Shown here in pieces: positions 1 through 64,000 of a stretch of DNA of 64,000 nucleotides. The position numbers and the translations under genes are program-made. A model generated the notes under the pieces. It ran no database searches. It was not told the origin of the DNA and worked only from the letters and a program-made list of their open reading frames with translations. Position 1 is the first letter of the stretch. Each line of letters begins with the position of its first letter. The DNA is from Polytrichum commune (Eukaryota > Streptophyta > Polytrichopsida > Polytrichales > Polytrichaceae), in NCBI GenBank assembly GCA_950295325.1, contig OX485807.1, positions 18,509,666-18,573,665 of the forward strand. The letters run 5' to 3'.

Positions 1-202
1 GTTGAATTGCACCTTCAAACCGCTCGACACAAGTTTGCTCACCGAGAGCAAATTGGCATGCAATTTCGGTACATGGAGGCATTTATTGATGCGGATCTTA
101 TTAATCTTGCCTCTCACCATCACCTCCGCCACAATGGATCCAATACCGATTGCCTCCAAGATGCTATCATCTCCCAAATGTACACTTCGTGAAGTGAGTA
201 CC

Positions 203-475
203 TCATATGTGTCGAATGCGATGAGAGGTCATGTGCTTCGTTGCTCCGAAATCCATTATCCATTCCGACATGCTCCGCGCATGAGGTATGTGTTGCACGG
301 TGAATGCAAAATCGGCGTCATCCTTCACAATCTTGGCGTTCTCCCTCTCCTTGTTCTTGGCCTTGTAACAAAACCGGGCAATGTGACCCGGTTTGCCACA
401 ATAAAAGCACGTTCGTGTGCCTTGCCCAATTTGGCGTGAAGACGATGTATCCATCTTACCTTGCCGCATCCTCAC
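203..475 (-). pseudogene. copia gag zinc knuckle and protease start
   Basis: This is the continuation of the copia polyprotein in a different frame. It holds one CCHC knuckle (CFYCGKPGHIARFC) for RNA binding. About 40 residues later comes the beginning of the retropepsin, EWIMDFGATKHMTS. The family motif there is Asp-Ser/Thr-Gly; this copy has Phe in the middle position, a change explained by one C-to-T step. Further left the frame is lost again. Non-functional as it stands. Confidence 0.8.
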
Positions 476-476
476 T

Positions 477-1076
477 TCATGGGTCCTTCTCCTTGCGCTT
501 TGACACCTCGTGCATTAATCGCGTCATGACGTAATCCATCATAAGCTCCTCCCTCGCCTTGGTCTCCAATGTCGTGATCAAGTATTCATACGAGGACGGC
601 AAGCTCTCGAGCAACGTCATGACGGTGTCCTCGTCTCGCACGGGTACCTCCATGCATGCAAGTTGATCTGCAAGTGCCTTCACGTGGTTGATATGATCCA
701 AAACATCTTCTCCTTCTTGCATCTTACACATGAAGAACTTGCGGCGGATGAATAGAATGTTGGACAAATTCTTTGTCTCATGGATGTTACAAAGAATCTT
801 CCACGCCTCCGCGGGTCCCTTACAACTCTTGATGTGGGCAACTTGATTGTCGGCCAAGTTGAGGCCGATCACGGACATGGCCTTCCTTACACGCCGTTCG
901 TACTCCTTCTTCACCTTCGGATCCGCATTTGAGGGTGGAGCCTCCTCGGATCCATCGATAATGTCCCAAAGATCCATGGAGGCCGAGAGCATTTCAATCT
1001 TGAACTTCCAATGGTTGAACCTTTCTCCATGGAACTTATCAATGATTTTGGCACTTTCGCCCTCAAAAGAAGCCAT
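477..1076 (-). pseudogene. copia gag polyprotein (UBN2/retrotran_gag type)
   Basis: A 199-residue open frame starts MASFEGESAKI and has the classic copia gag layout. An N-terminal segment carries FNHWKFKIEMLS, then AWKILCNIHE, and LLESLPSSYEYLITTLE follows. These are hallmarks of the UBN2 capsid-like domain of plant copia elements. The frame stops at 477 and the zinc-knuckle part continues in another frame, so gag is interrupted by a small indel near 475-480. In an intact element this protein would form the virus-like particle that packages the RNA. Confidence 0.85.
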
Positions 1077-1209
1077 CTCTCAAATGCCTTCACTAAGATC
1101 CCTCTCTACTCAAGGATGATGTAAGTAGCCTAGAATCACTCAATAAATCTTTTTTCCACTCAAAGCTCTCAAGTTGGATCTTCTAAAAGTCTCACAATGT
1201 TAAACTCAC

Positions 1210-1521
1210 CTCAACAAGTGAGTGTCCACATTAAATCATTTTTCATTCAAAGAGACTAAGAGAGCACTCAAATCACTCAAAAAAAAGAGTTCCTCACCTC
1301 ATATGCACCTCAAACTCTCAAGTATGTCCACTCAAATCTTTCTTCATTCAAAGAGACTAAGAGAGCATTCAAATCATTCAAAAAGAGGAGTTCCTCACCT
1401 CATATGCACCTCAAACTCTCAAGTATGTCCATTCAAATCTTTCTTCACTCAAAGAGACTAAGAGAGCACTTAAATCACTCAAAAGAGGAGTTCCTCACCT
1501 CATATGCACCTCAAACTCTCA
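1210..1521. repeat. Three tandem copies of a 101-bp unit in the copia leader
   Basis: The phrase agagactaagagag recurs at 1251, 1352 and 1453, and flanking text such as ttcctcacctcatatgcacc recurs at the same spacing. The period is about 101 bp with few mismatches. The array lies between the presumed 5' LTR and gag, the untranslated leader of the element. Confidence 0.85.
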
Positions 1522-2533
1522 AATGCATCACATCATATTGTAATGCCTCAAAAATGCATCAAAAAACACAAAAGCAAGTGAGCAAGAAAAGATTACAACC
1601 TCAAGACCTCGCCTTCTTCAACCACCGGTCGATGCCGCACCTCCCGAAGCTCCGGCCGCCACGATCCACCCGCAACAAGGATGCACTCAAATTTCTACTT
1701 CCACTAGCATGAGTGGACCCATAACCTATTGAAGGATTCAATAGGAGTAGAGAAAAGGTTGCACAAACATTCACACATACACAAAGGCATATGAACAATG
1801 TTTGGAGTGAGATGGTTTTCTTCACCCCCGGCCTTGCCTTTTATTCATAAATTTAGGTTACATTGTGCCGGCCAACCCTAACTTCGGCGGCCAACCCTAA
1901 CTCGGCCAACCCTAAACCGAGCGTTGACTTCTTGGTTTTCGTTGACTCTTTATTTACCAATGCAACCTTTGACCAAGAGCAACATTAAGGTTTTTTTTCT
2001 CCATTCAAAGTCTTTCCTTCTACAATTATCATATCATTAATTATTCTAAGAAAATGTAGATAGGTCTTCCGGACATCCTCGGAAAGAGCTCATATAATCC
2101 TCATCTTCTTTTACATTCAAAATGTGGAAGATTGTAGCCTAAAATCTACATATGTAATATCTAGGTAAGGAAGGATTCTTAAGGCTAACCAAGAAGTCAT
2201 TTCTTGGCCCTTAATTACTTCCACCTCCGTTTTCCTCACCTATGTGGCCTAGGCGAGTGTTTTACACCATGAAGCCCACTAATCATAAGTGGCTTGTTAT
2301 GTGGCTTACTAATTTCCCTAATAATGCTACTAATGTTTACTTGCCTCCTACATAACCTACTAATCTAAATGGCTTACTAATTTCGGCCATTTAACTTTAC
2401 GTAGTTACTAGTTTAATTATCTTCACTAATTTGGTAACCAATCTGTTGGCCCTCGTAAACCTCATTACATAATCCTTCTCATGTGGCGATTTTGGTAATT
2501 CTCCCCTTTCGTCGTTGAAATTGTGGTGAACAT

Positions 2534-2797
2534 ACTTGAAAGAGGATAAGCTTGTGAATGAGTTTGATTTAAGGTTGATAATATGTTTGTGAATTTTTTT
2601 GAGAAATCTAGTGTGGGAGGGGGGGTCTCGGAACCGAGAGGGTGGAGGTAGTCTAGGTTAGTTGTACTTGAAAGAGGATAAGTTTGTGAATGAGTTTGAT
2701 TTAAGGTTGATAATGTGTTTGTAAATTGTTTTGAGAAATCTGGTGTGGGGGGGGGGTCCTCAGAACCGAGAGGGTGAAGGTAGTCTAGGTTAGTTGT
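2534..2797. repeat. Tandem duplication of a 132-bp unit
   Basis: The unit starting acttgaaagaggataag at 2534 repeats at 2666 with small differences, including a G-run of variable length. A 174-residue minus-strand open frame runs through both copies, but only because the repeat length is a multiple of three. I do not regard it as a gene. Confidence 0.8.
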
Positions 2798-4188
2798 ACT
2801 TGAAAGCATGAGGGTACATAGTTGTATCCTAATGCAACAACATTGTAAATATTTGGTACAAGGTTGAATGGGTTTGTGAACACAATTAATGTAAATGTTT
2901 TCAATTTTTATATTTAGCTTTCTTTCATTTGAATGCAATCTTTTATTTTTGGAGTAGATAGTTGTGCAAAATGTCATGTCTTGTGACAATTAATTATATT
3001 TGTTGTTTTTTTTTTATCCGCGTTTACAACTTGTCTACGTTAGCTTGTACATTTTGTTATCTCCATGGTGATTTGTAGCCTTTTAACTAATATCCAAGTG
3101 TTATTGGTTGTGCCTTAAATGGCACATTGAATGGTTTAGCATTGGTATACCTAATTGAGACCGATTGAATGACAAGATGGATGATATGGAACATTTGTTG
3201 CTCACATAGTTGATTTTGCAATGCTATAGTATTCCGTTCATTATTTGGTACTTGTACGATTTAAAAATATATATATGTTGCCAAAAATTAACCTCTCTAA
3301 ACAATTACAAATAAATATAGGGTGCTAAAAAATAAGTCAAAGTAGCTTTATATCTACAAATAGGGAGGGAAAATTTATTGAAAGGTGCATAAATATCCCC
3401 TCATTAAATACCCCATTATCGCACATGGTTACAAAATGTAATGGGAGTGTGATCCCCCCGAGCCGCCTCCTCTTGCCCTTGGTCGTTCAAGTTGGCCTCC
3501 CAATCCCCTATCCCATGCTCGCAATTGCTCCCTCCCGCCTCTCTTCTTCTTTCATCTGCATGCCTCAATTCGCATTGCCCTCTCCTTTCGATGTATTGGA
3601 ATACAGGTTGCAAGAAGCCAGCGTCAAGAAACTCGACCTCTTTGCTCGCCTGGACAACTTCAACGCCAACATGCCGCAATAATCTGGCACGCCCAAAGAA
3701 TCCCAGGTAGGAAGCCGTGGACTTCTCCATGCGAGGGAAGGATTATACGCATACAACTCACTAACTTGGGCACATACAATACCCTAGCTGAGGACATGGC
3801 TGAGGTGGGTGCCACATTCACCATGTTTGGAGACTGTCACCCACATGGGCAACCATATGGGCGGACAACACATCATAAGTACTTGCAGCTTGCGAGGCAT
3901 CTGATCATGTTCATATTTCTTTGCCAAGAACCCAATGATGATTGGACATTAATTTCAAATAGTAAGTCACACTAAATATCCTAAACAATGTAGTGTAACT
4001 TAGCATACGCCTCAAAATAAGATAAGTTCTGCATGTGACACTAATTTCCATAAACAGTGAAGCGGACACGTAGCACAAGGCTAAAAAAAAATTTAAAATA
4101 AAAATAGAGGCTTGCCTGGGCCTCATGTTTTCACCCTGCCATACTGACCTCTCACTCAAGCCATGTTTCACTCAGGTAGCTCGGGATT
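2798..4188. other. Intergenic stretch without a recognised gene
   Basis: This is mostly AT-rich unique DNA. At 3416-3730 a minus-strand frame of 104 residues (starts MEKSTASYLGFFGRARLL) is open in a locally GC-richer patch. It matches no family I know and could be a gene fragment. The segment near 3975-4070 resembles 54655-54730 and is probably a dispersed repeat. A T-run on the minus strand near 4082-4090 could be the tail of a tRNA-headed SINE whose head is at 4189-4245 and 12379-12411. Confidence 0.4.
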
Positions 4189-4245
4189 GTCTGATCCCAG
4201 GTTCGAACCGGGGACCTCTAGTGTGTGAGACTAGCGTGATGACCA
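4189..4245 (-). tRNA. 3' part of a tRNA-Val(CAC)-like unit split by the LINE
   Basis: On the minus strand this segment gives the anticodon arm (stem CTAGT/ACTAG, loop CTCACAC, anticodon CAC), a 5-nt variable loop, a T arm with the B-box text GGTTCGAAC, and the acceptor 3' strand ATCAGAC. The acceptor pairs with GTCTGGT at 12411-12405 over seven positions with one G-T pair. Joined to the 33-nt 5' part, the unit is a normal-length cloverleaf. No early T-run follows, so it may be the head of a SINE rather than a free tRNA gene. It is disrupted and presumably not expressed. Confidence 0.8.
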
Positions 4246-4578
4246 TGAATACCTCACCGAGGTTAAAGAAAAGGGACACAATACAACCCCAGAAAGCCGG
4301 GAACCCCCAGAACAGGGGGACGGGTGGCGCAAGCGCCCAACCCGGGGCCATCACAGGAGGAGCACCCGGTTGAAGGCCAAACAAGGCGGCACGAAAATGC
4401 AAAACAAAACAAAGCAAAAAGAAAGAAAGGGCCCAGCGCCCAGGAGAGAGCCAGGTGGCCAAGCCCCCAGCAGGGCAAACCAGCGTGGGAAAGCAGGCAG
4501 AGTCCCGCCCGGAGGCGGGAGCCACCCGTAGTGCACGAGAGGAGAACCGCGCGTGAGGCACCAGACGGAGCCTCACCG

Positions 4579-5733
4579 TCACAGGCAACCAGGATCCTCG
4601 TCACTGTCGGAGTCGGGGTTGGTTGCCCACTTGTAGACACCAAAGAGGGCGCCAGGCGGAGGAACACCAGACGCGTTGAAAAGAGTCATACAGTCCTCCT
4701 TGGTCATGATGCGGGGGAACTCCGAGGAGCTAGCGGTGAGAGTGGCCAGACGACGCTCAGCACGCATCGTGTAGAGGAGTTCATCAACCTCTGCACTGGC
4801 CCTGGCGTGGAGCTCTTCGTCGGAGATCCCAAGCCTTTTAAGCGCGAACCTGTTCGGATTGGCAGCAGGGGGTGTTGGTGGCACTTTCCGATAACGGTCG
4901 AGCAGGGATCCTGTACGGATCATGGGGGGCATCAGTGTGACCCTAGAGGGGCCAACCGGTTCTTGGCCGGGAGGGGTCTGAATGAGGGGCCCGAACGAAT
5001 TCGGTTGAATTTGCACTGGTAAGTTGGCTCTGGCTTGCATCTCACTGAGTGTCCCTTCGTATTGAAACAGGATGGGGGGGGTGTTGTCATGATGCGTTGG
5101 TTTAGTCTTATGTGAGCCATGATTGCAAGTATCGTGTCTGGGCACGTTCTTTTTGTATGGGCCGAATTGACACTTCCTCTTACGTCGACACGTGGGTCTG
5201 CTGGTGCCGTTGCGTTCTCCCTCGTACCCGCCTTCAGAGTGTGGGGGCCTTCTGTCAGGGGGCGGATTGATTTCTTGGGTGCACCTTGGTAGCAGAAGAT
5301 CTGGTGGTTGGCGAGCGCGGTCGATCTCCCGCAGGAGTTCGTCGATTTCTTCCGAATCATGGATGTCGCCCTTTTCAGAGTTATTGGTGTCGCGAGTTAT
5401 GGTTGTGGCCTCTCTCGCTGACACCCTTTGTTTGTAGTTCGGGCCAAATTTACACTTGGTTTTCAACCTGCCCAACGACTCTGAACTCCCGATTCTCCTC
5501 CTCGCTCTGGAGTTGTTCGTCAACTCCCTCTGAGTTCCGGGGATCTGATGTGTGCTCCTGTGTGACGGTGGGGAAGAAACCAACGCCGTTACTGTTCTCT
5601 CTTTCTGCTCTGTTCCCTCCCTCCGTATCCTGTTGTTCTGCTTGGGTAGACATGGCCATAGGGGAGGGCGGCGATGAGTGATTCGGTGCATTCTCCTCAG
5701 CGCCCTGGGGTAGGACTGGTATGTTGTTCCCAA
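4579..5733 (-). pseudogene. LINE ORF2, C-terminal extension
   Basis: This open frame of up to 384 residues overlaps the end of the zf-RVT frame and runs on to 4579, ending DSDSDEDPGCL. The overlap leaves the exact position of the frame change uncertain, probably near 5450-5500. Two short similar motifs, KCKFGPNYKQRV and KCQFGPYKKNVP, lie about 90 residues apart. An acidic ending follows. I recognise no domain. Its length suggests an extra module beyond the usual plant L1 ORF2. Confidence 0.65.
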
Positions 5734-7090
5734 TTTCTGTGAGAAACTCCTGGACTATGTCGGGGAAATTCGGTTGCGCAACAAACTCCGCCTCGAAGTC
5801 CGGAGAAGGGGAGGTTCGGTGAATCCGGATGGGAGGGACCATCCAGGCTCCCAGTTCTTGAGGTAGGAACTCCTCAGGTGGTGTAAGGTGCCATTTTATG
5901 TCCTGATCACTCAACCTGCCGAAAAGGTTAGCTGCTGTCCAGATTTGTTGGAAGCATGATATCTGTTCTTGCCTTTTTTCCTCGTTTCGTTTGTGTCGGT
6001 GTAGTTCTTTATATGCTTCCATAGCCGCATAGACAGTATTCCGCCAGGCGTACCATAAGACAAGTTCCAGGTGAAATCTTTCATCATTGAAAGCATGCGC
6101 CAATCTTTGGCTCCAGATAGCCCAAAGCAGCTGGGCTCGCAGGATGTCCCAGGGGGTTTCTGCGTTAATTGTAAACGCCGAAGCTGTGTCCCACCTAAGG
6201 TCGGATTCGACGTTTGGCCCTCCTGGGTCGGTCATCAGTCCTCTACTGATTTCTGCCCAGTTGTTATAAGCTTGTTGAAGGTCAGTTTTGGCTCTGGTGG
6301 TTCGAAATAGGTCCCATACCTTCCGGACTTCCTCACAGGCTAAAAATGCGTGTTGTGCGGTCTCTCTTTCCTGCAGGATGCAGAGTTGGCATGCGCTGCT
6401 GAGGCCGAGTTTTTCCCTCCACGAGCCCACCGGGAGTCCGTCCGTGAGTAGCAACCACTGGAGAGCCGAGACCTTTCTCGGTAAGTAAGGGTGCCAAATT
6501 CTGTTCCAGAATTTGGCTCTCTCCTTTCCATTGTATCCTGCTGCTTCCAGGTCTGCATCGGCTTGCATTTGATGATTGTCTTGTTTAAGGGCAACCCGAT
6601 AGCCTCTCTTCGTTGAGTAGTTCAGGATTGATGTGTCGGGGAGTATGCCAAGTCTGCGCCACTGCCAGTCCTTCGGATCCCACTCCAGTGCCTCTATCCA
6701 GGTATTGCCCCACACCCATAAAGTTTGATTTTCCGGGGTGTCATCTCGAGGGTTATAGTCGAGAATGGTGTTACTGGACCCTATAGTGCGGATGACTCGC
6801 ACTTCCCTGGCCCATTCTGGGATCTGTTGTTGGCTTCCTATGAGCGTTAACTGCTCGTTCTTTTCCTTTCTGTAAAGAGCAGCTTCCTGTGGGTCTGTCT
6901 GGCGTAGGTGATAGACAAAATGAATGTTGCAATCATCCTCAATTTCGGCAAGCCATTGTCCAATACTGTTGGGGGGTCTGGGGGTTGCTTCCCACGGGAT
7001 GTTTGCAACCAGCCTGTTGTAGAGGGGGGGGTGCCACTCTGGTCCGTCTGATTCCAGGGAGTTCGTGGAATTCTTTCCAGCCCTGTCCAT
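5450..7090 (-). pseudogene. LINE ORF2, zf-RVT and C-terminal part
   Basis: After the frame change at the C run, the polypeptide continues with RT thumb/connection sequence. It then enters the zf-RVT domain typical of plant LINEs: FWNRIWHPYLPRKVSALQW, LPVGSWREKLGL, CQLCILQERETAQHAFLAC, VWDLF. The Cys/His pattern C-x2-C-(x)n-H-x4-C is intact. Beyond it is a long acidic, low-complexity tail. The frame closes at 5450 while another frame, 4579-5733, carries on with coding-like sequence. Confidence 0.88.
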
Positions 7091-8852
7091 CTCGCTTGAC
7101 GATGTCTTTGAGGGCCCTGAGTCCCTTTCCTGGCCATCCTATCATGTTAGACCTGGGTTCAGTACCCCATTGGACCCCGAGGTCGTTGGTGAGGAAGCGA
7201 TTCCCGTAGAGTGGTTGCCGCATGATTTCTGTCCAGGAGGAAGGGTCTTGTTGCTCCACTCCTGATTGGATGTAGTTCCAAGCCCTCATAATGCCTTGCC
7301 ACATTGAGGAGCCTTGTTTGACTATAGTGTGGTTGTTCATAATCCAATTAGAGTGGGTAGGCCACTTTCCTCTTCTAGATTGTTTGGTCTGAGCTACTCT
7401 ATGTCGAACTAACGTTTTCCAGGGTTCATAGCCGACCCCCAACCCCCTAATCAGTAATTTTATCAGCAGAGCTGAGGTTTGCCAGTGCGGGTCTATTATT
7501 TTAACTCCTCCTCTCACTACGGGAAGTACGGCTGTAGCCCATTTTACCTTCACTCTCATGTGTGAGTCTGTTTTCCCTGACCATATATAGTTTCTAATTG
7601 TGGCTCGAACTAGGTTGAGCGCTTGGTTGGAGAAATCCATACACGAGGCGAAGTACCATATGGATGAGAGAATAACTTGGTTGGCGATCATGATGCGGCC
7701 AGCCAATGAAAGCTTGTTCCCAGCCCATCTGTGTAAGTGTTTTCTTACCTGGCTAAGCATTTTGTTGTCCTTCTCTTGTTGAGTTATTTGAGTTCCAAAG
7801 GGGTAGCCCAGGTATCGTGTGACTTCTCCCGGTTGCAGCCACTTCATTCCTGCTTCTTCGCCCCAATTCCATGTTCGCTCCGTGTGTGCTATCCATACCC
7901 CTACCGATTTGTGAAGATTTAGTTTTGCCCCCGAGGCAGCCCCAAACTTGTTGATTACTGATATGGCCATATCCATGTTGGCAGGTGTTCCCTCTAATAA
8001 GAGCAGAGTGTCATCCGCGAACATTTGATTGGTGATGTGGGAGTTGTCCGGTAATCTCAGGCCCTTAACCTGACACTCAGGATGTTGGAGCATTTGTCCG
8101 AGGACATCAACCGTCAAGAGAAACAAGTATGGTGCTAATGGACAGCCCTGTCTGACTGACCTTTGCAAGTTGAATGCCTGTGACTGCTCTCCATTGACGA
8201 TTATTGTGGCTGAAGCGTTCAAGTTGAGTGACATTACCCTTCTGATCCAGGTTTCTTCGAACCCCATTTTCTTCATAGTTTGCTCTAGAAATGTCCAACT
8301 CACTCGGTCATAGGCCTTTTCAAAGTCCAGGAATAGCATACTGATTCTCTGGTCGCTTTCTAGTGTCCAATCAATTGCTTCGAACGCCAGAAAGATGTTG
8401 TCAAGTATGCACCTGTTGGGGACGAAGCCTGTTTGCGAGGGGAGGATCCAATGATGTAGCAAAGGCTTCATTCTATTGGCATAAATTTTAGCTATAACCT
8501 TGTACAGGGTATTGAGTAAGGATATAGGTCTGAAGTTTTTTATCCTTGACCTGTCCTCGGTTTTTGGTAACAGTGCTATTTTACTGACGTTCAACTCATT
8601 GCTGATGTGGGCTAGGTTGATGGTTTCCTCAGCAAAGTTGTATATGTCCGATTCTATCTCCTCCCAAAGCTCCTGGTACACTTCGGCGGGAATGGCATCC
8701 ACTCCTGGGGCTTTGCCCCCAGGTAGTTGCTTCATGGCGTCTTTGACCTCCTCAGTAGAGAGTGGTTTTAACAGTTCCTCATTATGCTCTGCCGTTACCG
8801 ACTGATGTAAGTACCGAAAGCACTCCTCCCTGGCATCTTGGTTCTCCTCCAC
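6939..8852 (-). pseudogene. LINE ORF2, reverse transcriptase part
   Basis: A 637-residue frame continues from the endonuclease. Fingers and palm motifs appear in order: LPKTEDRSRIKNFRPISL, QTGFVPNRCILDN, MLFLDFEKAYDRVSW (motif A Asp), SVRQGCPLAPYLF, and MFADDTLLLLEG (motif C, F-A-D-D), then LNLHKS. All catalytic aspartates are present. Near 7024-7031 an 8-base G run (C run on the coding strand) shifts the frame into the next open frame, so the C-terminal portion continues as 5450-7090. Confidence 0.92.
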
Positions 8853-10196
8853 CTAAGTGTCTTTAGTGTAGAGTTGTTGGTAGAATTTTATGATGTGCGC
8901 CTCTAGGTCCCTTTGCGTGGAGATGGGGTTGTCCTCCTCATCCAGCATGTGTGTTATAGGTGCTGGTTTCCTATGACAGTTGTGGTGTTCAAAGAATTCC
9001 TTTGTACACCTGTCCCCCACCCTTGACCATTTTGATAGGATGGCGCTCTCCTGAAACTGAATTTTTTGTTGTCTCACCTCGTGTAGGACTGCCTGGGCAT
9101 CGCTAAGTCGTTCCCTCGCTTCCCTGGATTCCCAGTTATGTTGCAGTTCCTCCTCGGCTTCGATGATGTCCTGGAACTGAGCCTGGTACGTTGCCTTCCA
9201 AGACTTGCGTTGAGCTTGTGTTATTGCTTCTGATTGTGCCAGGATTGCCTGATTGGCTTTGACCATCTTCTGGTTCCAGGTTGTTAACGTCTCATCTGCC
9301 ATTACTCCCTTCCACGCGGCCAACAATGTTGTTTTGTGGGCCTCGTACTTTAGTAAGCCCTTGTTGAAGAAGACGGGGTTCTTCTTCCTTCGCCTAGGTT
9401 CCTCATTGAAATGTAGTACTACGCCCGCGTGGTCAGAGATGTCGGGTAAGGTTGGGAGAATTTCTGTTGTTCCTCCTATTTGTTCTATTCTAATAGGTAT
9501 GTAGAATCTATCAATTCTCGTTTGGATTATCGTGTGGTTGATGCGGGCATTGGACCAGGTAAATAGTTTATTTGACTTCCTAACAAAAGATCCAGTATGG
9601 TGGGCGTCTCGTCCTCCCAGTTTCATCAATAATCTGTTCCAGGCTTCTAACTCCCTTTGGCTGATGCAGGTTTTGACGGATCCACCTTGTTTGTCGGAGG
9701 CTTGTTCTGTGTTGTTGAAATCTCCAGCTAAGATCCAATGCGCCTCTGGTAGTTCTGCTTGTGCCAGGTGGTTCCAGAGCATTGCTCGGGGACCTGTAAG
9801 GCTGAAGCCATAAACATTTAGGATACCTATTGTTATGTTTTGGCTGAGTTTTAGGATGATGTACTGTGCTCGTCCTGGGTAGAGGACGCCATGGCTCGTT
9901 ACAGAGCTAACGAGTCGTTCAGAGATGATGATGCCCGTGCCCCCTTTGAGTCTGGTGGTGCGCGCCGAGAAATAACCTTCGTTCCAAAGGCTGGTCCCCT
10001 TTCGGAATTCTACGTTTCTAGCTTGCTTCAGGCACGCTGCTTCAGGTAGTTTAACTTCTTGGAGTAGGAGGATGTCTGTAGAAGGTGTGGTCTGATTGAA
10101 TAAATCTCTAATTTCTCTGCGTTTTCTATGTCCCGCGAAACCGTGTCCCAGTCCTCGAACGTTCTGGGTTGCAATTGTCAGTTTGTCTCCTTTCAT
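8853..10196 (-). pseudogene. LINE ORF2, endonuclease part
   Basis: The start is the ATG at 10196 (MKGDKLTIATQNVRGLG). It is an apurinic-like EEP endonuclease: TQNVRGLG at residues 9-16, LLLQEVKLPE near 44, the catalytic GDFNNTE near 160, TRIDRFY near 230 and the terminal SDHAGV near 255. This domain nicks the target to prime reverse transcription. The remaining about 190 residues are the linker to the RT. The frame ends at a TAG (8853-8855), immediately followed in the same frame by the RT region, so this is a single premature stop inside ORF2. Confidence 0.9.
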
Positions 10197-10359
10197 AGAT
10201 ACGGTTTTTGGGATTTCAAGAGGAGTGTTCTGTCTCCTCGCTTAGAACCGAGAATGGATTTCTCGTGGTGGTTGTAGCTGGTTGCGGTCTAGGAGAATTG
10301 GAGGTGTCTCTGGTCTCCCCCGCCATTTCTTGCCATTGGTCCCGGAGCTCCGCGACGTC

Positions 10360-11994
10360 TTAAATCAGGTCTGCTTTGGAGGTGCTCACTAATGATTTGA
10401 TGCTCAGAGGTATGTTGCGCCATCCTATGTTGCGGCCTTTTCTGATTCGTATTTTGGTTTCCGGTGCTGCGATACTGACATACAGAGTACAAACGTGTTC
10501 CTCCTCCGGCGTCTTTTCCCAGTGTGAAAACCAGAGTCCTTGGTCCCATGTCTGGAAGGGGGTGTTGTGTTGATTGTTGAATATCAACACCTTGTGTAGT
10601 GCTTGGGCAGTTTCGTTAACTATGTGTTGTCGAGCCCGTGGAGCTGACCAGGGGACTCCTGCTAACTGTTCAGCTACATTGACTGCAGTGATAGTGTTGT
10701 GCAGTTGTTTGCTCTTATCCACCAGGAATTCTGTATGATTGAAGTTTTTGGTTAGAAACGGTAGGACTCGGAGTTTTTTCTTTTGGGAGGAGGGAGTACC
10801 AGGTATGTTGAGTACGCTCCAGAAATCGTCCGCCAGCCGACCCGAGCGGTAGCCCTGTCGCGTAAGCGGTGTTGATTCCGTCGTGATTTTCTCCTTTCCT
10901 TTGTCCGCTGTAGTTGTCATTGTTGGGGGTTTCTGTCGCCAGATGAAAGTTTGGGGAGTGCTCGGTTGCTGATTGCACGGAGATGGTGGAGGTGACTTGT
11001 ACCCTGTTCCTGGTGAGTTGAGGCGTGGGAAGTTTTCCTCATTAGGTTGTAACTCTGGTGGTGGGTCAGTGTCTTTTGCCTGTGGTACCACTTCTGCTGC
11101 TTTATCAGGTTCTACCGTCTGCGGTTGCAGGGCCGGTAGGCCCTGCGTTGAGTCTGTAGGATTGTCAGGTGGTGGTGGGGCGTCCTCCTTTGTCTCGAAT
11201 CGCTCCTCCAGGGTTACGTCTGGGCTCTCGTGTTGTTTCGCGCTCGTTTCGATTGGATGTGCTGGTGCGTTGGATGCAGGTTGAGCGTTGCGACTGGTTG
11301 CATTGCGGTGAGATTTGACGTCTTTCTTAGGGCAGTAGCGTACTAGGTGATCTCTGGAGCGGCATCGACCGCATTGGCTCGGGAGGCCACTATATTCCAG
11401 AGTATACTCTACCTCTCCCTCTCTGTCTAGCCTTGGTACAATTATTGTCTTTGGGAGGTTATTGAGGTCTTGCACTAGAAGTCGTATTCTGGGTCCATAC
11501 AATTTTGCGCGATACAGCTCGGAGTTATCAATTGCAATGACTTGTCCAATATGTTCGCCGATGGTCCTCAGGAAGGATTCTTCACGCAGGATTTGACACA
11601 AGCCCACAACTTGAAGCCAAACTGGGGAGTCGAGCTAGTCGTTGGCCTGGTGAGCTTTGGCGTCAAAGTGAGGCCGCCAGCTAGAGAACGATATGTTGGC
11701 CGCTTCACAGGTGAGGTCCGTCTGAGTGAGAGCATGTGTTCTGCCTGCTGGCGGACTAAAAGTAACCTCAAACAGATTAGTAGTTTTCATTGACAAAAGA
11801 AGTAATGAGGGGTGGAGGGTTTCCCGAGCCCAAGCTGTGATAGCTTTGAGCCCGGGATTCTTACCTTGGATTCTCCCTAGTAGAGAGACGTTTGTTTTTT
11901 CCGCGCATGTTGTTCGCAGGGAGGAGAGTAGCTCATCAGGAACCTTGATCTTTATCTTGTGTGCAGTGTCCTGAGCGGCTCCCGTGTCCGTCAT
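10360..11994 (-). pseudogene. LINE ORF1 (DUF4283-like RNA-binding protein with zinc knuckle)
   Basis: Translation starts at the ATG at 11994 (MTDTGAAQDTAHK). The first about 120 residues resemble the DUF4283 domain of plant LINE ORF1 and related gag-like proteins. An in-frame TAG at 11635-11637 interrupts the frame; the same frame then runs on to 10360. A CCHC knuckle (CGRCRSRDHLVRYC) lies about 60 residues into the second part, followed by a long Pro/Thr/Gln-rich tail. ORF1 proteins bind the element RNA and form the ribonucleoprotein. Apart from the single nonsense codon the frame is intact. Confidence 0.85.
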
Positions 11995-12378
11995 GGCGCC
12001 GGTAGGTGTTGAATGGTTGTGTCCTAGGAAAAGAGTTTGTGACGAATCTGCGAATCGAGTTCGGTGATCGGCTGCTGGTTTGGGAGGATCTTCTCTCCTA
12101 CCTGCGCAAATGATCGGCTCTTGTGGGTTGTTTCGACAAGGCTTGTGTGCTGTTACTTCCTTTCCACACTTCTCCAGCTCCCGATGTCTGCCAAAGCTGG
12201 TTTTTTACATCACTCGACGCGCCTTGTTTTCTTCAATCACACTATCGCTACATCGATCCTTGAATCCTCACTATCTACTTAGAAACATGCATTCTTCTTG
12301 AGGTCCGAGAAAAACGGATCTGGTCCGATATTTGCGGACCTCCCCGTCTCCCCCAGTCTGGCGCCTTCATCTGGCGCC

Positions 12379-12411
12379 GACTAGCGTGATGACCAACTAC
12401 ACCAACCAGAC
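12379..12411 (-). tRNA. 5' part of the split tRNA-Val(CAC)-like unit
   Basis: The minus strand from 12411 reads acceptor strand GTCTGGT, then the D arm (A-box region GGTGTAGTTGGTCATCAC), ending in the 5' side of the anticodon stem. The last 17 nt (12379-12395) are repeated at 4229-4245 on the other side of the LINE, which identifies them as its target-site duplication. Confidence 0.8.
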
Positions 12412-12504
12412 ATGTTAATTGGTATGGAAAATTACGCTTAAGTTGGTCTCAGTTTCATTTAGGTCCAGCATCCAAGAAACTTCGGAACCAAAATCAGTGT
12501 CTGG

Positions 12505-12690
12505 GGAGATTTTGGGGCATAATTGGTGAAAATTCTAGTGTTTCCAAGTCCAACCGATTGTATGTTGTGATCTTTCAATTTTTTTAATAGTTTGAGGTAT
12601 ATGCCATAGATTCCTCTCGAATAATCGGAAATCTTCTTGAACTCTTGAACTTCAACCAGTTTATCTGTAACTAGCGGCCACTTGTCCCAA
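12505..12690 (+). repeat. Dispersed repeat, copy 1
   Basis: The segment containing ctagtgtttccaagtccaac and cttgaacttcaacc matches, with many substitutions, 26515-26720 on the same strand and 19120-19310 on the opposite strand. Spacing between the recognisable words is kept. The 26.5-kb copy sits inside a TIR element, so this is probably a degraded member of the same family. Confidence 0.7.
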
Positions 12691-13091
12691 TTCATCCCCC
12701 AAAGCGCCCCCAACACCTGGCTTTTGGACACAATATTGAACCCAAGTTTTAAGTTTGGTTTCTCAAATGGGGTGGAGTGTTAGGGCACGGGTGATTAACA
12801 TACCGCCTCTTTGACTGATTTAGCCCCTTTTTTGAAGTCCAAATGAATTTGTGGTGTGCATGCAAATTGGTGGCCTAGACATGATAAATACTCCAGTACC
12901 AAATATAACAATTTGCACACTATAGGAATCTAGTACACATTTTTGAAATCACTCACCCATAGTTACTTTAATCGATCCCTCCCTAGACCCACACCCATTC
13001 CTCTACAAACATCTTCCTAAACCACCCCGACCCTCGTCCATAACCAACCTCGTTTTCTCAAAAAATTCCCCTCACTTCCACCCATAACAAA

Positions 13092-13139
13092 CCCCCCCCC
13101 CCCCCCCACCACCCACCCACACACACACACACACACACA
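13092..13139. repeat. Poly-C run and (AC)n microsatellite
   Basis: An uninterrupted C run of about 16 bases is followed by CCACCC-type sequence and a run of AC dinucleotides. Simple-sequence DNA with no coding content. Confidence 0.95.
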
Positions 13140-16100
13140 GCCAACACTCCACCATAAATGTCTTGAAAAAAATTGATCCTTTATCATTTTTTCATATGAT
13201 ATCAAATCAAACATACAAGAGGCCTGCCCTTAGCTACATCCCGATGTTTGCTCAAAACTAACCCCACTTTGTGCCGGAGACCCACTGCCGATTTGTGCCA
13301 GAGACAATCAAATGGTTTAAAAGCGTGCTCCACTTACGGAGTTAGGTCCCATGTAATGAAGAGTTTCTATTGGAGGATAGGTGTGAGGCTAGATGCAAAA
13401 GACCATGGACCCTACTTTGTGAATAGGTAAAAATGCAAAAAAGAATGCATATTGCGTACACATATTGCCATGTCTCATGGAAACACCCCAAGCTTGCAAG
13501 GCCGTGGATTTGGGGTGGGTCCACCACGAAGGAGAGTCATTGTAGGCCCAACAAGAGCGCTTGCCACTCAAGCCTCCTATGGAACTTGACCCTCTTAAGA
13601 AGCATGCATAGGGTGCATTGTTGGGAAGGAGATTGAATCAACACCCCATGGCCATATATAGATTAGAGCTATCCTTAAATCATTCAAAGAATCATGCTTT
13701 TGAAGGGAGGCTCGTCCTCCAATTTTGACAATTTATATTGTGAACCTACCTTGTCCTAAACTCTTAATCGTCTTGCTCCCAACTTAGAGTAGAAAGACCC
13801 ATTTCCGAACCCTTCCCAATATGAATACATAGAGTCCCCTAAACTCATGAAGTACCACAAATGTAGTTGTGATTTCTAACATGATGAAAATGTCATGAAG
13901 AATCACACTTGTAGCTATTGCATGCGGCACGACAGAAAAAAGCAAGTTAAAAGCGCATAGATGCGGGTTCCTTGAAAAGCATACAACTTGTACCCAGGTT
14001 TTCGTCTCCTAGTATCAGAACCAGGTCGACCTATGATGTGATGATAATGAGTTGGACGAGACTCTTGCCTTTGAAAATTCACAGTAATTTCAAAATTGAA
14101 GAGAAAAAAAAACAAACAAACAAAAAACAAACAAAACAAACAAACAAACATTTTATTGTTAAACATTCTGATACCAATTTCCAGACCTATGAAAAACCAC
14201 TCCAATATCACACATATACCACAATAATGCAAAATTGCTCAAGCTAACGGAAATAGTTCTGTCTACTCTCATCATGTTGTTTCAAGATGTTTCCGACTTC
14301 ATAGACGCTTGGGTGAGGGCCGCGCGAACGCGAGCCCCCGCTGCCATAAATTATGACGCGTATGCCTCCCAGAGGAAGATACTAGAGTCACCCGGCCCGA
14401 AGTGCAATGGGGCAGAATCCTCCAGGCCATCCGCCTTCTGGATCACGGATTGACCCCGCCCAGGTAAGTGAATTCATGATCTGCCGCTACCGATCTTGTA
14501 CGAGCCCTAGCTCTCGGGCTCTTCCATAGCTATGGGACAATTTAGAGGAACACAAGGGGGCTTCGTTGAATTGCTGCCTATCATCAAACCAATGCTTGTT
14601 TAGGGGATCATTGTCTACTAGCAAACTGTGCTTCCTGTTACAACCAACCCACAGCGCACTCATTCACGCTTCCTCGATCGGCAGATGCCGTCCCTTTCGT
14701 GACATTGTTTTGTTGAGGCTTTAACTGACTGACCCGGTTTGTTAACCAGATGCGTGTGCGAAACGATGGCCACGTGGAGTGGCACGTTTGAAACCGTGGA
14801 CTGCACGTTTGCGAATACCTGGATGGGTTTGTGGTGATGCGGGCGATGGAAGATTATATGGATGGGAGGCGCAGAGGTTCGTGGTGCGCGTGTTGTGTTC
14901 GCAGCTTACGTAGGTATAAAGCTGGGAGAGCCACAATCTTGGTACCTAGGCGTTGGAAAAGCTCAGTCGAACGCTGCTCGTGACGTGATTACAATTCTAA
15001 GTGCTCCTGCGTCGCGCTACCTGGTTCAGAAAGAAAAGCATTGAGCTGGAGGTAAACAGTTTACCGCTGACCCTTGGCCTCGTATGCAAGTGAGCTCTTT
15101 GCTTCGGGGTTCCATGTGCAATCAACTCCAACCGCATTGCAAACAGATATTCCTTTCCTCCTTCCATGAATAGTATTGCAAGAAAGTTGATAAATTTTTT
15201 TAAAAACAAAATTGCTTTGTTCGAATTATGTATTCGCACATGTTTGCATTGTGGCTTTAAACATGTATTAACACATGTTTGCAGTGACGACCGACACCTT
15301 GCATCTTTGCTGAATAACCTACACTGTTACTTTGGGCACTATAAGCAAGTTGCGCGCAGTCGTGCACCAAAGGGTCAAGAAACATGGTATTTTTTTTTGG
15401 GAGGGGGGGAGAAAGGGGTGGGCAAAGACCACATTCTGTCTCCATCCACAACGCCCATATATGTCTTACAAATCCTTATTGACCACGGATGTGGAAGAGC
15501 CGCAATCTTTGCAACGAGCCAATAAACCCCGCAGCAAGGCACGAGCACTTGATTTCGTTACAACCAGCATTCAACTTCAAGTAGCTAAATGCTTCGACAC
15601 AATTAAAATCGAAATCAACAAGTCATGACGACGCATTGTGATGTAGCCGTTAGCATGTGGACAGTAACTTGTGTCAAGACTGGAATACGATCTGCACTTC
15701 ATATTGAGCATTTTCGAGTCGTGATTTGAGGTAGGCATGCCGGCCGGGAGCTTGGAAATCAGGGTGAGGTATTTCTTGGTGTACATTGATACTTTCCAAT
15801 ATTACTCCCATATATACAGGGAGGGGTATTTCCCAGTACCAACCTGCCATGCCTATAGAGCATAACGAATGCATCCCAGTATTTGATCATAAATTGGAAT
15901 GGAGAAATGATATTCCCTCGACGAACAGGTGTGCAATGTCAATTACGGACTAGGGCGAGTTACCACTGATTGGATATGACCCAAATCCCCAATGACCACA
16001 GGTCAATCGCTTGAATATTCATACAAAGCGCATTGACACAGTCCAAGCACAGGCATAATTGTACTCGGTTCCTTGGGTATGGAAGCATATTTGATGATGC

Positions 16101-18219
16101 ACCAGAAGACGATGCCCACGTATGTTCATCGTACCCTAAAACAGAACAAGAGGGACCACTTACAAGAACAACAAAGGTCGGCTTGCAGGAAATCTCCTGA
16201 AAGAAAGCCAGAACTATTAAGTGGGACAAATACAAAGGTTTAAATGTGATTAAACATGGAAAAACTGCACATAATGGATGGCCAAGAATATACAAAAACA
16301 TTCATTAAGCAACATATGCATTCCAACCTTGCCAACAAGGCCATTGAAAGGACAATAAAACTTCTCTTCAAATTCTTAGAGGTTCAAGTGACCACCAAAT
16401 TTATTTCCTGCGTGATGAGACTTACAGATAATTTAAATTCATTAATTAACGTTGCATGAAACCTGATACATTTGTACAACTTCAAAATTTCCCCATCAGT
16501 CAAACGTTCGACTAACATGGAGCTCAAAATGAACCTAATTTGTATTAATTGTACAGACAAATGTGCCCTCGATAGACAGGACAGCTCATACATGCAAACC
16601 TCATTAATGTGCCACTTGGTAAGAGAACTTGCGTCAACTTATAGTTGTGTTCCAGTGTGAGGGTTGCAGCTTGTAAATTTCGGCAAAAGTCCTGCCCAAC
16701 AATACACTTTCAAAACCAAATTTGACACTACAATTGGATGATTTGTTAATGCAAATTTTAGAGTTTTCCTGCTTATCAAGAAGGTGGAAGAAAGCGTCAA
16801 CGGACTTATCTATTATTAATGCAAAGTCATTCTATATTGTAGCGATGGACTGCCCGTCAATCAAAACACCGATGCACTCCAAGTCTCCAATTAGGAGAGT
16901 ATTAGTTGGAGTGAAATTCGATATCTATGTAAACATAATCACTTCTATTGAGATGGAATATGCAGTTGATCTCACCTCACTTCTTTGACTCCAGCGCTTA
17001 GTACAAGCAAGGTCCGCATATGCGTCGTATGAAAAGTGTCTCTTTCCCCCCACCTCCTTGATCACTAGCATCTTCTCTCTGGACAAAAAATCACAAACAC
17101 AAAATTTTTGGACTGCGAGATACAAGCACCTATTACGAGGGCCGCTAGTTCCACTGCTTGCAAAACAGACAAGTTCAAGATAGCATGCATTAAATGCAAA
17201 GCAAGACAGACAAGTTCAAGAAAGCATGCATTGAATGCAACCCAGAGGAATTTCTCGTATCAAAATGGAAACAAGTGTAGATGGGTGGCTCGATTTCAAC
17301 CTCATTAGCACCAGCTGACCGCCTGTGATGTTCTGTTTCCTTCTCAGCCATGTTCTATACATCCTACCAAAATATGCAATCCTACTTTTCATTTCTGAAG
17401 AGCAAAAAACTTACTTTTTGTTCTGAATTTTTTGAAGGGGGTTTTTACCGGATATTCACAACTTCCACTTTCCAGAGGTTTGATAACAGAAACAAAAGAG
17501 GAAAGGAAACTCTGTAAATATGGGCATATGTTTATAGAAATGAAACAACCTAAACCCAGAGTTCACTATAAAAACTCCATATGGCATCAACAAGTAAACA
17601 AACAAACAAACAACACCACCACCTCTACACTCTCATGGCTACACACCAGATCCCTCGGTCCAGGGGAAGCGATTAAAATACTATGTGCTTCTCCATGCTG
17701 GAGAAGAAACAGCCAATCCCTCGCACACCCAATTGAGTAATTAGCCATAAAAGTTTGCGAGGTTGACCTTGTGCTACCAAATCCTATTCGCACGCGAGCA
17801 CCAAAGAATTTATGTTTAAGAAGCTGGACGGCCAATGATGTGGATTGTAACCTTTAGAGTTGTGGAGAGGCCAAACTCTGAAAGGAAGAGTGAAGAGCTA
17901 GCAAGAGTCCGAGAGGGAATGGGAGTGAGAGCAACATATGGCTACTGGATGTAATAGCGCAACATGGCTCCGCCACATCCTAGCATATTAGGGTTCCTTG
18001 TTCCAGACAATTGAAAAGTAATTAATCCTCTTAACGAGCTCACTTTGTTACAATACCTTATTGAAACGTATAATTTTGAAAGTTCTGAGATTGTGAAAAG
18101 ATGTAAGGGATTCCTTCTACTGCGTTCTGAACATTTACACCCGCCAAACATTCATGCCACCACAACAACCACTGAAGAAACGACAGATGCATAGGAGAGG
18201 TGTTTTCCATAAGAAAGGT

Positions 18220-18235
18220 GGTGTTAATAAACACC
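18220..18235 (-). promoter_or_regulatory. Hairpin 28 nt downstream of the H2B copy 1 stop
   Basis: The transcript strand reads GGTGTT-TATT-AACACC followed by ACC: a perfect 6-bp stem with a 4-nt loop. Size, stem polarity, loop length and distance from the stop resemble the stem-loop of replication-dependent histone mRNAs in animals and some algae. Land-plant histone mRNAs are generally polyadenylated, so the function is only a hypothesis. Confidence 0.4.
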
Positions 18236-18263
18236 ATATTTTTGTGTCGCGCCCAGAAAAAAC

Positions 18264-18780
18264 CTAAGCGCTTGTGAACTTCGTCACAGCCTTAGTTCCT
18301 TCCGATACAGCGTGCTTCGCCAACTCTCCGGGAAGAATCAAACGCACAGCAGTCTGAATCTCGCGACTAGTGATCGTCGGCTTCTTGTTGTACCGAGCAA
18401 GCCGAGCAGCCTCCTGCGCAAGCTTCTCGAAGATATCGTTGATGAAAGAGTTCATGATGCCCATCGCCTTCGATGAGATTCCAGTGTCAGGATGCACCTG
18501 CAGACAAACAAACCAAACCGTCAGATACATTCAACCCACAAAAGTAGCACCTCAGCAGAACAAACACCAAAAGATTCAAATAAATTTCGCAACAGATTAT
18601 TACCTGCTTCAACACCTTGTAGATGTAGATCTTGTAAGTCTCAGTGCTCTTCTTGTTCTTCTTCTTCTTGCCTCCCTCCTTGGATACGGGCTTCTTCTCC
18701 GCCTTCGCCTTGCCTACTGGCTTCTTCTCGGCCTTGGTCTTGGCGGCCTTCTGCTCGGCCTCTGCTGCCTTGGGAGCCAT
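18264..18780 (-). CDS. H2B: Histone H2B, copy 1 (two exons)
   Basis: Core histone that pairs with H2A in the nucleosome. Exon 1 is 18604-18780 (59 codons, ATG at 18780) and ends KVLKQ with donor GT. A 106-nt intron (18498-18603) ends TGCAG. Exon 2 is 18264-18497 and begins VHPDTG. The product is 136 residues: a Lys/Ala-rich N-terminal tail with repeated AEKKPV, then the histone fold ([45 protein letters not shown]) and the end [12 protein letters not shown], which includes the conserved C-terminal Lys context for H2B ubiquitination. The protein is identical to copy 2. A phase-0 intron is unusual for H2B, since most plant H2B genes are intronless. An imperfect octamer-like element lies about 250 bp upstream. 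Confidence 0.97.
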
Positions 18781-19028
18781 TGCTGCAAATGAAACTGAAA
18801 CTCTGAGAGCGTACTACGAAGCGAGAGAAATGGAAAACCTAGAAAGCAAGAGTGAGCGATGAGCGGATGTAAGCGAAAGTAAGATGGGAATGCGAAGTGG
18901 GCGAGTGGCTCTTATGGTGTGGCGAGCGTGGGAAAGAGTCTCTTTTGAATCTGGTTGTGGAGGGAAATTTGTAAATTGGAAGTGGCAGTGTAAAGGTCGC
19001 ATCCAATGGGAAGGACTCGCGCTCTAGG

Positions 19029-19036
19029 CACGGATC
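19029..19036 (+). promoter_or_regulatory. Octamer-like CACGGATC upstream of H2B copy 1
   Basis: Aligned with the exact CGCGGATC octamer of copy 2 but with one substitution in the CpG. It might weaken S-phase control of this copy; that is inference. Confidence 0.4.
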
Positions 19037-19115
19037 GACGATCGGACGGCTGGCGATACGGCGTGGAGACTGAGATCCACGGCCCAAGTTCATGGTGATT
19101 TGAACGGCTCAATGA

Positions 19116-20718
19116 ACAGGGAGAACCGACCGCTAGTTACCGATTACTGTAACAGGTTGAGTTTGAGAAATAACCAGTTGAAGTTCAAGACTCCAGGAAA
19201 ATTACCCATCATTTTAGAGGAATCTATGGAATATACCTCATATTAGTAAAGAAAGACCAAAAGATCACAACATGTAACCGGTTGGACTTGGAAACACTAG
19301 GGTTTTGACTGATTATGTTCAAATATCTCTCCACACATTGGAATAACTCTCATTATGCTTCTACATGGCCTTGGTCATCCATGTCCAAGTTCCATTCGTG
19401 ATCCTAGTGTTTCATAACTAAATATTGTACTTAATTTCATTGACCTCGAACATAACATTACTTGCACTAGGATGTTGATCCCCAAATGTTGGGAATTGAA
19501 GCAAAAAATATTGTCTACTTATTGCGGTCCACCCTTGCAAAATGAACAGCACTCAAGCTACTTAGTTTGAGATTTGTTACCTTTGCAAGGGTGGATGCAA
19601 AGCGACAAACACGTGTGACAAACTATCAAAACATACCATGTTTTGTTTATTTTGAGGGGTCAATTAGCTTGTCAACCGGCTTGGCAAGTCATGCAACATC
19701 AGCATGCCTGCTACAAAAATCATACCTAATGTAAAAGCTAGCCATGTGCAGTACCAACCTAGGGGGAATATTCTCCTTTTAGAGAGGGACTTGATCCCTA
19801 TGTTGAGTGAAGTTGTGAACTTCCATAATTTGCATTGTACCAAAGGCATCCCACATCAAAAGGATTCAAAAAGATATGGCACATGTATTTTAGTGGAGGA
19901 CTATGGGGCACCTTTAATTTTGAAATAAAATAACACTCACACAAGATTATCATACAACAATCTATAACCTTTATTGAATGTTGTGTCCAATGTCTTCATA
20001 AATAGGTAAGATCAACTCTATTATGTAAACTTATATTTTGATAAACATTATGGGAAGGACGTGATGTTAGAATTTTTGTTTTCGTTATATATTTTTAATA
20101 TGGACCATTCCCCCATGCAACAGTGGGAGTTGCAGTGGAGGTCCCATTGCCATGCTCGTTGCTTGTTCAGAAATGACCTCTCCACTATGATGTTTGTAGC
20201 AATATGCAAGTGGAGGTGTTGTAAGGTATGTGGTCTCATTGCGGGCACCTCCAACTCCACATACAGTTTTGACCATTGGAGTAAGTCAAGGATTGTCTCT
20301 TCCAATTAACATTTGCAAATATCATAATTCGTCATTTCAAGTTTCAAAGTTGAGGGGGAGGGGAAGATGCAACATGTACAAGAGGTAAAAGCGGAAACTA
20401 ACATTCTCCACAAGTGATCTTGTAAACCCTTTCAATTGCGTTAACAATTAAATATAAAACAATCAATATATTTTGAGCACATAGTTTGTTGTAACACGTG
20501 TCTTTTGGTGTCCATTCTTAACTACGAGCATGCACAAATACCACTCAACATATAGGTCCCCAATCAAGAAATTGGACCACACATGATTTGCCTACCTTAT
20601 TGTCACAATTCATAAATAGACCCACAATAATTTCATTAGAATTACAAAACGTGGAATTAGACCCAAAGATACAATAGGAACCCTAAACTTTGCAATTTTT
20701 CGGTTGGAGCCCATTTAG
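19116..20718. other. Intergenic region, no gene seen
   Basis: It starts with a reverse-orientation copy of the dispersed repeat (19120-19310). The remainder is unique-looking AT-rich sequence with only short open frames and no domain that I can recognise. Confidence 0.5.
19120..19310 (-). repeat. Dispersed repeat, copy 2 (inverted)
   Basis: Reverse complement of the 12505-12690 and 26515-26720 repeat: words matching aagtccaac, gatcacaac and gttgaagttcaag occur in the inverted order. Confidence 0.65.
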
Positions 20719-20739
20719 GTGTATAGCAGAGCCCTACAT

Positions 20740-20910
20740 TGGGTGCCCATACCCATGCCCATGGGTTTTGGGTGGGCATGGGTGCGATATTATTGTTCAT
20801 GGGTGGGCATGGCTGTAATATTATTGTTCATGAGTGGGCATGGGTGGGCAAGGGTGCGATATTATTGATCATGGGTTCGATATTATAATGGGTGGGCATG
20901 GGTTATCATG
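20740..20910. repeat. Left subterminal GGGCATGGGTG-type repeats of the hAT element
   Basis: Irregular tandem repeats of gggtgggcatgggtg mixed with gcgatattattg. hAT transposases bind subterminal repeats, and these may be such sites. Confidence 0.75.
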
Positions 20911-20929
20911 AGATCATTGCAACGGTGAG

Positions 20930-21175
20930 CTTAGCATTGCCAATGAATTGGGGTACCACTGCTAAATTCAATATTCTCTTGTGGTGGAAGTTGAAAGGAG
21001 CCCCCACATTCCCCATCATGTCGCACGTGCGGTTTTGTGCATCCCTGCATCCAACTCCAAATCGGAGTCAAACTTCTCGGATGCAGGGAATACGCTAACC
21101 AAGAAGCGCTCCGGGCTGAAGCCAACGATACTGAACGACCTTTTATTTGTCCAATCCAATCAAGACTTGGTGTAG
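20930..21175 (+). pseudogene. hAT transposase C-terminal dimerisation domain, fragment
   Basis: Two plus-strand frames joined by a frame change near 21025 give the typical hAT ending. FNILLWWKLKGAPTFPIMSH is followed by a segment with SNFSDAGNTLTKKRSGLKP and LLFVQSNQD. These match the hAT dimerisation pattern (WW...P.LS...A, then S...FS.AGN...KKRS.L). The catalytic part of the transposase is absent, so the element was mobilised by another copy. Confidence 0.85.
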
Positions 21176-21224
21176 GCGGGTAATACACATTACACAATTT
21201 TTGAATACATGGGCGCACTTTGAA

Positions 21225-21395
21225 TAGCATGGGTGGGCACATGTCATGCTATGTGTGGGCATGGGTGGGCATGGGTGCGCACATGTCATGCTATGTGTGG
21301 GCATGGGTGGGCATGGGTGCGCACATGCCATGCTATGGGTGGGCATGGGTGGGCATAGGTTGCTGTTGATGGGCATGGTCTGGGTATGGGTGCAA
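21225..21395. repeat. Right subterminal GGGCATGGGTG-type repeats of the hAT element
   Basis: Several copies of gtgggcatgggtgggcatgg and gcgcacatgtcatgctat. They have the same motif as the left side in the same orientation. Confidence 0.8.
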
Positions 21396-23387
21396 TTTAA
21401 AAGGAAAATGTTGGGCTTTGGTGTATAGTTGCCAACATCATGCTAGTTTACATTTCAAACATCCCCCATGCACATATATTTGTGAAGCTTCCATTGTTAT
21501 AGGCACCTATGCCTTATCAAATCTCACAATTGGAATTGGAATCCAAATTTCAAGGGTCCATTTTTCCAGGAATTGGGGTACTCTAGAATTGAACATTAGG
21601 ACCAATTTTCAAAATGGAAAACAAGACTTTCATTTCTAAAGCATGTAAGTACTTATTGCGGTGACTAACCTATCGAGAATCATTTTATTTGCTATCATCA
21701 ACTATCCACATGTAAGTTCAAGATCATATGCCTCTTCATGGCTCGCATGGATTAAGATAAGTGAGCCTAATTCAATTACTTATCTTGGAAGAACACCTAT
21801 TATGAGTGGTGAGGTTTGGTGTGAATCTAAGAATGGCTCAAAACGACATATGATTAGAAAAACTTGGACTACATGTTCAAGATATATTTATCTTTCTAGA
21901 CTCCATAGTCAACATAATGGGGTGTGTGAGGGCGGGGGCTAGCTCCTTGACCATCATCTTGGAAAATTCATATCGAATCAGGGCGGCTTCAAATTTCTAT
22001 GCAATTGGACATGGCTTCTCCATTTACATTTGAGGATCAATCAAATTCTTATTTTACAAATAAGAGTTGTAGATTCATAACATTATTCAAATCCATAACA
22101 ATACTATATGGGACTGACAATATTCCACGTAGTATTCCCGGATATTCCCCACATTTAAGGAATAGGAGTAACTAACCAATTCAAAGCCGTTTACCACCGA
22201 TGACCAATAGGAAATTATTTTATTTGTTCTTAGTTTTCAAAAATAAAAACATCTTCCGTTTGGGACACCTATGAAGCTTACTAGAGTTTGTGAACTTGGG
22301 TCAAGAGACCACAGTTGGGGGTCGAGGCAATCACACTTGTATTGACTGTGATCAGGGTTAGGGTTTGGCTCCCCTGCTCGCAGCAGATCTTCATCGACAA
22401 ACTTGGCCGCAATTGCATTGGAGAGCTGGTTTCACCAACACACGAGGTGACGACGAGGCCGGGGGTGACGTCGGAGGGATGACCGTGGGGCTGGAATGCT
22501 GAAAAGCTGCACAAATTGGATTAGCGAGCTCCTTTTGAGCTGAATTGCGAGCTGAATGTATATGGCATTGCAGACGAGAAGGTGATGATGATGGTTTGGG
22601 GATCGAGCAATCCAACGATGACAAAAAGCATAGGCCGAGTGCTTGTCATTTGTGTGCTTGTCTTCATCTCCGACACGGTTGTGTTATGGCTCCTTGCATG
22701 ACTAACTGGAATTCGATCCGTGTTTCAAGTTTTGTTGTCGAATTCTGTATACCTTGCATATGGCAAATGCCTTTGTTGGATCGGTTTCAGGAGGTGCTTC
22801 TAATGTTCTATCAACACAGCAGGTATGCAAATGCGTGTCGAAAATTGCAGTAGACCATATGAAAATCCAAACGGCTGCCTTAAACCCAGAAGCTTGACCC
22901 GGATCCCGTGGGAATTATAAGGTTAAGCCGCCTTAAGGCCTCAAGCACTTCCTAGCACTTGATTTCCGGTTCACCCTATGGGCCACCTAATCGTAGTGGC
23001 GGTTCCGGGTGAACCCCATATTTTCAAACAATCATGTGGGAACCTATGGGCTTCCCACGCTCATTCAAGGTGTTTCACCTTTCAAAGGAGGCAGTAGCAG
23101 TAGTCTTTGGGGCCCTCAAGTTCTCGTGATGTTTGTGTCGGAATCACATCACAGACCTAGACCAACTCAAAGATGAGGCCTCACAAATTATACTGACCAC
23201 TGAAGGAATACTGGGCCATGCACCAATCCATGCGAAAAACCTCTGCGCCTGCTCAACAACTTCCTTCTTCTCCACTTTGATGGTTTTTTTCCTCCTCTGA
23301 CTCCTTTGAAGTATAATCAGGAGTATTGGGTGGACAGGATCTATTTCTTCAATTGCTTCTTCTTGTGGAGGCTCCAAAGATGTATTA

Positions 23388-23465
23388 GGTAATCGTTTTA
23401 TTGGAACCGGTTATCGGTGCAGAACCGGTTCTGCACCGATAACCGGTTCCAATAAAACGATTACC
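23388..23465. repeat. Perfect 78-bp palindrome without spacer
   Basis: Two exact 39-base arms meet at a CC|GG centre between 23426 and 23427. The arms start ggtaatcgttttattgg and end gtgcagaacc. The palindromic word AACCGGTT occurs at the centre and again within each arm. Such a sequence would extrude a cruciform. It is directly followed by another inverted-repeat unit. Confidence 0.95.
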
Positions 23466-23467
23466 GG

Positions 23468-23651
23468 ACGTAACCGGTTGGCCGCTTTGTTGAGCCGCGC
23501 AGGTGACCTAAACAGTGGGTCACCTGTCACCATAACCGATTTAGATGATCATAACCGGCTGGGATGTCGAGGTTATCGTCTGCAAACCTGTGTGCTCAGA
23601 GCCAATCGTGTAGTGCCACCTCGGCGAAACAAAGCGGCCAACCGGTTACGT
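23468..23651. mobile_element. 184-bp inverted-repeat element (MITE-like)
   Basis: It has perfect 24-base terminal inverted repeats beginning ACGTAACCGGTTGGCCGC (23468-23491 and 23628-23651). An inner hairpin CAGGTGACC/GGTCACCTG with a 9-base loop lies near 23502-23528. No coding capacity. I could not assign a target duplication because the left end abuts the 78-bp palindrome. Confidence 0.75.
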
Positions 23652-25317
23652 GAAGATCTGGGTTGACGTCCTCCCTCTATACAAGTAGGCCTTACTTCGG
23701 GAAGTTTTTGAAGCCTTAGTGGCTAATTGCCAGTAGTTGCTACGAAGGGTCGGATTTTTTTCAATTTACATCGGCAAGAGCCGGTCTTTTGTAAAATCAA
23801 TCCGCCAATTGCCTATATTTTCATATTTTCATTGGCCAATATCCGATTAAATGGAATTCATATCAGCACTAATTGTTTAAAAAACGTATGAAAAGTTATT
23901 AGAAATAATTTCTTAGTACAAAATCTTGAATAAGTGAAAACTTTAAATTTGAAGAGTTAATATTCTTGGCAGGAATTGAACCTAGCAATGCCTTCACCGC
24001 TTGAAGGCCAAGGGTCCCCCAATTCTTCATAGAAGCAATTGGATTTGGTCATGGAATCCAAGAAGAATCGGCTACATTTCCGGGACATTTTTTGGTCCAT
24101 CGGCTAATTGCCAGAGGATTGAAATTACAGTCGGATTGCCATCCGATGGTTGGAAATTTGGACCGACGGCTAAACACTTCAGGTATTGCTTTTTCTTTCT
24201 TTCTAGAGATTCTTCCCGTCCCCGCATTCAGGCTCCCCAATTGCGTAGTTGACAGTGTATGGAATCCTGGAAGCCATGCCATGGCAACTCACCACCACAG
24301 TATTGTCACCTTGCCAAGTCGCAGCTGCTTGAATAGGGCAGGTTGCCATCTAAATTGAATGCAACCCTCACAATTGGAAAATTGAATCCTGCATTGAAAA
24401 ATGCAAGAAACATTTCTCAGATAACATACCAAATGATAAAGGAACTTATTGACTCCTCCGCATCTCATTCGACAAGTATCTTAACCAGGCTTTCATACAT
24501 ACGGTGCTTTTAAAACTATACGATGTGTACATTTTTGATAGATAATGATAGCCTGTAGTGTTGAAAGATTGCACTTCTTGACACCCACTCAATTTTTGAA
24601 AAGCAACTGGTCAAAGTTTCAAATTTCAGTATCAAAAGAGAGAATGCACAATAAGTATAAATAGACAAATAGCTAAAATTGTGTGAGATAGGCAAGAAAG
24701 TCCATTCTTGGACATTCTTTGCTGTTAACTACTGGTTCCATAGCAAAATTTGGTGAAAATGACAGGTATATATGCCATTGAAGTCCTATCTCATAGTTTA
24801 AAAAGCATGGCGTGATTCTGGAGAAAACTTTAACTACGGGCAGTGCATGCATTTTGTACAATTCTTGATGGCTACTTGTTTAGCAAGAAAATCTTCCTTT
24901 CTACCGACAACGAATATAGGGTGTAAAGATGCACAATGTAATTGCAAGTGTGGAAACCTAACCTTGTCCTTAACAAGGAAATGCATGCAATTTTTCGCTG
25001 GCCGCAAATGCTGCCCGCATTCAAGACACAGCTTCAAAGCAGAATTGCCATTTCCAAGTTCTGAACTTTAATTCAAGTTCTAGGAATTACTTGCACAGCA
25101 CACAAACTGTACAATATCAAACATATATAAACAATGTACACATAGAAAATATAATTTCAAAATTATATACAACAGTATATTTGAAGGTTCAAGCTGAAGA
25201 AAGGGACTACCCTAAACGCACATGAACATGCATTTTGAACACCCGGCAAATATCAATACCACCACAACAACCACAGAAGAACAGAAGCATAGGAGAGGTG
25301 CTTTCCATAAGAAAGGT

Positions 25318-25333
25318 GGTGTTAATAAACACC
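25318..25333 (-). promoter_or_regulatory. Hairpin 28 nt downstream of the H2B copy 2 stop
   Basis: The same 6-bp stem and 4-nt loop as in copy 1, at the same distance from the stop. The surrounding flank is also conserved, so this is not independent evidence of selection. Confidence 0.4.
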
Positions 25334-25361
25334 AGATTTTTGTGTCGCGCCCAGAAAAAAC

Positions 25362-25878
25362 CTAAGCGCTTGTGAACTTCGTCACAGCCTTAGTTCCTTC
25401 CGATACAGCGTGCTTCGCCAACTCTCCGGGAAGAATCAAACGCACAGCAGTCTGAATCTCGCGACTAGTGATCGTCGGCTTCTTGTTGTACCGAGCAAGA
25501 CGAGCAGCCTCCTGCGCAAGCTTCTCGAAGATATCGTTGATGAAAGAGTTCATGATGCCCATCGCCTTCGATGAGATTCCAGTGTCAGGGTGCACCTGCA
25601 GACAAACAAACCAAACCGTCAGATACATTCAACCCACAAAAGTAGTATCTCAGCAGAACATACACCAAAAGATTCAAAGAAATTTCGGAAAAAATTATTA
25701 CCTGCTTCAACACCTTGTAGATGTAGATCTTGTAAGTCTCAGTGCTCTTCTTGTTCTTCTTCTTCTTGCCTCCCTCCTTGGATACGGGCTTCTTCTCCGC
25801 CTTCGCCTTGCCTACTGGCTTCTTCTCGGCCTTGGTCTTGGCGGCCTTCTGCTCGGCCTCTGCTGCCTTGGGAGCCAT
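25362..25878 (-). CDS. H2B: Histone H2B, copy 2 (two exons)
   Basis: Second gene of the pair, same strand, 7098 bp from copy 1. Exon 1 is 25702-25878, the intron 25596-25701 (106 nt) and exon 2 25362-25595. The 136-residue protein is the same as copy 1; the few exon differences are silent (for example CAC for CAT at the first His of exon 2). The introns differ at more positions than the exons, consistent with purifying selection or gene conversion. The upstream region holds a perfect plant histone octamer (26127-26134) and the downstream region the same small hairpin as copy 1. Both copies look functional. Confidence 0.97.
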
Positions 25879-26126
25879 TGCTGCAAACGAAACTGAAACT
25901 CTGCGAGCGTGCTACGAAGTGATTGAAATGGAAAACCTAGGAAACAAGAGTGAGCGATGAAAGGATGTAAGCGAAAGTGAGATGGGAATGCGAAGTGGGC
26001 GAGTGGCTCTTATGGTGTGGCGAGCGTGGGAAAGAGTCTCTTTTGAATCTGGTTGTGGAGGGAAATTTGTAAATTGGAAGTGACAGTGTATAGGTCGCAT
26101 CCAATGGGGAGGTCTCGCGCTCTAGG

Positions 26127-26134
26127 CGCGGATC
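26127..26134 (+). promoter_or_regulatory. Histone octamer CGCGGATC upstream of H2B copy 2
   Basis: An exact match to the octamer element known from plant histone promoters, about 250 bp upstream of the ATG. At the equivalent place in copy 1 (19029-19036) one base differs (CACGGATC). A CCAAT sequence is present about 25 bp nearer the gene in both copies. Confidence 0.6.
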
Positions 26135-26287
26135 GACGATCGGACGGGTTGCGACACGGCCTGGAGATTGAGATCCACGGCCCAAGTTCATGGTGATTTT
26201 GAACGGCTCTCATCCTCCTTCTGTGAGCCTTTCTCGCCTGTGTCCGAGCTTCATTCGCGCTCCCAGTGTTCCAAAATCCAAAACTAA

Positions 26288-26848
26288 TGCCCCTTTCCCA
26301 CCTGACTTTAGCTAAGACCCAAAGTATTTCCTAAAAACCGGGTAAAGCTCCCTCGGTTATAGCGGAGGCATCCGGCTATCCCAATGCACCTACAAGAACT
26401 TGCTCTAGAGATTTTCAAGTAGGTTTTAGTTAAGTAGCTTTCACAAATGTTCATTGTTTTATCTACCAAGCAATGAATGTTGGATAGTTTTTGTCCCATC
26501 CTAGTGATCGGGGAGATTTTTGCGCATAAATTGTTGAGATCCTAGTGTTTGCAAGTCCAACCAGTCACATGTTGACATCCTCCAGTTTTCCATTATTAAA
26601 TTGGGGTATATTATATAGATTCTTCTAAAATGATCGGTAATTTTCCTATAGTCTTGAACTTCAACCGGTTGTTTCTCAAACTCAACTAGTTCATCTGTAA
26701 CTAACTGTCAGTTCTCCAATACCTCCACTTTTAAGCCATGCCACATCATTTGCCAACTAGGCTCGGCACTAGATAATGTCGATGGTGTGAAGGCCAGGTT
26801 GTTAGAACCAACTTTTGGTCTTAGCTAAAGTAAGGTGGGAAGGGGGCA
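26288..26848. mobile_element. 561-bp TIR element with TAA duplication
   Basis: Inverted ends of about 38 bp, with a few mismatches, start TGCCCCTTTCCCACC on the left and TGCCCCCTTCCCACC read inward on the right. Both include ACTTTAGCTAAGACC. TAA flanks both sides (26285-26287 and 26849-26851), compatible with the 3-bp duplication of PIF/Harbinger elements. No transposase is present. A related degraded copy lies at about 57365-57722. Confidence 0.75.
26515..26720 (+). repeat. Dispersed repeat, copy 3 (inside the 561-bp TIR element)
   Basis: Matches 12505-12690 in direct orientation and 19120-19310 in inverse orientation. It forms the internal part of the TIR element, linking the three copies to one family. 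Confidence 0.65.
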
Positions 26849-26851
26849 TAA

Positions 26852-28364
26852 GTACAGTAAGTATTGTATTTAGGGTCACCAATTTTATTTGTCTTGCTCA
26901 ATACCTCAATGAACTCCGTAATATCAACCCCTTCTTCTCATACATCCTGAAACCCTAGGATGGGGAAGGTATATTCTCGGTTTGAATCCCACTCCTTGTC
27001 ATCATGATTCCCTCCCATGTATCATGGGTTTTGACATTACAATCAACCACCAAAGAATTCAAGCCACACGCTCACACACATCACGTTGTCATCATTGTCA
27101 CTTTTGTCACTTTTGCAATGTTGACTTTGTGTTATTTCATATTTGTCACATGTTACACTGATTCTTTTTTATCGTGCATCCATGTTAACACTACATATTT
27201 CCTTATTATCACATGCGCTTTGGTAACCACGAGCATGATATTACGGACTTTAGAGTGTAATTGTAAACCGCCCGTGTAGTGTCATCAACAGTAAATGCAA
27301 ACCTAACTTTATTCGGCATTCTTTGTAAACATTATTAGGCGTTGTGGATTTTAAAGTGATTTTCATCCAAAAATCAATTCATCTATGATGACATTTCATT
27401 ACATATATAAATGTTCATGCAAAATATATTGGCAAACTTTGTTTGCATGATTGCCACTACCATTGTGACCCATTGCATTGCAACTTGGATATATTAACTA
27501 CTATATTAAGATTAATACCAACATGTACACATCTTATATCATGGCGAAGTTATATTAATGAAAGATATTATTATACATTTAACACTTCTTTATACACCAC
27601 ATTTCAAGTACATCCCAAATGCTTCTCAAGACCCTCCTTCACACATGGCAATATCTTCATCCCACATTAGTTGTAACCTTTAATATGGCAACATCTACAT
27701 TGTCATAATCATCTATAATCATCATGGTCAGTTGTTGAGTTGGCACTTATATTTATCTTCAAATCACCCACAATCATAGTTGCTCATTAATATCATCCAC
27801 ATCCTCATTCTTTGGAGCCAAGATAGCTCATTCTATCATGTAATTGGGATTGAAGTAAAGATTTTCAAAGTATGGGAAGATGTATTGTATTAGTCCTCAT
27901 GGAGTTTGTTTTCTAACATGTAGTAATGCTCCTCTAGTTTATGTATCCAATTTTGTCATGTCCTTGAATTGGGAAAAAGCATTGGATGCAAATCATTTCC
28001 AATTGAAAGAAACTAGTCATAAAGGTTCGTGCCTTGTGTTTTTTCATTTTCCAATGGAAAGAACCCAATCAACAATGGTTTGTGTCTCTTCCAATTTTTG
28101 TGTCTTTTTAGCTTGCTTAGCTTGCCTCAACATCCCCATCAATATAATAGATTTGGATGAATTAAAGTAAGTTGGGATGACAATACTTGTACACTTATTC
28201 ATAGGAATTGTCTTCATAAAAGTTATCGTAATGACATAAATTATCATGTGTAGTATGAATTGGTAAGATTTGAAGACCAATAGCATCTCCACTTGCGCTT
28301 GTCGCTTGGCCATGTAACTCCAATGCCCAAGTGCAAAAACTCTTTGAATTATAATATGGGTATG
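26852..28364. other. AT-rich intergenic region, no gene seen
   Basis: Strongly AT-rich sequence with many short stop-interrupted frames. No domain, splice-site pattern or transposon end was recognised. Confidence 0.5.
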
Positions 28365-28425
28365 TTCAAGTAGGTTGGTATTTCAACATGATAATGATCC
28401 CAAGCACACAAGCAAGATCGTGTAA

Positions 28426-29554
28426 GGGCCGGTTTACACTATGGTGGAGAAGGCCTCCGGTCAGTCAAGAATGCTTGGCCAAGACATGGTTATATGAGGC
28501 AAATGGTGGATGTGCCGGAGAAGAATTAAAGGCAATAAAATATTTCTTAAGGAGTCTTGACCGGTTGAAGTCTAAACACCTAGAGGAGAAGTCCACCGGA
28601 GAAGTCCACCGGTGAAGAGAAGTTCACCTAATGGTGAAGATTTTTTGTGATAAAAAACCATAATTCTCTACATTCACATTGTATCAAAAGATTTCAACAA
28701 GAATTGTGTAATATAATGTTCAATTTTATTCAAAAGATAATGAAAATTGCCAAATTGCCAATTGTCAAGTTTGGCCCATGTAGGAAATAAATGTCTCCTT
28801 GGGTGTTTAAGAATGAAGAGGGGAAAACCCATACACATTGGACAAAGCACTACTCTTTGGTATTATTTAAGACATGTTCTCCTCTTAATCATCCTCATCA
28901 ATTTCTCTCTTCTTATCTTTGATCTTCAATCATGGATAATCGAAGAAGAGAGATTTTATGCTCTCTTATGATCTTTATGGTTTTGAAGTATTTTATTGTT
29001 TCAACTATGGCGATACAAAAAACCATCATGTATCACCATAATGCTTCAATCATGATGATGGCATAAGTTTTGTTTGGGAGCAAGGAGAGGGTGGTGTGGA
29101 AATTTGACCAGCCAAGTGGATATGTGTCACAATTTCTTCTTGGATCATATAATGCAAAAATGTTCAAAGATCGTGTACGGGTGAGTAAGCCTGCTTTTAT
29201 TTATTTATGTCGTTTGCTTGGACCCATGTTGAGCAAGAAAGATACAAAAATAAGACTTTGTATTCCAATAGGGGGTACGGTGAAATCTACGGTCCATATC
29301 TGTTTTTGAAAATTAAATTTTTATTGAGTTGGGCTTCTCCGGCCTCTTGAGGCCGGAGAAGCCCAACTCCAAAAAGTGCCGCCATGTAGGCGACCATGTC
29401 ATTTTATCATCCATGACAAAAGTTCACCACCATTGTTTTCTTCACCTAGTGTAAACACCCACCGGTGAAGAGTTGCATTTTCGACCAATCACAATTGAGA
29501 AGCGCCCTTTTTTTCATGACCGGTGGACTTCTCCACCGTAGTGTAAACCGGCCC
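28426..29554 (+). mobile_element. PIF/Harbinger deletion derivative nested in the Tc1 relic
   Basis: The 1129-bp element has inverted ends starting GGGCCGGTTTACACTA, with further complementarity through gtggagaag. Both flanks carry the 3-bp duplication TAA (28423-28425 and 29555-29557). It contains an N-terminal fragment of a Harbinger transposase. It sits inside the codons of an older Tc1-like transposase, so it is the younger of the two. Confidence 0.9.
29070..29309 (+). pseudogene. PIF/Harbinger transposase N-terminal fragment
   Basis: The open frame contains FKDRVRVSKPAFIYLCRLL followed by a segment with KKDTKIRLCIPIGGTVKST. This matches the start of the DDE_Tnp_4 family in plant Harbinger transposases (pattern F..R.R.S...F..LC..L.P.L...DT..R..I). 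The catalytic DDE domain is deleted. Non-functional. Confidence 0.75.
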
Positions 29555-30201
29555 TAAGAATGGTTGGCATCACAACCATTTCAACTCCTTCAATGCCGTG
29601 CACAATCTATGAAATTTTAATCCAATTGAACACTTTTGGACACTTCATAAATGACACTTGAACAAATTTATGACAACTCCAAGAGGTATCCAAGAATCGT
29701 GGGAGCATGTGTGTTTAGTGTATCCCAATTTCAATGAACATGATTGCATGACGCTTTATGAGAGCATGCCACGAAGAATTGACGTTGTGTTGAAGAGTAG
29801 GAGTTAATGGAAAGATTTTGTAGACAACTTGAACAAAACCGAGTATTTATATATAGTTTCTCATTAGGCTTTGCATCGTACTTTCTTACTATCAATGTAA
29901 TGTGAAATTTTGCATACATGTGCACAAGTTGGTGCAATATCATATCCAATTTTCAAATATGAAAAAGAGTATGTGTATTGTTTGATGTTGTCTGTTGAAG
30001 ACGAGTCTACTCAAAATGTACTCAGTTTTGTTCGTAAATGTAGAATTGTAGAAGAAAGAAGATTATTTCCATTTGGTAATGAGTCCAAAATTTACATGAA
30101 ACCCACAAATTATGAAGGAAATAGCTACGGTTTTTTTTTTTTTTGGATTTGCTAATCATCTCGTACTAATCACGTGTTAATATTCTAGGAGAAGTGGGCT
30201 A

Positions 30202-31783
30202 CAATGACGAACAAAATTGAGTACTTTGTTGAAGAAACCAACTTGACAAGCCATTGCAGAAAATGTAGATATTTTTTTGCAAAGCTAAAAAGTGAGTTAA
30301 AAAACAAATAGAGCTATGTATATATATGCAAAGTTATACATCATATTGAAAACTAAATAATCTTCTACAATTTAAAATTATCAACCATATACAAGTACTC
30401 AATATTGTTCAATCTACTTCTTTGAACTTTAATAACTTTTCCAAAGAGACTTTAGCAACCAATACAACAACAATCTTTTGCGGCATACTCTCATATAGCG
30501 CCATACAAACCTCTTCACTGAAATTAGAAGAAACAATGCACATGCGCTCCCACAATTCTTCAATTCCTCGTGGATGTAGAAAATTCAGTCAAACGTCGTT
30601 TGAGAAAAGCCCAAAAATGTTGCATGGGATTCAAATTTGGTGATTGAGCATGACATTGGAGAAGTTGGAATGGTTGCAATTTGAGCCATTCTCGCACCCT
30701 CTTACATGTGTGATTTGGATCATTATCCTGTTGAAACACAACATTGCTTGGAACCAAATTGTAATGCTTTATTGTAAACCACAAGAAATTCCCCAAAATA
30801 AAATTGTACACGTGCTGATCCATTATACCTTCAATTCTATGCCAAACCCCATGTCCAAAAGTTGTTATACAACCCCAAATCATGATATGTCCACCATCAT
30901 ATTTCACTGCTTGCTAGACATGTTGCGGTTGTACAAGTTCTTTATTTGCTATCCAACACCATGACCCACCATCGGAATTAAACATGTTTATCTTCGTCTC
31001 ATCACTGAAAATAATGTGTTTCTAATCATGAATGATCCAATTTGCATACTTGCGAGCAAACCTCACCCGTGCCTGAACATGTCTTTTTGTCAACAACGAC
31101 TTCGTTCTGTTGCACATGTGTAGCGAAACCTTCCCATCGCAAAGCACGTCTCACAGTTACATCAGACACATTTTTACTTGATTCATTTCGAATCTTTGTT
31201 GCCACCTTTGATGCAACTCCTAAACACCTTTCCGTAAGCAAGGTGACATATCTTTGCTTCTCTCTCGCAGTAAGGTGTCTTGGGTGCCCTCTTTTTTGCC
31301 TTTCAAGCTCCCCCGTGGTCTCCTTTCTAAGCCTAACTACCCAAGATTGACTAATCCCAATTGCATCCGCAACTTTTTGTGTTGAATTTGTCATTCCGAA
31401 GTTGCTCCAACGCTTGGAGCTTTTGCGACGCATATGAATGAGGCATACATAAGCAATTGCATGAATGCTCACTACTACACAATCTCCAAGTGCAGAGCGT
31501 CACAACGCACTAATGATCTAACGACCACAAATCAATATGCAAATGAAAATTGTAGTTCGGCTAGTGGCTCCAAACAAAATTGAGTATGTGAACCCTAGCC
31601 GCTTTGACATGGCTATTGTCAGAAACCTTATATTTTTTTTAAATTTCTTTTACATTCATGAAGAAGACTACTTTATACACATATTTTGCTTAGTTATTTC
31701 AATGATATCAAATTTCAATTCGCTAAACATTGCTTGCCGAAATTGAAGTTCTCAGTTAAGTACTCAATTTTGTTCGTCACTTG
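30202..31783 (-). mobile_element. Tc1-like (DD34E) transposon, nearly full length
   Basis: The 1582-bp element is flanked by TA on both sides (30200-30201 and 31784-31785). Terminal inverted repeats share TGACGAACAAAATTGAGTAC just inside each end. It encodes a single transposase on the minus strand. The size, TA target and catalytic spacing are those of Tc1. It ends about 275 bp upstream of the start codon of the sphingolipid reductase gene. Confidence 0.9.
30560..31472 (-). pseudogene. Tc1-like transposase (inactive)
   Basis: The N-terminal helix-turn-helix part (31472-31026) has TQKVADAIGISQSWVVRL, RGHPRHLTAREKQRY and VSDVTVRRALRWEGF. After a frame change at an A run near 31090 and two stops, the catalytic part continues: FSDETKI (first Asp), IMIWGCITTFGHGVW, QQDNDPNHT (second Asp), SPNLNPMQHFWAFLK. 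There are 34 residues between the second Asp and the third catalytic position, which is Gln instead of Glu. The DD34E spacing defines Tc1. The Glu loss, stops and frame change make this copy dead. The third residue survives in the relic at 28.4-30.0 kb. Confidence 0.88.
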
Positions 31784-32059
31784 TAATTGAAAAGAAAACT
31801 CCTTTTTATGTGTTTTGCCCTCACGATGGATGAAAGTGGAGATGGACGAGTGTGACATGGATGACTTCCAACGCCCTGCTTCCTTGCTAAAACTTCTCAT
31901 TCTTTCTTGAATGCCATCGCCGCTAGGATTCCTGTCACCGGAACGTAGAGTAAGCTTGAACTCGACATTTCCTGATTGCACGCAAGCATTGCAATCAGAG
32001 AGACTCGAGGACACAAATGCCGTTGCAGTGATTGTAATATCGCAGCATTTGAGGTAGCG

Positions 32060-32509
32060 ATGGCGTGGGTGGGATGGGGTGTGCCGGTGGTGGCGATTGG
32101 CGTTGTTGTTTTCTGTTTCCTACTTCTCTTGGTGTGGATCAGAGCTCCGAAGGCCACCAAGATTCCTATCAAAGGTCGTCACATGGTCATCACCGGCGGA
32201 TCCAGTGGAATTGGCTTGGAGCTCGCGAAGCTGGCAGCGGCCGAGGGAGCTCGGATATCGCTTGTTGCAAGAGACCCTGTGAAGCTTGCTGATGCGCAGA
32301 AAGCCGTGGCTGAGTACGTTGGACAACATATCAAGAGTGGAGGAACACCTGTCAAGGTAAATCGCTCAAAAGGACAATTAAATTTCTTTGAAACTAAAAT
32401 TATGCTACAGAGTTTCTGTTTGCGGTCGTTGTTGCAACTTTAGGGTTTCTGCTTACCACAAAACCTCTGAAGTGGCCAATTTGACTCTTCCGACTTTGTG
32501 CCGATGTTG

Positions 32510-32558
<49 letters not shown>

Positions 32559-34689
32559 GAGAGAGAGTTGGCACGAATGTTTAACGTTTTACGCTTGATC
32601 AAAGCCAAAAAATCAAATGTAATGTAAAATGTGAACACGGGGTGGGTTTGCGGAGCATGGCGAAATCACAACCCCTACTGCTTCATGATGTCGGAGGTGG
32701 TATGTTCCGGGAATCGTCGAGTCCCTACATAATACGGATACGGATGTTGTTATAAGAAGGAAAGATTACTACAACGTTGCCACCGGCATGAATTATGGCA
32801 TTGCTTCACCTTCGAGTTGGTCTAAGTTTATATGTACTCCCGAAATGGGCATCACAAGAATTAGAAAGCATAAGCAAGCCGGCCCACACCTATCTCCCCA
32901 AGGTTAGCCGAAAATATCAGGTTCACACCACACCCGGACACCCGCACTATGATGATTGGGTGGACCATAGACCATAGGTGGTGGGGTGCACGGAAATCAA
33001 GCGCTAGAAATGTCACCCATCCGAATACTATTCTGGCCTTGGGCAGCTTAACCTCGGAGTTCTCATGAGATCTGGGTTAAAGGCCTTGGGTTTAAGCTGG
33101 TCATAAATTATTTATATGTTCTAGGTGCACCGGCTCTAGGACATTTTTTGGAAGTGCTTAATTTAGCGTCTTGTGTCTGGCAGGTCAATGTGTACAGTGC
33201 CGACGTGAAGAGTTTTGCAAGCATAAATAAGGCCATTGAGGCTGCGGTCAGTGAATCAGGCATTGTTGAGCTTTTGGTGCTGAGTCATGGAGTTTCAGTC
33301 CCCGGCACGTTTGAGGAGAGAAGCTTGGAGGAGATGGATCACATGATAGATACCAATCTGAGAGGCAATATGCATGCCATCAAAGCTGCGATACCTCATA
33401 TCAAGTCCAGTAAAGGAGCGCCAGCTTCCATAGCCATATTTTCTTCTCAAGCTGGCCAGGTATGGACGCCTTTGTCTCTATCTGATTTCTTTGTAGATAG
33501 ATTACATGTTTTTTCCAACTTTTACAAGATCATGTGGAGTGAAGGATATGATGTTCACCAGCTTGTGGAGGTGCAGCAGGTGTAGAAACATGCACCTACG
33601 TCAGTGGTTGATGACCTTTTTTGTGCACGAGTCTCCTCCATCTGTATTTAGTGACCAAATAGGTCTGGTATGAGGATATGATGCATTTTACTGTGCATTT
33701 TTGCAATCCAATTGATATGTTAGTTTTAGTTCTTTCTACAACTTCTGTGGGTTTTTTTCAGATATGCCAGCTTGGGAAGAGATCTTTCCACTTCTTGTTG
33801 GCTGCAGATTTATTACAGATGTTAGGTGGTAGTCTGGAATGTGAGGGGTTTGAGCAGATTTTAACTAATTTCTCAAAGATCAAGTCGTCAAAACGTGACT
33901 ATTGAACATGAAATAGTTTTACTTACTGCATCCTTAGCTAGCTTGTGCAGGTACTTGTACATTTAAGATGGTCTTGCTCACCCTGGTTTCTTCTGTTTTT
34001 ATTATCTAACCACATCTGTCTCTTCTGAGTACATATTGTGAACCAAATTTAGACTAAACCGGGGGATCCTGCATCTTAATCGGCTGCAGACAGGAGTATA
34101 TGGATATGCAATATATGCAGCTTCCAAGTTTGCACTTCGTGGACTGGCCGAATCTTTACAGCAGGAGCTCATTGATCGCAACATACGCGTTTCCATCATA
34201 TTCCCCCCAGACACGGACACTCCGGGTTATGCTGAAGGTGCTGTTGACACCATGTTCTGTTGTGGGCATGACTAAGTTGTTATTCTAATTGCTTTTTTCC
34301 AAATGAGCCTGGATTTTTGATCATGTAGTGAAGTTCTCAGACTAGGAATTCATAAGTCCAACTGGTTTTGTTGTGTGGTGGGGACAGAACTCAAGTTTAT
34401 GCCCGAGTTGACAAAGAAATTATCGGAATCGTCAAAGGCAATGGATGCAGTCTCAGTAGCTCACAAGGCTCTGGCAGGTGTGAAGGCTGGTCACTTCAAT
34501 ATCAGCTGCAACTTTGATGGGTTTATGCTGAACATTGTGAACGCGGGGATGTCACCCCAACCCTCTTTTCTTGTGGCTCTGGCAGAGATCTTGGCCATGG
34601 GCCCAATGCGCATTGTCGCATTTTTTGTGCTGAGGGGTTGGTATGATACTATTCACTCATCTCAAAAGCATTTGCAAACAAAAAAGTGA
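32060..34689 (+). CDS. TSC10: 3-ketodihydrosphingosine reductase (four exons)
   Basis: NADPH-dependent ER enzyme that reduces 3-ketosphinganine to sphinganine, the second step of sphingolipid synthesis. Exons: 32060-32356, 33184-33459, 34090-34237, 34388-34689; all introns GT-AG; total 340 residues. A hydrophobic N-terminal helix (about residues 9-27) precedes the Rossmann fold. Short-chain dehydrogenase landmarks are the cofactor loop TGGSSGIG (about 45-52), VLSHGVS, the DTNLRG helix, the catalytic Ser in SSQAGQ, and Tyr-x3-Lys in YAASK. PPDTDTPG after the active site is typical of the KDSR family. A second hydrophobic stretch lies near the C-terminus (FVLRGWY). The start is the only ATG giving the anchor helix. 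Intron 1 (827 nt) holds an AC/AT/AG microsatellite. The gene appears intact. Confidence 0.93.
32513..32567. repeat. Compound (AC)n(AT)n(AG)n microsatellite in KDSR intron 1
   Basis: Consecutive runs of AC, AT and AG dinucleotides inside the first intron; length polymorphism is expected. Confidence 0.95.
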
Positions 34690-37600
34690 AACCTACTATT
34701 TTTGTACCAGATGTTGCTCCCTGTGTACCATCCTTCAGATTTCTTGGAAATAGTAGAGTGGAATCGATAGACAGCTAGAGAAGTTCAGTCGCACCTGTGG
34801 CATCACTATCTGTTAATTCTATTACTGTTGATAGCAGCTGTTGAAAGCAACAGGTGACATTCTAGAATCACCAGCTTCAAGGTAAAATTTGCATACAACC
34901 ATTACTACTGTAGTTATCTTGTGTATGAGGTGCAACTTGATAAAGCCATCAACTGGTCTATATCTTATCTTTGCTGTCATGATGTGACTTATTTTTAAAT
35001 TAAATAAAAGAGAACGCCTGTAGCTAAATACGGGCGTGAATTTAAGCCCATTGGCCTGGTGCTGATCACAGGTGCCGTGAGACTTCTTTTTAAAATGTAC
35101 CTTCATGCACGTTGCTCAGTTTGCCCCTTCCCAAGTTTCCACATTAATGCAGGTTATCATATCCCATATCCTGGAAGTGATGTTATACTGAAATTTGGTG
35201 CGTTACCTCCTGCAATTGAACTATTTTTTGTGAGTACTACTTGTATGGTAGTAATCGAGTTAGTAATTGTTTAGTTCATTATTGAGATGGTTAGTCACTC
35301 ACTCCTGATTCTTCTTGGACCTTCTCAGATGACGATTAGAAATTCACGTCTTCCACCATGAGTAGTAATTGTATGAATTGTAGGGTGTGGGAGGGGGACT
35401 ATGTGTGTTGAACTTTGGCTTTGGGGCTCCTATTATACATAGGATTTTTGGTCTCAAGTTTGCTAGACATTGATATGGCGGTTGTGCACATGTGCATTTG
35501 AGTAATCATTCTAGGATTGTTGAGTTGGGGGGCTTGTTGTTGAAGTTTCTTGCATACGTCAGCATGACGAATTGGATAAATGTGTTGTATTATACTGATT
35601 GGGTGATAAGGTGTACCACTTTACTGGGGTGGGTTATTCGAAGGCCTTAAGGTTACATGGCTACATGGTTGATATAAAAAATATATATTCATATGAGCCT
35701 TTGTTCTAAACATAGGTATAAAGAAAGAAAAAACATTTGTACCCTCAATTAGATATTTGATGAATATTCAAAGTCAAAACCATTAGCTTTCTTAAACCAA
35801 TATACATGCCCCATGTATGACGATCTTGGATATGATGACCCCCACCTTCATTGCCTAGAATCAACACAACAACGTTGGGTATTAGGCCCAAGCTATATCA
35901 AAGACCAACTAGTAACGGTGTGCAAAGCCACATGGCCCCCTCCATGATCCCACCTAGTTCCCTTGCAAAACCATCACCTTGCATCCTAGGCATCAAACCC
36001 CAATGTGCTTTGTGGGCTTACCTCTGTGACTTTGTGTATAGGATGGTTGTAAACCCTTCCCCCTCCAGTGTATAGAATGGCTAGAATAGCCACCCTAAAC
36101 CCACCTTGAACCAACCCAAGATAGAGTGGAGCCTGTTACCTACCCTACATGAAGGTAGTGGAGGTCGCTATGAGGTGGTGCCACTAATGGCACCTAAAAG
36201 GATCACTTTGTGGGCCCATACACTCCTACACCATGGGGAATGCTTCAAGGTAGTAGAGTGTTGGTGATTGGGAGGCATTTATAGGTGTTGGTTTTAGCAC
36301 CCTCTACCTTATATGTGTTGGTTCTCACATGTAGATAGGAGGTGGGGTCATGTGTCTCGAGTGTTTTTGGAACAAAGTGTGCAGTTGGGATTAAAGTGTG
36401 TGGTGGGCATTTTAATTTTAATTTTTTTCATATGGTTGCCCATGTATTGTACGTATCTAACTTTTAGAGTTTGAGTAATTTGGACCTTTGGGATTCTTAG
36501 GGCCTTTTAAAAATGATTGGATATGGTGTATTTGGTCATTTGATAGCCATTTGTTGACACACATGAATTTGTTTATGGCCAAGTTGCTTTCTTGTTTTCG
36601 GTGTTCTTTATTGATGAATGTGTGGAGGTTGCAAATGGCTCTCTCATGTGTGTGTGGCAGTTAGGCAATTGGCTAACCAATAAGGAGTAGTGTGTGCAAT
36701 GTTTATGTGCGGTGTAGTTGTGGCTTTGTCTTTGTTGGCACCTTTGTTTGCTAGCGTATGCTATTTTGTTGTCGGTGATGCATGTGTGGGCTCTGATTTT
36801 GTGGACGGAAATTTTGTGTGAGGTCCAATATATTTGGTGTATGATTGCTATTATGAATATTTTGTCAGGGTGTTGTTGTTTTCAAGAGGGGTGTCTTATG
36901 TGATTGTTTATGAAGAGTATGCTACTAAGGTTTTGTAAACCTTTCTTGGTTTTAAAATTTTAAAATTTTTTTTAACCATAGCTTGGCTGAAGCGGGCATC
37001 TCTCAAATTTTGGTGGCTTTCATCTAGTGTTTGCTTGGTTAGATTCTCATTCATAGTAAGATTAGAAGGCTATTGCCATGATAAGTTGGTTATTGCTTGT
37101 GACCACCTTCTCCTTCCTCTCGACAATGCGGAGAATGTTGGCTAAGGTAGAATCTGGCAGTCTCAACATAGCAAGCAATAGGCTTTGGAACCCCGAGCCT
37201 CAGTAACCAAGATCGATGATATAATTGATAGGATTGATCCCAAGTACGTCTTGACGATAGATGTGGATTGATTGAGCAAATTGATTCGGAATCCTAAATT
37301 TTCTTATTAAACTTTGACATGTGAGGGAAAGGATACTTATTTTTTGGAATTGTCTGTGTGTATGGAATGTTGATTATGGAAATTTGTGATTTGAAGTAAG
37401 TAAAGATGTGAGATGTATGGAAGATGAGGCTATAAGCATTAGGTCATGCAAGTGGTCTATTAAGTGGGAAGTGAAGTGATTGAGAGGTTGTGCGAAAAGA
37501 TTGAATAAATTTGTATAAATATTGTTAATAAGCCATGAGTGACACAAAGTGAGTTGACTGAGAAGCTTGGAGGAGTTTCTAGACCCGTAGATAATGTCAA

Positions 37601-39875
37601 GAGAGGGTAACTCTCCTGTGAAAAGAGGAAGATCAATAGCCTAAGAAAAAGTGAACAAACTAGGAGAGTATGGGATGGGTATAGTCATTATGAGTGAAAT
37701 ATGAAAGGCCATAGCCAAGTCTCATATTGGGAGTTAACCAAAAAAAGGAAATGCATTATTATAGGGTAGGATTACAATCATGCTATAGCCTAGTGGATAT
37801 AATGTATTTTATAAGAATAAGAAATGAGTTTACATGCGGAGGTGATGGAGCCTTAAGAACATTTTGGGCAGGTATGGGTTGCCAAGGACATTGCCTTGGA
37901 AAGAGAAGACTTACTTTACTAGCATAAGAATATACCAAGGCCCATTATTTGGGTGTTAAACAAGATTAAGAGTATCTAATAAAATTTTACCGGTTACCGA
38001 TGATGATCATTAGTTATTAAATATAGTGTCTACTCCATGCAAAGGGTGAAGTAGTTTTACTTCTAACGCCATTGCCCTAGGGCGTGGCCTAGGATGTCCT
38101 ATGAACATACACTTTATTCACTCCGGCCTCCTCTGGAGACTGGAGTTCTTCTTCTTCTATCTAATAAGTGATATAGCCTATCTTGTAGATACGTTGTTAT
38201 TGTATTAACACGTGTGGGTGATTCTTGAGACAAGTTGTTAGGTCCACCAAAGACAAAGGTGGTGAATACAGTTGTGAAAATTTGCATAATGGTTGTAAGT
38301 TGATTAAGTGAAAATAATTAAGATTATCGCAAGCATAATTCAAGGCAATTAGAAACTATGTGGTTACTCAAAAGACATAACCCTAAACTTTGTCTTGACT
38401 ATGAGCCATTGACTATTTGCCAAGTTATTGAGCTTCATGATTGAAGTAGAGCATAGAACTAAATTGATAGGATTCCACATACAAGATGGAACCACACACA
38501 ACTAAGAAAGCACAAACAAACCATAAGAATGTGAACTAAACATGATTAAGAAGGAATGAATGAGTAAAAAGAACATAAACTGTAATTAGAACCTTCATCC
38601 AATTTTACATTAATCCTTATAGACATTAGCTTACTCTTCCCTTAGACCTTGTACCTTGGGTTGTTTTCCTTGGGCTAGTTTAAGTGATAGCAAAAACCTG
38701 ACTACATGCCGTATGTGAATATGTGTATGTCTATTTGGGTGGTTTGTATGATTTTTATGGTAGTTAGTATAGCATTTAATTATCCTCAAAAGATGTTTTG
38801 GTGGCCAAGTACTTTATGATATTGGTATGTTATTGTTGGGGTTGTATATTCCGAACCTTGTGTTGTTGCCTTCTACTTGTCCTTCTGACCTCTTGATGGG
38901 TGGGATGAAGGAGTCCATATATATGCATTCACGTGGGTGAAATTTGAGAGGGTGGTTGTGGTTGTATTTGGTTGGTAGGGGTGTTGTGGAGGTGGTGTCC
39001 GGAGGGGGGTCTACTTTGGGTGCGGACTTCCATGCAGTTGAGAGTTTGATATTTTATTGTGAGGGGTAGGTTGGATTGGGTAGGTGTCCACATGGATATC
39101 ATTGAGTATTTCTATAACATGTTGGAGTTCTTGTGGAGTTTGTACGTGTCCTAGGGGGTTTGGTTGATTATGTATGCATATTATGAATGTGAGGGAGGGT
39201 TGATAATATTTTGACCATTGTGGTGTGAGGTTGTAGCATACAGTATGTGGTGGGATGGTTGTTACTATGTGGTTGGTCATGTATGTGAGATTCTAGACAT
39301 TGGATTTGTATAGTGGGCTTGTTTGTGTGGATATCCTTATTTAGGTTGCACTCTTGGGTGGATAGTGCGAGGTTGGTTATTTGTAGGGGTGGGGGGTATG
39401 TATTTGGTGTTCTTGGATTGGGTGTGGTTTAAGCAACTTTTGTATGTTTGAAGTTCTTTTTGTGCGTGGGTTATTGTATGGTATTGTGTTAGGAGTAGTA
39501 GGTTGTGATTTAGCAAGATGTTATGAGGGTTGAAGAGTTCGACTCCTCCCCTCCATTGGTGTGTATGTGACCTCACGGTATTTTCCGTTGACTGAGATAG
39601 TGACTTTGGATGGATTGTGCCCCCCCATTTGACTTTCATGGTGGCAATTTTGGTATTTATTATGGTGTGTATTTTTGTGCCTAAGGAGGATTGGGGTGTT
39701 ATGGCTAGAGTGGTGTTGGATGTGAGGATGTTGGGCGTACGTGGAGGTGTTTGGGGGATGGGGGAAGTATGTGTTCATGTTGGAGGGCGTTCTTGATGAT
39801 TATGGGTGTATGTTTGTACTTGGTATGGGTATTCTTCTGTGATCAGGATGGCCATGGTATTATTGTTTGGTATTT
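34690..39875. other. Intergenic, partly C-poor region, no gene seen
   Basis: The first about 700 bp are the 3' flank of the reductase gene. From about 36.3 kb to the gypsy insertion the plus strand is conspicuously rich in T and G and poor in C. On the minus strand this leaves long A/C-rich frames (39011-39778) full of His, Thr, Asn, Pro and Gln, in several frames at once. I see no protein domain there and treat them as compositional. Confidence 0.45.
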
Positions 39876-39879
39876 GGGT

Positions 39880-40419
39880 TGTCGTGTAAACTAAGATCGT
39901 TAAACACAACAGATCGAGTGTCGTCATCAACATCAATTAGCAAAATAAACATAGCAAACTAATATGCTAAACAACTACCTCTTCAAGATGAGGGTTTCTC
40001 TCTCCAAGCTCAATAAACTAAGAAGTCTTCTTAGAAAGCTTAAGAAACTCTAAAATTCACACACAAGAGTCAAGCTATCTCTCACTCCACAAAGGGAGAA
40101 TCCAAGAGTGCAAGTGATGGAGAAAGAATGCAAAGGCTTTATTCATGATCTACTACACCATAGCCATAAGATAGCAACAACAAGCTCTCTCTCTCTCAAA
40201 ACACACTCACAAGACTTGACTTGACAACAATGGCAAGTCAAGATGCCTTCCTCTCCACATAACCCCAATCCTATGTGGATTTCATCCATGGAGTGGATGA
40301 ACAACTAACTAGGACTCCCAATGGAGTCCATCACTCATCCAAACACACATGGACTCCTAATGGAGTCCATTTACTCCTAATTCGACGTGACTTAGCCCCC
40401 GATGTCAACTCACGTGACA
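39880..40419 (-). repeat. 3' LTR of the gypsy element (540 bp)
   Basis: It starts TGTCGTG and ends GTGACA on the plus strand, with TGTC/GACA inverted ends. It includes a 108-bp outer block (39880-39987) that is absent from the other LTR, then the 432-bp core. The core holds two dyads of the form GGACTCC-N4-GGAGTCC and a short CT run. Confidence 0.85.
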
Positions 40420-40421
40420 GC

Positions 40422-40529
40422 TGTCGTGTAAACTAAGATCGTTAAACACAACAGATCGAGTGTCGTCATCAACATCAATTAGCAAAATAAACATAACAAA
40501 CTAATATGCTAAACAACTACCTCTTCAAG
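40422..40529 (-). repeat. Extra copy of the 108-bp LTR block inside the 3' LTR
   Basis: It repeats 39880-39987 with one difference. It is separated from the 3' LTR by two bases (gc), so the junction reads GACA-GC-TGTC, like an LTR-LTR end junction. Directly on its inner side lies the polypurine tract. Confidence 0.85.
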
Positions 40530-40541
40530 TGCCCCCCCCTA
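40530..40541 (-). promoter_or_regulatory. Polypurine tract of the gypsy element
   Basis: The minus strand carries a run of eight G preceded by A, at the expected place near the 3' LTR, where plus-strand DNA synthesis is primed. It is separated from the start of the LTR core by the extra 108-bp block. Confidence 0.6.
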
Positions 40542-40854
40542 GCAGATAAGGAGCCCCTCCAATCGGCTAGGAACAAACACACTCATCGGTAGAGATGTTG
40601 AACATGATGAAGTTGTTGCTAAATCTGTACATTTCCAATTGGATAGTGGTAATCTAAGGAATTAAATTCATGGTTGAGGAACTAACCCAAGAACTGTAGG
40701 CTGGGTGCAATGTGAGCCCCATCCTTAATCGCCTTCAATAATTTATGTTGAATTCTTGATAATTCTCCCAATGTGATTTTCAATCCAATAAAACTTCCGA
40801 CCAACTAGATAACAACTTCACTACTAAGACATGTGGCAAACATCCACAAAGTCC

Positions 40855-41361
40855 TCAATCATGACCATTAACGGCCATGGAGTGGGAGGCTTTCCGACAA
40901 CGAGGACAAACCCAATTGCCAGAAGGAAGAGTCAAAAGGGGAGGTGTCAAACATGCCATGTGCCATCCACGTTGACAATGGTCGCACAATAACATTGTTG
41001 CAGCTCCTTTCTTCTCTCTACACACATAACAAGGCAGACCCTGTGGTACAACCGCCAACTCGGGATGCACAGAGCCGTCGATGGAAAGGTGACATGGAGC
41101 ACAATTCTTTGAATGCTCACGACATTCCCGTCCATCCTTCCTTTCAAGCAATAATATACCACTTGGTAAAACATCTTTTACCCGCAAAATTGTGCGCCCA
41201 GCCTTGACATCCAATGTCGTAGGCGCCTCCCGTTGCAAGTAAACATAATCCCCCTTGGAAAATCTACGAACCTGAGGTCGATAAGCTCCACTGCGGATCC
41301 GGGCATACCGTAATGTATCACGATGTTGAGCTATATTTAAGTTCTCCATGACCATAGGCAT
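40855..41361 (-). pseudogene. gypsy integrase C-terminus fused to a PHD finger
   Basis: This continues the integrase frame after a TAA at 41377. It starts with the usual C-terminal region (RRFSKGDYVYLQREAP, ILRVKDVLPSGILLLE). About 110 residues in, a complete C4HC3 PHD finger follows: CYVC, LLCDHC, WHMAC, WVCPRC, with the Trp two residues before Cys7 that is typical of PHD fingers. PHD fingers read histone H3 tails. Chromoviruses of the same superfamily carry a chromodomain here instead. The stop at 40855 is the natural end of the polyprotein. Confidence 0.9.
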
Positions 41362-41376
41362 GGCCTTTTGAAAGAA

Positions 41377-42327
41377 TTATGCTCGGTCATGAAGACATTG
41401 AGCCCAAACATCTGGATCATCCAAGTCTACCACAGGAGCCAATTTCTCTCGCACAGAGCTAGGTAAAATTGGTTCCCGTCCATATAAGAGTTGGTAAGGA
41501 CTATAGGATGCCAAAAATGCTTGCCTGCTGAAACGGTAACCCATTACTATCCATGGTAACATCAAGTCCCAATCGCGATGGTTGCCATGAAACAACCCAT
41601 ACTTCCGCAAACCGCGCTTGACAGTCTGAACAACTCGTTCAGCTAAGCCATCTGCCTCAGGGTGATCTCTGGAAGTTGTTCGATGATCAATCAAAGCCTT
41701 AGTACACAAAGCCTCAAAAGATCCAAGAAATTCTCTCCCTTAATCCGTCAACACCTCTGCAGGTGCTCCAAACCGTGCCAAAACTTGATCAAGAAATGCC
41801 ATAGCCGCCAATTCTGAAGAATTTTGGGGAAGAGCCACGAGTTCAATCCACTTACTAAAATGCTCCACCATCACAAGTACATACTTTGCCCCACGTGGAG
41901 TGATAGTAAGCGGTCTGGCAAAATTTAAAGACCAACGATATCCCAAGCCAATAATAGGTAAAGGTTGAAGTTGAGGTGATAAAGTATTAAAACTTGACCT
42001 GACCCGGTCACATACTTCACACCTAGAAACATAAGTGACAACCTGTTGATACATACCAGTCCACCAATATTGGTTGCGCAACATAGAGTGTGTCCTTCGC
42101 ACTCCAAAATGTCCAAGCTCCTCGTGCACTTGGCGCACTAAAGAAGCTCTTTGATCTGGCCTTGGAACGATGCGCATTGTTCCGTTCGGCCACACACGAA
42201 ATAACAAGCCGTTTGTCCAACGAAACCTTGTTATTCGATGGCTAACTCTATCTCGCTCCATAGCAGATAGTCCAAGAGGAAATATCCCTTGTTGAAGTTT
42301 GTGCAAGACCGCCTGGTCTTCCCACAC
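41377..42327 (-). pseudogene. gypsy integrase (zinc-binding and catalytic domains)
   Basis: The HHCC zinc finger is complete (HEELGHFGVRRTH ... CEVC). The catalytic core has WSLNFARPL, where the first acidic residue should be Asp but is Asn, and YVLVMVEHFSKWIEL. EVLTD, with the second Asp, is cut by a TAA at 41740-41742 just after it. The third residue is present in the following part (DHPEADGLAERVVQTV, Glu). The first and last changes correspond to G-to-A and C-to-T steps. Integrase would insert the DNA copy into the host genome. Confidence 0.92.
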
Positions 42328-42366
42328 ATCACTAACAACGAGAGATTTATCAACCTCCTCATCTTG

Positions 42367-43044
42367 TTATTCCATAAGGATCTCAGCAGCCAATCCCGAC
42401 ATCATTGTGAGATATGTGGCAGCATGCCAACCCGGCACTGCCTCACGATCACAATCTCCATGCCATCTGGCTCTAGTTAAATCCTCATCTGAAGGACTTG
42501 GATTGCGAGACAATCCGTCTGTATCTAAGTTGGCAATTCCTGCTCGGTGAACAACTTCCAAGTCATATTCTTGAAGTAACAATGCCCACCTAGCAAGTTT
42601 CCCGGTGAATTTATCTGATTCCATAAGCCATTTTAAAGGTTGATGATTAGTCACCAAAGTAAATTTTTGCCCATACAAATAAGGTCGAAAATGTGCAATG
42701 GCCCAAACGGCCGCCAAGGCCTCGCCTTCATAAGAAGAATAATTAGATTCAGCATTATTATTGCTCCTAGATGCATAAGCCACCACATATTCATTTCCCT
42801 CTTCATCTTTTTGTGTTAATACCGCTTCCAATCCCACTGCACTCCAATCCGTGTGCAATTGAAAAGCTCTAGACACATCCGGGCGTCGAAGCACTGGCGC
42901 TGAACCGAGCCTCTGCTTCAATGTATCAAATGCATGTTGTTGTTCCCGACTCCAAATCCATGGTTGGTCTTTCCCCGTGAGAATGGTGAGAGGTTTGGCA
43001 ATCAAACTAAAGTTTTTGACAAACCTTCTATAATAATTTGCCAA
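42367..43044 (-). pseudogene. gypsy RNase H domain
   Basis: In frame with RT after the TGA. It begins ANYYRRFVKNFSLIAKPL, the thumb/connection typical of Ty3/gypsy. RNase H follows: LHTDWSAVGLEAVLTQKDEE (first Asp; the usual following residues differ slightly), SYEGEALAAVWAIAHFRPYLYG (Glu), FTLVTNHQPLKWL, where the family usually has TDH/TDN (Asn here), and AGIANLDTDGLSR (Asp). It ends at a TAA at 42367-42369, followed by a linker into integrase. Confidence 0.9.
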
Positions 43045-43062
43045 TCCTAGAAATGCCCGAAG

Positions 43063-43986
43063 TCATGGTATATCACTAGGTGTGGAAATTTTGTACAAAG
43101 CATCCACCTTCGCCTGTTGCACACCAAGACCGCCAGGAACAATCATGTGGCCTAAATAGGGTAATCGATCACGAAAAAACTTACATTTGCCATGATGTAA
43201 ACGGAGTCCCCACCGTTGTAGTCGTTCAAATACCGCTTGTAAATGTCTCACATGATCATGTGGACTATTACTAAAGATGATAACATCATCAATGTAACAT
43301 CTAGCAAACGGTAAACCAACCAATAATTGGTCCATCACCCGTTGAAATTCAGCTGATGCATTCCTGAGACCAAATGGCAAAAATTTCCAATGATAAAGTT
43401 GATCCTTGCCATCTTCATCAATTCCCCAAAATGCGGTCTTCACCCGATCACCCAACAACAAAGGTAGTTGATGATAACCAGACCTCAAAACCAGAGTGCT
43501 GAAGATTCTAGCAAATCCCAGTGCATCAAACAACTCCTCTGGCATCGGCATTGGATATCGATCCGACTTGGTCTTGCGGTTGACTGGACGATAATCACCA
43601 CACATCCGTTTTTCCATCCAATTGCCAAAGATATCTTTATTTGAAGGCATAACCGTGGCACAAACATATTCTCCATTAGAGAGTTCAATCAATTCCGCTG
43701 CCAATAATTCTTGACATCGAGTTTGAACACCCAACCTTTCAGATGTACTAAGTCTGTACGGCCGTCTAAAAACAGGATGGTCGTCCTCGAGTTGAATACG
43801 AACAAGTTTACCTTTATATCCTTCAAGATCATGAAGACTAAAGGCAAAACAATTACGGTAAGAGCGAATAAATGCCCGTACGTTTCGTGCTTCGACACCA
43901 GTAAGTTTTGGCCCCACTTCAATTGGCCAATCGTCAAACTCCGTGGTTTCCTTCTTCATAGAAGGATTGCCACTTGGTGCCAACAC
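43063..43986 (-). pseudogene. gypsy reverse transcriptase domain
   Basis: Typical Ty3/gypsy RT: VFRRPYRLSTSE, a segment with ATVMPSNKDIFGNWMEKRMC, GDYRPVNRKTKSDRYPMP, the catalytic palm region, FLPFGLRNASAEFQRVMD, CYIDDVIIFS, HGKCKFFRDRLPYLGH. In the first palm motif the expected Asp is replaced by Val (STLVLRSGYHQ), while the YIDD Asp pair is intact. RT is therefore catalytically dead. A TGA at 43063-43065, one C-to-T step from Arg, ends this part just before the LRAFLGLANYYRRF segment. Confidence 0.93.
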
Positions 43987-44259
43987 AGCCTGTGATTGCT
44001 AGTCCGTGGAGAGGGCAACACCTTTGCCCCCATCATCTGTACTTGAATCCAAATGCGTATCCTCTCCACTACAATCAGTTTGTGTAGCTAAATAGCTACC
44101 CACATATGAAGTGTCACCAAGAAATAGAAGTGGAAACATTTTGTGGGCCTCCAACTTTCCAAAATCTTAGGCCAAAGCCGAAAAAACACTTTGGGCTCGA
44201 AACTCTTCCGCAACCTGTTGTTTCAAAGAAAATAATCCCTTAGTGTCATTGACCTCCAT

Positions 44260-45264
44260 CTAATCCTTGGATTGCGGCTCCATTGCCCCCTGACCATTGT
44301 ACTCTGTCCTCAGAGGAAGCAATTGGTCATCCATACGTAGTTGAGCAGCAAGACAAATTCCAATTATCCACACAATGATATTGAGATCCATAGCTTGTCC
44401 CAATAGAAAACGTCTCTGACCTTCTTGAAGCCCATGAACAGCCGTGGTGCCTGTAGGAAAACCCATGGCGCGTTCCCGCTCATCTGCCGTAGGCTCATCA
44501 TGAGTTTGGGATTTTGAATCCCAAACCATGCCTGGTCCACGAGATCGAAATGCGAAAGACCGTGGATATGTCACAAAAGTAGGTAGTGCACCTCTCGGAA
44601 TTCCCACCTTGTTAATTAATGCAAATGACAAGGTGTCATCCTTCGAAACTGCCATGGAAACACGATGATCATCCAAAATGTCATCCACCTTGCGATTCAT
44701 AAGGCGGGGAATGCGGGCGATCGCCGCTGAAAGCACCTCAGGTGATACCAAATCGGTCCAAAACCAACGAGGCCGATGAGCAAAGGATCCCAAGGATGCA
44801 ACATCCAGAAATGTTGGAGTACCCAGAATTTGGTTAATGTACTCACCATCCTTCACCACTTTGTGCCGTGTATCACCCAATAATGGCACATTTTCAAAAA
44901 TATACCCTGGCGGAGTTGATTGGTGGGTAAACCACCATTGTGTCAATCGCATCAAATCCGCGAACAAACTAGACCTAGGATCATCCAAACCCTGGCCAGT
45001 TCCTGCCCGTGAATGGCCTTGACAAGGCCATCCTGCAATAATTAAATTCACGTGGCCTAATCTTCTCAAATCCTCATCACTAATCATAGTGACATCTTGA
45101 GGAAGTTGACCACAACATCCAAGAATGGTAGTGGCTGACAATTGTGTGGGGTACCTCAACAACAATTGTTGAATGTGGTGTCGAACGGCTCTGTTGGCTG
45201 CATATTCATTATCTACATGAATATATCGCCTAATTGTAATCCCAGCCTCTAACACTGCCGCCAA
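44260..45264 (-). pseudogene. Cytosine-5 DNA methyltransferase domain (DNMT3-like) in the gypsy polyprotein
   Basis: An enzyme of this type would transfer a methyl group from S-adenosylmethionine to C5 of cytosine. About 335 residues remain in this frame with the motifs in canonical order: motif IV GWPCQGHSRAG with the catalytic Cys; motif VI YIFENVPL (Glu-Asn-Val); motif VIII HRPRWFWTDL; motif IX region ERERAMGFPTGTT; motif X LLGQAMDLNIIVW. Motif I straddles the frame change into 45264-45310. The unpermuted order excludes DRM; the motif X style resembles DNMT3. It lies between protease and RT, in the same frame as RT. A TAG at 44260 and two more stops separate it from RT. All visible catalytic motifs are kept. 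Confidence 0.9.
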
Positions 45265-46427
45265 ACCTGTGCCAATGCCCCAAAGATTTCTACAAGGACA
45301 ATACCTTCAAGTGGTGGTTGCCAACGAATGGGTTGAGCAAAAGAAAATGAGGATGTTGTTGGAGGTGTCTCTCCAAGCCCCAAATCCGCTACAATGTGTC
45401 GACAATGGTCGGATAACTCCTTAGGAGTACGCCATGGTGGAGGTGGATCCTTGAAATGTCGAGCAGAAATTTGTAAAGATGGCAAAATTTGTTGTTCTGC
45501 TACATTACAAGCGTAGTCCAATGTTTCCTCCAACAAAACTGAAGCACAAGGCAAATCCGCAACTGAACCGCTGCAACCAAATATTACCTCCGCAACCATA
45601 GTCATAGAAGTAGCTGTAAATGCTACAGGAATAAATACCTTCCTGCCATCTCCAGAAGACCATCCCGGTCTAATCCATGCCTCTTCAGTCCAATTATCCA
45701 AACCAAAGCCAAGTGGATAAAGAGCTTGCTGACCAACAAGTATATCATAGTTGGTAGCATTAGTAACAACACATTTTATTGACAAATGAGTGTAGGTAGG
45801 TTCTGCCTCCACATTAAAAATCAAACGTAGAGGTGCCTTGGTGTAGCCTGTTGCACGTTCAGTGCCCCCTACTGAAGTCACAATTGTGAATGGACAAGGA
45901 TCTAAGTTTGTTGGCGTCAATCCAAGACTGTCAGCAAGTGCTTTGCCAATCATAACCGGTTGAGCATCGGAATCCATCATAACTCTCAGTGGTGTAGCAC
46001 GAATAGTAGGCATATCCGCGCGTAAAACGACAAACAAAGATTTGTCGTTCATCAGCCGTACAACTCCATGTTGCAAATTATGCCGCTCGCGAGCAGGCCT
46101 TGCAGAAATATCTGCAAGATATTCCGCTCCCGCTGCATAATGCGAAAATGACGTGTCCACTGCTGAAATTGTTGATGGAGGAATATCAGTGTGCTTACCA
46201 AAAGCAATGATCGCCGCATCCGCAAGGCTCGCTCGTAAATTGGCTAAGTCCTCCACCTCCTCAGCCACAGGTACGTCAACAACAGCTTGGGATACATGAA
46301 GGGATGGCAAATCCACCTTACCTTCCAACATTTTCCCAGCTAAATGGAAAACTCCAGCAGGCTTGAAATCCGGAGCTATGAACTCCGAACCCGAGAAAAT
46401 TGGCATATGGAGAATTTTATATGCCAA
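45249..46427 (-). pseudogene. gypsy aspartic protease region and start of the methyltransferase
   Basis: The same frame as gag continues after the TAG at 46431. The retropepsin core is recognisable: RVMMDSDAQPVMIGKALAD for the active site, then VTNATNYDILVGQQALYPLG. The active-site triad should be Asp-Ser/Thr-Gly but reads Asp-Ser-Asp, so the protease is inactive; a G-to-A change explains it. The last 20 residues (GIVLVEIFG...) already form the first half of methyltransferase motif I. The frame change to the methyltransferase frame occurs there, at a four-G run near 45284-45287. Confidence 0.85.
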
Positions 46428-46430
46428 TGC

Positions 46431-48095
46431 CTACGTAACATCCTTCGAGATGGAATCCCCATCTCTCAAAGGTACAGGGTTTTTAGCCCCAACAACAGTG
46501 GTGTCTACCAATCCAAATGAGAGAGGTAAACGTGCTTGACCAACTTGATCCGCTGGTCCGGCATGGCGAGGATGTGACACCTCGTTGCTACCACCACTTG
46601 TAGAAGCCACCGCATTTGCCAATATTTGTGATCGAGTAGAAGCCGCAACCACCACCTCTCCAGATGCCCCAAACATATACATGTCCGAACCCGAGGTGCC
46701 ACCACCCGCATGCGGCTCAGAAATTTGACCAAAAGATGCAGAAGATTTGAGCTTTTGTTCGAGCTCTGCCACCTTAGCCTCAAGACTCTGCTCCCTTGGA
46801 GATTTGCTAGTGACATAACTGGCAGGCCGCATCTCAGGATGAAGTTGGAAACAATGATCCACATCGTGATTAGTGCCACCACAATGGTTACATTTCAATT
46901 GTCTCTTCTTAGAATTGTCCCATGCCTTTACCGGTTCTATCTTTTGTTTTAATTTTCCCAAAGGCTGAGTTTTCTTCTTCTTAGGACAATTGGGATCATT
47001 CTTCGAATGACCAGCTTCTCCACAACCCCAACAATGCAAAATCTTTTGCTCCTTAACGGGTTGAGTCTCAGCTAAACTACTAGTAGCTGTGACAATTCTT
47101 CTTGATTTCGTACTCTCTGTCATCCAAGATACCATGTTTGTGGCATCGTGTTGACAGAGAGCCCGATCACATCTCTCAACCACGGCAAACGCTTGTGCAA
47201 TTCTAAGAAGAGTTATCCTCGATTACGAAGGCAGAGCAGATGCCAACTTAAGTAGCCGCTTGTCAATCTTAGACAAAAAGATTTTGACAAGCTGACTCTC
47301 AGCAAAAACACCTCCCGACTCAACAGCAAAGCGTGCGAGTCGCGTATACATGGTCCGTGGAGTGTCATCATTCTCTCGGCGGAAATCCTGAATGTGCTGC
47401 ATCTGGTCTCGCCGAAACCCACCATACTCCACCTCCAAATGTGCGACAAATTCAGCAAGGGGATTAAATGGAGGTGGTGGACCAACAGCCGTCAATGCTG
47501 CCTGTGTAGCACGTGCCATCCGTGAAAGGGTAGCCGTGCTACTGCCAGCCACTATTGGCCCAAGTGTCAGTTCTTGGTCCTTAGACTCCTCCGGTGGATC
47601 CTCCTCTTTTAAGGTGGGTGGAGCTAAGGTGGCAATCGCCCCATCTTTAAGGGCTGAAATAAGCTCAACCCGGGCCTCCCAATACTGCTCCACCTCCCGA
47701 AGTTGTCGTTGATGACCCTCTGTCCAGCGTTCGTAAGTTTGGAGTGTCTCATACTCCAAATGTTGAGGCAGAAGTTCAAAGGCATACCAATCATTGAAAT
47801 TGGAAGACCTTTGACGTTTCTCCTTAATCCAGGTACGAAATCGGAGTTTCCAATCGGGCAAGGAAATGCCCCCAGCTCGACCTGAGAACCGATCACACAC
47901 TGAACCGTGGTGATCGTCGTCCATTTCGTCGAACGTGCCAACACTCCAAATCCGAAGCCTACTAGTAGTGTCCAACGCCGAAATAGGCTCAAAAGCCTCG
48001 TTGGTGTCTACCTCTGGCTCAAGATTTGTGGTATGCACGTCCTCCAAGTAATCTGGTGATGGAGATCGATAATATCGGCTCCTAGTTTGCACCAT
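46431..48095 (-). pseudogene. gypsy gag polyprotein with two zinc knuckles
   Basis: It starts MVQTRSRYYRSPSPDY at 48095. The first 290 residues include a capsid-like region (FNDWYAFELLPQHLEYETL, FNPLAEFVAHLEVEYGG, FLSKIDKRLLKLASALP). A TAA at 47223-47225 interrupts the frame, which continues with two CCHC knuckles (CWGCGEAGHSKNDPNC and CNHCGGTNHDVDHC). A second stop, TAG at 46431-46433, lies one codon before the protease frame. The protein would assemble particles and bind element RNA. Both stops are one C-to-T step from Gln codons. Confidence 0.88.
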
Positions 48096-48260
48096 AAAAT
48101 AATCACTTGAGTACCGGCAACTATCTACAAAGTAATGGCAACCTGCACCTGTTGCGGGCTATCTAAATGGCAATCCCTTGCCAAATGCCAAGTGTTTATT
48201 TAGGCCCCCATAATTCCAAAATTGTGCAAAGGTTTGAGATTGATAATTAAAATTAAAAAA

Positions 48261-48692
48261 ATCAGCGTTGAAAATGTTAATTTCCAAGGTGATTATGGAC
48301 TCCAATCAACAAACTAATTGTACCAATGGACTCCTACGAAGATTTCACGCAAATTAGGCTCAAATTTCACTCCGTTCGGAGTTAATTTGCTCCCAAAAAC
48401 AAAAATCAGCGTTGAAAATGTTAATTTCCAAGGTGATTATGGACTCCAATCAACAAACTAATTGCACCAATGGACTCCTACGAAGATTTCACACAAATTA
48501 GGCTCAAATTTCACTCCGTTCGGAGTTAATTTGCTCCCAAAAACAAAAATCAGCGTTGAAATTAATAATTTCAGCAATGATTTTGAATTCCAATCAACAA
48601 TCCAATTACACCATTGGATTCCTTGGCAAATTTCACACAAGATAGGCTCAAATTTCACTCCAATCGGAGCTAGTATGCCCCCAAATTTGAAC
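48261..48692. repeat. Tandem 144-bp repeats in the gypsy leader
   Basis: The word atcagcgttgaaa recurs at 48261, 48405 and 48549, giving three units of 144 bp. The first two are almost identical and the third diverged. The array lies between gag and the 5' LTR. Each unit contains ggactcc-like words shared with the LTR dyads. Confidence 0.85.
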
Positions 48693-48869
48693 CTCAAAGT
48701 TTGTGAGAATGGGATGCCAAGTTTGAAAGGTGAAAGTAAAAATGTGAAATAAATAAATAAATAAAAATACAAAATACAAAATACAAAATTTGTTAGAATT
48801 AAACAAAACAAAGCAAAACAAAAACAATAAATATAAATAAATAAATAAATAAATAAAGGTAAGGGGGCT

Positions 48870-49030
48870 TACCTTAGGGGCCTGGCTGGCGCCGCCCGCC
48901 CCGCCCCGGCTGACGCCGCCGCCGTGGGGCCAGGCTGACGCCCGCCCGTCCCCGGCATGGAGAATAAGAGCTCCAGGAGCTCCAAGAGCTCCAAGAGGGT
49001 CCGGTGAGCTCTGGATCCGTCCGGAGCTCA
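48870..49030. other. GC-rich island in the gypsy leader
   Basis: After AAAT-type low-complexity sequence (48748-48856) comes a short, very GC-rich stretch (gccgcccgccccgcc) with the word aggctgacgcc repeated. It contrasts sharply with the AT-rich neighbourhood. It could be a structured RNA or packaging region of the element, or captured host DNA. Confidence 0.5.
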
Positions 49031-49355
49031 ACAAAAATTAAATTCAAATCGTATTTGAACTAAAAACAATTAAAACTAAATCGGATTTGATTAAAAAAAA
49101 TTAAACTTTGCTTCCACAATTTGCAAGCAAGAAAGATGTGACTTGACATTCCATTTGGTCTCAAGATTCAACCATCAACAATTCAAGAAAACACAAAGAC
49201 ACAACAAAAGAGATGTGGAGATTTTTCTCAAAATCTTCTTGAGGGTTGCAAGGAATTGCAAGCTAAGCTTTCATACACTTATATCACTCATTTGCTCCCA
49301 CTACTGGGCCATTCTAGCTCAGAAATACAACCAAAAATGAAAAATAAGCCATTGT

Positions 49356-49795
49356 TGTCAAGTATGAGGGTTTCTCTCTCCAAGCTCAAGAAACTAAGAA
49401 GTCTTCTTAGAAAGCTTAAGAAACTCTAAAATTCACACACAAGAGTCAAGCTATCTCTCACTCCACAAAGGGAGAATCCAAGAGTGCAAGTGATGGAGAA
49501 AGAATGCAAAGGCTTTATTCATGATCTACTACACCATAGCCATAAGATAGCAACAACAAGCTCTCTCTCTCTCAAAACACACTCACAAGACTTGACTTGA
49601 CAACAATGGCAAGTCAAGATGCCTTCCTCTCCACATAACCCCAATCCTATGTGGATTTCATCCATGGAGTGGATGAACAACTAACTAGGACTCCCAATGG
49701 AGTCCATCACTCATCCAAACACACATGGACTCCTAATGGAGTCCATTTACTCCTAATTCGACGTGACTTAACCCCCGATGTCAACTCACGTGACA
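49356..49795 (-). repeat. 5' LTR of the gypsy element (440 bp)
   Basis: It starts TGTCAAG and ends GTGACA on the plus strand. The 432-bp core (49364-49795) differs from the other LTR at two sites only. The 108-bp block is missing, apparently deleted between TGTC and AAG. As the 5' LTR it should carry the promoter. I found no convincing tRNA primer site beside it. Confidence 0.85.
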
Positions 49796-49799
49796 GGGT

Positions 49800-52700
49800 C
49801 AATGTGGTGATGCCGTACATGTATAGTTTGTTAAGACATTGTTGGGTTTTGGCCTTTGTTTCGTATTTGAGATATGTTTATGTTGGATTAAATCACCATT
49901 CTTGTTCCAAGAGGATGTTTTTTTACGGGGAATGAGTGGTTTGCGGTGGTGGTGTGTATTTCATATTCTTTTTCTAATAGGAAGATTGCCAAGGCTATGG
50001 GTGACCACGTACATGCTTGGTGTTTAAGTTTGGGAAGGTGGAGTGAACCTCCATATTTGGCAGATACGTACTTGGTGAGGCCTTGGTAGATTATACCCAG
50101 TTGTCCTTGGTTGTTGAAAGCTTACAATAGTTGTTGACATATGCACTTTACGTAGTCTTGGAGGAGGGAGGTTGAATTTATGCCGAAATCTTCATTAGAG
50201 GGGTAGGTGAAGATTGTTGTGCACCTTGATGTGGAATTGTAAGTATATGAATCAACTTCATAGGGAGTTTACAATGCAATATTCATGTAAGGTAAAGCAG
50301 ATGTGCCTAAGATGGATGTTTTTTTCTATCTACATCCCTTTCTTTGTGATGTGAAACATGCAAAACATGTAAGATGACTAGCTAATCCAAATTGTGGTCA
50401 TAGCCTTCTGCCTTTAAAAAAAGTGGAGATCGTATGAACATCTTATCAAACCCAAGATTCTTGTGATCATTAAGTAGTCATATAGGTTCCCCGACCATGT
50501 TGACTATGGAATCCAAAATGGTTAGCAACTCCAAAGCACTGAGTCCAACTTCTATTAAGGACAATGTTCTTTTTTATGCTAGTTCTTATATCCACTCCTA
50601 ACCATGTACCACTCAAATATAGTATCCAAATTAATCTCTTGTTCGATTTAGGCACGTCTACCTTAGGTGGCCCAAACTAGCAAAGTGGTCGATACGTACT
50701 CATTCACACTAGCAACATACATGACTTGTGTTGATGGTTATTGCAACTAAGCTTATTGATGCCATCTAAATTGTCTCAAGTTGAACCCAAGTGTGCACAT
50801 GGTCCAACTTCATAGAGTTTAACCATGTCTTCTTAAGGCTTGTGCTATAATGAATGGCATACATGGCCATCTTCTACTTGAAACAAACATGTTTACTCTA
50901 TAAGCTCCCAAATTATTCCAAGATTTTGCTTGTGGTATTGGCTGAAAGTGTAACACCCACAATTTATCATGTTATGTTACATTCATTTCCATTCGTGTTC
51001 ATATGTTATGGTACGTAGTTAGAATCAAACACCACAAGGACACACATGTCACGTACACTACAATTAGACTATGTGCTCAAATACACACCATTATACGCTC
51101 AATAGGCCATACATCTACTACCAATGAAATGCAAATACAATCAACACTTTGACATGCTATGATTTATGCATTTCTAATCAAATTATGAAACTTCAAAAAA
51201 TGCATGTTGGGCACGGCAATTTTTTTTTGAGTGATAAGGGGGTTGATTCGCTCCAAAGGCCTAAGTTGTTTATCAAGTTGCAAGTGCTTTACAATAGGGC
51301 TTCACACCTTACTGAGGTACAAAAACAATGCAGTCAATCATTAATGAGCCTCAATCGTACACACTCCATGTGTATAGCACCTAGCTAATTATCAATGATG
51401 GTAAGTGGGTTGACCAAAGTTGCAAACTTTAACCATTGTAAGACCAACTACATGGTCCAATGACCCAAACTAGAGAACATTGCAAGTTTATTGTGTGCTC
51501 AACTCATACTAATGTCATGCGTGACCCAATTGCCCTTACATCATTATACATTCATATATCTACTATGCAAATGGGATTCAAAGTTGGTCAGGTGGTCCCC
51601 ATGAAAGTTACATGGCCCCGAGATATATGTACATGAACTTGGAATTGTTTCGAAAGTATTGAAACACGGTGAATCCTAACGTTGTTTGGTATGAAGTTTC
51701 ATAGATAAATGCAGGGCCAAAATGCAGATATCCTAAAATTCAATAATATATCAAAAAAATGCAGATTTTAGGAAACAACATATTATTTCGATCTTACATT
51801 CACTTATAGTACAAATAAAATTACATATTTGTGAAGACAATATGATTAGTTATCTTTGAAAACCAAAACATATTTTATGGAATTGATATGAATTTTGAAA
51901 GCAAAAAAAAATTGTATTCTAAACTTAAATATTATGTTAAAAATTGCCAATTCTAGCAAATAACGTAGGACTCCATTCTCACATTCATTTACAGTATGAA
52001 CTTATTAAATATTTGAATAGAGGATGTGATTAGTTATTCATGTACAACCAAAACACATTTTTAGCAGTTGATGTGGATTTTTAAGACCAAAAATACACAT
52101 TCCATCAAACAACGTGGTATTTCGGTTTCACATTCACTTACTATGTAAAACTTATTACATATTTACGTGAGGGCTATGATTACCTATGCTCTGTACCTAT
52201 GATACACTACTAGACTCAATAGACTAGGTCTTTAGAGGGCAATGATATATTGGTTGAAACCGGTGAAAAACCATTTTAGAGAATAAAACTGTATGGGACG
52301 TTATTGCGTCGTTTCATAATAAAAGCGGTCAATAAGTTGCACAAGTCGAATTGCATTATATATTGGGAACTCTGCAAAGACAAAATTTTAACTAAATCAT
52401 TTAGTTGTAATTATCAATTACCTGCAAATTTTGGCGTCACAACGATATTTTTTTGAAGTTGATATAGATGTTTTAGAGCAAAAAAAATAACACTATGTCA
52501 ATGAATATCAAAATTATTAATTTTGAAAGTATTATTTTCTAAATATTTATATCCATTGAAATGTTTTTAAACATGAAAATGCATTGTCTCATATTTTGAC
52601 ATTTCATAATTTTTATTAACATATATAAATCAAACATCAATATTAAAAAATTGACTAATTGGACGAAGTCCATTACTAATAGATATTAATGCCTTTATGT

Positions 52701-55700
52701 TACTATAACTAGTTTACTCAGTAGATGTAATCTATCGATAATCAAACTTAAACATTTTAAGATATCAAGCATCTTTACGACCATTGTTTTGTGATGTCGT
52801 ATATCATCTCGTGCTTCAACTTTGTTTAAAGCAATCGCAATTGTTTTCGTGTTGTTTTTCATAATGTGTAATAAACCCTTTGAAATTTTGTGGAAAAATA
52901 TACGTTACTTTATGGAATGTATATCGTAATAATCATATCCGACAACAATCTCTGGTGAGAAAATCAAATAACTTATGTATATTCAAATCAATTAGATAAT
53001 TATATAATTCAACAATGATACATTTATTAAAAATATATATAAGAACATAAGTAATGAATTAGTTACCATATATTGGTGATATAATTGGACTATTAAATGA
53101 CAAATTCCTCAAATGTATTGCACGAGAACATCTTGCATACTATTCGGTTATAACAGTATAAACTTTGATTTCTGATGGTACCTTAAGAAACTTCATTGAG
53201 TGATAAATTTTTCTGTTTAAATTATTCATTTGAAAATAAATATTTGTTTTGATTTTTTTATAATCATAATTTTTTTATAAAATCATTTTAAAATTTCTCA
53301 GTTTTTTTAACATTGCAATTTAGACCATTCCGCATATTGTATCACCAAAATATCCTCAAGTTTTGCCAATCTATCACTTGCCGTAGTCATCAAAGTACAT
53401 TGATTATTTATATCTGTATGAAAAAAAATCAATTCGTTTACAAACAACCAATACCAAATACTCAATTTAATTGTATTTGTCCTTGAAGATGTGCAACCTG
53501 CCTCCAAACCATGTGGAGCTTCAAATGTCGTGTTTATATCATTAAAACGTTGAAAGTTTAGAATTACTTTAACGATAATCCATACTTTGTGCAATGATGA
53601 TTGTAAATCACTAAAATATATGTACACAAAGCGAAAATGATCAATGTATTAGAATATATGCAATATTTACAAGATTAAAAACAATAAATATTAATAAATG
53701 TTATATGAATTCAAACTCTAAAAAAATCTTTCATTCAATTAATTACAAATTATTTATATATTTATGATACATAGATTATTCATACATACTAAAAAACTCA
53801 AGAAAGCAATAATAGGTACTTATCTTACATCACGCATACAACATAGAAGTAATAGACGTGTACCTTGCCCTTCACAAAAAAATTTCACAATGAGCCCGAG
53901 GAGTACTCCTCAAAAGAATGGACTTGAAGAACTAAGTACCCAAAGGTGTATCCAAGGTGACCGACTGATCCGGTCACCGCAACTTTCTAACTGGCACATG
54001 TCCTTCTTGTGATTGTTAGGACCGCCCGTCTTTTGGCACCCATCCTTGCACAACATACAATGCAGAACACCCATCCATGTGGGATATTGGTCCTTGGGTG
54101 AGAGGGATGGGCACATGGCACCACCTTTTTTTCACTGGCCCACTCATTTTTTCTTAAAAAAACGAACCGGGACTGGTATATGGAACCTTGACTTTATATT
54201 ACACTGTCCGTTTATGGTATTTACTATCATGTACAACAAAGGGCTTAAATTGAATGCCTAGAGGTCTCAAAATGTCATATCCGTTTCTTGCCAATTTGAT
54301 ACTATTTGTCAACATAAGTGGAAAAGTATTTCCATTATGACATTTAGCATTGTACATTGCAATACTTGAGATGATAGTTTTGTACTTTAGTAGGCAAGAG
54401 GAGGATATTATTGAGCATACTAATGCCAAATGTCATGTGTTCACAATTTAGCATGCAAGAGGAAGATATTCTTGAGCAGACTAATGCCAAGTGTCATTTG
54501 TGTACATTTGTGCACTCAAGTCAACTTGTAGACCGTAGTGTAACATAGGTATACACATCATAATACTATGTAATATACATACTTAGCCAAGATGTTAATA
54601 AGCACACTTGAATGAGAAGTGTCTTTAGGCGACACTAATGCTGAAGTTGTTGATCATTAGTGTAACCTAGCATATGCCTCCAAACCGGGGAAGTCATGTG
54701 ACGCTAAATACCATAAATGGTGTACTCTGGTGCATGAAAGTAATTTCAAATTAAGATGGAATGTGAAAGTAAAAACTATAAAAGCAAAAATAAGCGATGG
54801 TTGGCCTTATTCCATAGGAAAGTATACTCCATGGGTAAGTTGTTCCTAGACCAAAAACTATACAATTTGAGGTTACTGCAGTGCGATACTTTGCAGAGCT
54901 TTAGTATACTATGCACTCAAAATTTTGAGTGAGTAGAACGTATGCTACATTCTGATGGTAGCAAAGTCCTCTGGGAATGTCAAAATGCTAGAATCAAGAA
55001 CCTATGCGATAGATAGACAACAATCTGAACACTTGCTATTCAAACTACCTCAAGCTCTCACCTTTTGAGACCAGAGAATATAAATGTACATAAATGTGAG
55101 CACCAAACCAAAGTACTCACACTTGAGCACCATCGATACACTTAAGGAAAGCCTGCCTAATTCGGTCAGTCATCTCAAACGGACACCATATTTGAGTACA
55201 GAATGCTTAGGTGTTGATCTAAGAATGAGCACTAAAAGTCATGTGGTTAAAAGAGACGGCACTACACACTCAAACATTGTCAACCGTTTTAGATTCGATA
55301 GTCAACAAAATTGAGAGCCATATGATCAATCAATAAGAAAGATAATACACATTGATAATGAATAGGGTATTCATACCAGCGTCGAAAATAATGAGGAAAT
55401 TGGCTATGTGCACAATTTGGAAAATGGCTACATGTGCTAATTGGGTGTTTCATATCCTGCGAAATGTGGGTGCCAAAAGTGGGTGCAGTGTCTGTCGCTT
55501 ACCAAACCCTAACAAATCAGTGGATCTCATATGCAGCCTTCTACCAGTGGCTTCTATTGTATTTGGTGCAAAAGCTTAGTGATGCACGCACATTCTGTCA
55601 GACATTACTTAACAAGTCTCCTGCAGACAAACGTACTCAGAATTTTTTTAAACTGAGATCAGGCCTTGCACAATGGGGCCAATTTTTAACAGCATCTACT

Positions 55701-56180
55701 CACTGAGAGCTCTATCAAAGGACACCACATACAGCAGAAAGTGAATTACCGGACCACAGTTAAGAACCAGACCAAAATTTCTGTAATTATGATGGTAAGG
55801 AGGTAGATATTTGCGCAAGATTGAAGCAAGGGGACTTCCAAAATTGCATCACTGAGAGCACAGAATTCTATGTACAACTCTAAACCCAAAATACCTCAGC
55901 CTAAGTTTCCAAGTTCCACATGTTCCAGATAGTGATTTTATAGAGCGCGAATAAGAACCAAGACAAACCTTCTGTAATGATGCTAACGATGCTAACGAGA
56001 TAGCTTCTTGCGCAAAATTATCCTCAAGGTTGAAAGCGCTTTCAGCATTCTGTATACAAACACTATATCCAAGGCACCTGAGCCTAGATTTCCCAGTTCC
56101 AGAAAGAGGCCGCGATCAGCAAACCTGGTACCCTGAATGCTACTCCGACGCAGCAAAATGGTAGTAGGGCTCTCGATGAT
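49800..56180. other. AT-rich intergenic region, no confident gene
   Basis: The first about 500 bp share the C-poor composition found left of the gypsy element. From about 51.7 to 53.8 kb the DNA is extremely AT-rich; at 51715-52200 a segment around ttcacattcactta recurs three times with diverged text. A minus-strand frame at 53307-53627 (contains SDRLAKLEDILVIQYAEWSKL) is unusually protein-like but unrecognised. The segments 50495-50665 and 55140-55310 are inverted copies of each other. The region just left of CDC26 is probably its 3' UTR. Confidence 0.4.
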
Positions 56181-56182
56181 GA

Positions 56183-56383
56183 TCACTTGTGGAGACCAAT
56201 CCGTTGGTTGACAGATAGCTGCTTCTGGCGATGGTGTTCGCCGAGGAGAGCAGATGCAGCAGCTCCGCCGGATAGGGACGATGAGGTGCGAGCCGCGGCG
56301 GTAGCTGCCCGTCGCTTAGCCTCATCATACTCCTCCTTGTCCTCCGCCTTCAGCTCCAAACGTGTTGGCTTCCGACGCAGCAT
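56183..56383 (-). CDS. CDC26: APC/C subunit CDC26
   Basis: A 66-residue protein starting MLRRKPTRLELKAEDKEEY. The N-terminal MLRRKPTRLELK block is the signature of CDC26, the small subunit that caps and stabilises the TPR protein APC6/CDC16 in the anaphase-promoting complex, a cell-cycle ubiquitin ligase. The Ala/Ser-rich middle is as in plant homologues and the end (VNQRIGLHK) resembles the conserved C-terminal RIG motif. The ATG is at 56383. A possible acceptor (TGTGCAG) lies 17-20 bases upstream, suggesting a 5' UTR intron. The gene is complete in one coding exon. Recognition rests on the N-terminal block. Confidence 0.85.
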   Translation of the reverse strand: MLRRKPTRLELKAEDKEEYDEAKRRAATAAARTSSSLSGGAAASALLGEHHRQKQLSVNQRIGLHK

Positions 56384-56517
56384 GATGATGATCCTGCACA
56401 GCTATCAGAGCGCAACTCCGCAAGAATGCAACAAATCGGTGGTAATGGGGATGCACAGCTTCGGAAACCCTAGAGCAGAAAAGAAAACTCCTCGTGTCCC
56501 TACCTCTTGCCCTACGC

Positions 56518-57290
56518 ACATGGTCTGGGCTTCCACAAACCGGGCAGCACCTCGAGGACGTGGGTCCCACTCCACGCTTCAAGGAGAGGCTCCCACGTGG
56601 CACATGACTTGCTGCGGCATAAGGCCCTGGCACATGAGCTTAGCTGATCTCTCATGCCTAGATCACACCAAACCTTATTCCCGATTCCAGCCATGAAATT
56701 GTTGGGGATTATGTTTAGAAATAGATGTTGGTCCATTATTTTTCACATTATTATAGTTGGATATGCTGACGGGTGGTGCCAGAAGTGGTTGGTGTGATCA
56801 ACCCCTCATATGCTAGCCACGCCGGGGGTCCAATCGGGGCCCAACCAGCCCTGTTGGTGTTGCCCCCCCCCCCTCCAAGTGTTGGTGCCTACCATCCAGG
56901 GCAGTAAGGACAACGTCTAAAAAGGGCCCCGACTAGTTGGATGCAGGGCTAGCTAGCTGGGCCCCCACTGGACCCCTCGGTGTGGCTACTGTATCAATCA
57001 CACCAACGTTTTTGTCCCATTCCAACCGTGAAATTGATGGGGATTATGCTAAGAAATAGATGTTGGCTCATCATTTTTCACACAATTACAGTCGGACATG
57101 TGGTGGATGGTGCTAGAAGTGGCTAGAGTGATCAACTTTTCAGCTACTTGGGTGGCCCTGCTACTACCATCAAGATTAGGTTCACCGTGTGTAGATTTAG
57201 TGTTGGATCCGCTTGCAGTTGAGGCCCAAGGGTTGGGCACATGGCCTAGGCTTCCATAGCCCGGGCGGCCTTTGGAGGACGTGGACTGCA
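56518..57290. repeat. Rearranged duplicated segments upstream of CDC26
   Basis: Block A (about 56518-56565, cacatggtctgggcttcc) resembles 57236-57285, and block B (about 56686-56815, gaaattgttggggattatg) resembles 57020-57150. The order is A-B then B'-A', all in the same orientation. This points to a duplication followed by rearrangement, or to two dispersed repeats. Confidence 0.65.
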
Positions 57291-57364
57291 ACAATAAAAA
57301 ATACAAACATGATTTGTGACGATAAAAGTGTGTGATAAAAACACATATTTTTATTGTCAAATAA

Positions 57365-57722
57365 AACACATGCAATGGGTTTACTATGTTTATCTACCGA
57401 GCAATGACATGTTGGATAGTTTTTGTCCCACCCCCAAATGCCTTACCACTCATTAATCTTACCATTGGTTTTTGTTAGTGCAATTCTATGCCGTCATAGC
57501 TACGACTAAAAACAACCAATCACAAGGGCGTACATTGGTGTCTCGTCTCTAGGTACCAATAGGAGGGTCAGTGTTTGAGGCTTAGAACCTTTGTTGTTAA
57601 ACCAAGCCACGTCCTTTGCCAACTAGCTAGGTTCGGGACTAGATAGTGGCAATGGTGAGAAGGCCATGTTTTAAGAACGAACTTTTAGGCCAAGCTAAAG
57701 TCAAGTGGGAAGGGTGCATTAG
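57365..57722 (+). repeat. Degraded relative of the 561-bp TIR element
   Basis: Shares ttggatagtttttgtccca with 26.46 kb, and the right end (aagctaaag, gtgggaagg, gcat) with the right TIR of the element at 26288-26848. The left end is missing. Confidence 0.65.
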
Positions 57723-57968
57723 AATGGTTATCATTTTTGAGCACACAATCCAATCCAATCTTTTATGAAGAAATGTCTTTTTGGTATCCATTTTTGGAGC
57801 CACACTAAACCACATACTAGTCAAATAGAGTCAACCCATCTATTCTTTATTATGACCTCGTTGGGAATCTATAAAATGATATAAATTTTGATTGAACTAA
57901 GATTGATTTTAGTAGTTTATTTTCGTGGGTGGGTAAAACAAGGTCACACATTTCACAGTTCCTAAGGA

Positions 57969-58009
57969 TTAGTTTTCATGTAGGCCGCTTTGCCCTACAT
58001 GAAAACTAA
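57969..58009. repeat. Hairpin with 16-bp arms
   Basis: Perfect inverted arms (ttagttttcatgtagg, 57969-57984, and its complement at 57994-58009) around a 9-base loop. No T-run follows. Possibly the remnant of a small inverted-repeat transposon. Confidence 0.8.
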
Positions 58010-58069
58010 CCCTAAATCTACAACTTTGGTTATGGTATCACTAGGGAACCGATAGTGTCGTGACACATG

Positions 58070-58782
58070 CCCATGATTTTGAGTGCCAAAGTGAGGAGGA
58101 ATTTGTCTCAGAATGAGCAATTATGATAGACTCTAGGCATTAGTAATGTGTAAATTGGCCAATTTTTGGCTTGAAAAATTCACATTAATTTCAATTTAAG
58201 GAATAAAATTACCAAAAAAATAAATTTAGTCCTCCTAATTTCTATCTTCCTACACATGAAAAAAAATTGCATAGCCTTATACTTCTCCAATTTGACGTAG
58301 AATATCTTAAGCAATAAGTTATGGGCGCCTTTACTCTAAGTGGTGTCTAATTAAGATGAGTAACCGAATTAGGCATGTCTACGCTAGGAGACGAATTTAT
58401 AGTAGAGGCACCTATTCCCAACCAGGACCCCATCAACAATCTATAGGGTACTGGAATTTTGACGAGGTTGGGATTGGATTTTGATCAGGTTGGAACCAAT
58501 AGTGCCATGACACATATCCTAGTTTTAAATGCTAAAGTGAGGAGGAGTGAGCGGTTAAAATGAGTGCTTATGGTAGACTCTAGATATTGGTAATAAATTC
58601 ATATCAACTTTTGGCTTCAAAAATTTATAATAATTTCAATTCAAGAAACAAAATTATCAAAAAATTGCAATCCTCCTGGTTTCTATCTTCCTACATAGGA
58701 AAAAAAATTGCACCACCTCATACTTCTCCAGATCTGGCCCAAAATCTCTTAAGTAATCGGTTATGGGTGCCTCTACTCTAGG
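58070..58782 (+). repeat. Direct duplication of a ~275-bp segment
   Basis: The segment at about 58070-58345 is repeated at about 58505-58782 with many substitutions. Shared words include aaagtgaggagga, tttctatcttcctaca and catacttctcca. The second copy ends roughly 670 bp upstream of the Ku70 start codon. No coding capacity. Confidence 0.75.
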
Positions 58783-59456
58783 ACTCAATCCAACCAGAAT
58801 TGTCCACGTCGGATTGACGTCCCGCCATGTTGCCACTGTGGCTTTGAGCTTCCTCTTCAAGCTCTCGGCCCTGTGCTCTCTTCGCATTCCTTTCGAACTC
58901 TACGTCGATCATCGTGACTCACAGCATTCGATAAAATTAAAATTGCCGTGATTGAAACTGGAGTGCAGCCTGAGGAGACTCACAAGGGCGAAGAAATGTT
59001 AGGAAAGCTGAAGTTCTGCGGCTAGTAGTGCGATAACCTATTTCCTTCACGTTGGAAGTTCTCGACGAAGGTTTTCACTATTTCGAAGGAAGGGTTTAAC
59101 GGAGGAAAGAGAGAGACAATCAATCAATCAAATAATCAATGCGAATTCTCTTACTCTCTGGCAGTTTTTCAAGTTTCATACCATCCATTTCGAGGCTTGG
59201 AGTCGCCGGAGGATGAGTTGAAGCTAGTGGACACAATTGTGTTGAAATTTAACTATAACAGAGTAAACCCCGAATGCATATCTCCACTCTAAGTTACGTT
59301 GTTGCCCTGAATTATGTGAATGTTCTTTTACAAGTGAGAATCCTAAGTGCAAGTTATAGTTGGTCTTTTCAGCATTGAGCAGCCTCTAGTATCTTACATT
59401 TTTCTGTAATGGCAGTCTAGAATTTTTCGGAGAGCGGTGGAGGTGTCTCACTAGCT

Positions 59457-62400
59457 ATGGATTTATATGGAAGCAGTCGAGATCGACTGTTCGAGGACGA
59501 TGACGAAGAGCAGGAGCTTGGCTTCGGATCCGTACGCTCCTCCTTCCTCTCATTTGAATATGGATCAATTTTCTGACGTCTTCGAATGTATATCGAGCTA
59601 AACATTGGTGGCTGAATAAATATCATTGTGACTGCTGCTTTGGAGGATGTAAGCCAATTTTTTGCAATACAATAGAGCTATTCTTAATTTTTTTCAAAAC
59701 GCATTTTAGGCAGGGAGTTGCCCCACTTTTGACAAATTATAATGTTTAAAGAGTGTTCAGATGGTGTCGGAACCCTCAATTTTGGTAAAATGCAGGTGGA
59801 GGCGTTTGAGTTTGACTAAAAGAGGGCTATAGAAAAATGCATTTCATGGCAAACTTTTGAAGCCACCTAAAGTGGTGCTCTTGAAAGGTTGACAAGGATC
59901 TCATTTTGATATAACCGATTCTTGACCAAAAACACCTCCACTTCAATTCACCAAAATCGAGGGTACCGACATCACTTGAAGACTCTTATGCATTATTATA
60001 AATTGTCAAAAGTGGGGTGAAAGTCCCTAAAAAATCTTGAGTTTTTGAGAGACTTTAAGGATAGCTCTAATCTCTAGTTGTAGGAATGCGGATATTATGA
60101 GGTTCTTCTGATGAGAATGGCGTGGAATATAGACAGGCACCATTATATAGAGCATGAATAACCTTATGGATGTTTGCTTCTTGTAATTAAATAGGATATC
60201 TTGAGCTAGTTCTTAAGATGTTGATGTATGGGCATGCTTAAAATTTATTCAGAGAATGATAACATTCCGCAGTGTAAGTTGCGATGTCATCCTCATGGGT
60301 TTTTGTGCGCGCAGGATGCTGCTGCTGCCAACAAGGAGTTCTTGGTGTACCTCATTGATGCGAGTTCTGACATGTTGTTGCCATTTGAAGACGAGGTTAG
60401 GAGCTTGGTTGTTAACTAGTGGAAGAGTTGAATGCTTAGTCTACTTTAATCCAGTGTATTGGGAGACCCACCTCAAGACTTCCAGATTAACACTTAATTG
60501 TTGTACTTTTGTTGTTGTTATATTGCCCTACATTATCAAGTGAATCTAATCATGTCTCCTATCGTTCAGACGTACTTTGGAACGTACTTTGGAGCAGTGA
60601 TGGAGGCTGTGGAGGAGAATCTGAAACAAAGAATTCTTGCTAGAGATGACAAAGTTGGCATCTGTTTTTTCAACACGGTAAGTTTCATCATTGTTCTGCT
60701 CTATGATGACTTTTGTAAAATATTTGCTTTTGATTACACTAAGTGCCATCACTTTTATGAGAAGATCTGATGAATGGAAGGTTTTGGTGCAACCAGATCA
60801 AGAAAAAGAATTTTCAAGAGGCGAATGGTGTGTATGTCTGGGCTGAGGTTGATGATTTATCAGCTGAATTGATCAGAAACTTTCGCTCGCTTCGTGGTAC
60901 TTTCAATCTCTTTTCATAGTTGGTATCACGCTTGAGGGAGTTGATATTGGCCTTGATTTGCTAGGAGCTCACTGATTCATCAACTTCTTTTCAAGTATTT
61001 CTTATCATGTACACTTGATTAAAAGGATCCAGTTGAATTAAATTGCAGAGACGTTTCAGAAAGATATTGGAAGTCAGGTGAGTAAAGGAGCTGAAGGAGG
61101 GGAGCATCCATTAAAAGATGGGTTGTGGATTGTACAGGGCATGCTTCGCTCAGGGTATTGATGCTCTTCCCTATCACTGTTCTAGATCTAGAATTGAAAA
61201 GAGAAGATGCAGCAAGATGTTACTTAATCTGTATGTATGAGGCGATACTGGCTAACAGTGCTGTCTTCCTTGCTGCGAGCGGTGTTAATAGGACTTCGAA
61301 GAATGTTGGGAAGCGGGTGCTCATATTCACAAACTGTGATGATCCCGCTGGTGATTGTGACGTTCGTGATAGACGGGACTTCCATCGGACCACTATCCAG
61401 CGTGCTAAAGTAAATTTTGGTCTATTCCAGAACCTTGCACAAACCTTTGGATTGTAAAAACTCTTGTATACCTTCTACTGATGTTTATACTTCACAATTA
61501 TTTTGTTTTTAAAAAATTTGGATCTTATGTTTGTTGTGATAGGATATTCTTGAAATGGATATAGGGATCGACTTGATTCCCTTCAACAGGGTAAAGGAGA
61601 ATTTCAACATGAAGATTTTCTATACAGTAAGAGGATATTCACCTTTTGATACACCATATGACCAAAATGATCATCTATGTGTACTATGACTAAGGTGGAC
61701 CTACCTATACTTTTCCTTCCATGTTGTGAAAACGTTTATCACGAGATTGTGAGTCATGTCATTTATATGTTGGTGGGACGCGATTACTTGCAGGAACTTA
61801 TGCAACTAGAGGATGAAAGAGCTGAAAGAGAATATCTCACTCAAGCAACATCTAAGTAAGTTGCTTTTGGAGTGTACCTACTCTTAGTACTGCAAGTTTG
61901 TGAGAGGAGATGAGAATTAAAAAGGTCGATCTGCCCTCAAATTTGTAAGGATGGACATCCCTGGTCTGTTATTCTTAATGGTGCTTTGATGCCTGTAGGT
62001 TCAAAGATCTCACAGACATTTTGAAAAGGAGGTTATACAAGAAGAGAGTTGTGCGGAAGATGCTTCTGACTGTGACAAGCGGAATTGACATAGCAATAAG
62101 GACGTATGCTATGATAAGGCCTTCAGTTCCATGTAACTTCTGGATTGCCTTATGGTGTTGTGATGATTTGTGTTTTGGTAGATTTTCAGTCAGCCAACTA
62201 AATAGTATCTATTGTAAAAATTGCTCACATGAACATGTTGTAGGTGATTACAATGGAGTGAACAGGTTTTCCAAGGGAAGTCACTTGTAGTTCCGAAGGC
62301 TCAGCAAAGGAGACTCAGTTGAGACTCTCACTAAAGCAGAATCGTTCATAGTTTATGAACCTGATTAGTGTCTGCTGTGATTTTGTCGTCTTGCAGCCTC

Positions 62401-64000
62401 CCATATGTTTGTGGATTCTCGGAACAATCAGCCTCTAAAGGTTCGTCCTATATTCTCCTTCATTTCTATTACTTGCCTCTCAAGGTGAAGGACTAAATGC
62501 ATTTTAGGAAGAGTCTGATTATTGTAAAGAGCTAGTTCATGATCTGAAAATCAGATGAATTGCTGCAGACCGACAGGAGTTACATCTGCTCCGACACTGG
62601 GGCAATCATGTACGAGCCTCTGAAGAGATTTGAGGAATATCAAGGGTAAGTAGAGACTGTGCTGCTCCTTGTAGGAAAGTTTCAATATTCGTAGAGTACT
62701 AGCAGATATTTGGTAAGTGATCATGAGATTTTGAGTGTGCAAACAGCTTTGCATGTTTGTCTTCTTCACCCATCCTTAACAATGTACACATTGCAGGAAG
62801 AGAGTTGTCTTCACACTGGATGAGGTATCACAAATTAAGACTTTAACAGATGTACAACTACGACTTTTGGGGTTTAAGCCTTTGGATTGCTTACAACATT
62901 ACCACAACTTGCGGCCCCCTACTTTCATATATCCTGACGAAGAGGTACAGTTTCTCTGGCTCTACAAAAAGTATAGTATTAGTCTTGTTGCCAAAATTCT
63001 AGTATATATTAGTTGAGAATGCTGGTTATGTCTCATCATCGCTTGAGGGAAGCACAAGAATCAGTTTATGCTAGTTGGAGTTTCTGATGAAGAATTGTTT
63101 TGAATTGTATCAATACAGGCTGTGAAGGGAAGTACTTGTGCATTTATTGCCTTGTACAGAGCCATGCTGCGTCTAAAGAAGTAAGCATTGACCATTCTTC
63201 ATCTGGTTTTCAAGTTCAAGTTCCACATTGTCACAACTCTTTGAACATTTAGTTCACTAAACCTGAGCTTTGTCCTGGACAAACCATAGTGGTGTACAAC
63301 AACATTCAGGTCTTATAGATGGCATGTTTGTACTCTACAGATATGCTGTTGCTTTTCATGGCACACGAACTTCATCTCAGTTGGTTGCATTGGTCCCACA
63401 GGTAATTTGGAGGCCATTTTCTCCTCTCAATACATAGGAAGTCTGCATCTATCTTGTGGTTGTAGTTTGAAGAAACAAGTTAAGAGTACTCATCCTCCTC
63501 CAATGATGGTGAGAGGGATTTCTCTTGTCCTTATTACTTAGTCTTGAATCCCTGTCGAAGGAATCAGGTTTACGTAATCAGTTTATCTTGTCCTATTATC
63601 TATATGGCACATACTGCTGCTCATGAGCAGGAGTTATCTTTTTGCAGCTTCACTCAAAAATATATACTTTTGTCACCTAGTATGGTGGTAGAGCTGTTGA
63701 AAACAAATATGATTGTTCTGGTTTGGACAGGAAGAAATGTTTGACGAGGATGGGAATCAAAAACAGACAAATGGCATGAACATGATATACTTGCCTTACG
63801 CAGATGATATACGCCCTGCAGAGAAGGTTGGTAGAGGAAAACAACTCTCAGTTTACATTTTTTCTTTCACAAGTAGGATGGTCAAATATGAAAGGCTTTA
63901 AACTGTTGCTCCAATGCACTATTGAGTTTTAATACCTACACATGAACACACTCAGGCTTCATTCAATAATTTCTTGTAGTATCAATCATGTAGGGCTGCA
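59457..64000 (+). CDS. KU70: Ku70, DNA double-strand-break repair protein (5' part)
   Basis: Ku70 pairs with Ku80 to ring broken DNA ends for non-homologous end joining and protects telomeres. Fifteen exons are visible: 59457-59531, 60315-60395, 60570-60677, 60797-60896, 61049-61154, 61280-61409, 61543-61626, 61794-61855, 61999-62132, 62397-62440, 62569-62645, 62797-62944, 63119-63180, 63341-63401, 63731-63826; introns are GT-AG. The acidic start (MDLYGSSRDRLFEDDDEEQE) leads into the vWA domain (EFLVYLIDASSDML, VGICFFNT, RVLIFTNCDDP). The beta-barrel core follows (YAMIRPS, RSYICSDTGAIMYEPLKRF, LRLLGFKPLDCL, YHNLRPPTFIYPDEE, STCAFIALYRAML, LVALVPQEEMFDEDG, YLPYADDIRPAEK). The C-terminal arm and SAP domain lie beyond the window. 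No break was seen; exon 5/6 borders are the least certain. Confidence 0.93.

What the first reader, a model, noticed from the sequence alone, without database searches (positions are those of the whole stretch)
40855..45310. A Ty3/gypsy element carrying both a C5 DNA methyltransferase and a PHD finger
Seen: between protease and RT lies a methyltransferase with motifs IV (PCQ), VI (ENV), VIII, IX and X in order, in frame with RT, and the same polyprotein ends in a complete C4HC3 PHD finger after integrase. Known: methyltransferases captured by retrotransposons were reported in dinoflagellates and charophyte algae, and chromoviruses use a chromodomain after integrase. Inference: this element combines a DNA-methylation writer with a histone reader, which could let it methylate its own DNA or target chromatin of a given state. 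I know of no described land-plant family with this combination.
Basis: partly seen in the sequence, partly recalled or inferred. Interest (0 to 1): 0.95.

Follow-up and report, generated by a model that had tools for sequence, protein, structure and literature searches.

The report
Retrotransposon carrying DNMT3 and PHD finger
A broken copy of a jumping gene, probably in a land plant, belongs to a widespread family in bryophytes and green algae that carries its own DNA-methylating enzyme and a histone-reading finger, so it may mark its own DNA and choose where it lands.

Summary
On the minus strand, 39880-49795, lies a 9.9-kb Ty3/gypsy-type element: gag, CCHC, protease, DNMT3-like methyltransferase (MT), RT, RNase H, integrase, PHD finger. 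This copy is dead (8 premature stops, one frame break) but is no private insertion: a public contig (L008) holds an intact copy with the same order, and databases hold many relatives, including Marchantia, Calypogeia, Riccia and Sphagnum.

(1) The MT lies on the Gag side of an in-frame UAG followed by CAAUCA, a known leaky-stop context, in both window and L008. (2) The ends are not ordinary LTRs but DIRS-like split direct repeats (A1...B1-GC-A2-B2) with a 4-bp target duplication. (3) The primer site is complementary to the element's own leader, with compensatory changes in L008 (self-priming). (4) In a sister group the MT lies between RNase H and integrase.

The closest published element is KnitGypsy-Dnmt3 of Klebsormidium (2018). 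The PHD finger, land-plant occurrence, Gag-side MT and self-priming of such an element were not found in the papers searched. Verdict: new variant of a known kind. Self-methylation and PHD-guided integration are inferred, not shown.

The parts
39880..49795 (-). whole element, 9916 bp, ends TGTC...GACA, flanked by GGGT (39876-39879 and 49796-49799)
49364..49795 (-). repeat A1 (5' end of the element)
   Evidence: 429 of 431 compared positions identical to A2
49595..49610 (-). GCCATTGTTGTCAAGT inside A1: putative transcript 5' end / self-primer
   Evidence: exact 16-nt complement of the sequence next to A1
49348..49363 (-). primer-binding site ACTTGACAACAATGGC, directly behind A1
   Evidence: the L008 equivalent pairs 13 nt with compensatory changes
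48257..48685 (-). three tandem copies of 144 bp in the leader
47223..48095 (-). gag, N-terminal part
   Evidence: tblastn to L008 gag, 61.6%
46431..47183 (-). nucleocapsid part with CCHC-type knuckles (weak Pfam matches)
45249..46427 (-). aspartyl protease region (weak Pfam match), ends at the frame break
44104..45279 (-). DNMT3-like C5 cytosine methyltransferase and its C-terminal tail (stops at 44262 and 44169)
43993..44001 (-). UAG CAAUCA, conserved putative leaky stop between MT and RT
   Evidence: context rule in PMC2754532
43063..43986 (-). reverse transcriptase
   Evidence: PF00078 1.5e-26
42367..43044 (-). RNase H
   Evidence: PF17917 6.1e-37
41377..42327 (-). integrase zinc-binding domain and core (stop at 41742)
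   Evidence: PF17921 1.3e-18, PF00665 2.5e-7
40897..41031 (-). PHD finger behind the integrase C-terminal domain
   Evidence: PF00628 1.9e-11; PDB matches
40530..40543 (-). polypurine tract next to B1
   Evidence: same layout in L008
40422..40529 (-). repeat B1
   Evidence: 107 of 108 identical to B2
40420..40421 (-). GC spacer in the palindromic junction GACA-GC-TGTC between B1 and A2
   Evidence: the same junction in L008
39988..40419 (-). repeat A2
39880..39987 (-). repeat B2 (3' end of the element)

Best explanation
This is a dead copy of a family of Ty3/gypsy-type retrotransposons that carry a DNMT3-type cytosine methyltransferase and a PHD finger. Most likely cycle: the transcript starts inside A1; its own 5' end folds onto the primer site next to A1 and primes reverse transcription. 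Translation gives mainly gag-protease-MT, because a leaky UAG ends most rounds; the minority read through to RT, RNase H, integrase and PHD. The MT is thus made at Gag level, enters the particle and methylates the new DNA (its own cDNA) de novo. The cDNA has LTRs of the form B-GC-A; a two-LTR circle or its equivalent is opened at the palindrome GACA-GC-TGTC by the integrase and inserted with a 4-bp duplication, which gives A-internal-B-GC-A-B. The PHD finger behind the integrase docks on histone H3 and steers insertion. Shown: anatomy, repeats, target duplication, conserved UAG context, self-complementary primer site with compensatory changes, catalytic residues, DNMT3 fold. Inferred: readthrough, particle location, DNA methylation activity and target, circle opening, PHD ligand and steering. 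My odds by part: anatomy 0.95; DNMT3 membership of the MT 0.95; readthrough 0.85; self-priming 0.85; active MT in intact relatives 0.7; insertion by cutting the internal junction 0.5; PHD steers integration 0.55; MT methylates the element's own cDNA 0.4.
Against: No activity was measured here; the only tested relative, KnitGypsy-Dnmt3, gave no methylation in yeast, which its authors call inconclusive (PMC5890265 section 10). 17 of 99 MT domains lack at least one of the four catalytic residues, among them a named volvocine protein (P0146, Tetrabaena) and P0150, so methylation is not kept everywhere. Some integrase-PHD elements show no MT between RNase H and integrase (20 of 41 proteins with RT and integrase have no MT in the same protein; for one group this is because the MT is in the other ORF), so the PHD does not need the MT. 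Repeat layout, UAG and primer site rest on two DNA copies. The window copy is dead.
Confidence: 0.6

Rival explanations
1. A host DNMT3 gene fragment and a host PHD gene fragment were captured by chance in this one locus or by nested insertion; the combination has no function.
For: This copy is full of stops and cannot make the protein.
Against: The same order is intact in L008 at saturated synonymous distance, and relatives in many databases keep MT next to protease and PHD behind integrase. MT pN/pS is about 0.27.
Confidence: 0.02
2. The MT serves against the host, not on the element's own DNA: it disturbs host silencing, methylates competing elements or viral DNA, or works as a DNA-binding or Gag-linked structural domain in which catalysis is secondary.
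For: Gag-side position means much MT is made without integrase. In Tetrabaena P0146 and in P0150 the fold is kept without the catalytic residues. A defence role was proposed for transposon methylases (PMC6338049, passages).
Against: 82 of 99 MT domains keep all four catalytic residues. KnitGypsy-Dnmt3 copies are themselves methylated, though by which enzyme is unknown (PMC5890265 section 9).
Confidence: 0.3
3. The split-repeat layout is a local accident: an ordinary element with LTR B-GC-A that lost B at one end and gained it at the other by recombination.
For: Only one flanked copy was available; L008 is a circular assembly without flanks and fits both views.
Against: The GGGT duplication lies exactly at the A1 start and the B2 end, and these ends are TG..CA; the legend of Fig. 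4 in PMC5890265 gives the same DIRS-like layout for KnitGypsy-Dnmt3.
Confidence: 0.15
4. The element uses DIRS-like replication through a single-stranded circle templated by the internal B1-A2 junction, rather than a two-LTR circle cut by integrase.
For: Split direct repeats are the hallmark of DIRS/PAT elements (recalled; layout).
Against: No tyrosine recombinase was seen; a DDE-type integrase is present and the insertion has a 4-bp target duplication, unlike DIRS.
Confidence: 0.25

Closest known systems
KnitGypsy-Dnmt3 of the charophyte Klebsormidium nitens (de Mendoza et al. 2018, PMC5890265; abstract, passages, sections 9 and 10 seen)
   Same: A Dnmt3-type domain, not rearranged, in the coding region of a Gypsy retrotransposon; repeats laid out as in DIRS elements (Fig. 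4 legend); key residues and purifying selection reported there.
   Different: The main text does not mention a PHD finger ('PHD' 0 occurrences), land-plant copies, a leaky stop or self-priming. It places the MT in the Pol ORF; here it is on the Gag side of the stop. No KnitGypsy sequence was available to me, so direct kinship is untested.
SymbioDIRS-Dnmt3 and SymbioLINE-Dnmt of dinoflagellates (PMC5890265)
   Same: Retrotransposons with DNMTs; SymbioDIRS-Dnmt3 was shown to methylate CG de novo in yeast.
   Different: Other retrotransposon classes (DIRS, LINE); independent captures according to the authors.
Chromoviruses, including the self-priming Tcn1 lineage of mosses (PMC6317226, passages)
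   Same: Ty3/gypsy with a chromatin-reading module behind integrase; Tcn1 and Tf1/Sushi use self-priming.
   Different: Their module is a chromodomain; here it is a PHD finger and no chromodomain was found. That paper has no mention of PHD or methyltransferase.
Ginger1 DNA transposons (PMC2836005, passages)
   Same: Gypsy-like integrase with, in Ginger1-9_HM, a C-terminal PHD.
   Different: DNA transposons without RT; the PHD is next to Ulp1.
Arthropod retrotransposons with a methyl-CpG-binding domain (Genome Res 2019; seen only as a reference-list entry)
   Same: A captured epigenetic module in a retrotransposon.
   Different: A reader of methylated DNA, not a writer, in another host group.

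Membership tests
Ty3/gypsy retrotransposon | gag, protease, RT, RNase H, integrase in this order | tested here: met
Ty3/gypsy retrotransposon | two complete LTRs at the ends | tested here: not met
   ends are A1 and B1-GC-A2-B2; an LTR B-GC-A would exist only in the inferred cDNA. Filed as Ty3/gypsy by its protein domains only, as KnitGypsy-Dnmt3 was
Ty3/gypsy retrotransposon | target duplication of 4-5 bp | tested here: met
   GGGT, one insertion
KnitGypsy-Dnmt3-like elements | DNMT3-type, non-rearranged MT inside a Gypsy element | tested here: met
KnitGypsy-Dnmt3-like elements | DIRS-like repeat layout | tested here: met
   against the words of a figure legend; the figure itself was not seen
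KnitGypsy-Dnmt3-like elements | sequence kinship with the Klebsormidium copies | not tested
Chromovirus | chromodomain behind integrase | tested here: not met
   Pfam finds PHD, no chromodomain, in window and L008
DIRS/PAT elements | split direct repeats | tested here: met
DIRS/PAT elements | tyrosine recombinase, no target duplication | tested here: not met
   DDE-type integrase and GGGT duplication
DNMT3 family | motifs in the order I to X and DNMT3 as nearest known structure | tested here: met
   (fold from L008, not from the window copy)
DNMT3 family | N-terminal PWWP or ADD domain | tested here: not met
   none in the Pfam scans of window and L008; the kinship is to the catalytic domain only
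Self-priming (Tf1-type) elements | primer site complementary to the element's own transcript start | tested here: met
   the transcript start itself is not known
Self-priming (Tf1-type) elements | RT phylogeny with Tf1/Sushi/Tcn1 | not tested
   no reference RT set at hand
Type I stop-codon readthrough | UAG followed by CARYYA | tested here: met
   UAG CAAUCA; rule from passages of PMC2754532
Type I stop-codon readthrough | measured readthrough | not testable with these tools
   needs a reporter assay

The most novel reading that the evidence does not exclude
DNMT3-PHD gypsy elements form an old lineage of green plants, from chlorophytes to bryophytes, in which one element both writes DNA methylation and reads histones: the MT is produced at Gag level through a leaky UAG and pre-methylates the cDNA inside the particle, and the integrase-PHD then places this already methylated DNA, opened at an internal palindrome from a circular intermediate, in a chosen chromatin state. 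In volvocine algae the MT has become a non-catalytic domain, a DNMT3L-like path.
Probability: 0.25. Interest if true: 0.9.

Novelty: new variant of a known kind. Interest (0 to 1): 0.75.

Why it matters
It extends methyltransferase-bearing retrotransposons to land plants, where a review said they do not occur (PMC6338049, passage), and joins the writer to a histone reader in one element. It makes an open question testable in a model plant: why should a transposon carry the enzyme that normally silences it? Marchantia has annotated copies, good genetics and published methylomes. The split-repeat, self-priming layout with a conserved palindromic junction also offers a test of whether a DDE integrase can use an internal junction of circular cDNA. 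Retro-MTs can be mistaken for host DNMT3 genes when bryophyte DNMT families are counted.

Tried and rejected
Private capture: rejected by L008 and the database relatives. Ordinary LTRs: rejected for this insertion by the repeat map and the target duplication. tRNA primer: not scored; the self-complement was found first. One polyprotein through MT, RT and PHD: qualified by the conserved UAG. Ancient insertion: the repeats differ at 3 of about 540 positions, while 8 premature stops are too many for that age (expected 0.7-2.8, P 8e-7 to 0.007); so the parent was probably broken already and moved in trans, or the repeats were homogenised. A try to see whether the premature stops come from C-to-T changes gave nothing usable (0 of 8 one step from the L008 codon). 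CpG depletion: observed/expected CpG is 0.68 in the element interior, 0.54 and 0.53 in the flanks, 0.82 in L008; no clear signature.

Viral contigs: the MT of the window found none; the MT alignment found 7 loci with weak, partial matches, not followed up; integrase C-terminus/PHD found none. Genome contigs: 5 loci, one real (L008) and four Streptomyces records with weak, partial matches. Structure of the window MT: poor (pLDDT 61.6), its DNMT3 matches not relied on; a deeper alignment on the L008 MT worked. VIA-align second look: all 50 rows shown are DNMT3 or other C5 methyltransferases; it only re-ranks Foldseek's list. NCBIfam named MT and integrase only in general terms, below cut-offs. 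My MT profile gave hits on a very long branch (P0169, P0238), whose MT assignment is doubtful.

Own genome of the window: the genome search did not complete, so copy number, host and flanked relatives remain open.

Papers: ten searches in an open-access library; a subscription paper or preprint could hold what I did not find. PMC7264820 and PMC9998398 gave no match on land-plant methyltransferase elements with PHD.
Full report
What is in the window. Nine minus-strand ORF pieces between 48095 and 40855 carry, in order, gag, CCHC knuckles, aspartyl protease, C5 cytosine methyltransferase (MT), reverse transcriptase, RNase H, integrase and a PHD finger. Protease and knuckles are weak in Pfam; the others are clear, the integrase core just under its cut-off. 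The MT ORF and everything behind it share one frame; gag to protease share another; the change of frame lies near 45260, in the codons of MT motif I. The copy has premature stops at 47225, 46433, 44262, 44169, 43065, 42369, 41742 and 41379. tblastn with the L008 ORFs finds no second copy in the window.

Ends. The element runs from 39880 to 49795. On the coding strand it reads A1 (432 bp), internal part, polypurine tract, B1 (108 bp), GC, A2 (432 bp), B2 (108 bp). A1 and A2 agree at 429 of 431 compared positions, B1 and B2 at 107 of 108. The ends are TGTC...GACA and the flanks on both sides are GGGT. These are split direct repeats as in DIRS/PAT elements, yet the insertion has the short target duplication of a DDE integrase. 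The B1-GC-A2 junction contains GACAGCTGTC, a perfect palindrome, and is the same in L008 over at least 20 bp while the A side beyond it has diverged. If the cDNA has LTRs B-GC-A, as the polypurine tract before B and the primer site behind A imply, then a two-LTR circle cut at one such palindrome gives exactly the integrated form A-int-B-GC-A-B. This is inference from one flanked insertion.

Primer site. Directly behind A1 stand 16 nt (ACTTGACAACAATGGC) that are the exact complement of a stretch inside A1. Apart from shifted forms of the same match, the longest complement to A1 that starts anywhere else in the interior is 11 nt. In L008 the homologous stretch in A differs, and so does the site behind it, such that 13 nt still pair (next best 12 nt). 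The matched change on both sides supports self-priming as in Tf1. In the plant survey PMC6317226 (passages) self-priming was assigned to Tcn1 and TAR lineages.

The intact relative. L008 is a 9285-bp contig filed under a cyanobacterial MAG (AVDCRST_MAG81), with a 127-bp terminal overlap, i.e. assembled as a circle. The binning is most likely wrong, since the named relatives are plants. Its first ORF runs from gag through protease to MT and ends in UAG; the same frame goes on with a 1043-residue ORF: RT, RNase H, integrase, PHD. UAG is followed by CAATCA in both L008 and the window. UAG CARYYA is the readthrough context of tobacco mosaic virus (PMC2754532, passages). Between the two copies synonymous sites are saturated (pS about 0.70-0.90 by segment), while pN is 0.20 in MT, 0.10 in RT, 0.06-0.07 in RNase H and integrase, 0.11 in the PHD alone and 0.22-0.36 in gag, nucleocapsid and protease; so MT and PHD were under purifying selection, and the stop context did not survive by chance.

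The family. The MT search listed 120 of 147 hits, the integrase C-terminus/PHD search 120 of 176, the gag-protease-MT search 33 of 33, with only the 7992 best candidates scored: 273 proteins. My profiles sort them as MT alone 116, integrase-PHD 57, protease-MT 31, MT-integrase-PHD 23, RT-integrase-PHD 19, RT-MT-integrase-PHD 17, MT-RT-integrase-PHD 3, others 7. Of 123 with integrase 121 show PHD, but the query contained the PHD, so this is not a frequency. 44 proteins hold MT, integrase and PHD together. Two places of the MT stand out: before RT (window, L008, Marchantia P0260, Calypogeia P0258) and between RNase H and integrase (17 proteins directly, e.g. P0147, P0170, P0172). Three contigs appear, by equal contig length and source, to carry the MT ORF and the RT/integrase-PHD ORF together: P0252/P0122 (8955), P0039/P0123 (6232), P0095/P0145 (46784); this is inference from table entries.

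Named hosts: Sphagnum troendelagicum P0042, Riccia sorocarpa P0110 (MT running into RT), Marchantia polymorpha P0114, P0126, P0260-P0262, P0265, P0267, Calypogeia fissa P0258; green algae with integrase-PHD: Haematococcus P0134, Volvox P0141 and P0187, Tetrabaena P0146, Astrephomene P0228. Marchantia P0126 has protease, a fragmentary MT (by my profile only; Pfam does not call it), integrase and PHD in one gene model. The MT of the named algae is likewise seen only by my profile.

Trees. MT tree of 74 rows: the RNase H-to-integrase group is one side of a branch (27 rows, SH-aLRT 99); the protease-MT group forms a set of 38 rows with unplaced MTs (98), which holds the window next to P0001 (84% identity) and the Marchantia, Calypogeia and Sphagnum rows. 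Exceptions: P0269, a protease-MT row, falls with P0222; P0169 and P0238 sit on a very long branch. The integrase tree of 103 rows also separates the window's group (22 rows, 88) from a set of 69 rows with the other architecture (93), in which five rows show no MT in that place. The two splits agree, which fits one old MT with a later change of place, or two captures of related MTs; quick trees cannot decide. No host DNMT3 was in the trees.

The finger. L008's PHD matches CHD4, PHF12, UHRF1, KMT2D and many others; the window's matches PHF12, CHD4, KDM5/Lid, PHF21A. Several of these read the H3 tail with unmodified K4 or R2 (recalled), but the set is mixed and I do not assign a ligand.

Age. Three differences in about 540 repeat positions mean a recent insertion, yet 8 stops are present where 0.7-2.8 are expected (P 8e-7 to 0.007). 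The copy was probably dead when it moved, helped in trans, or its repeats were homogenised.

What is known. De Mendoza et al. 2018 (PMC5890265; abstract, passages, sections 9-10) describe KnitGypsy-Dnmt3 with a DIRS-like repeat layout and a gypsy domain set; PHD is not mentioned in the main text; its MT gave an inconclusive negative in yeast, while SymbioDIRS-Dnmt3 methylated CG. Morozov et al. 2019 (PMC6338049, passages) state that methylase transposons are absent from land plants. A 2025 survey (PMC12344493, passages) repeats the streptophyte and dinoflagellate cases. Reviews of plant LTR elements (PMC6317226; PMC9033089; passages) mention no PHD; the second says that DIRS is known only from green algae. 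A Marchantia methylome paper (PMC5784723, passages) counts five methyltransferases, MET, CMT and DRM. Ten searches found no paper on a land-plant element with MT and PHD.

Verdict. Not categorically new: DNMT3-bearing gypsy elements with DIRS-like repeats were known in one charophyte. New, as far as searched: the PHD finger, the bryophyte spread, the Gag-side MT behind a leaky stop, the self-priming site and the second MT position.

Noticed in passing
window 31976-34650 (+): Intron-split short-chain dehydrogenase gene resembling plant 3-ketosphinganine reductase (TSC10; name recalled; Pfam adh_short in the first exon). Likely the only host gene near the element.
   Followed up: partly
window 4579-11607 (-): LINE-like element: zinc-knuckle ORF, endonuclease-like ORF and RT (PF00078 7.4e-34).
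   Followed up: partly
window 477-1076 (-): Copia-type gag (PF14223 2.2e-42).
   Followed up: no
window 18183-18482 and 25281-25580: 99% identical 300-nt direct repeats 7.1 kb apart with no ORF of 150 residues between them: a non-autonomous or decayed LTR-type element.
   Followed up: no
window 14313-14471 (-): U1 spliceosomal RNA gene, 116.5 bits.
   Followed up: no
window 36001-40000: Strong G-over-C skew (0.18 to 0.50) just left of the element, G/T-rich on the plus strand; cause unknown.
   Followed up: no
window 48257-48685: Three tandem 144-bp units in the element's leader; not looked for in L008.
   Followed up: no
P0146, P0150 (proteins): MT fold kept without Cys, Glu, Asn and Arg of the active site, like DNMT3L.
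   Followed up: partly
MT domains between RNase H and integrase (e.g. P0149, P0157): The motif PCQ reads ECQ in 9 of 15 such domains with RT in view, and Glu also replaces Pro in 7 of 12 partial ones; the catalytic Cys remains in 15 of 15 and 10 of 12.
   Followed up: no
L008; P0002: Pieces of the family are filed in bacterial records (Synechococcales MAG, Obscuribacterales MAG): probable plant or algal contamination of MAGs.
   Followed up: no
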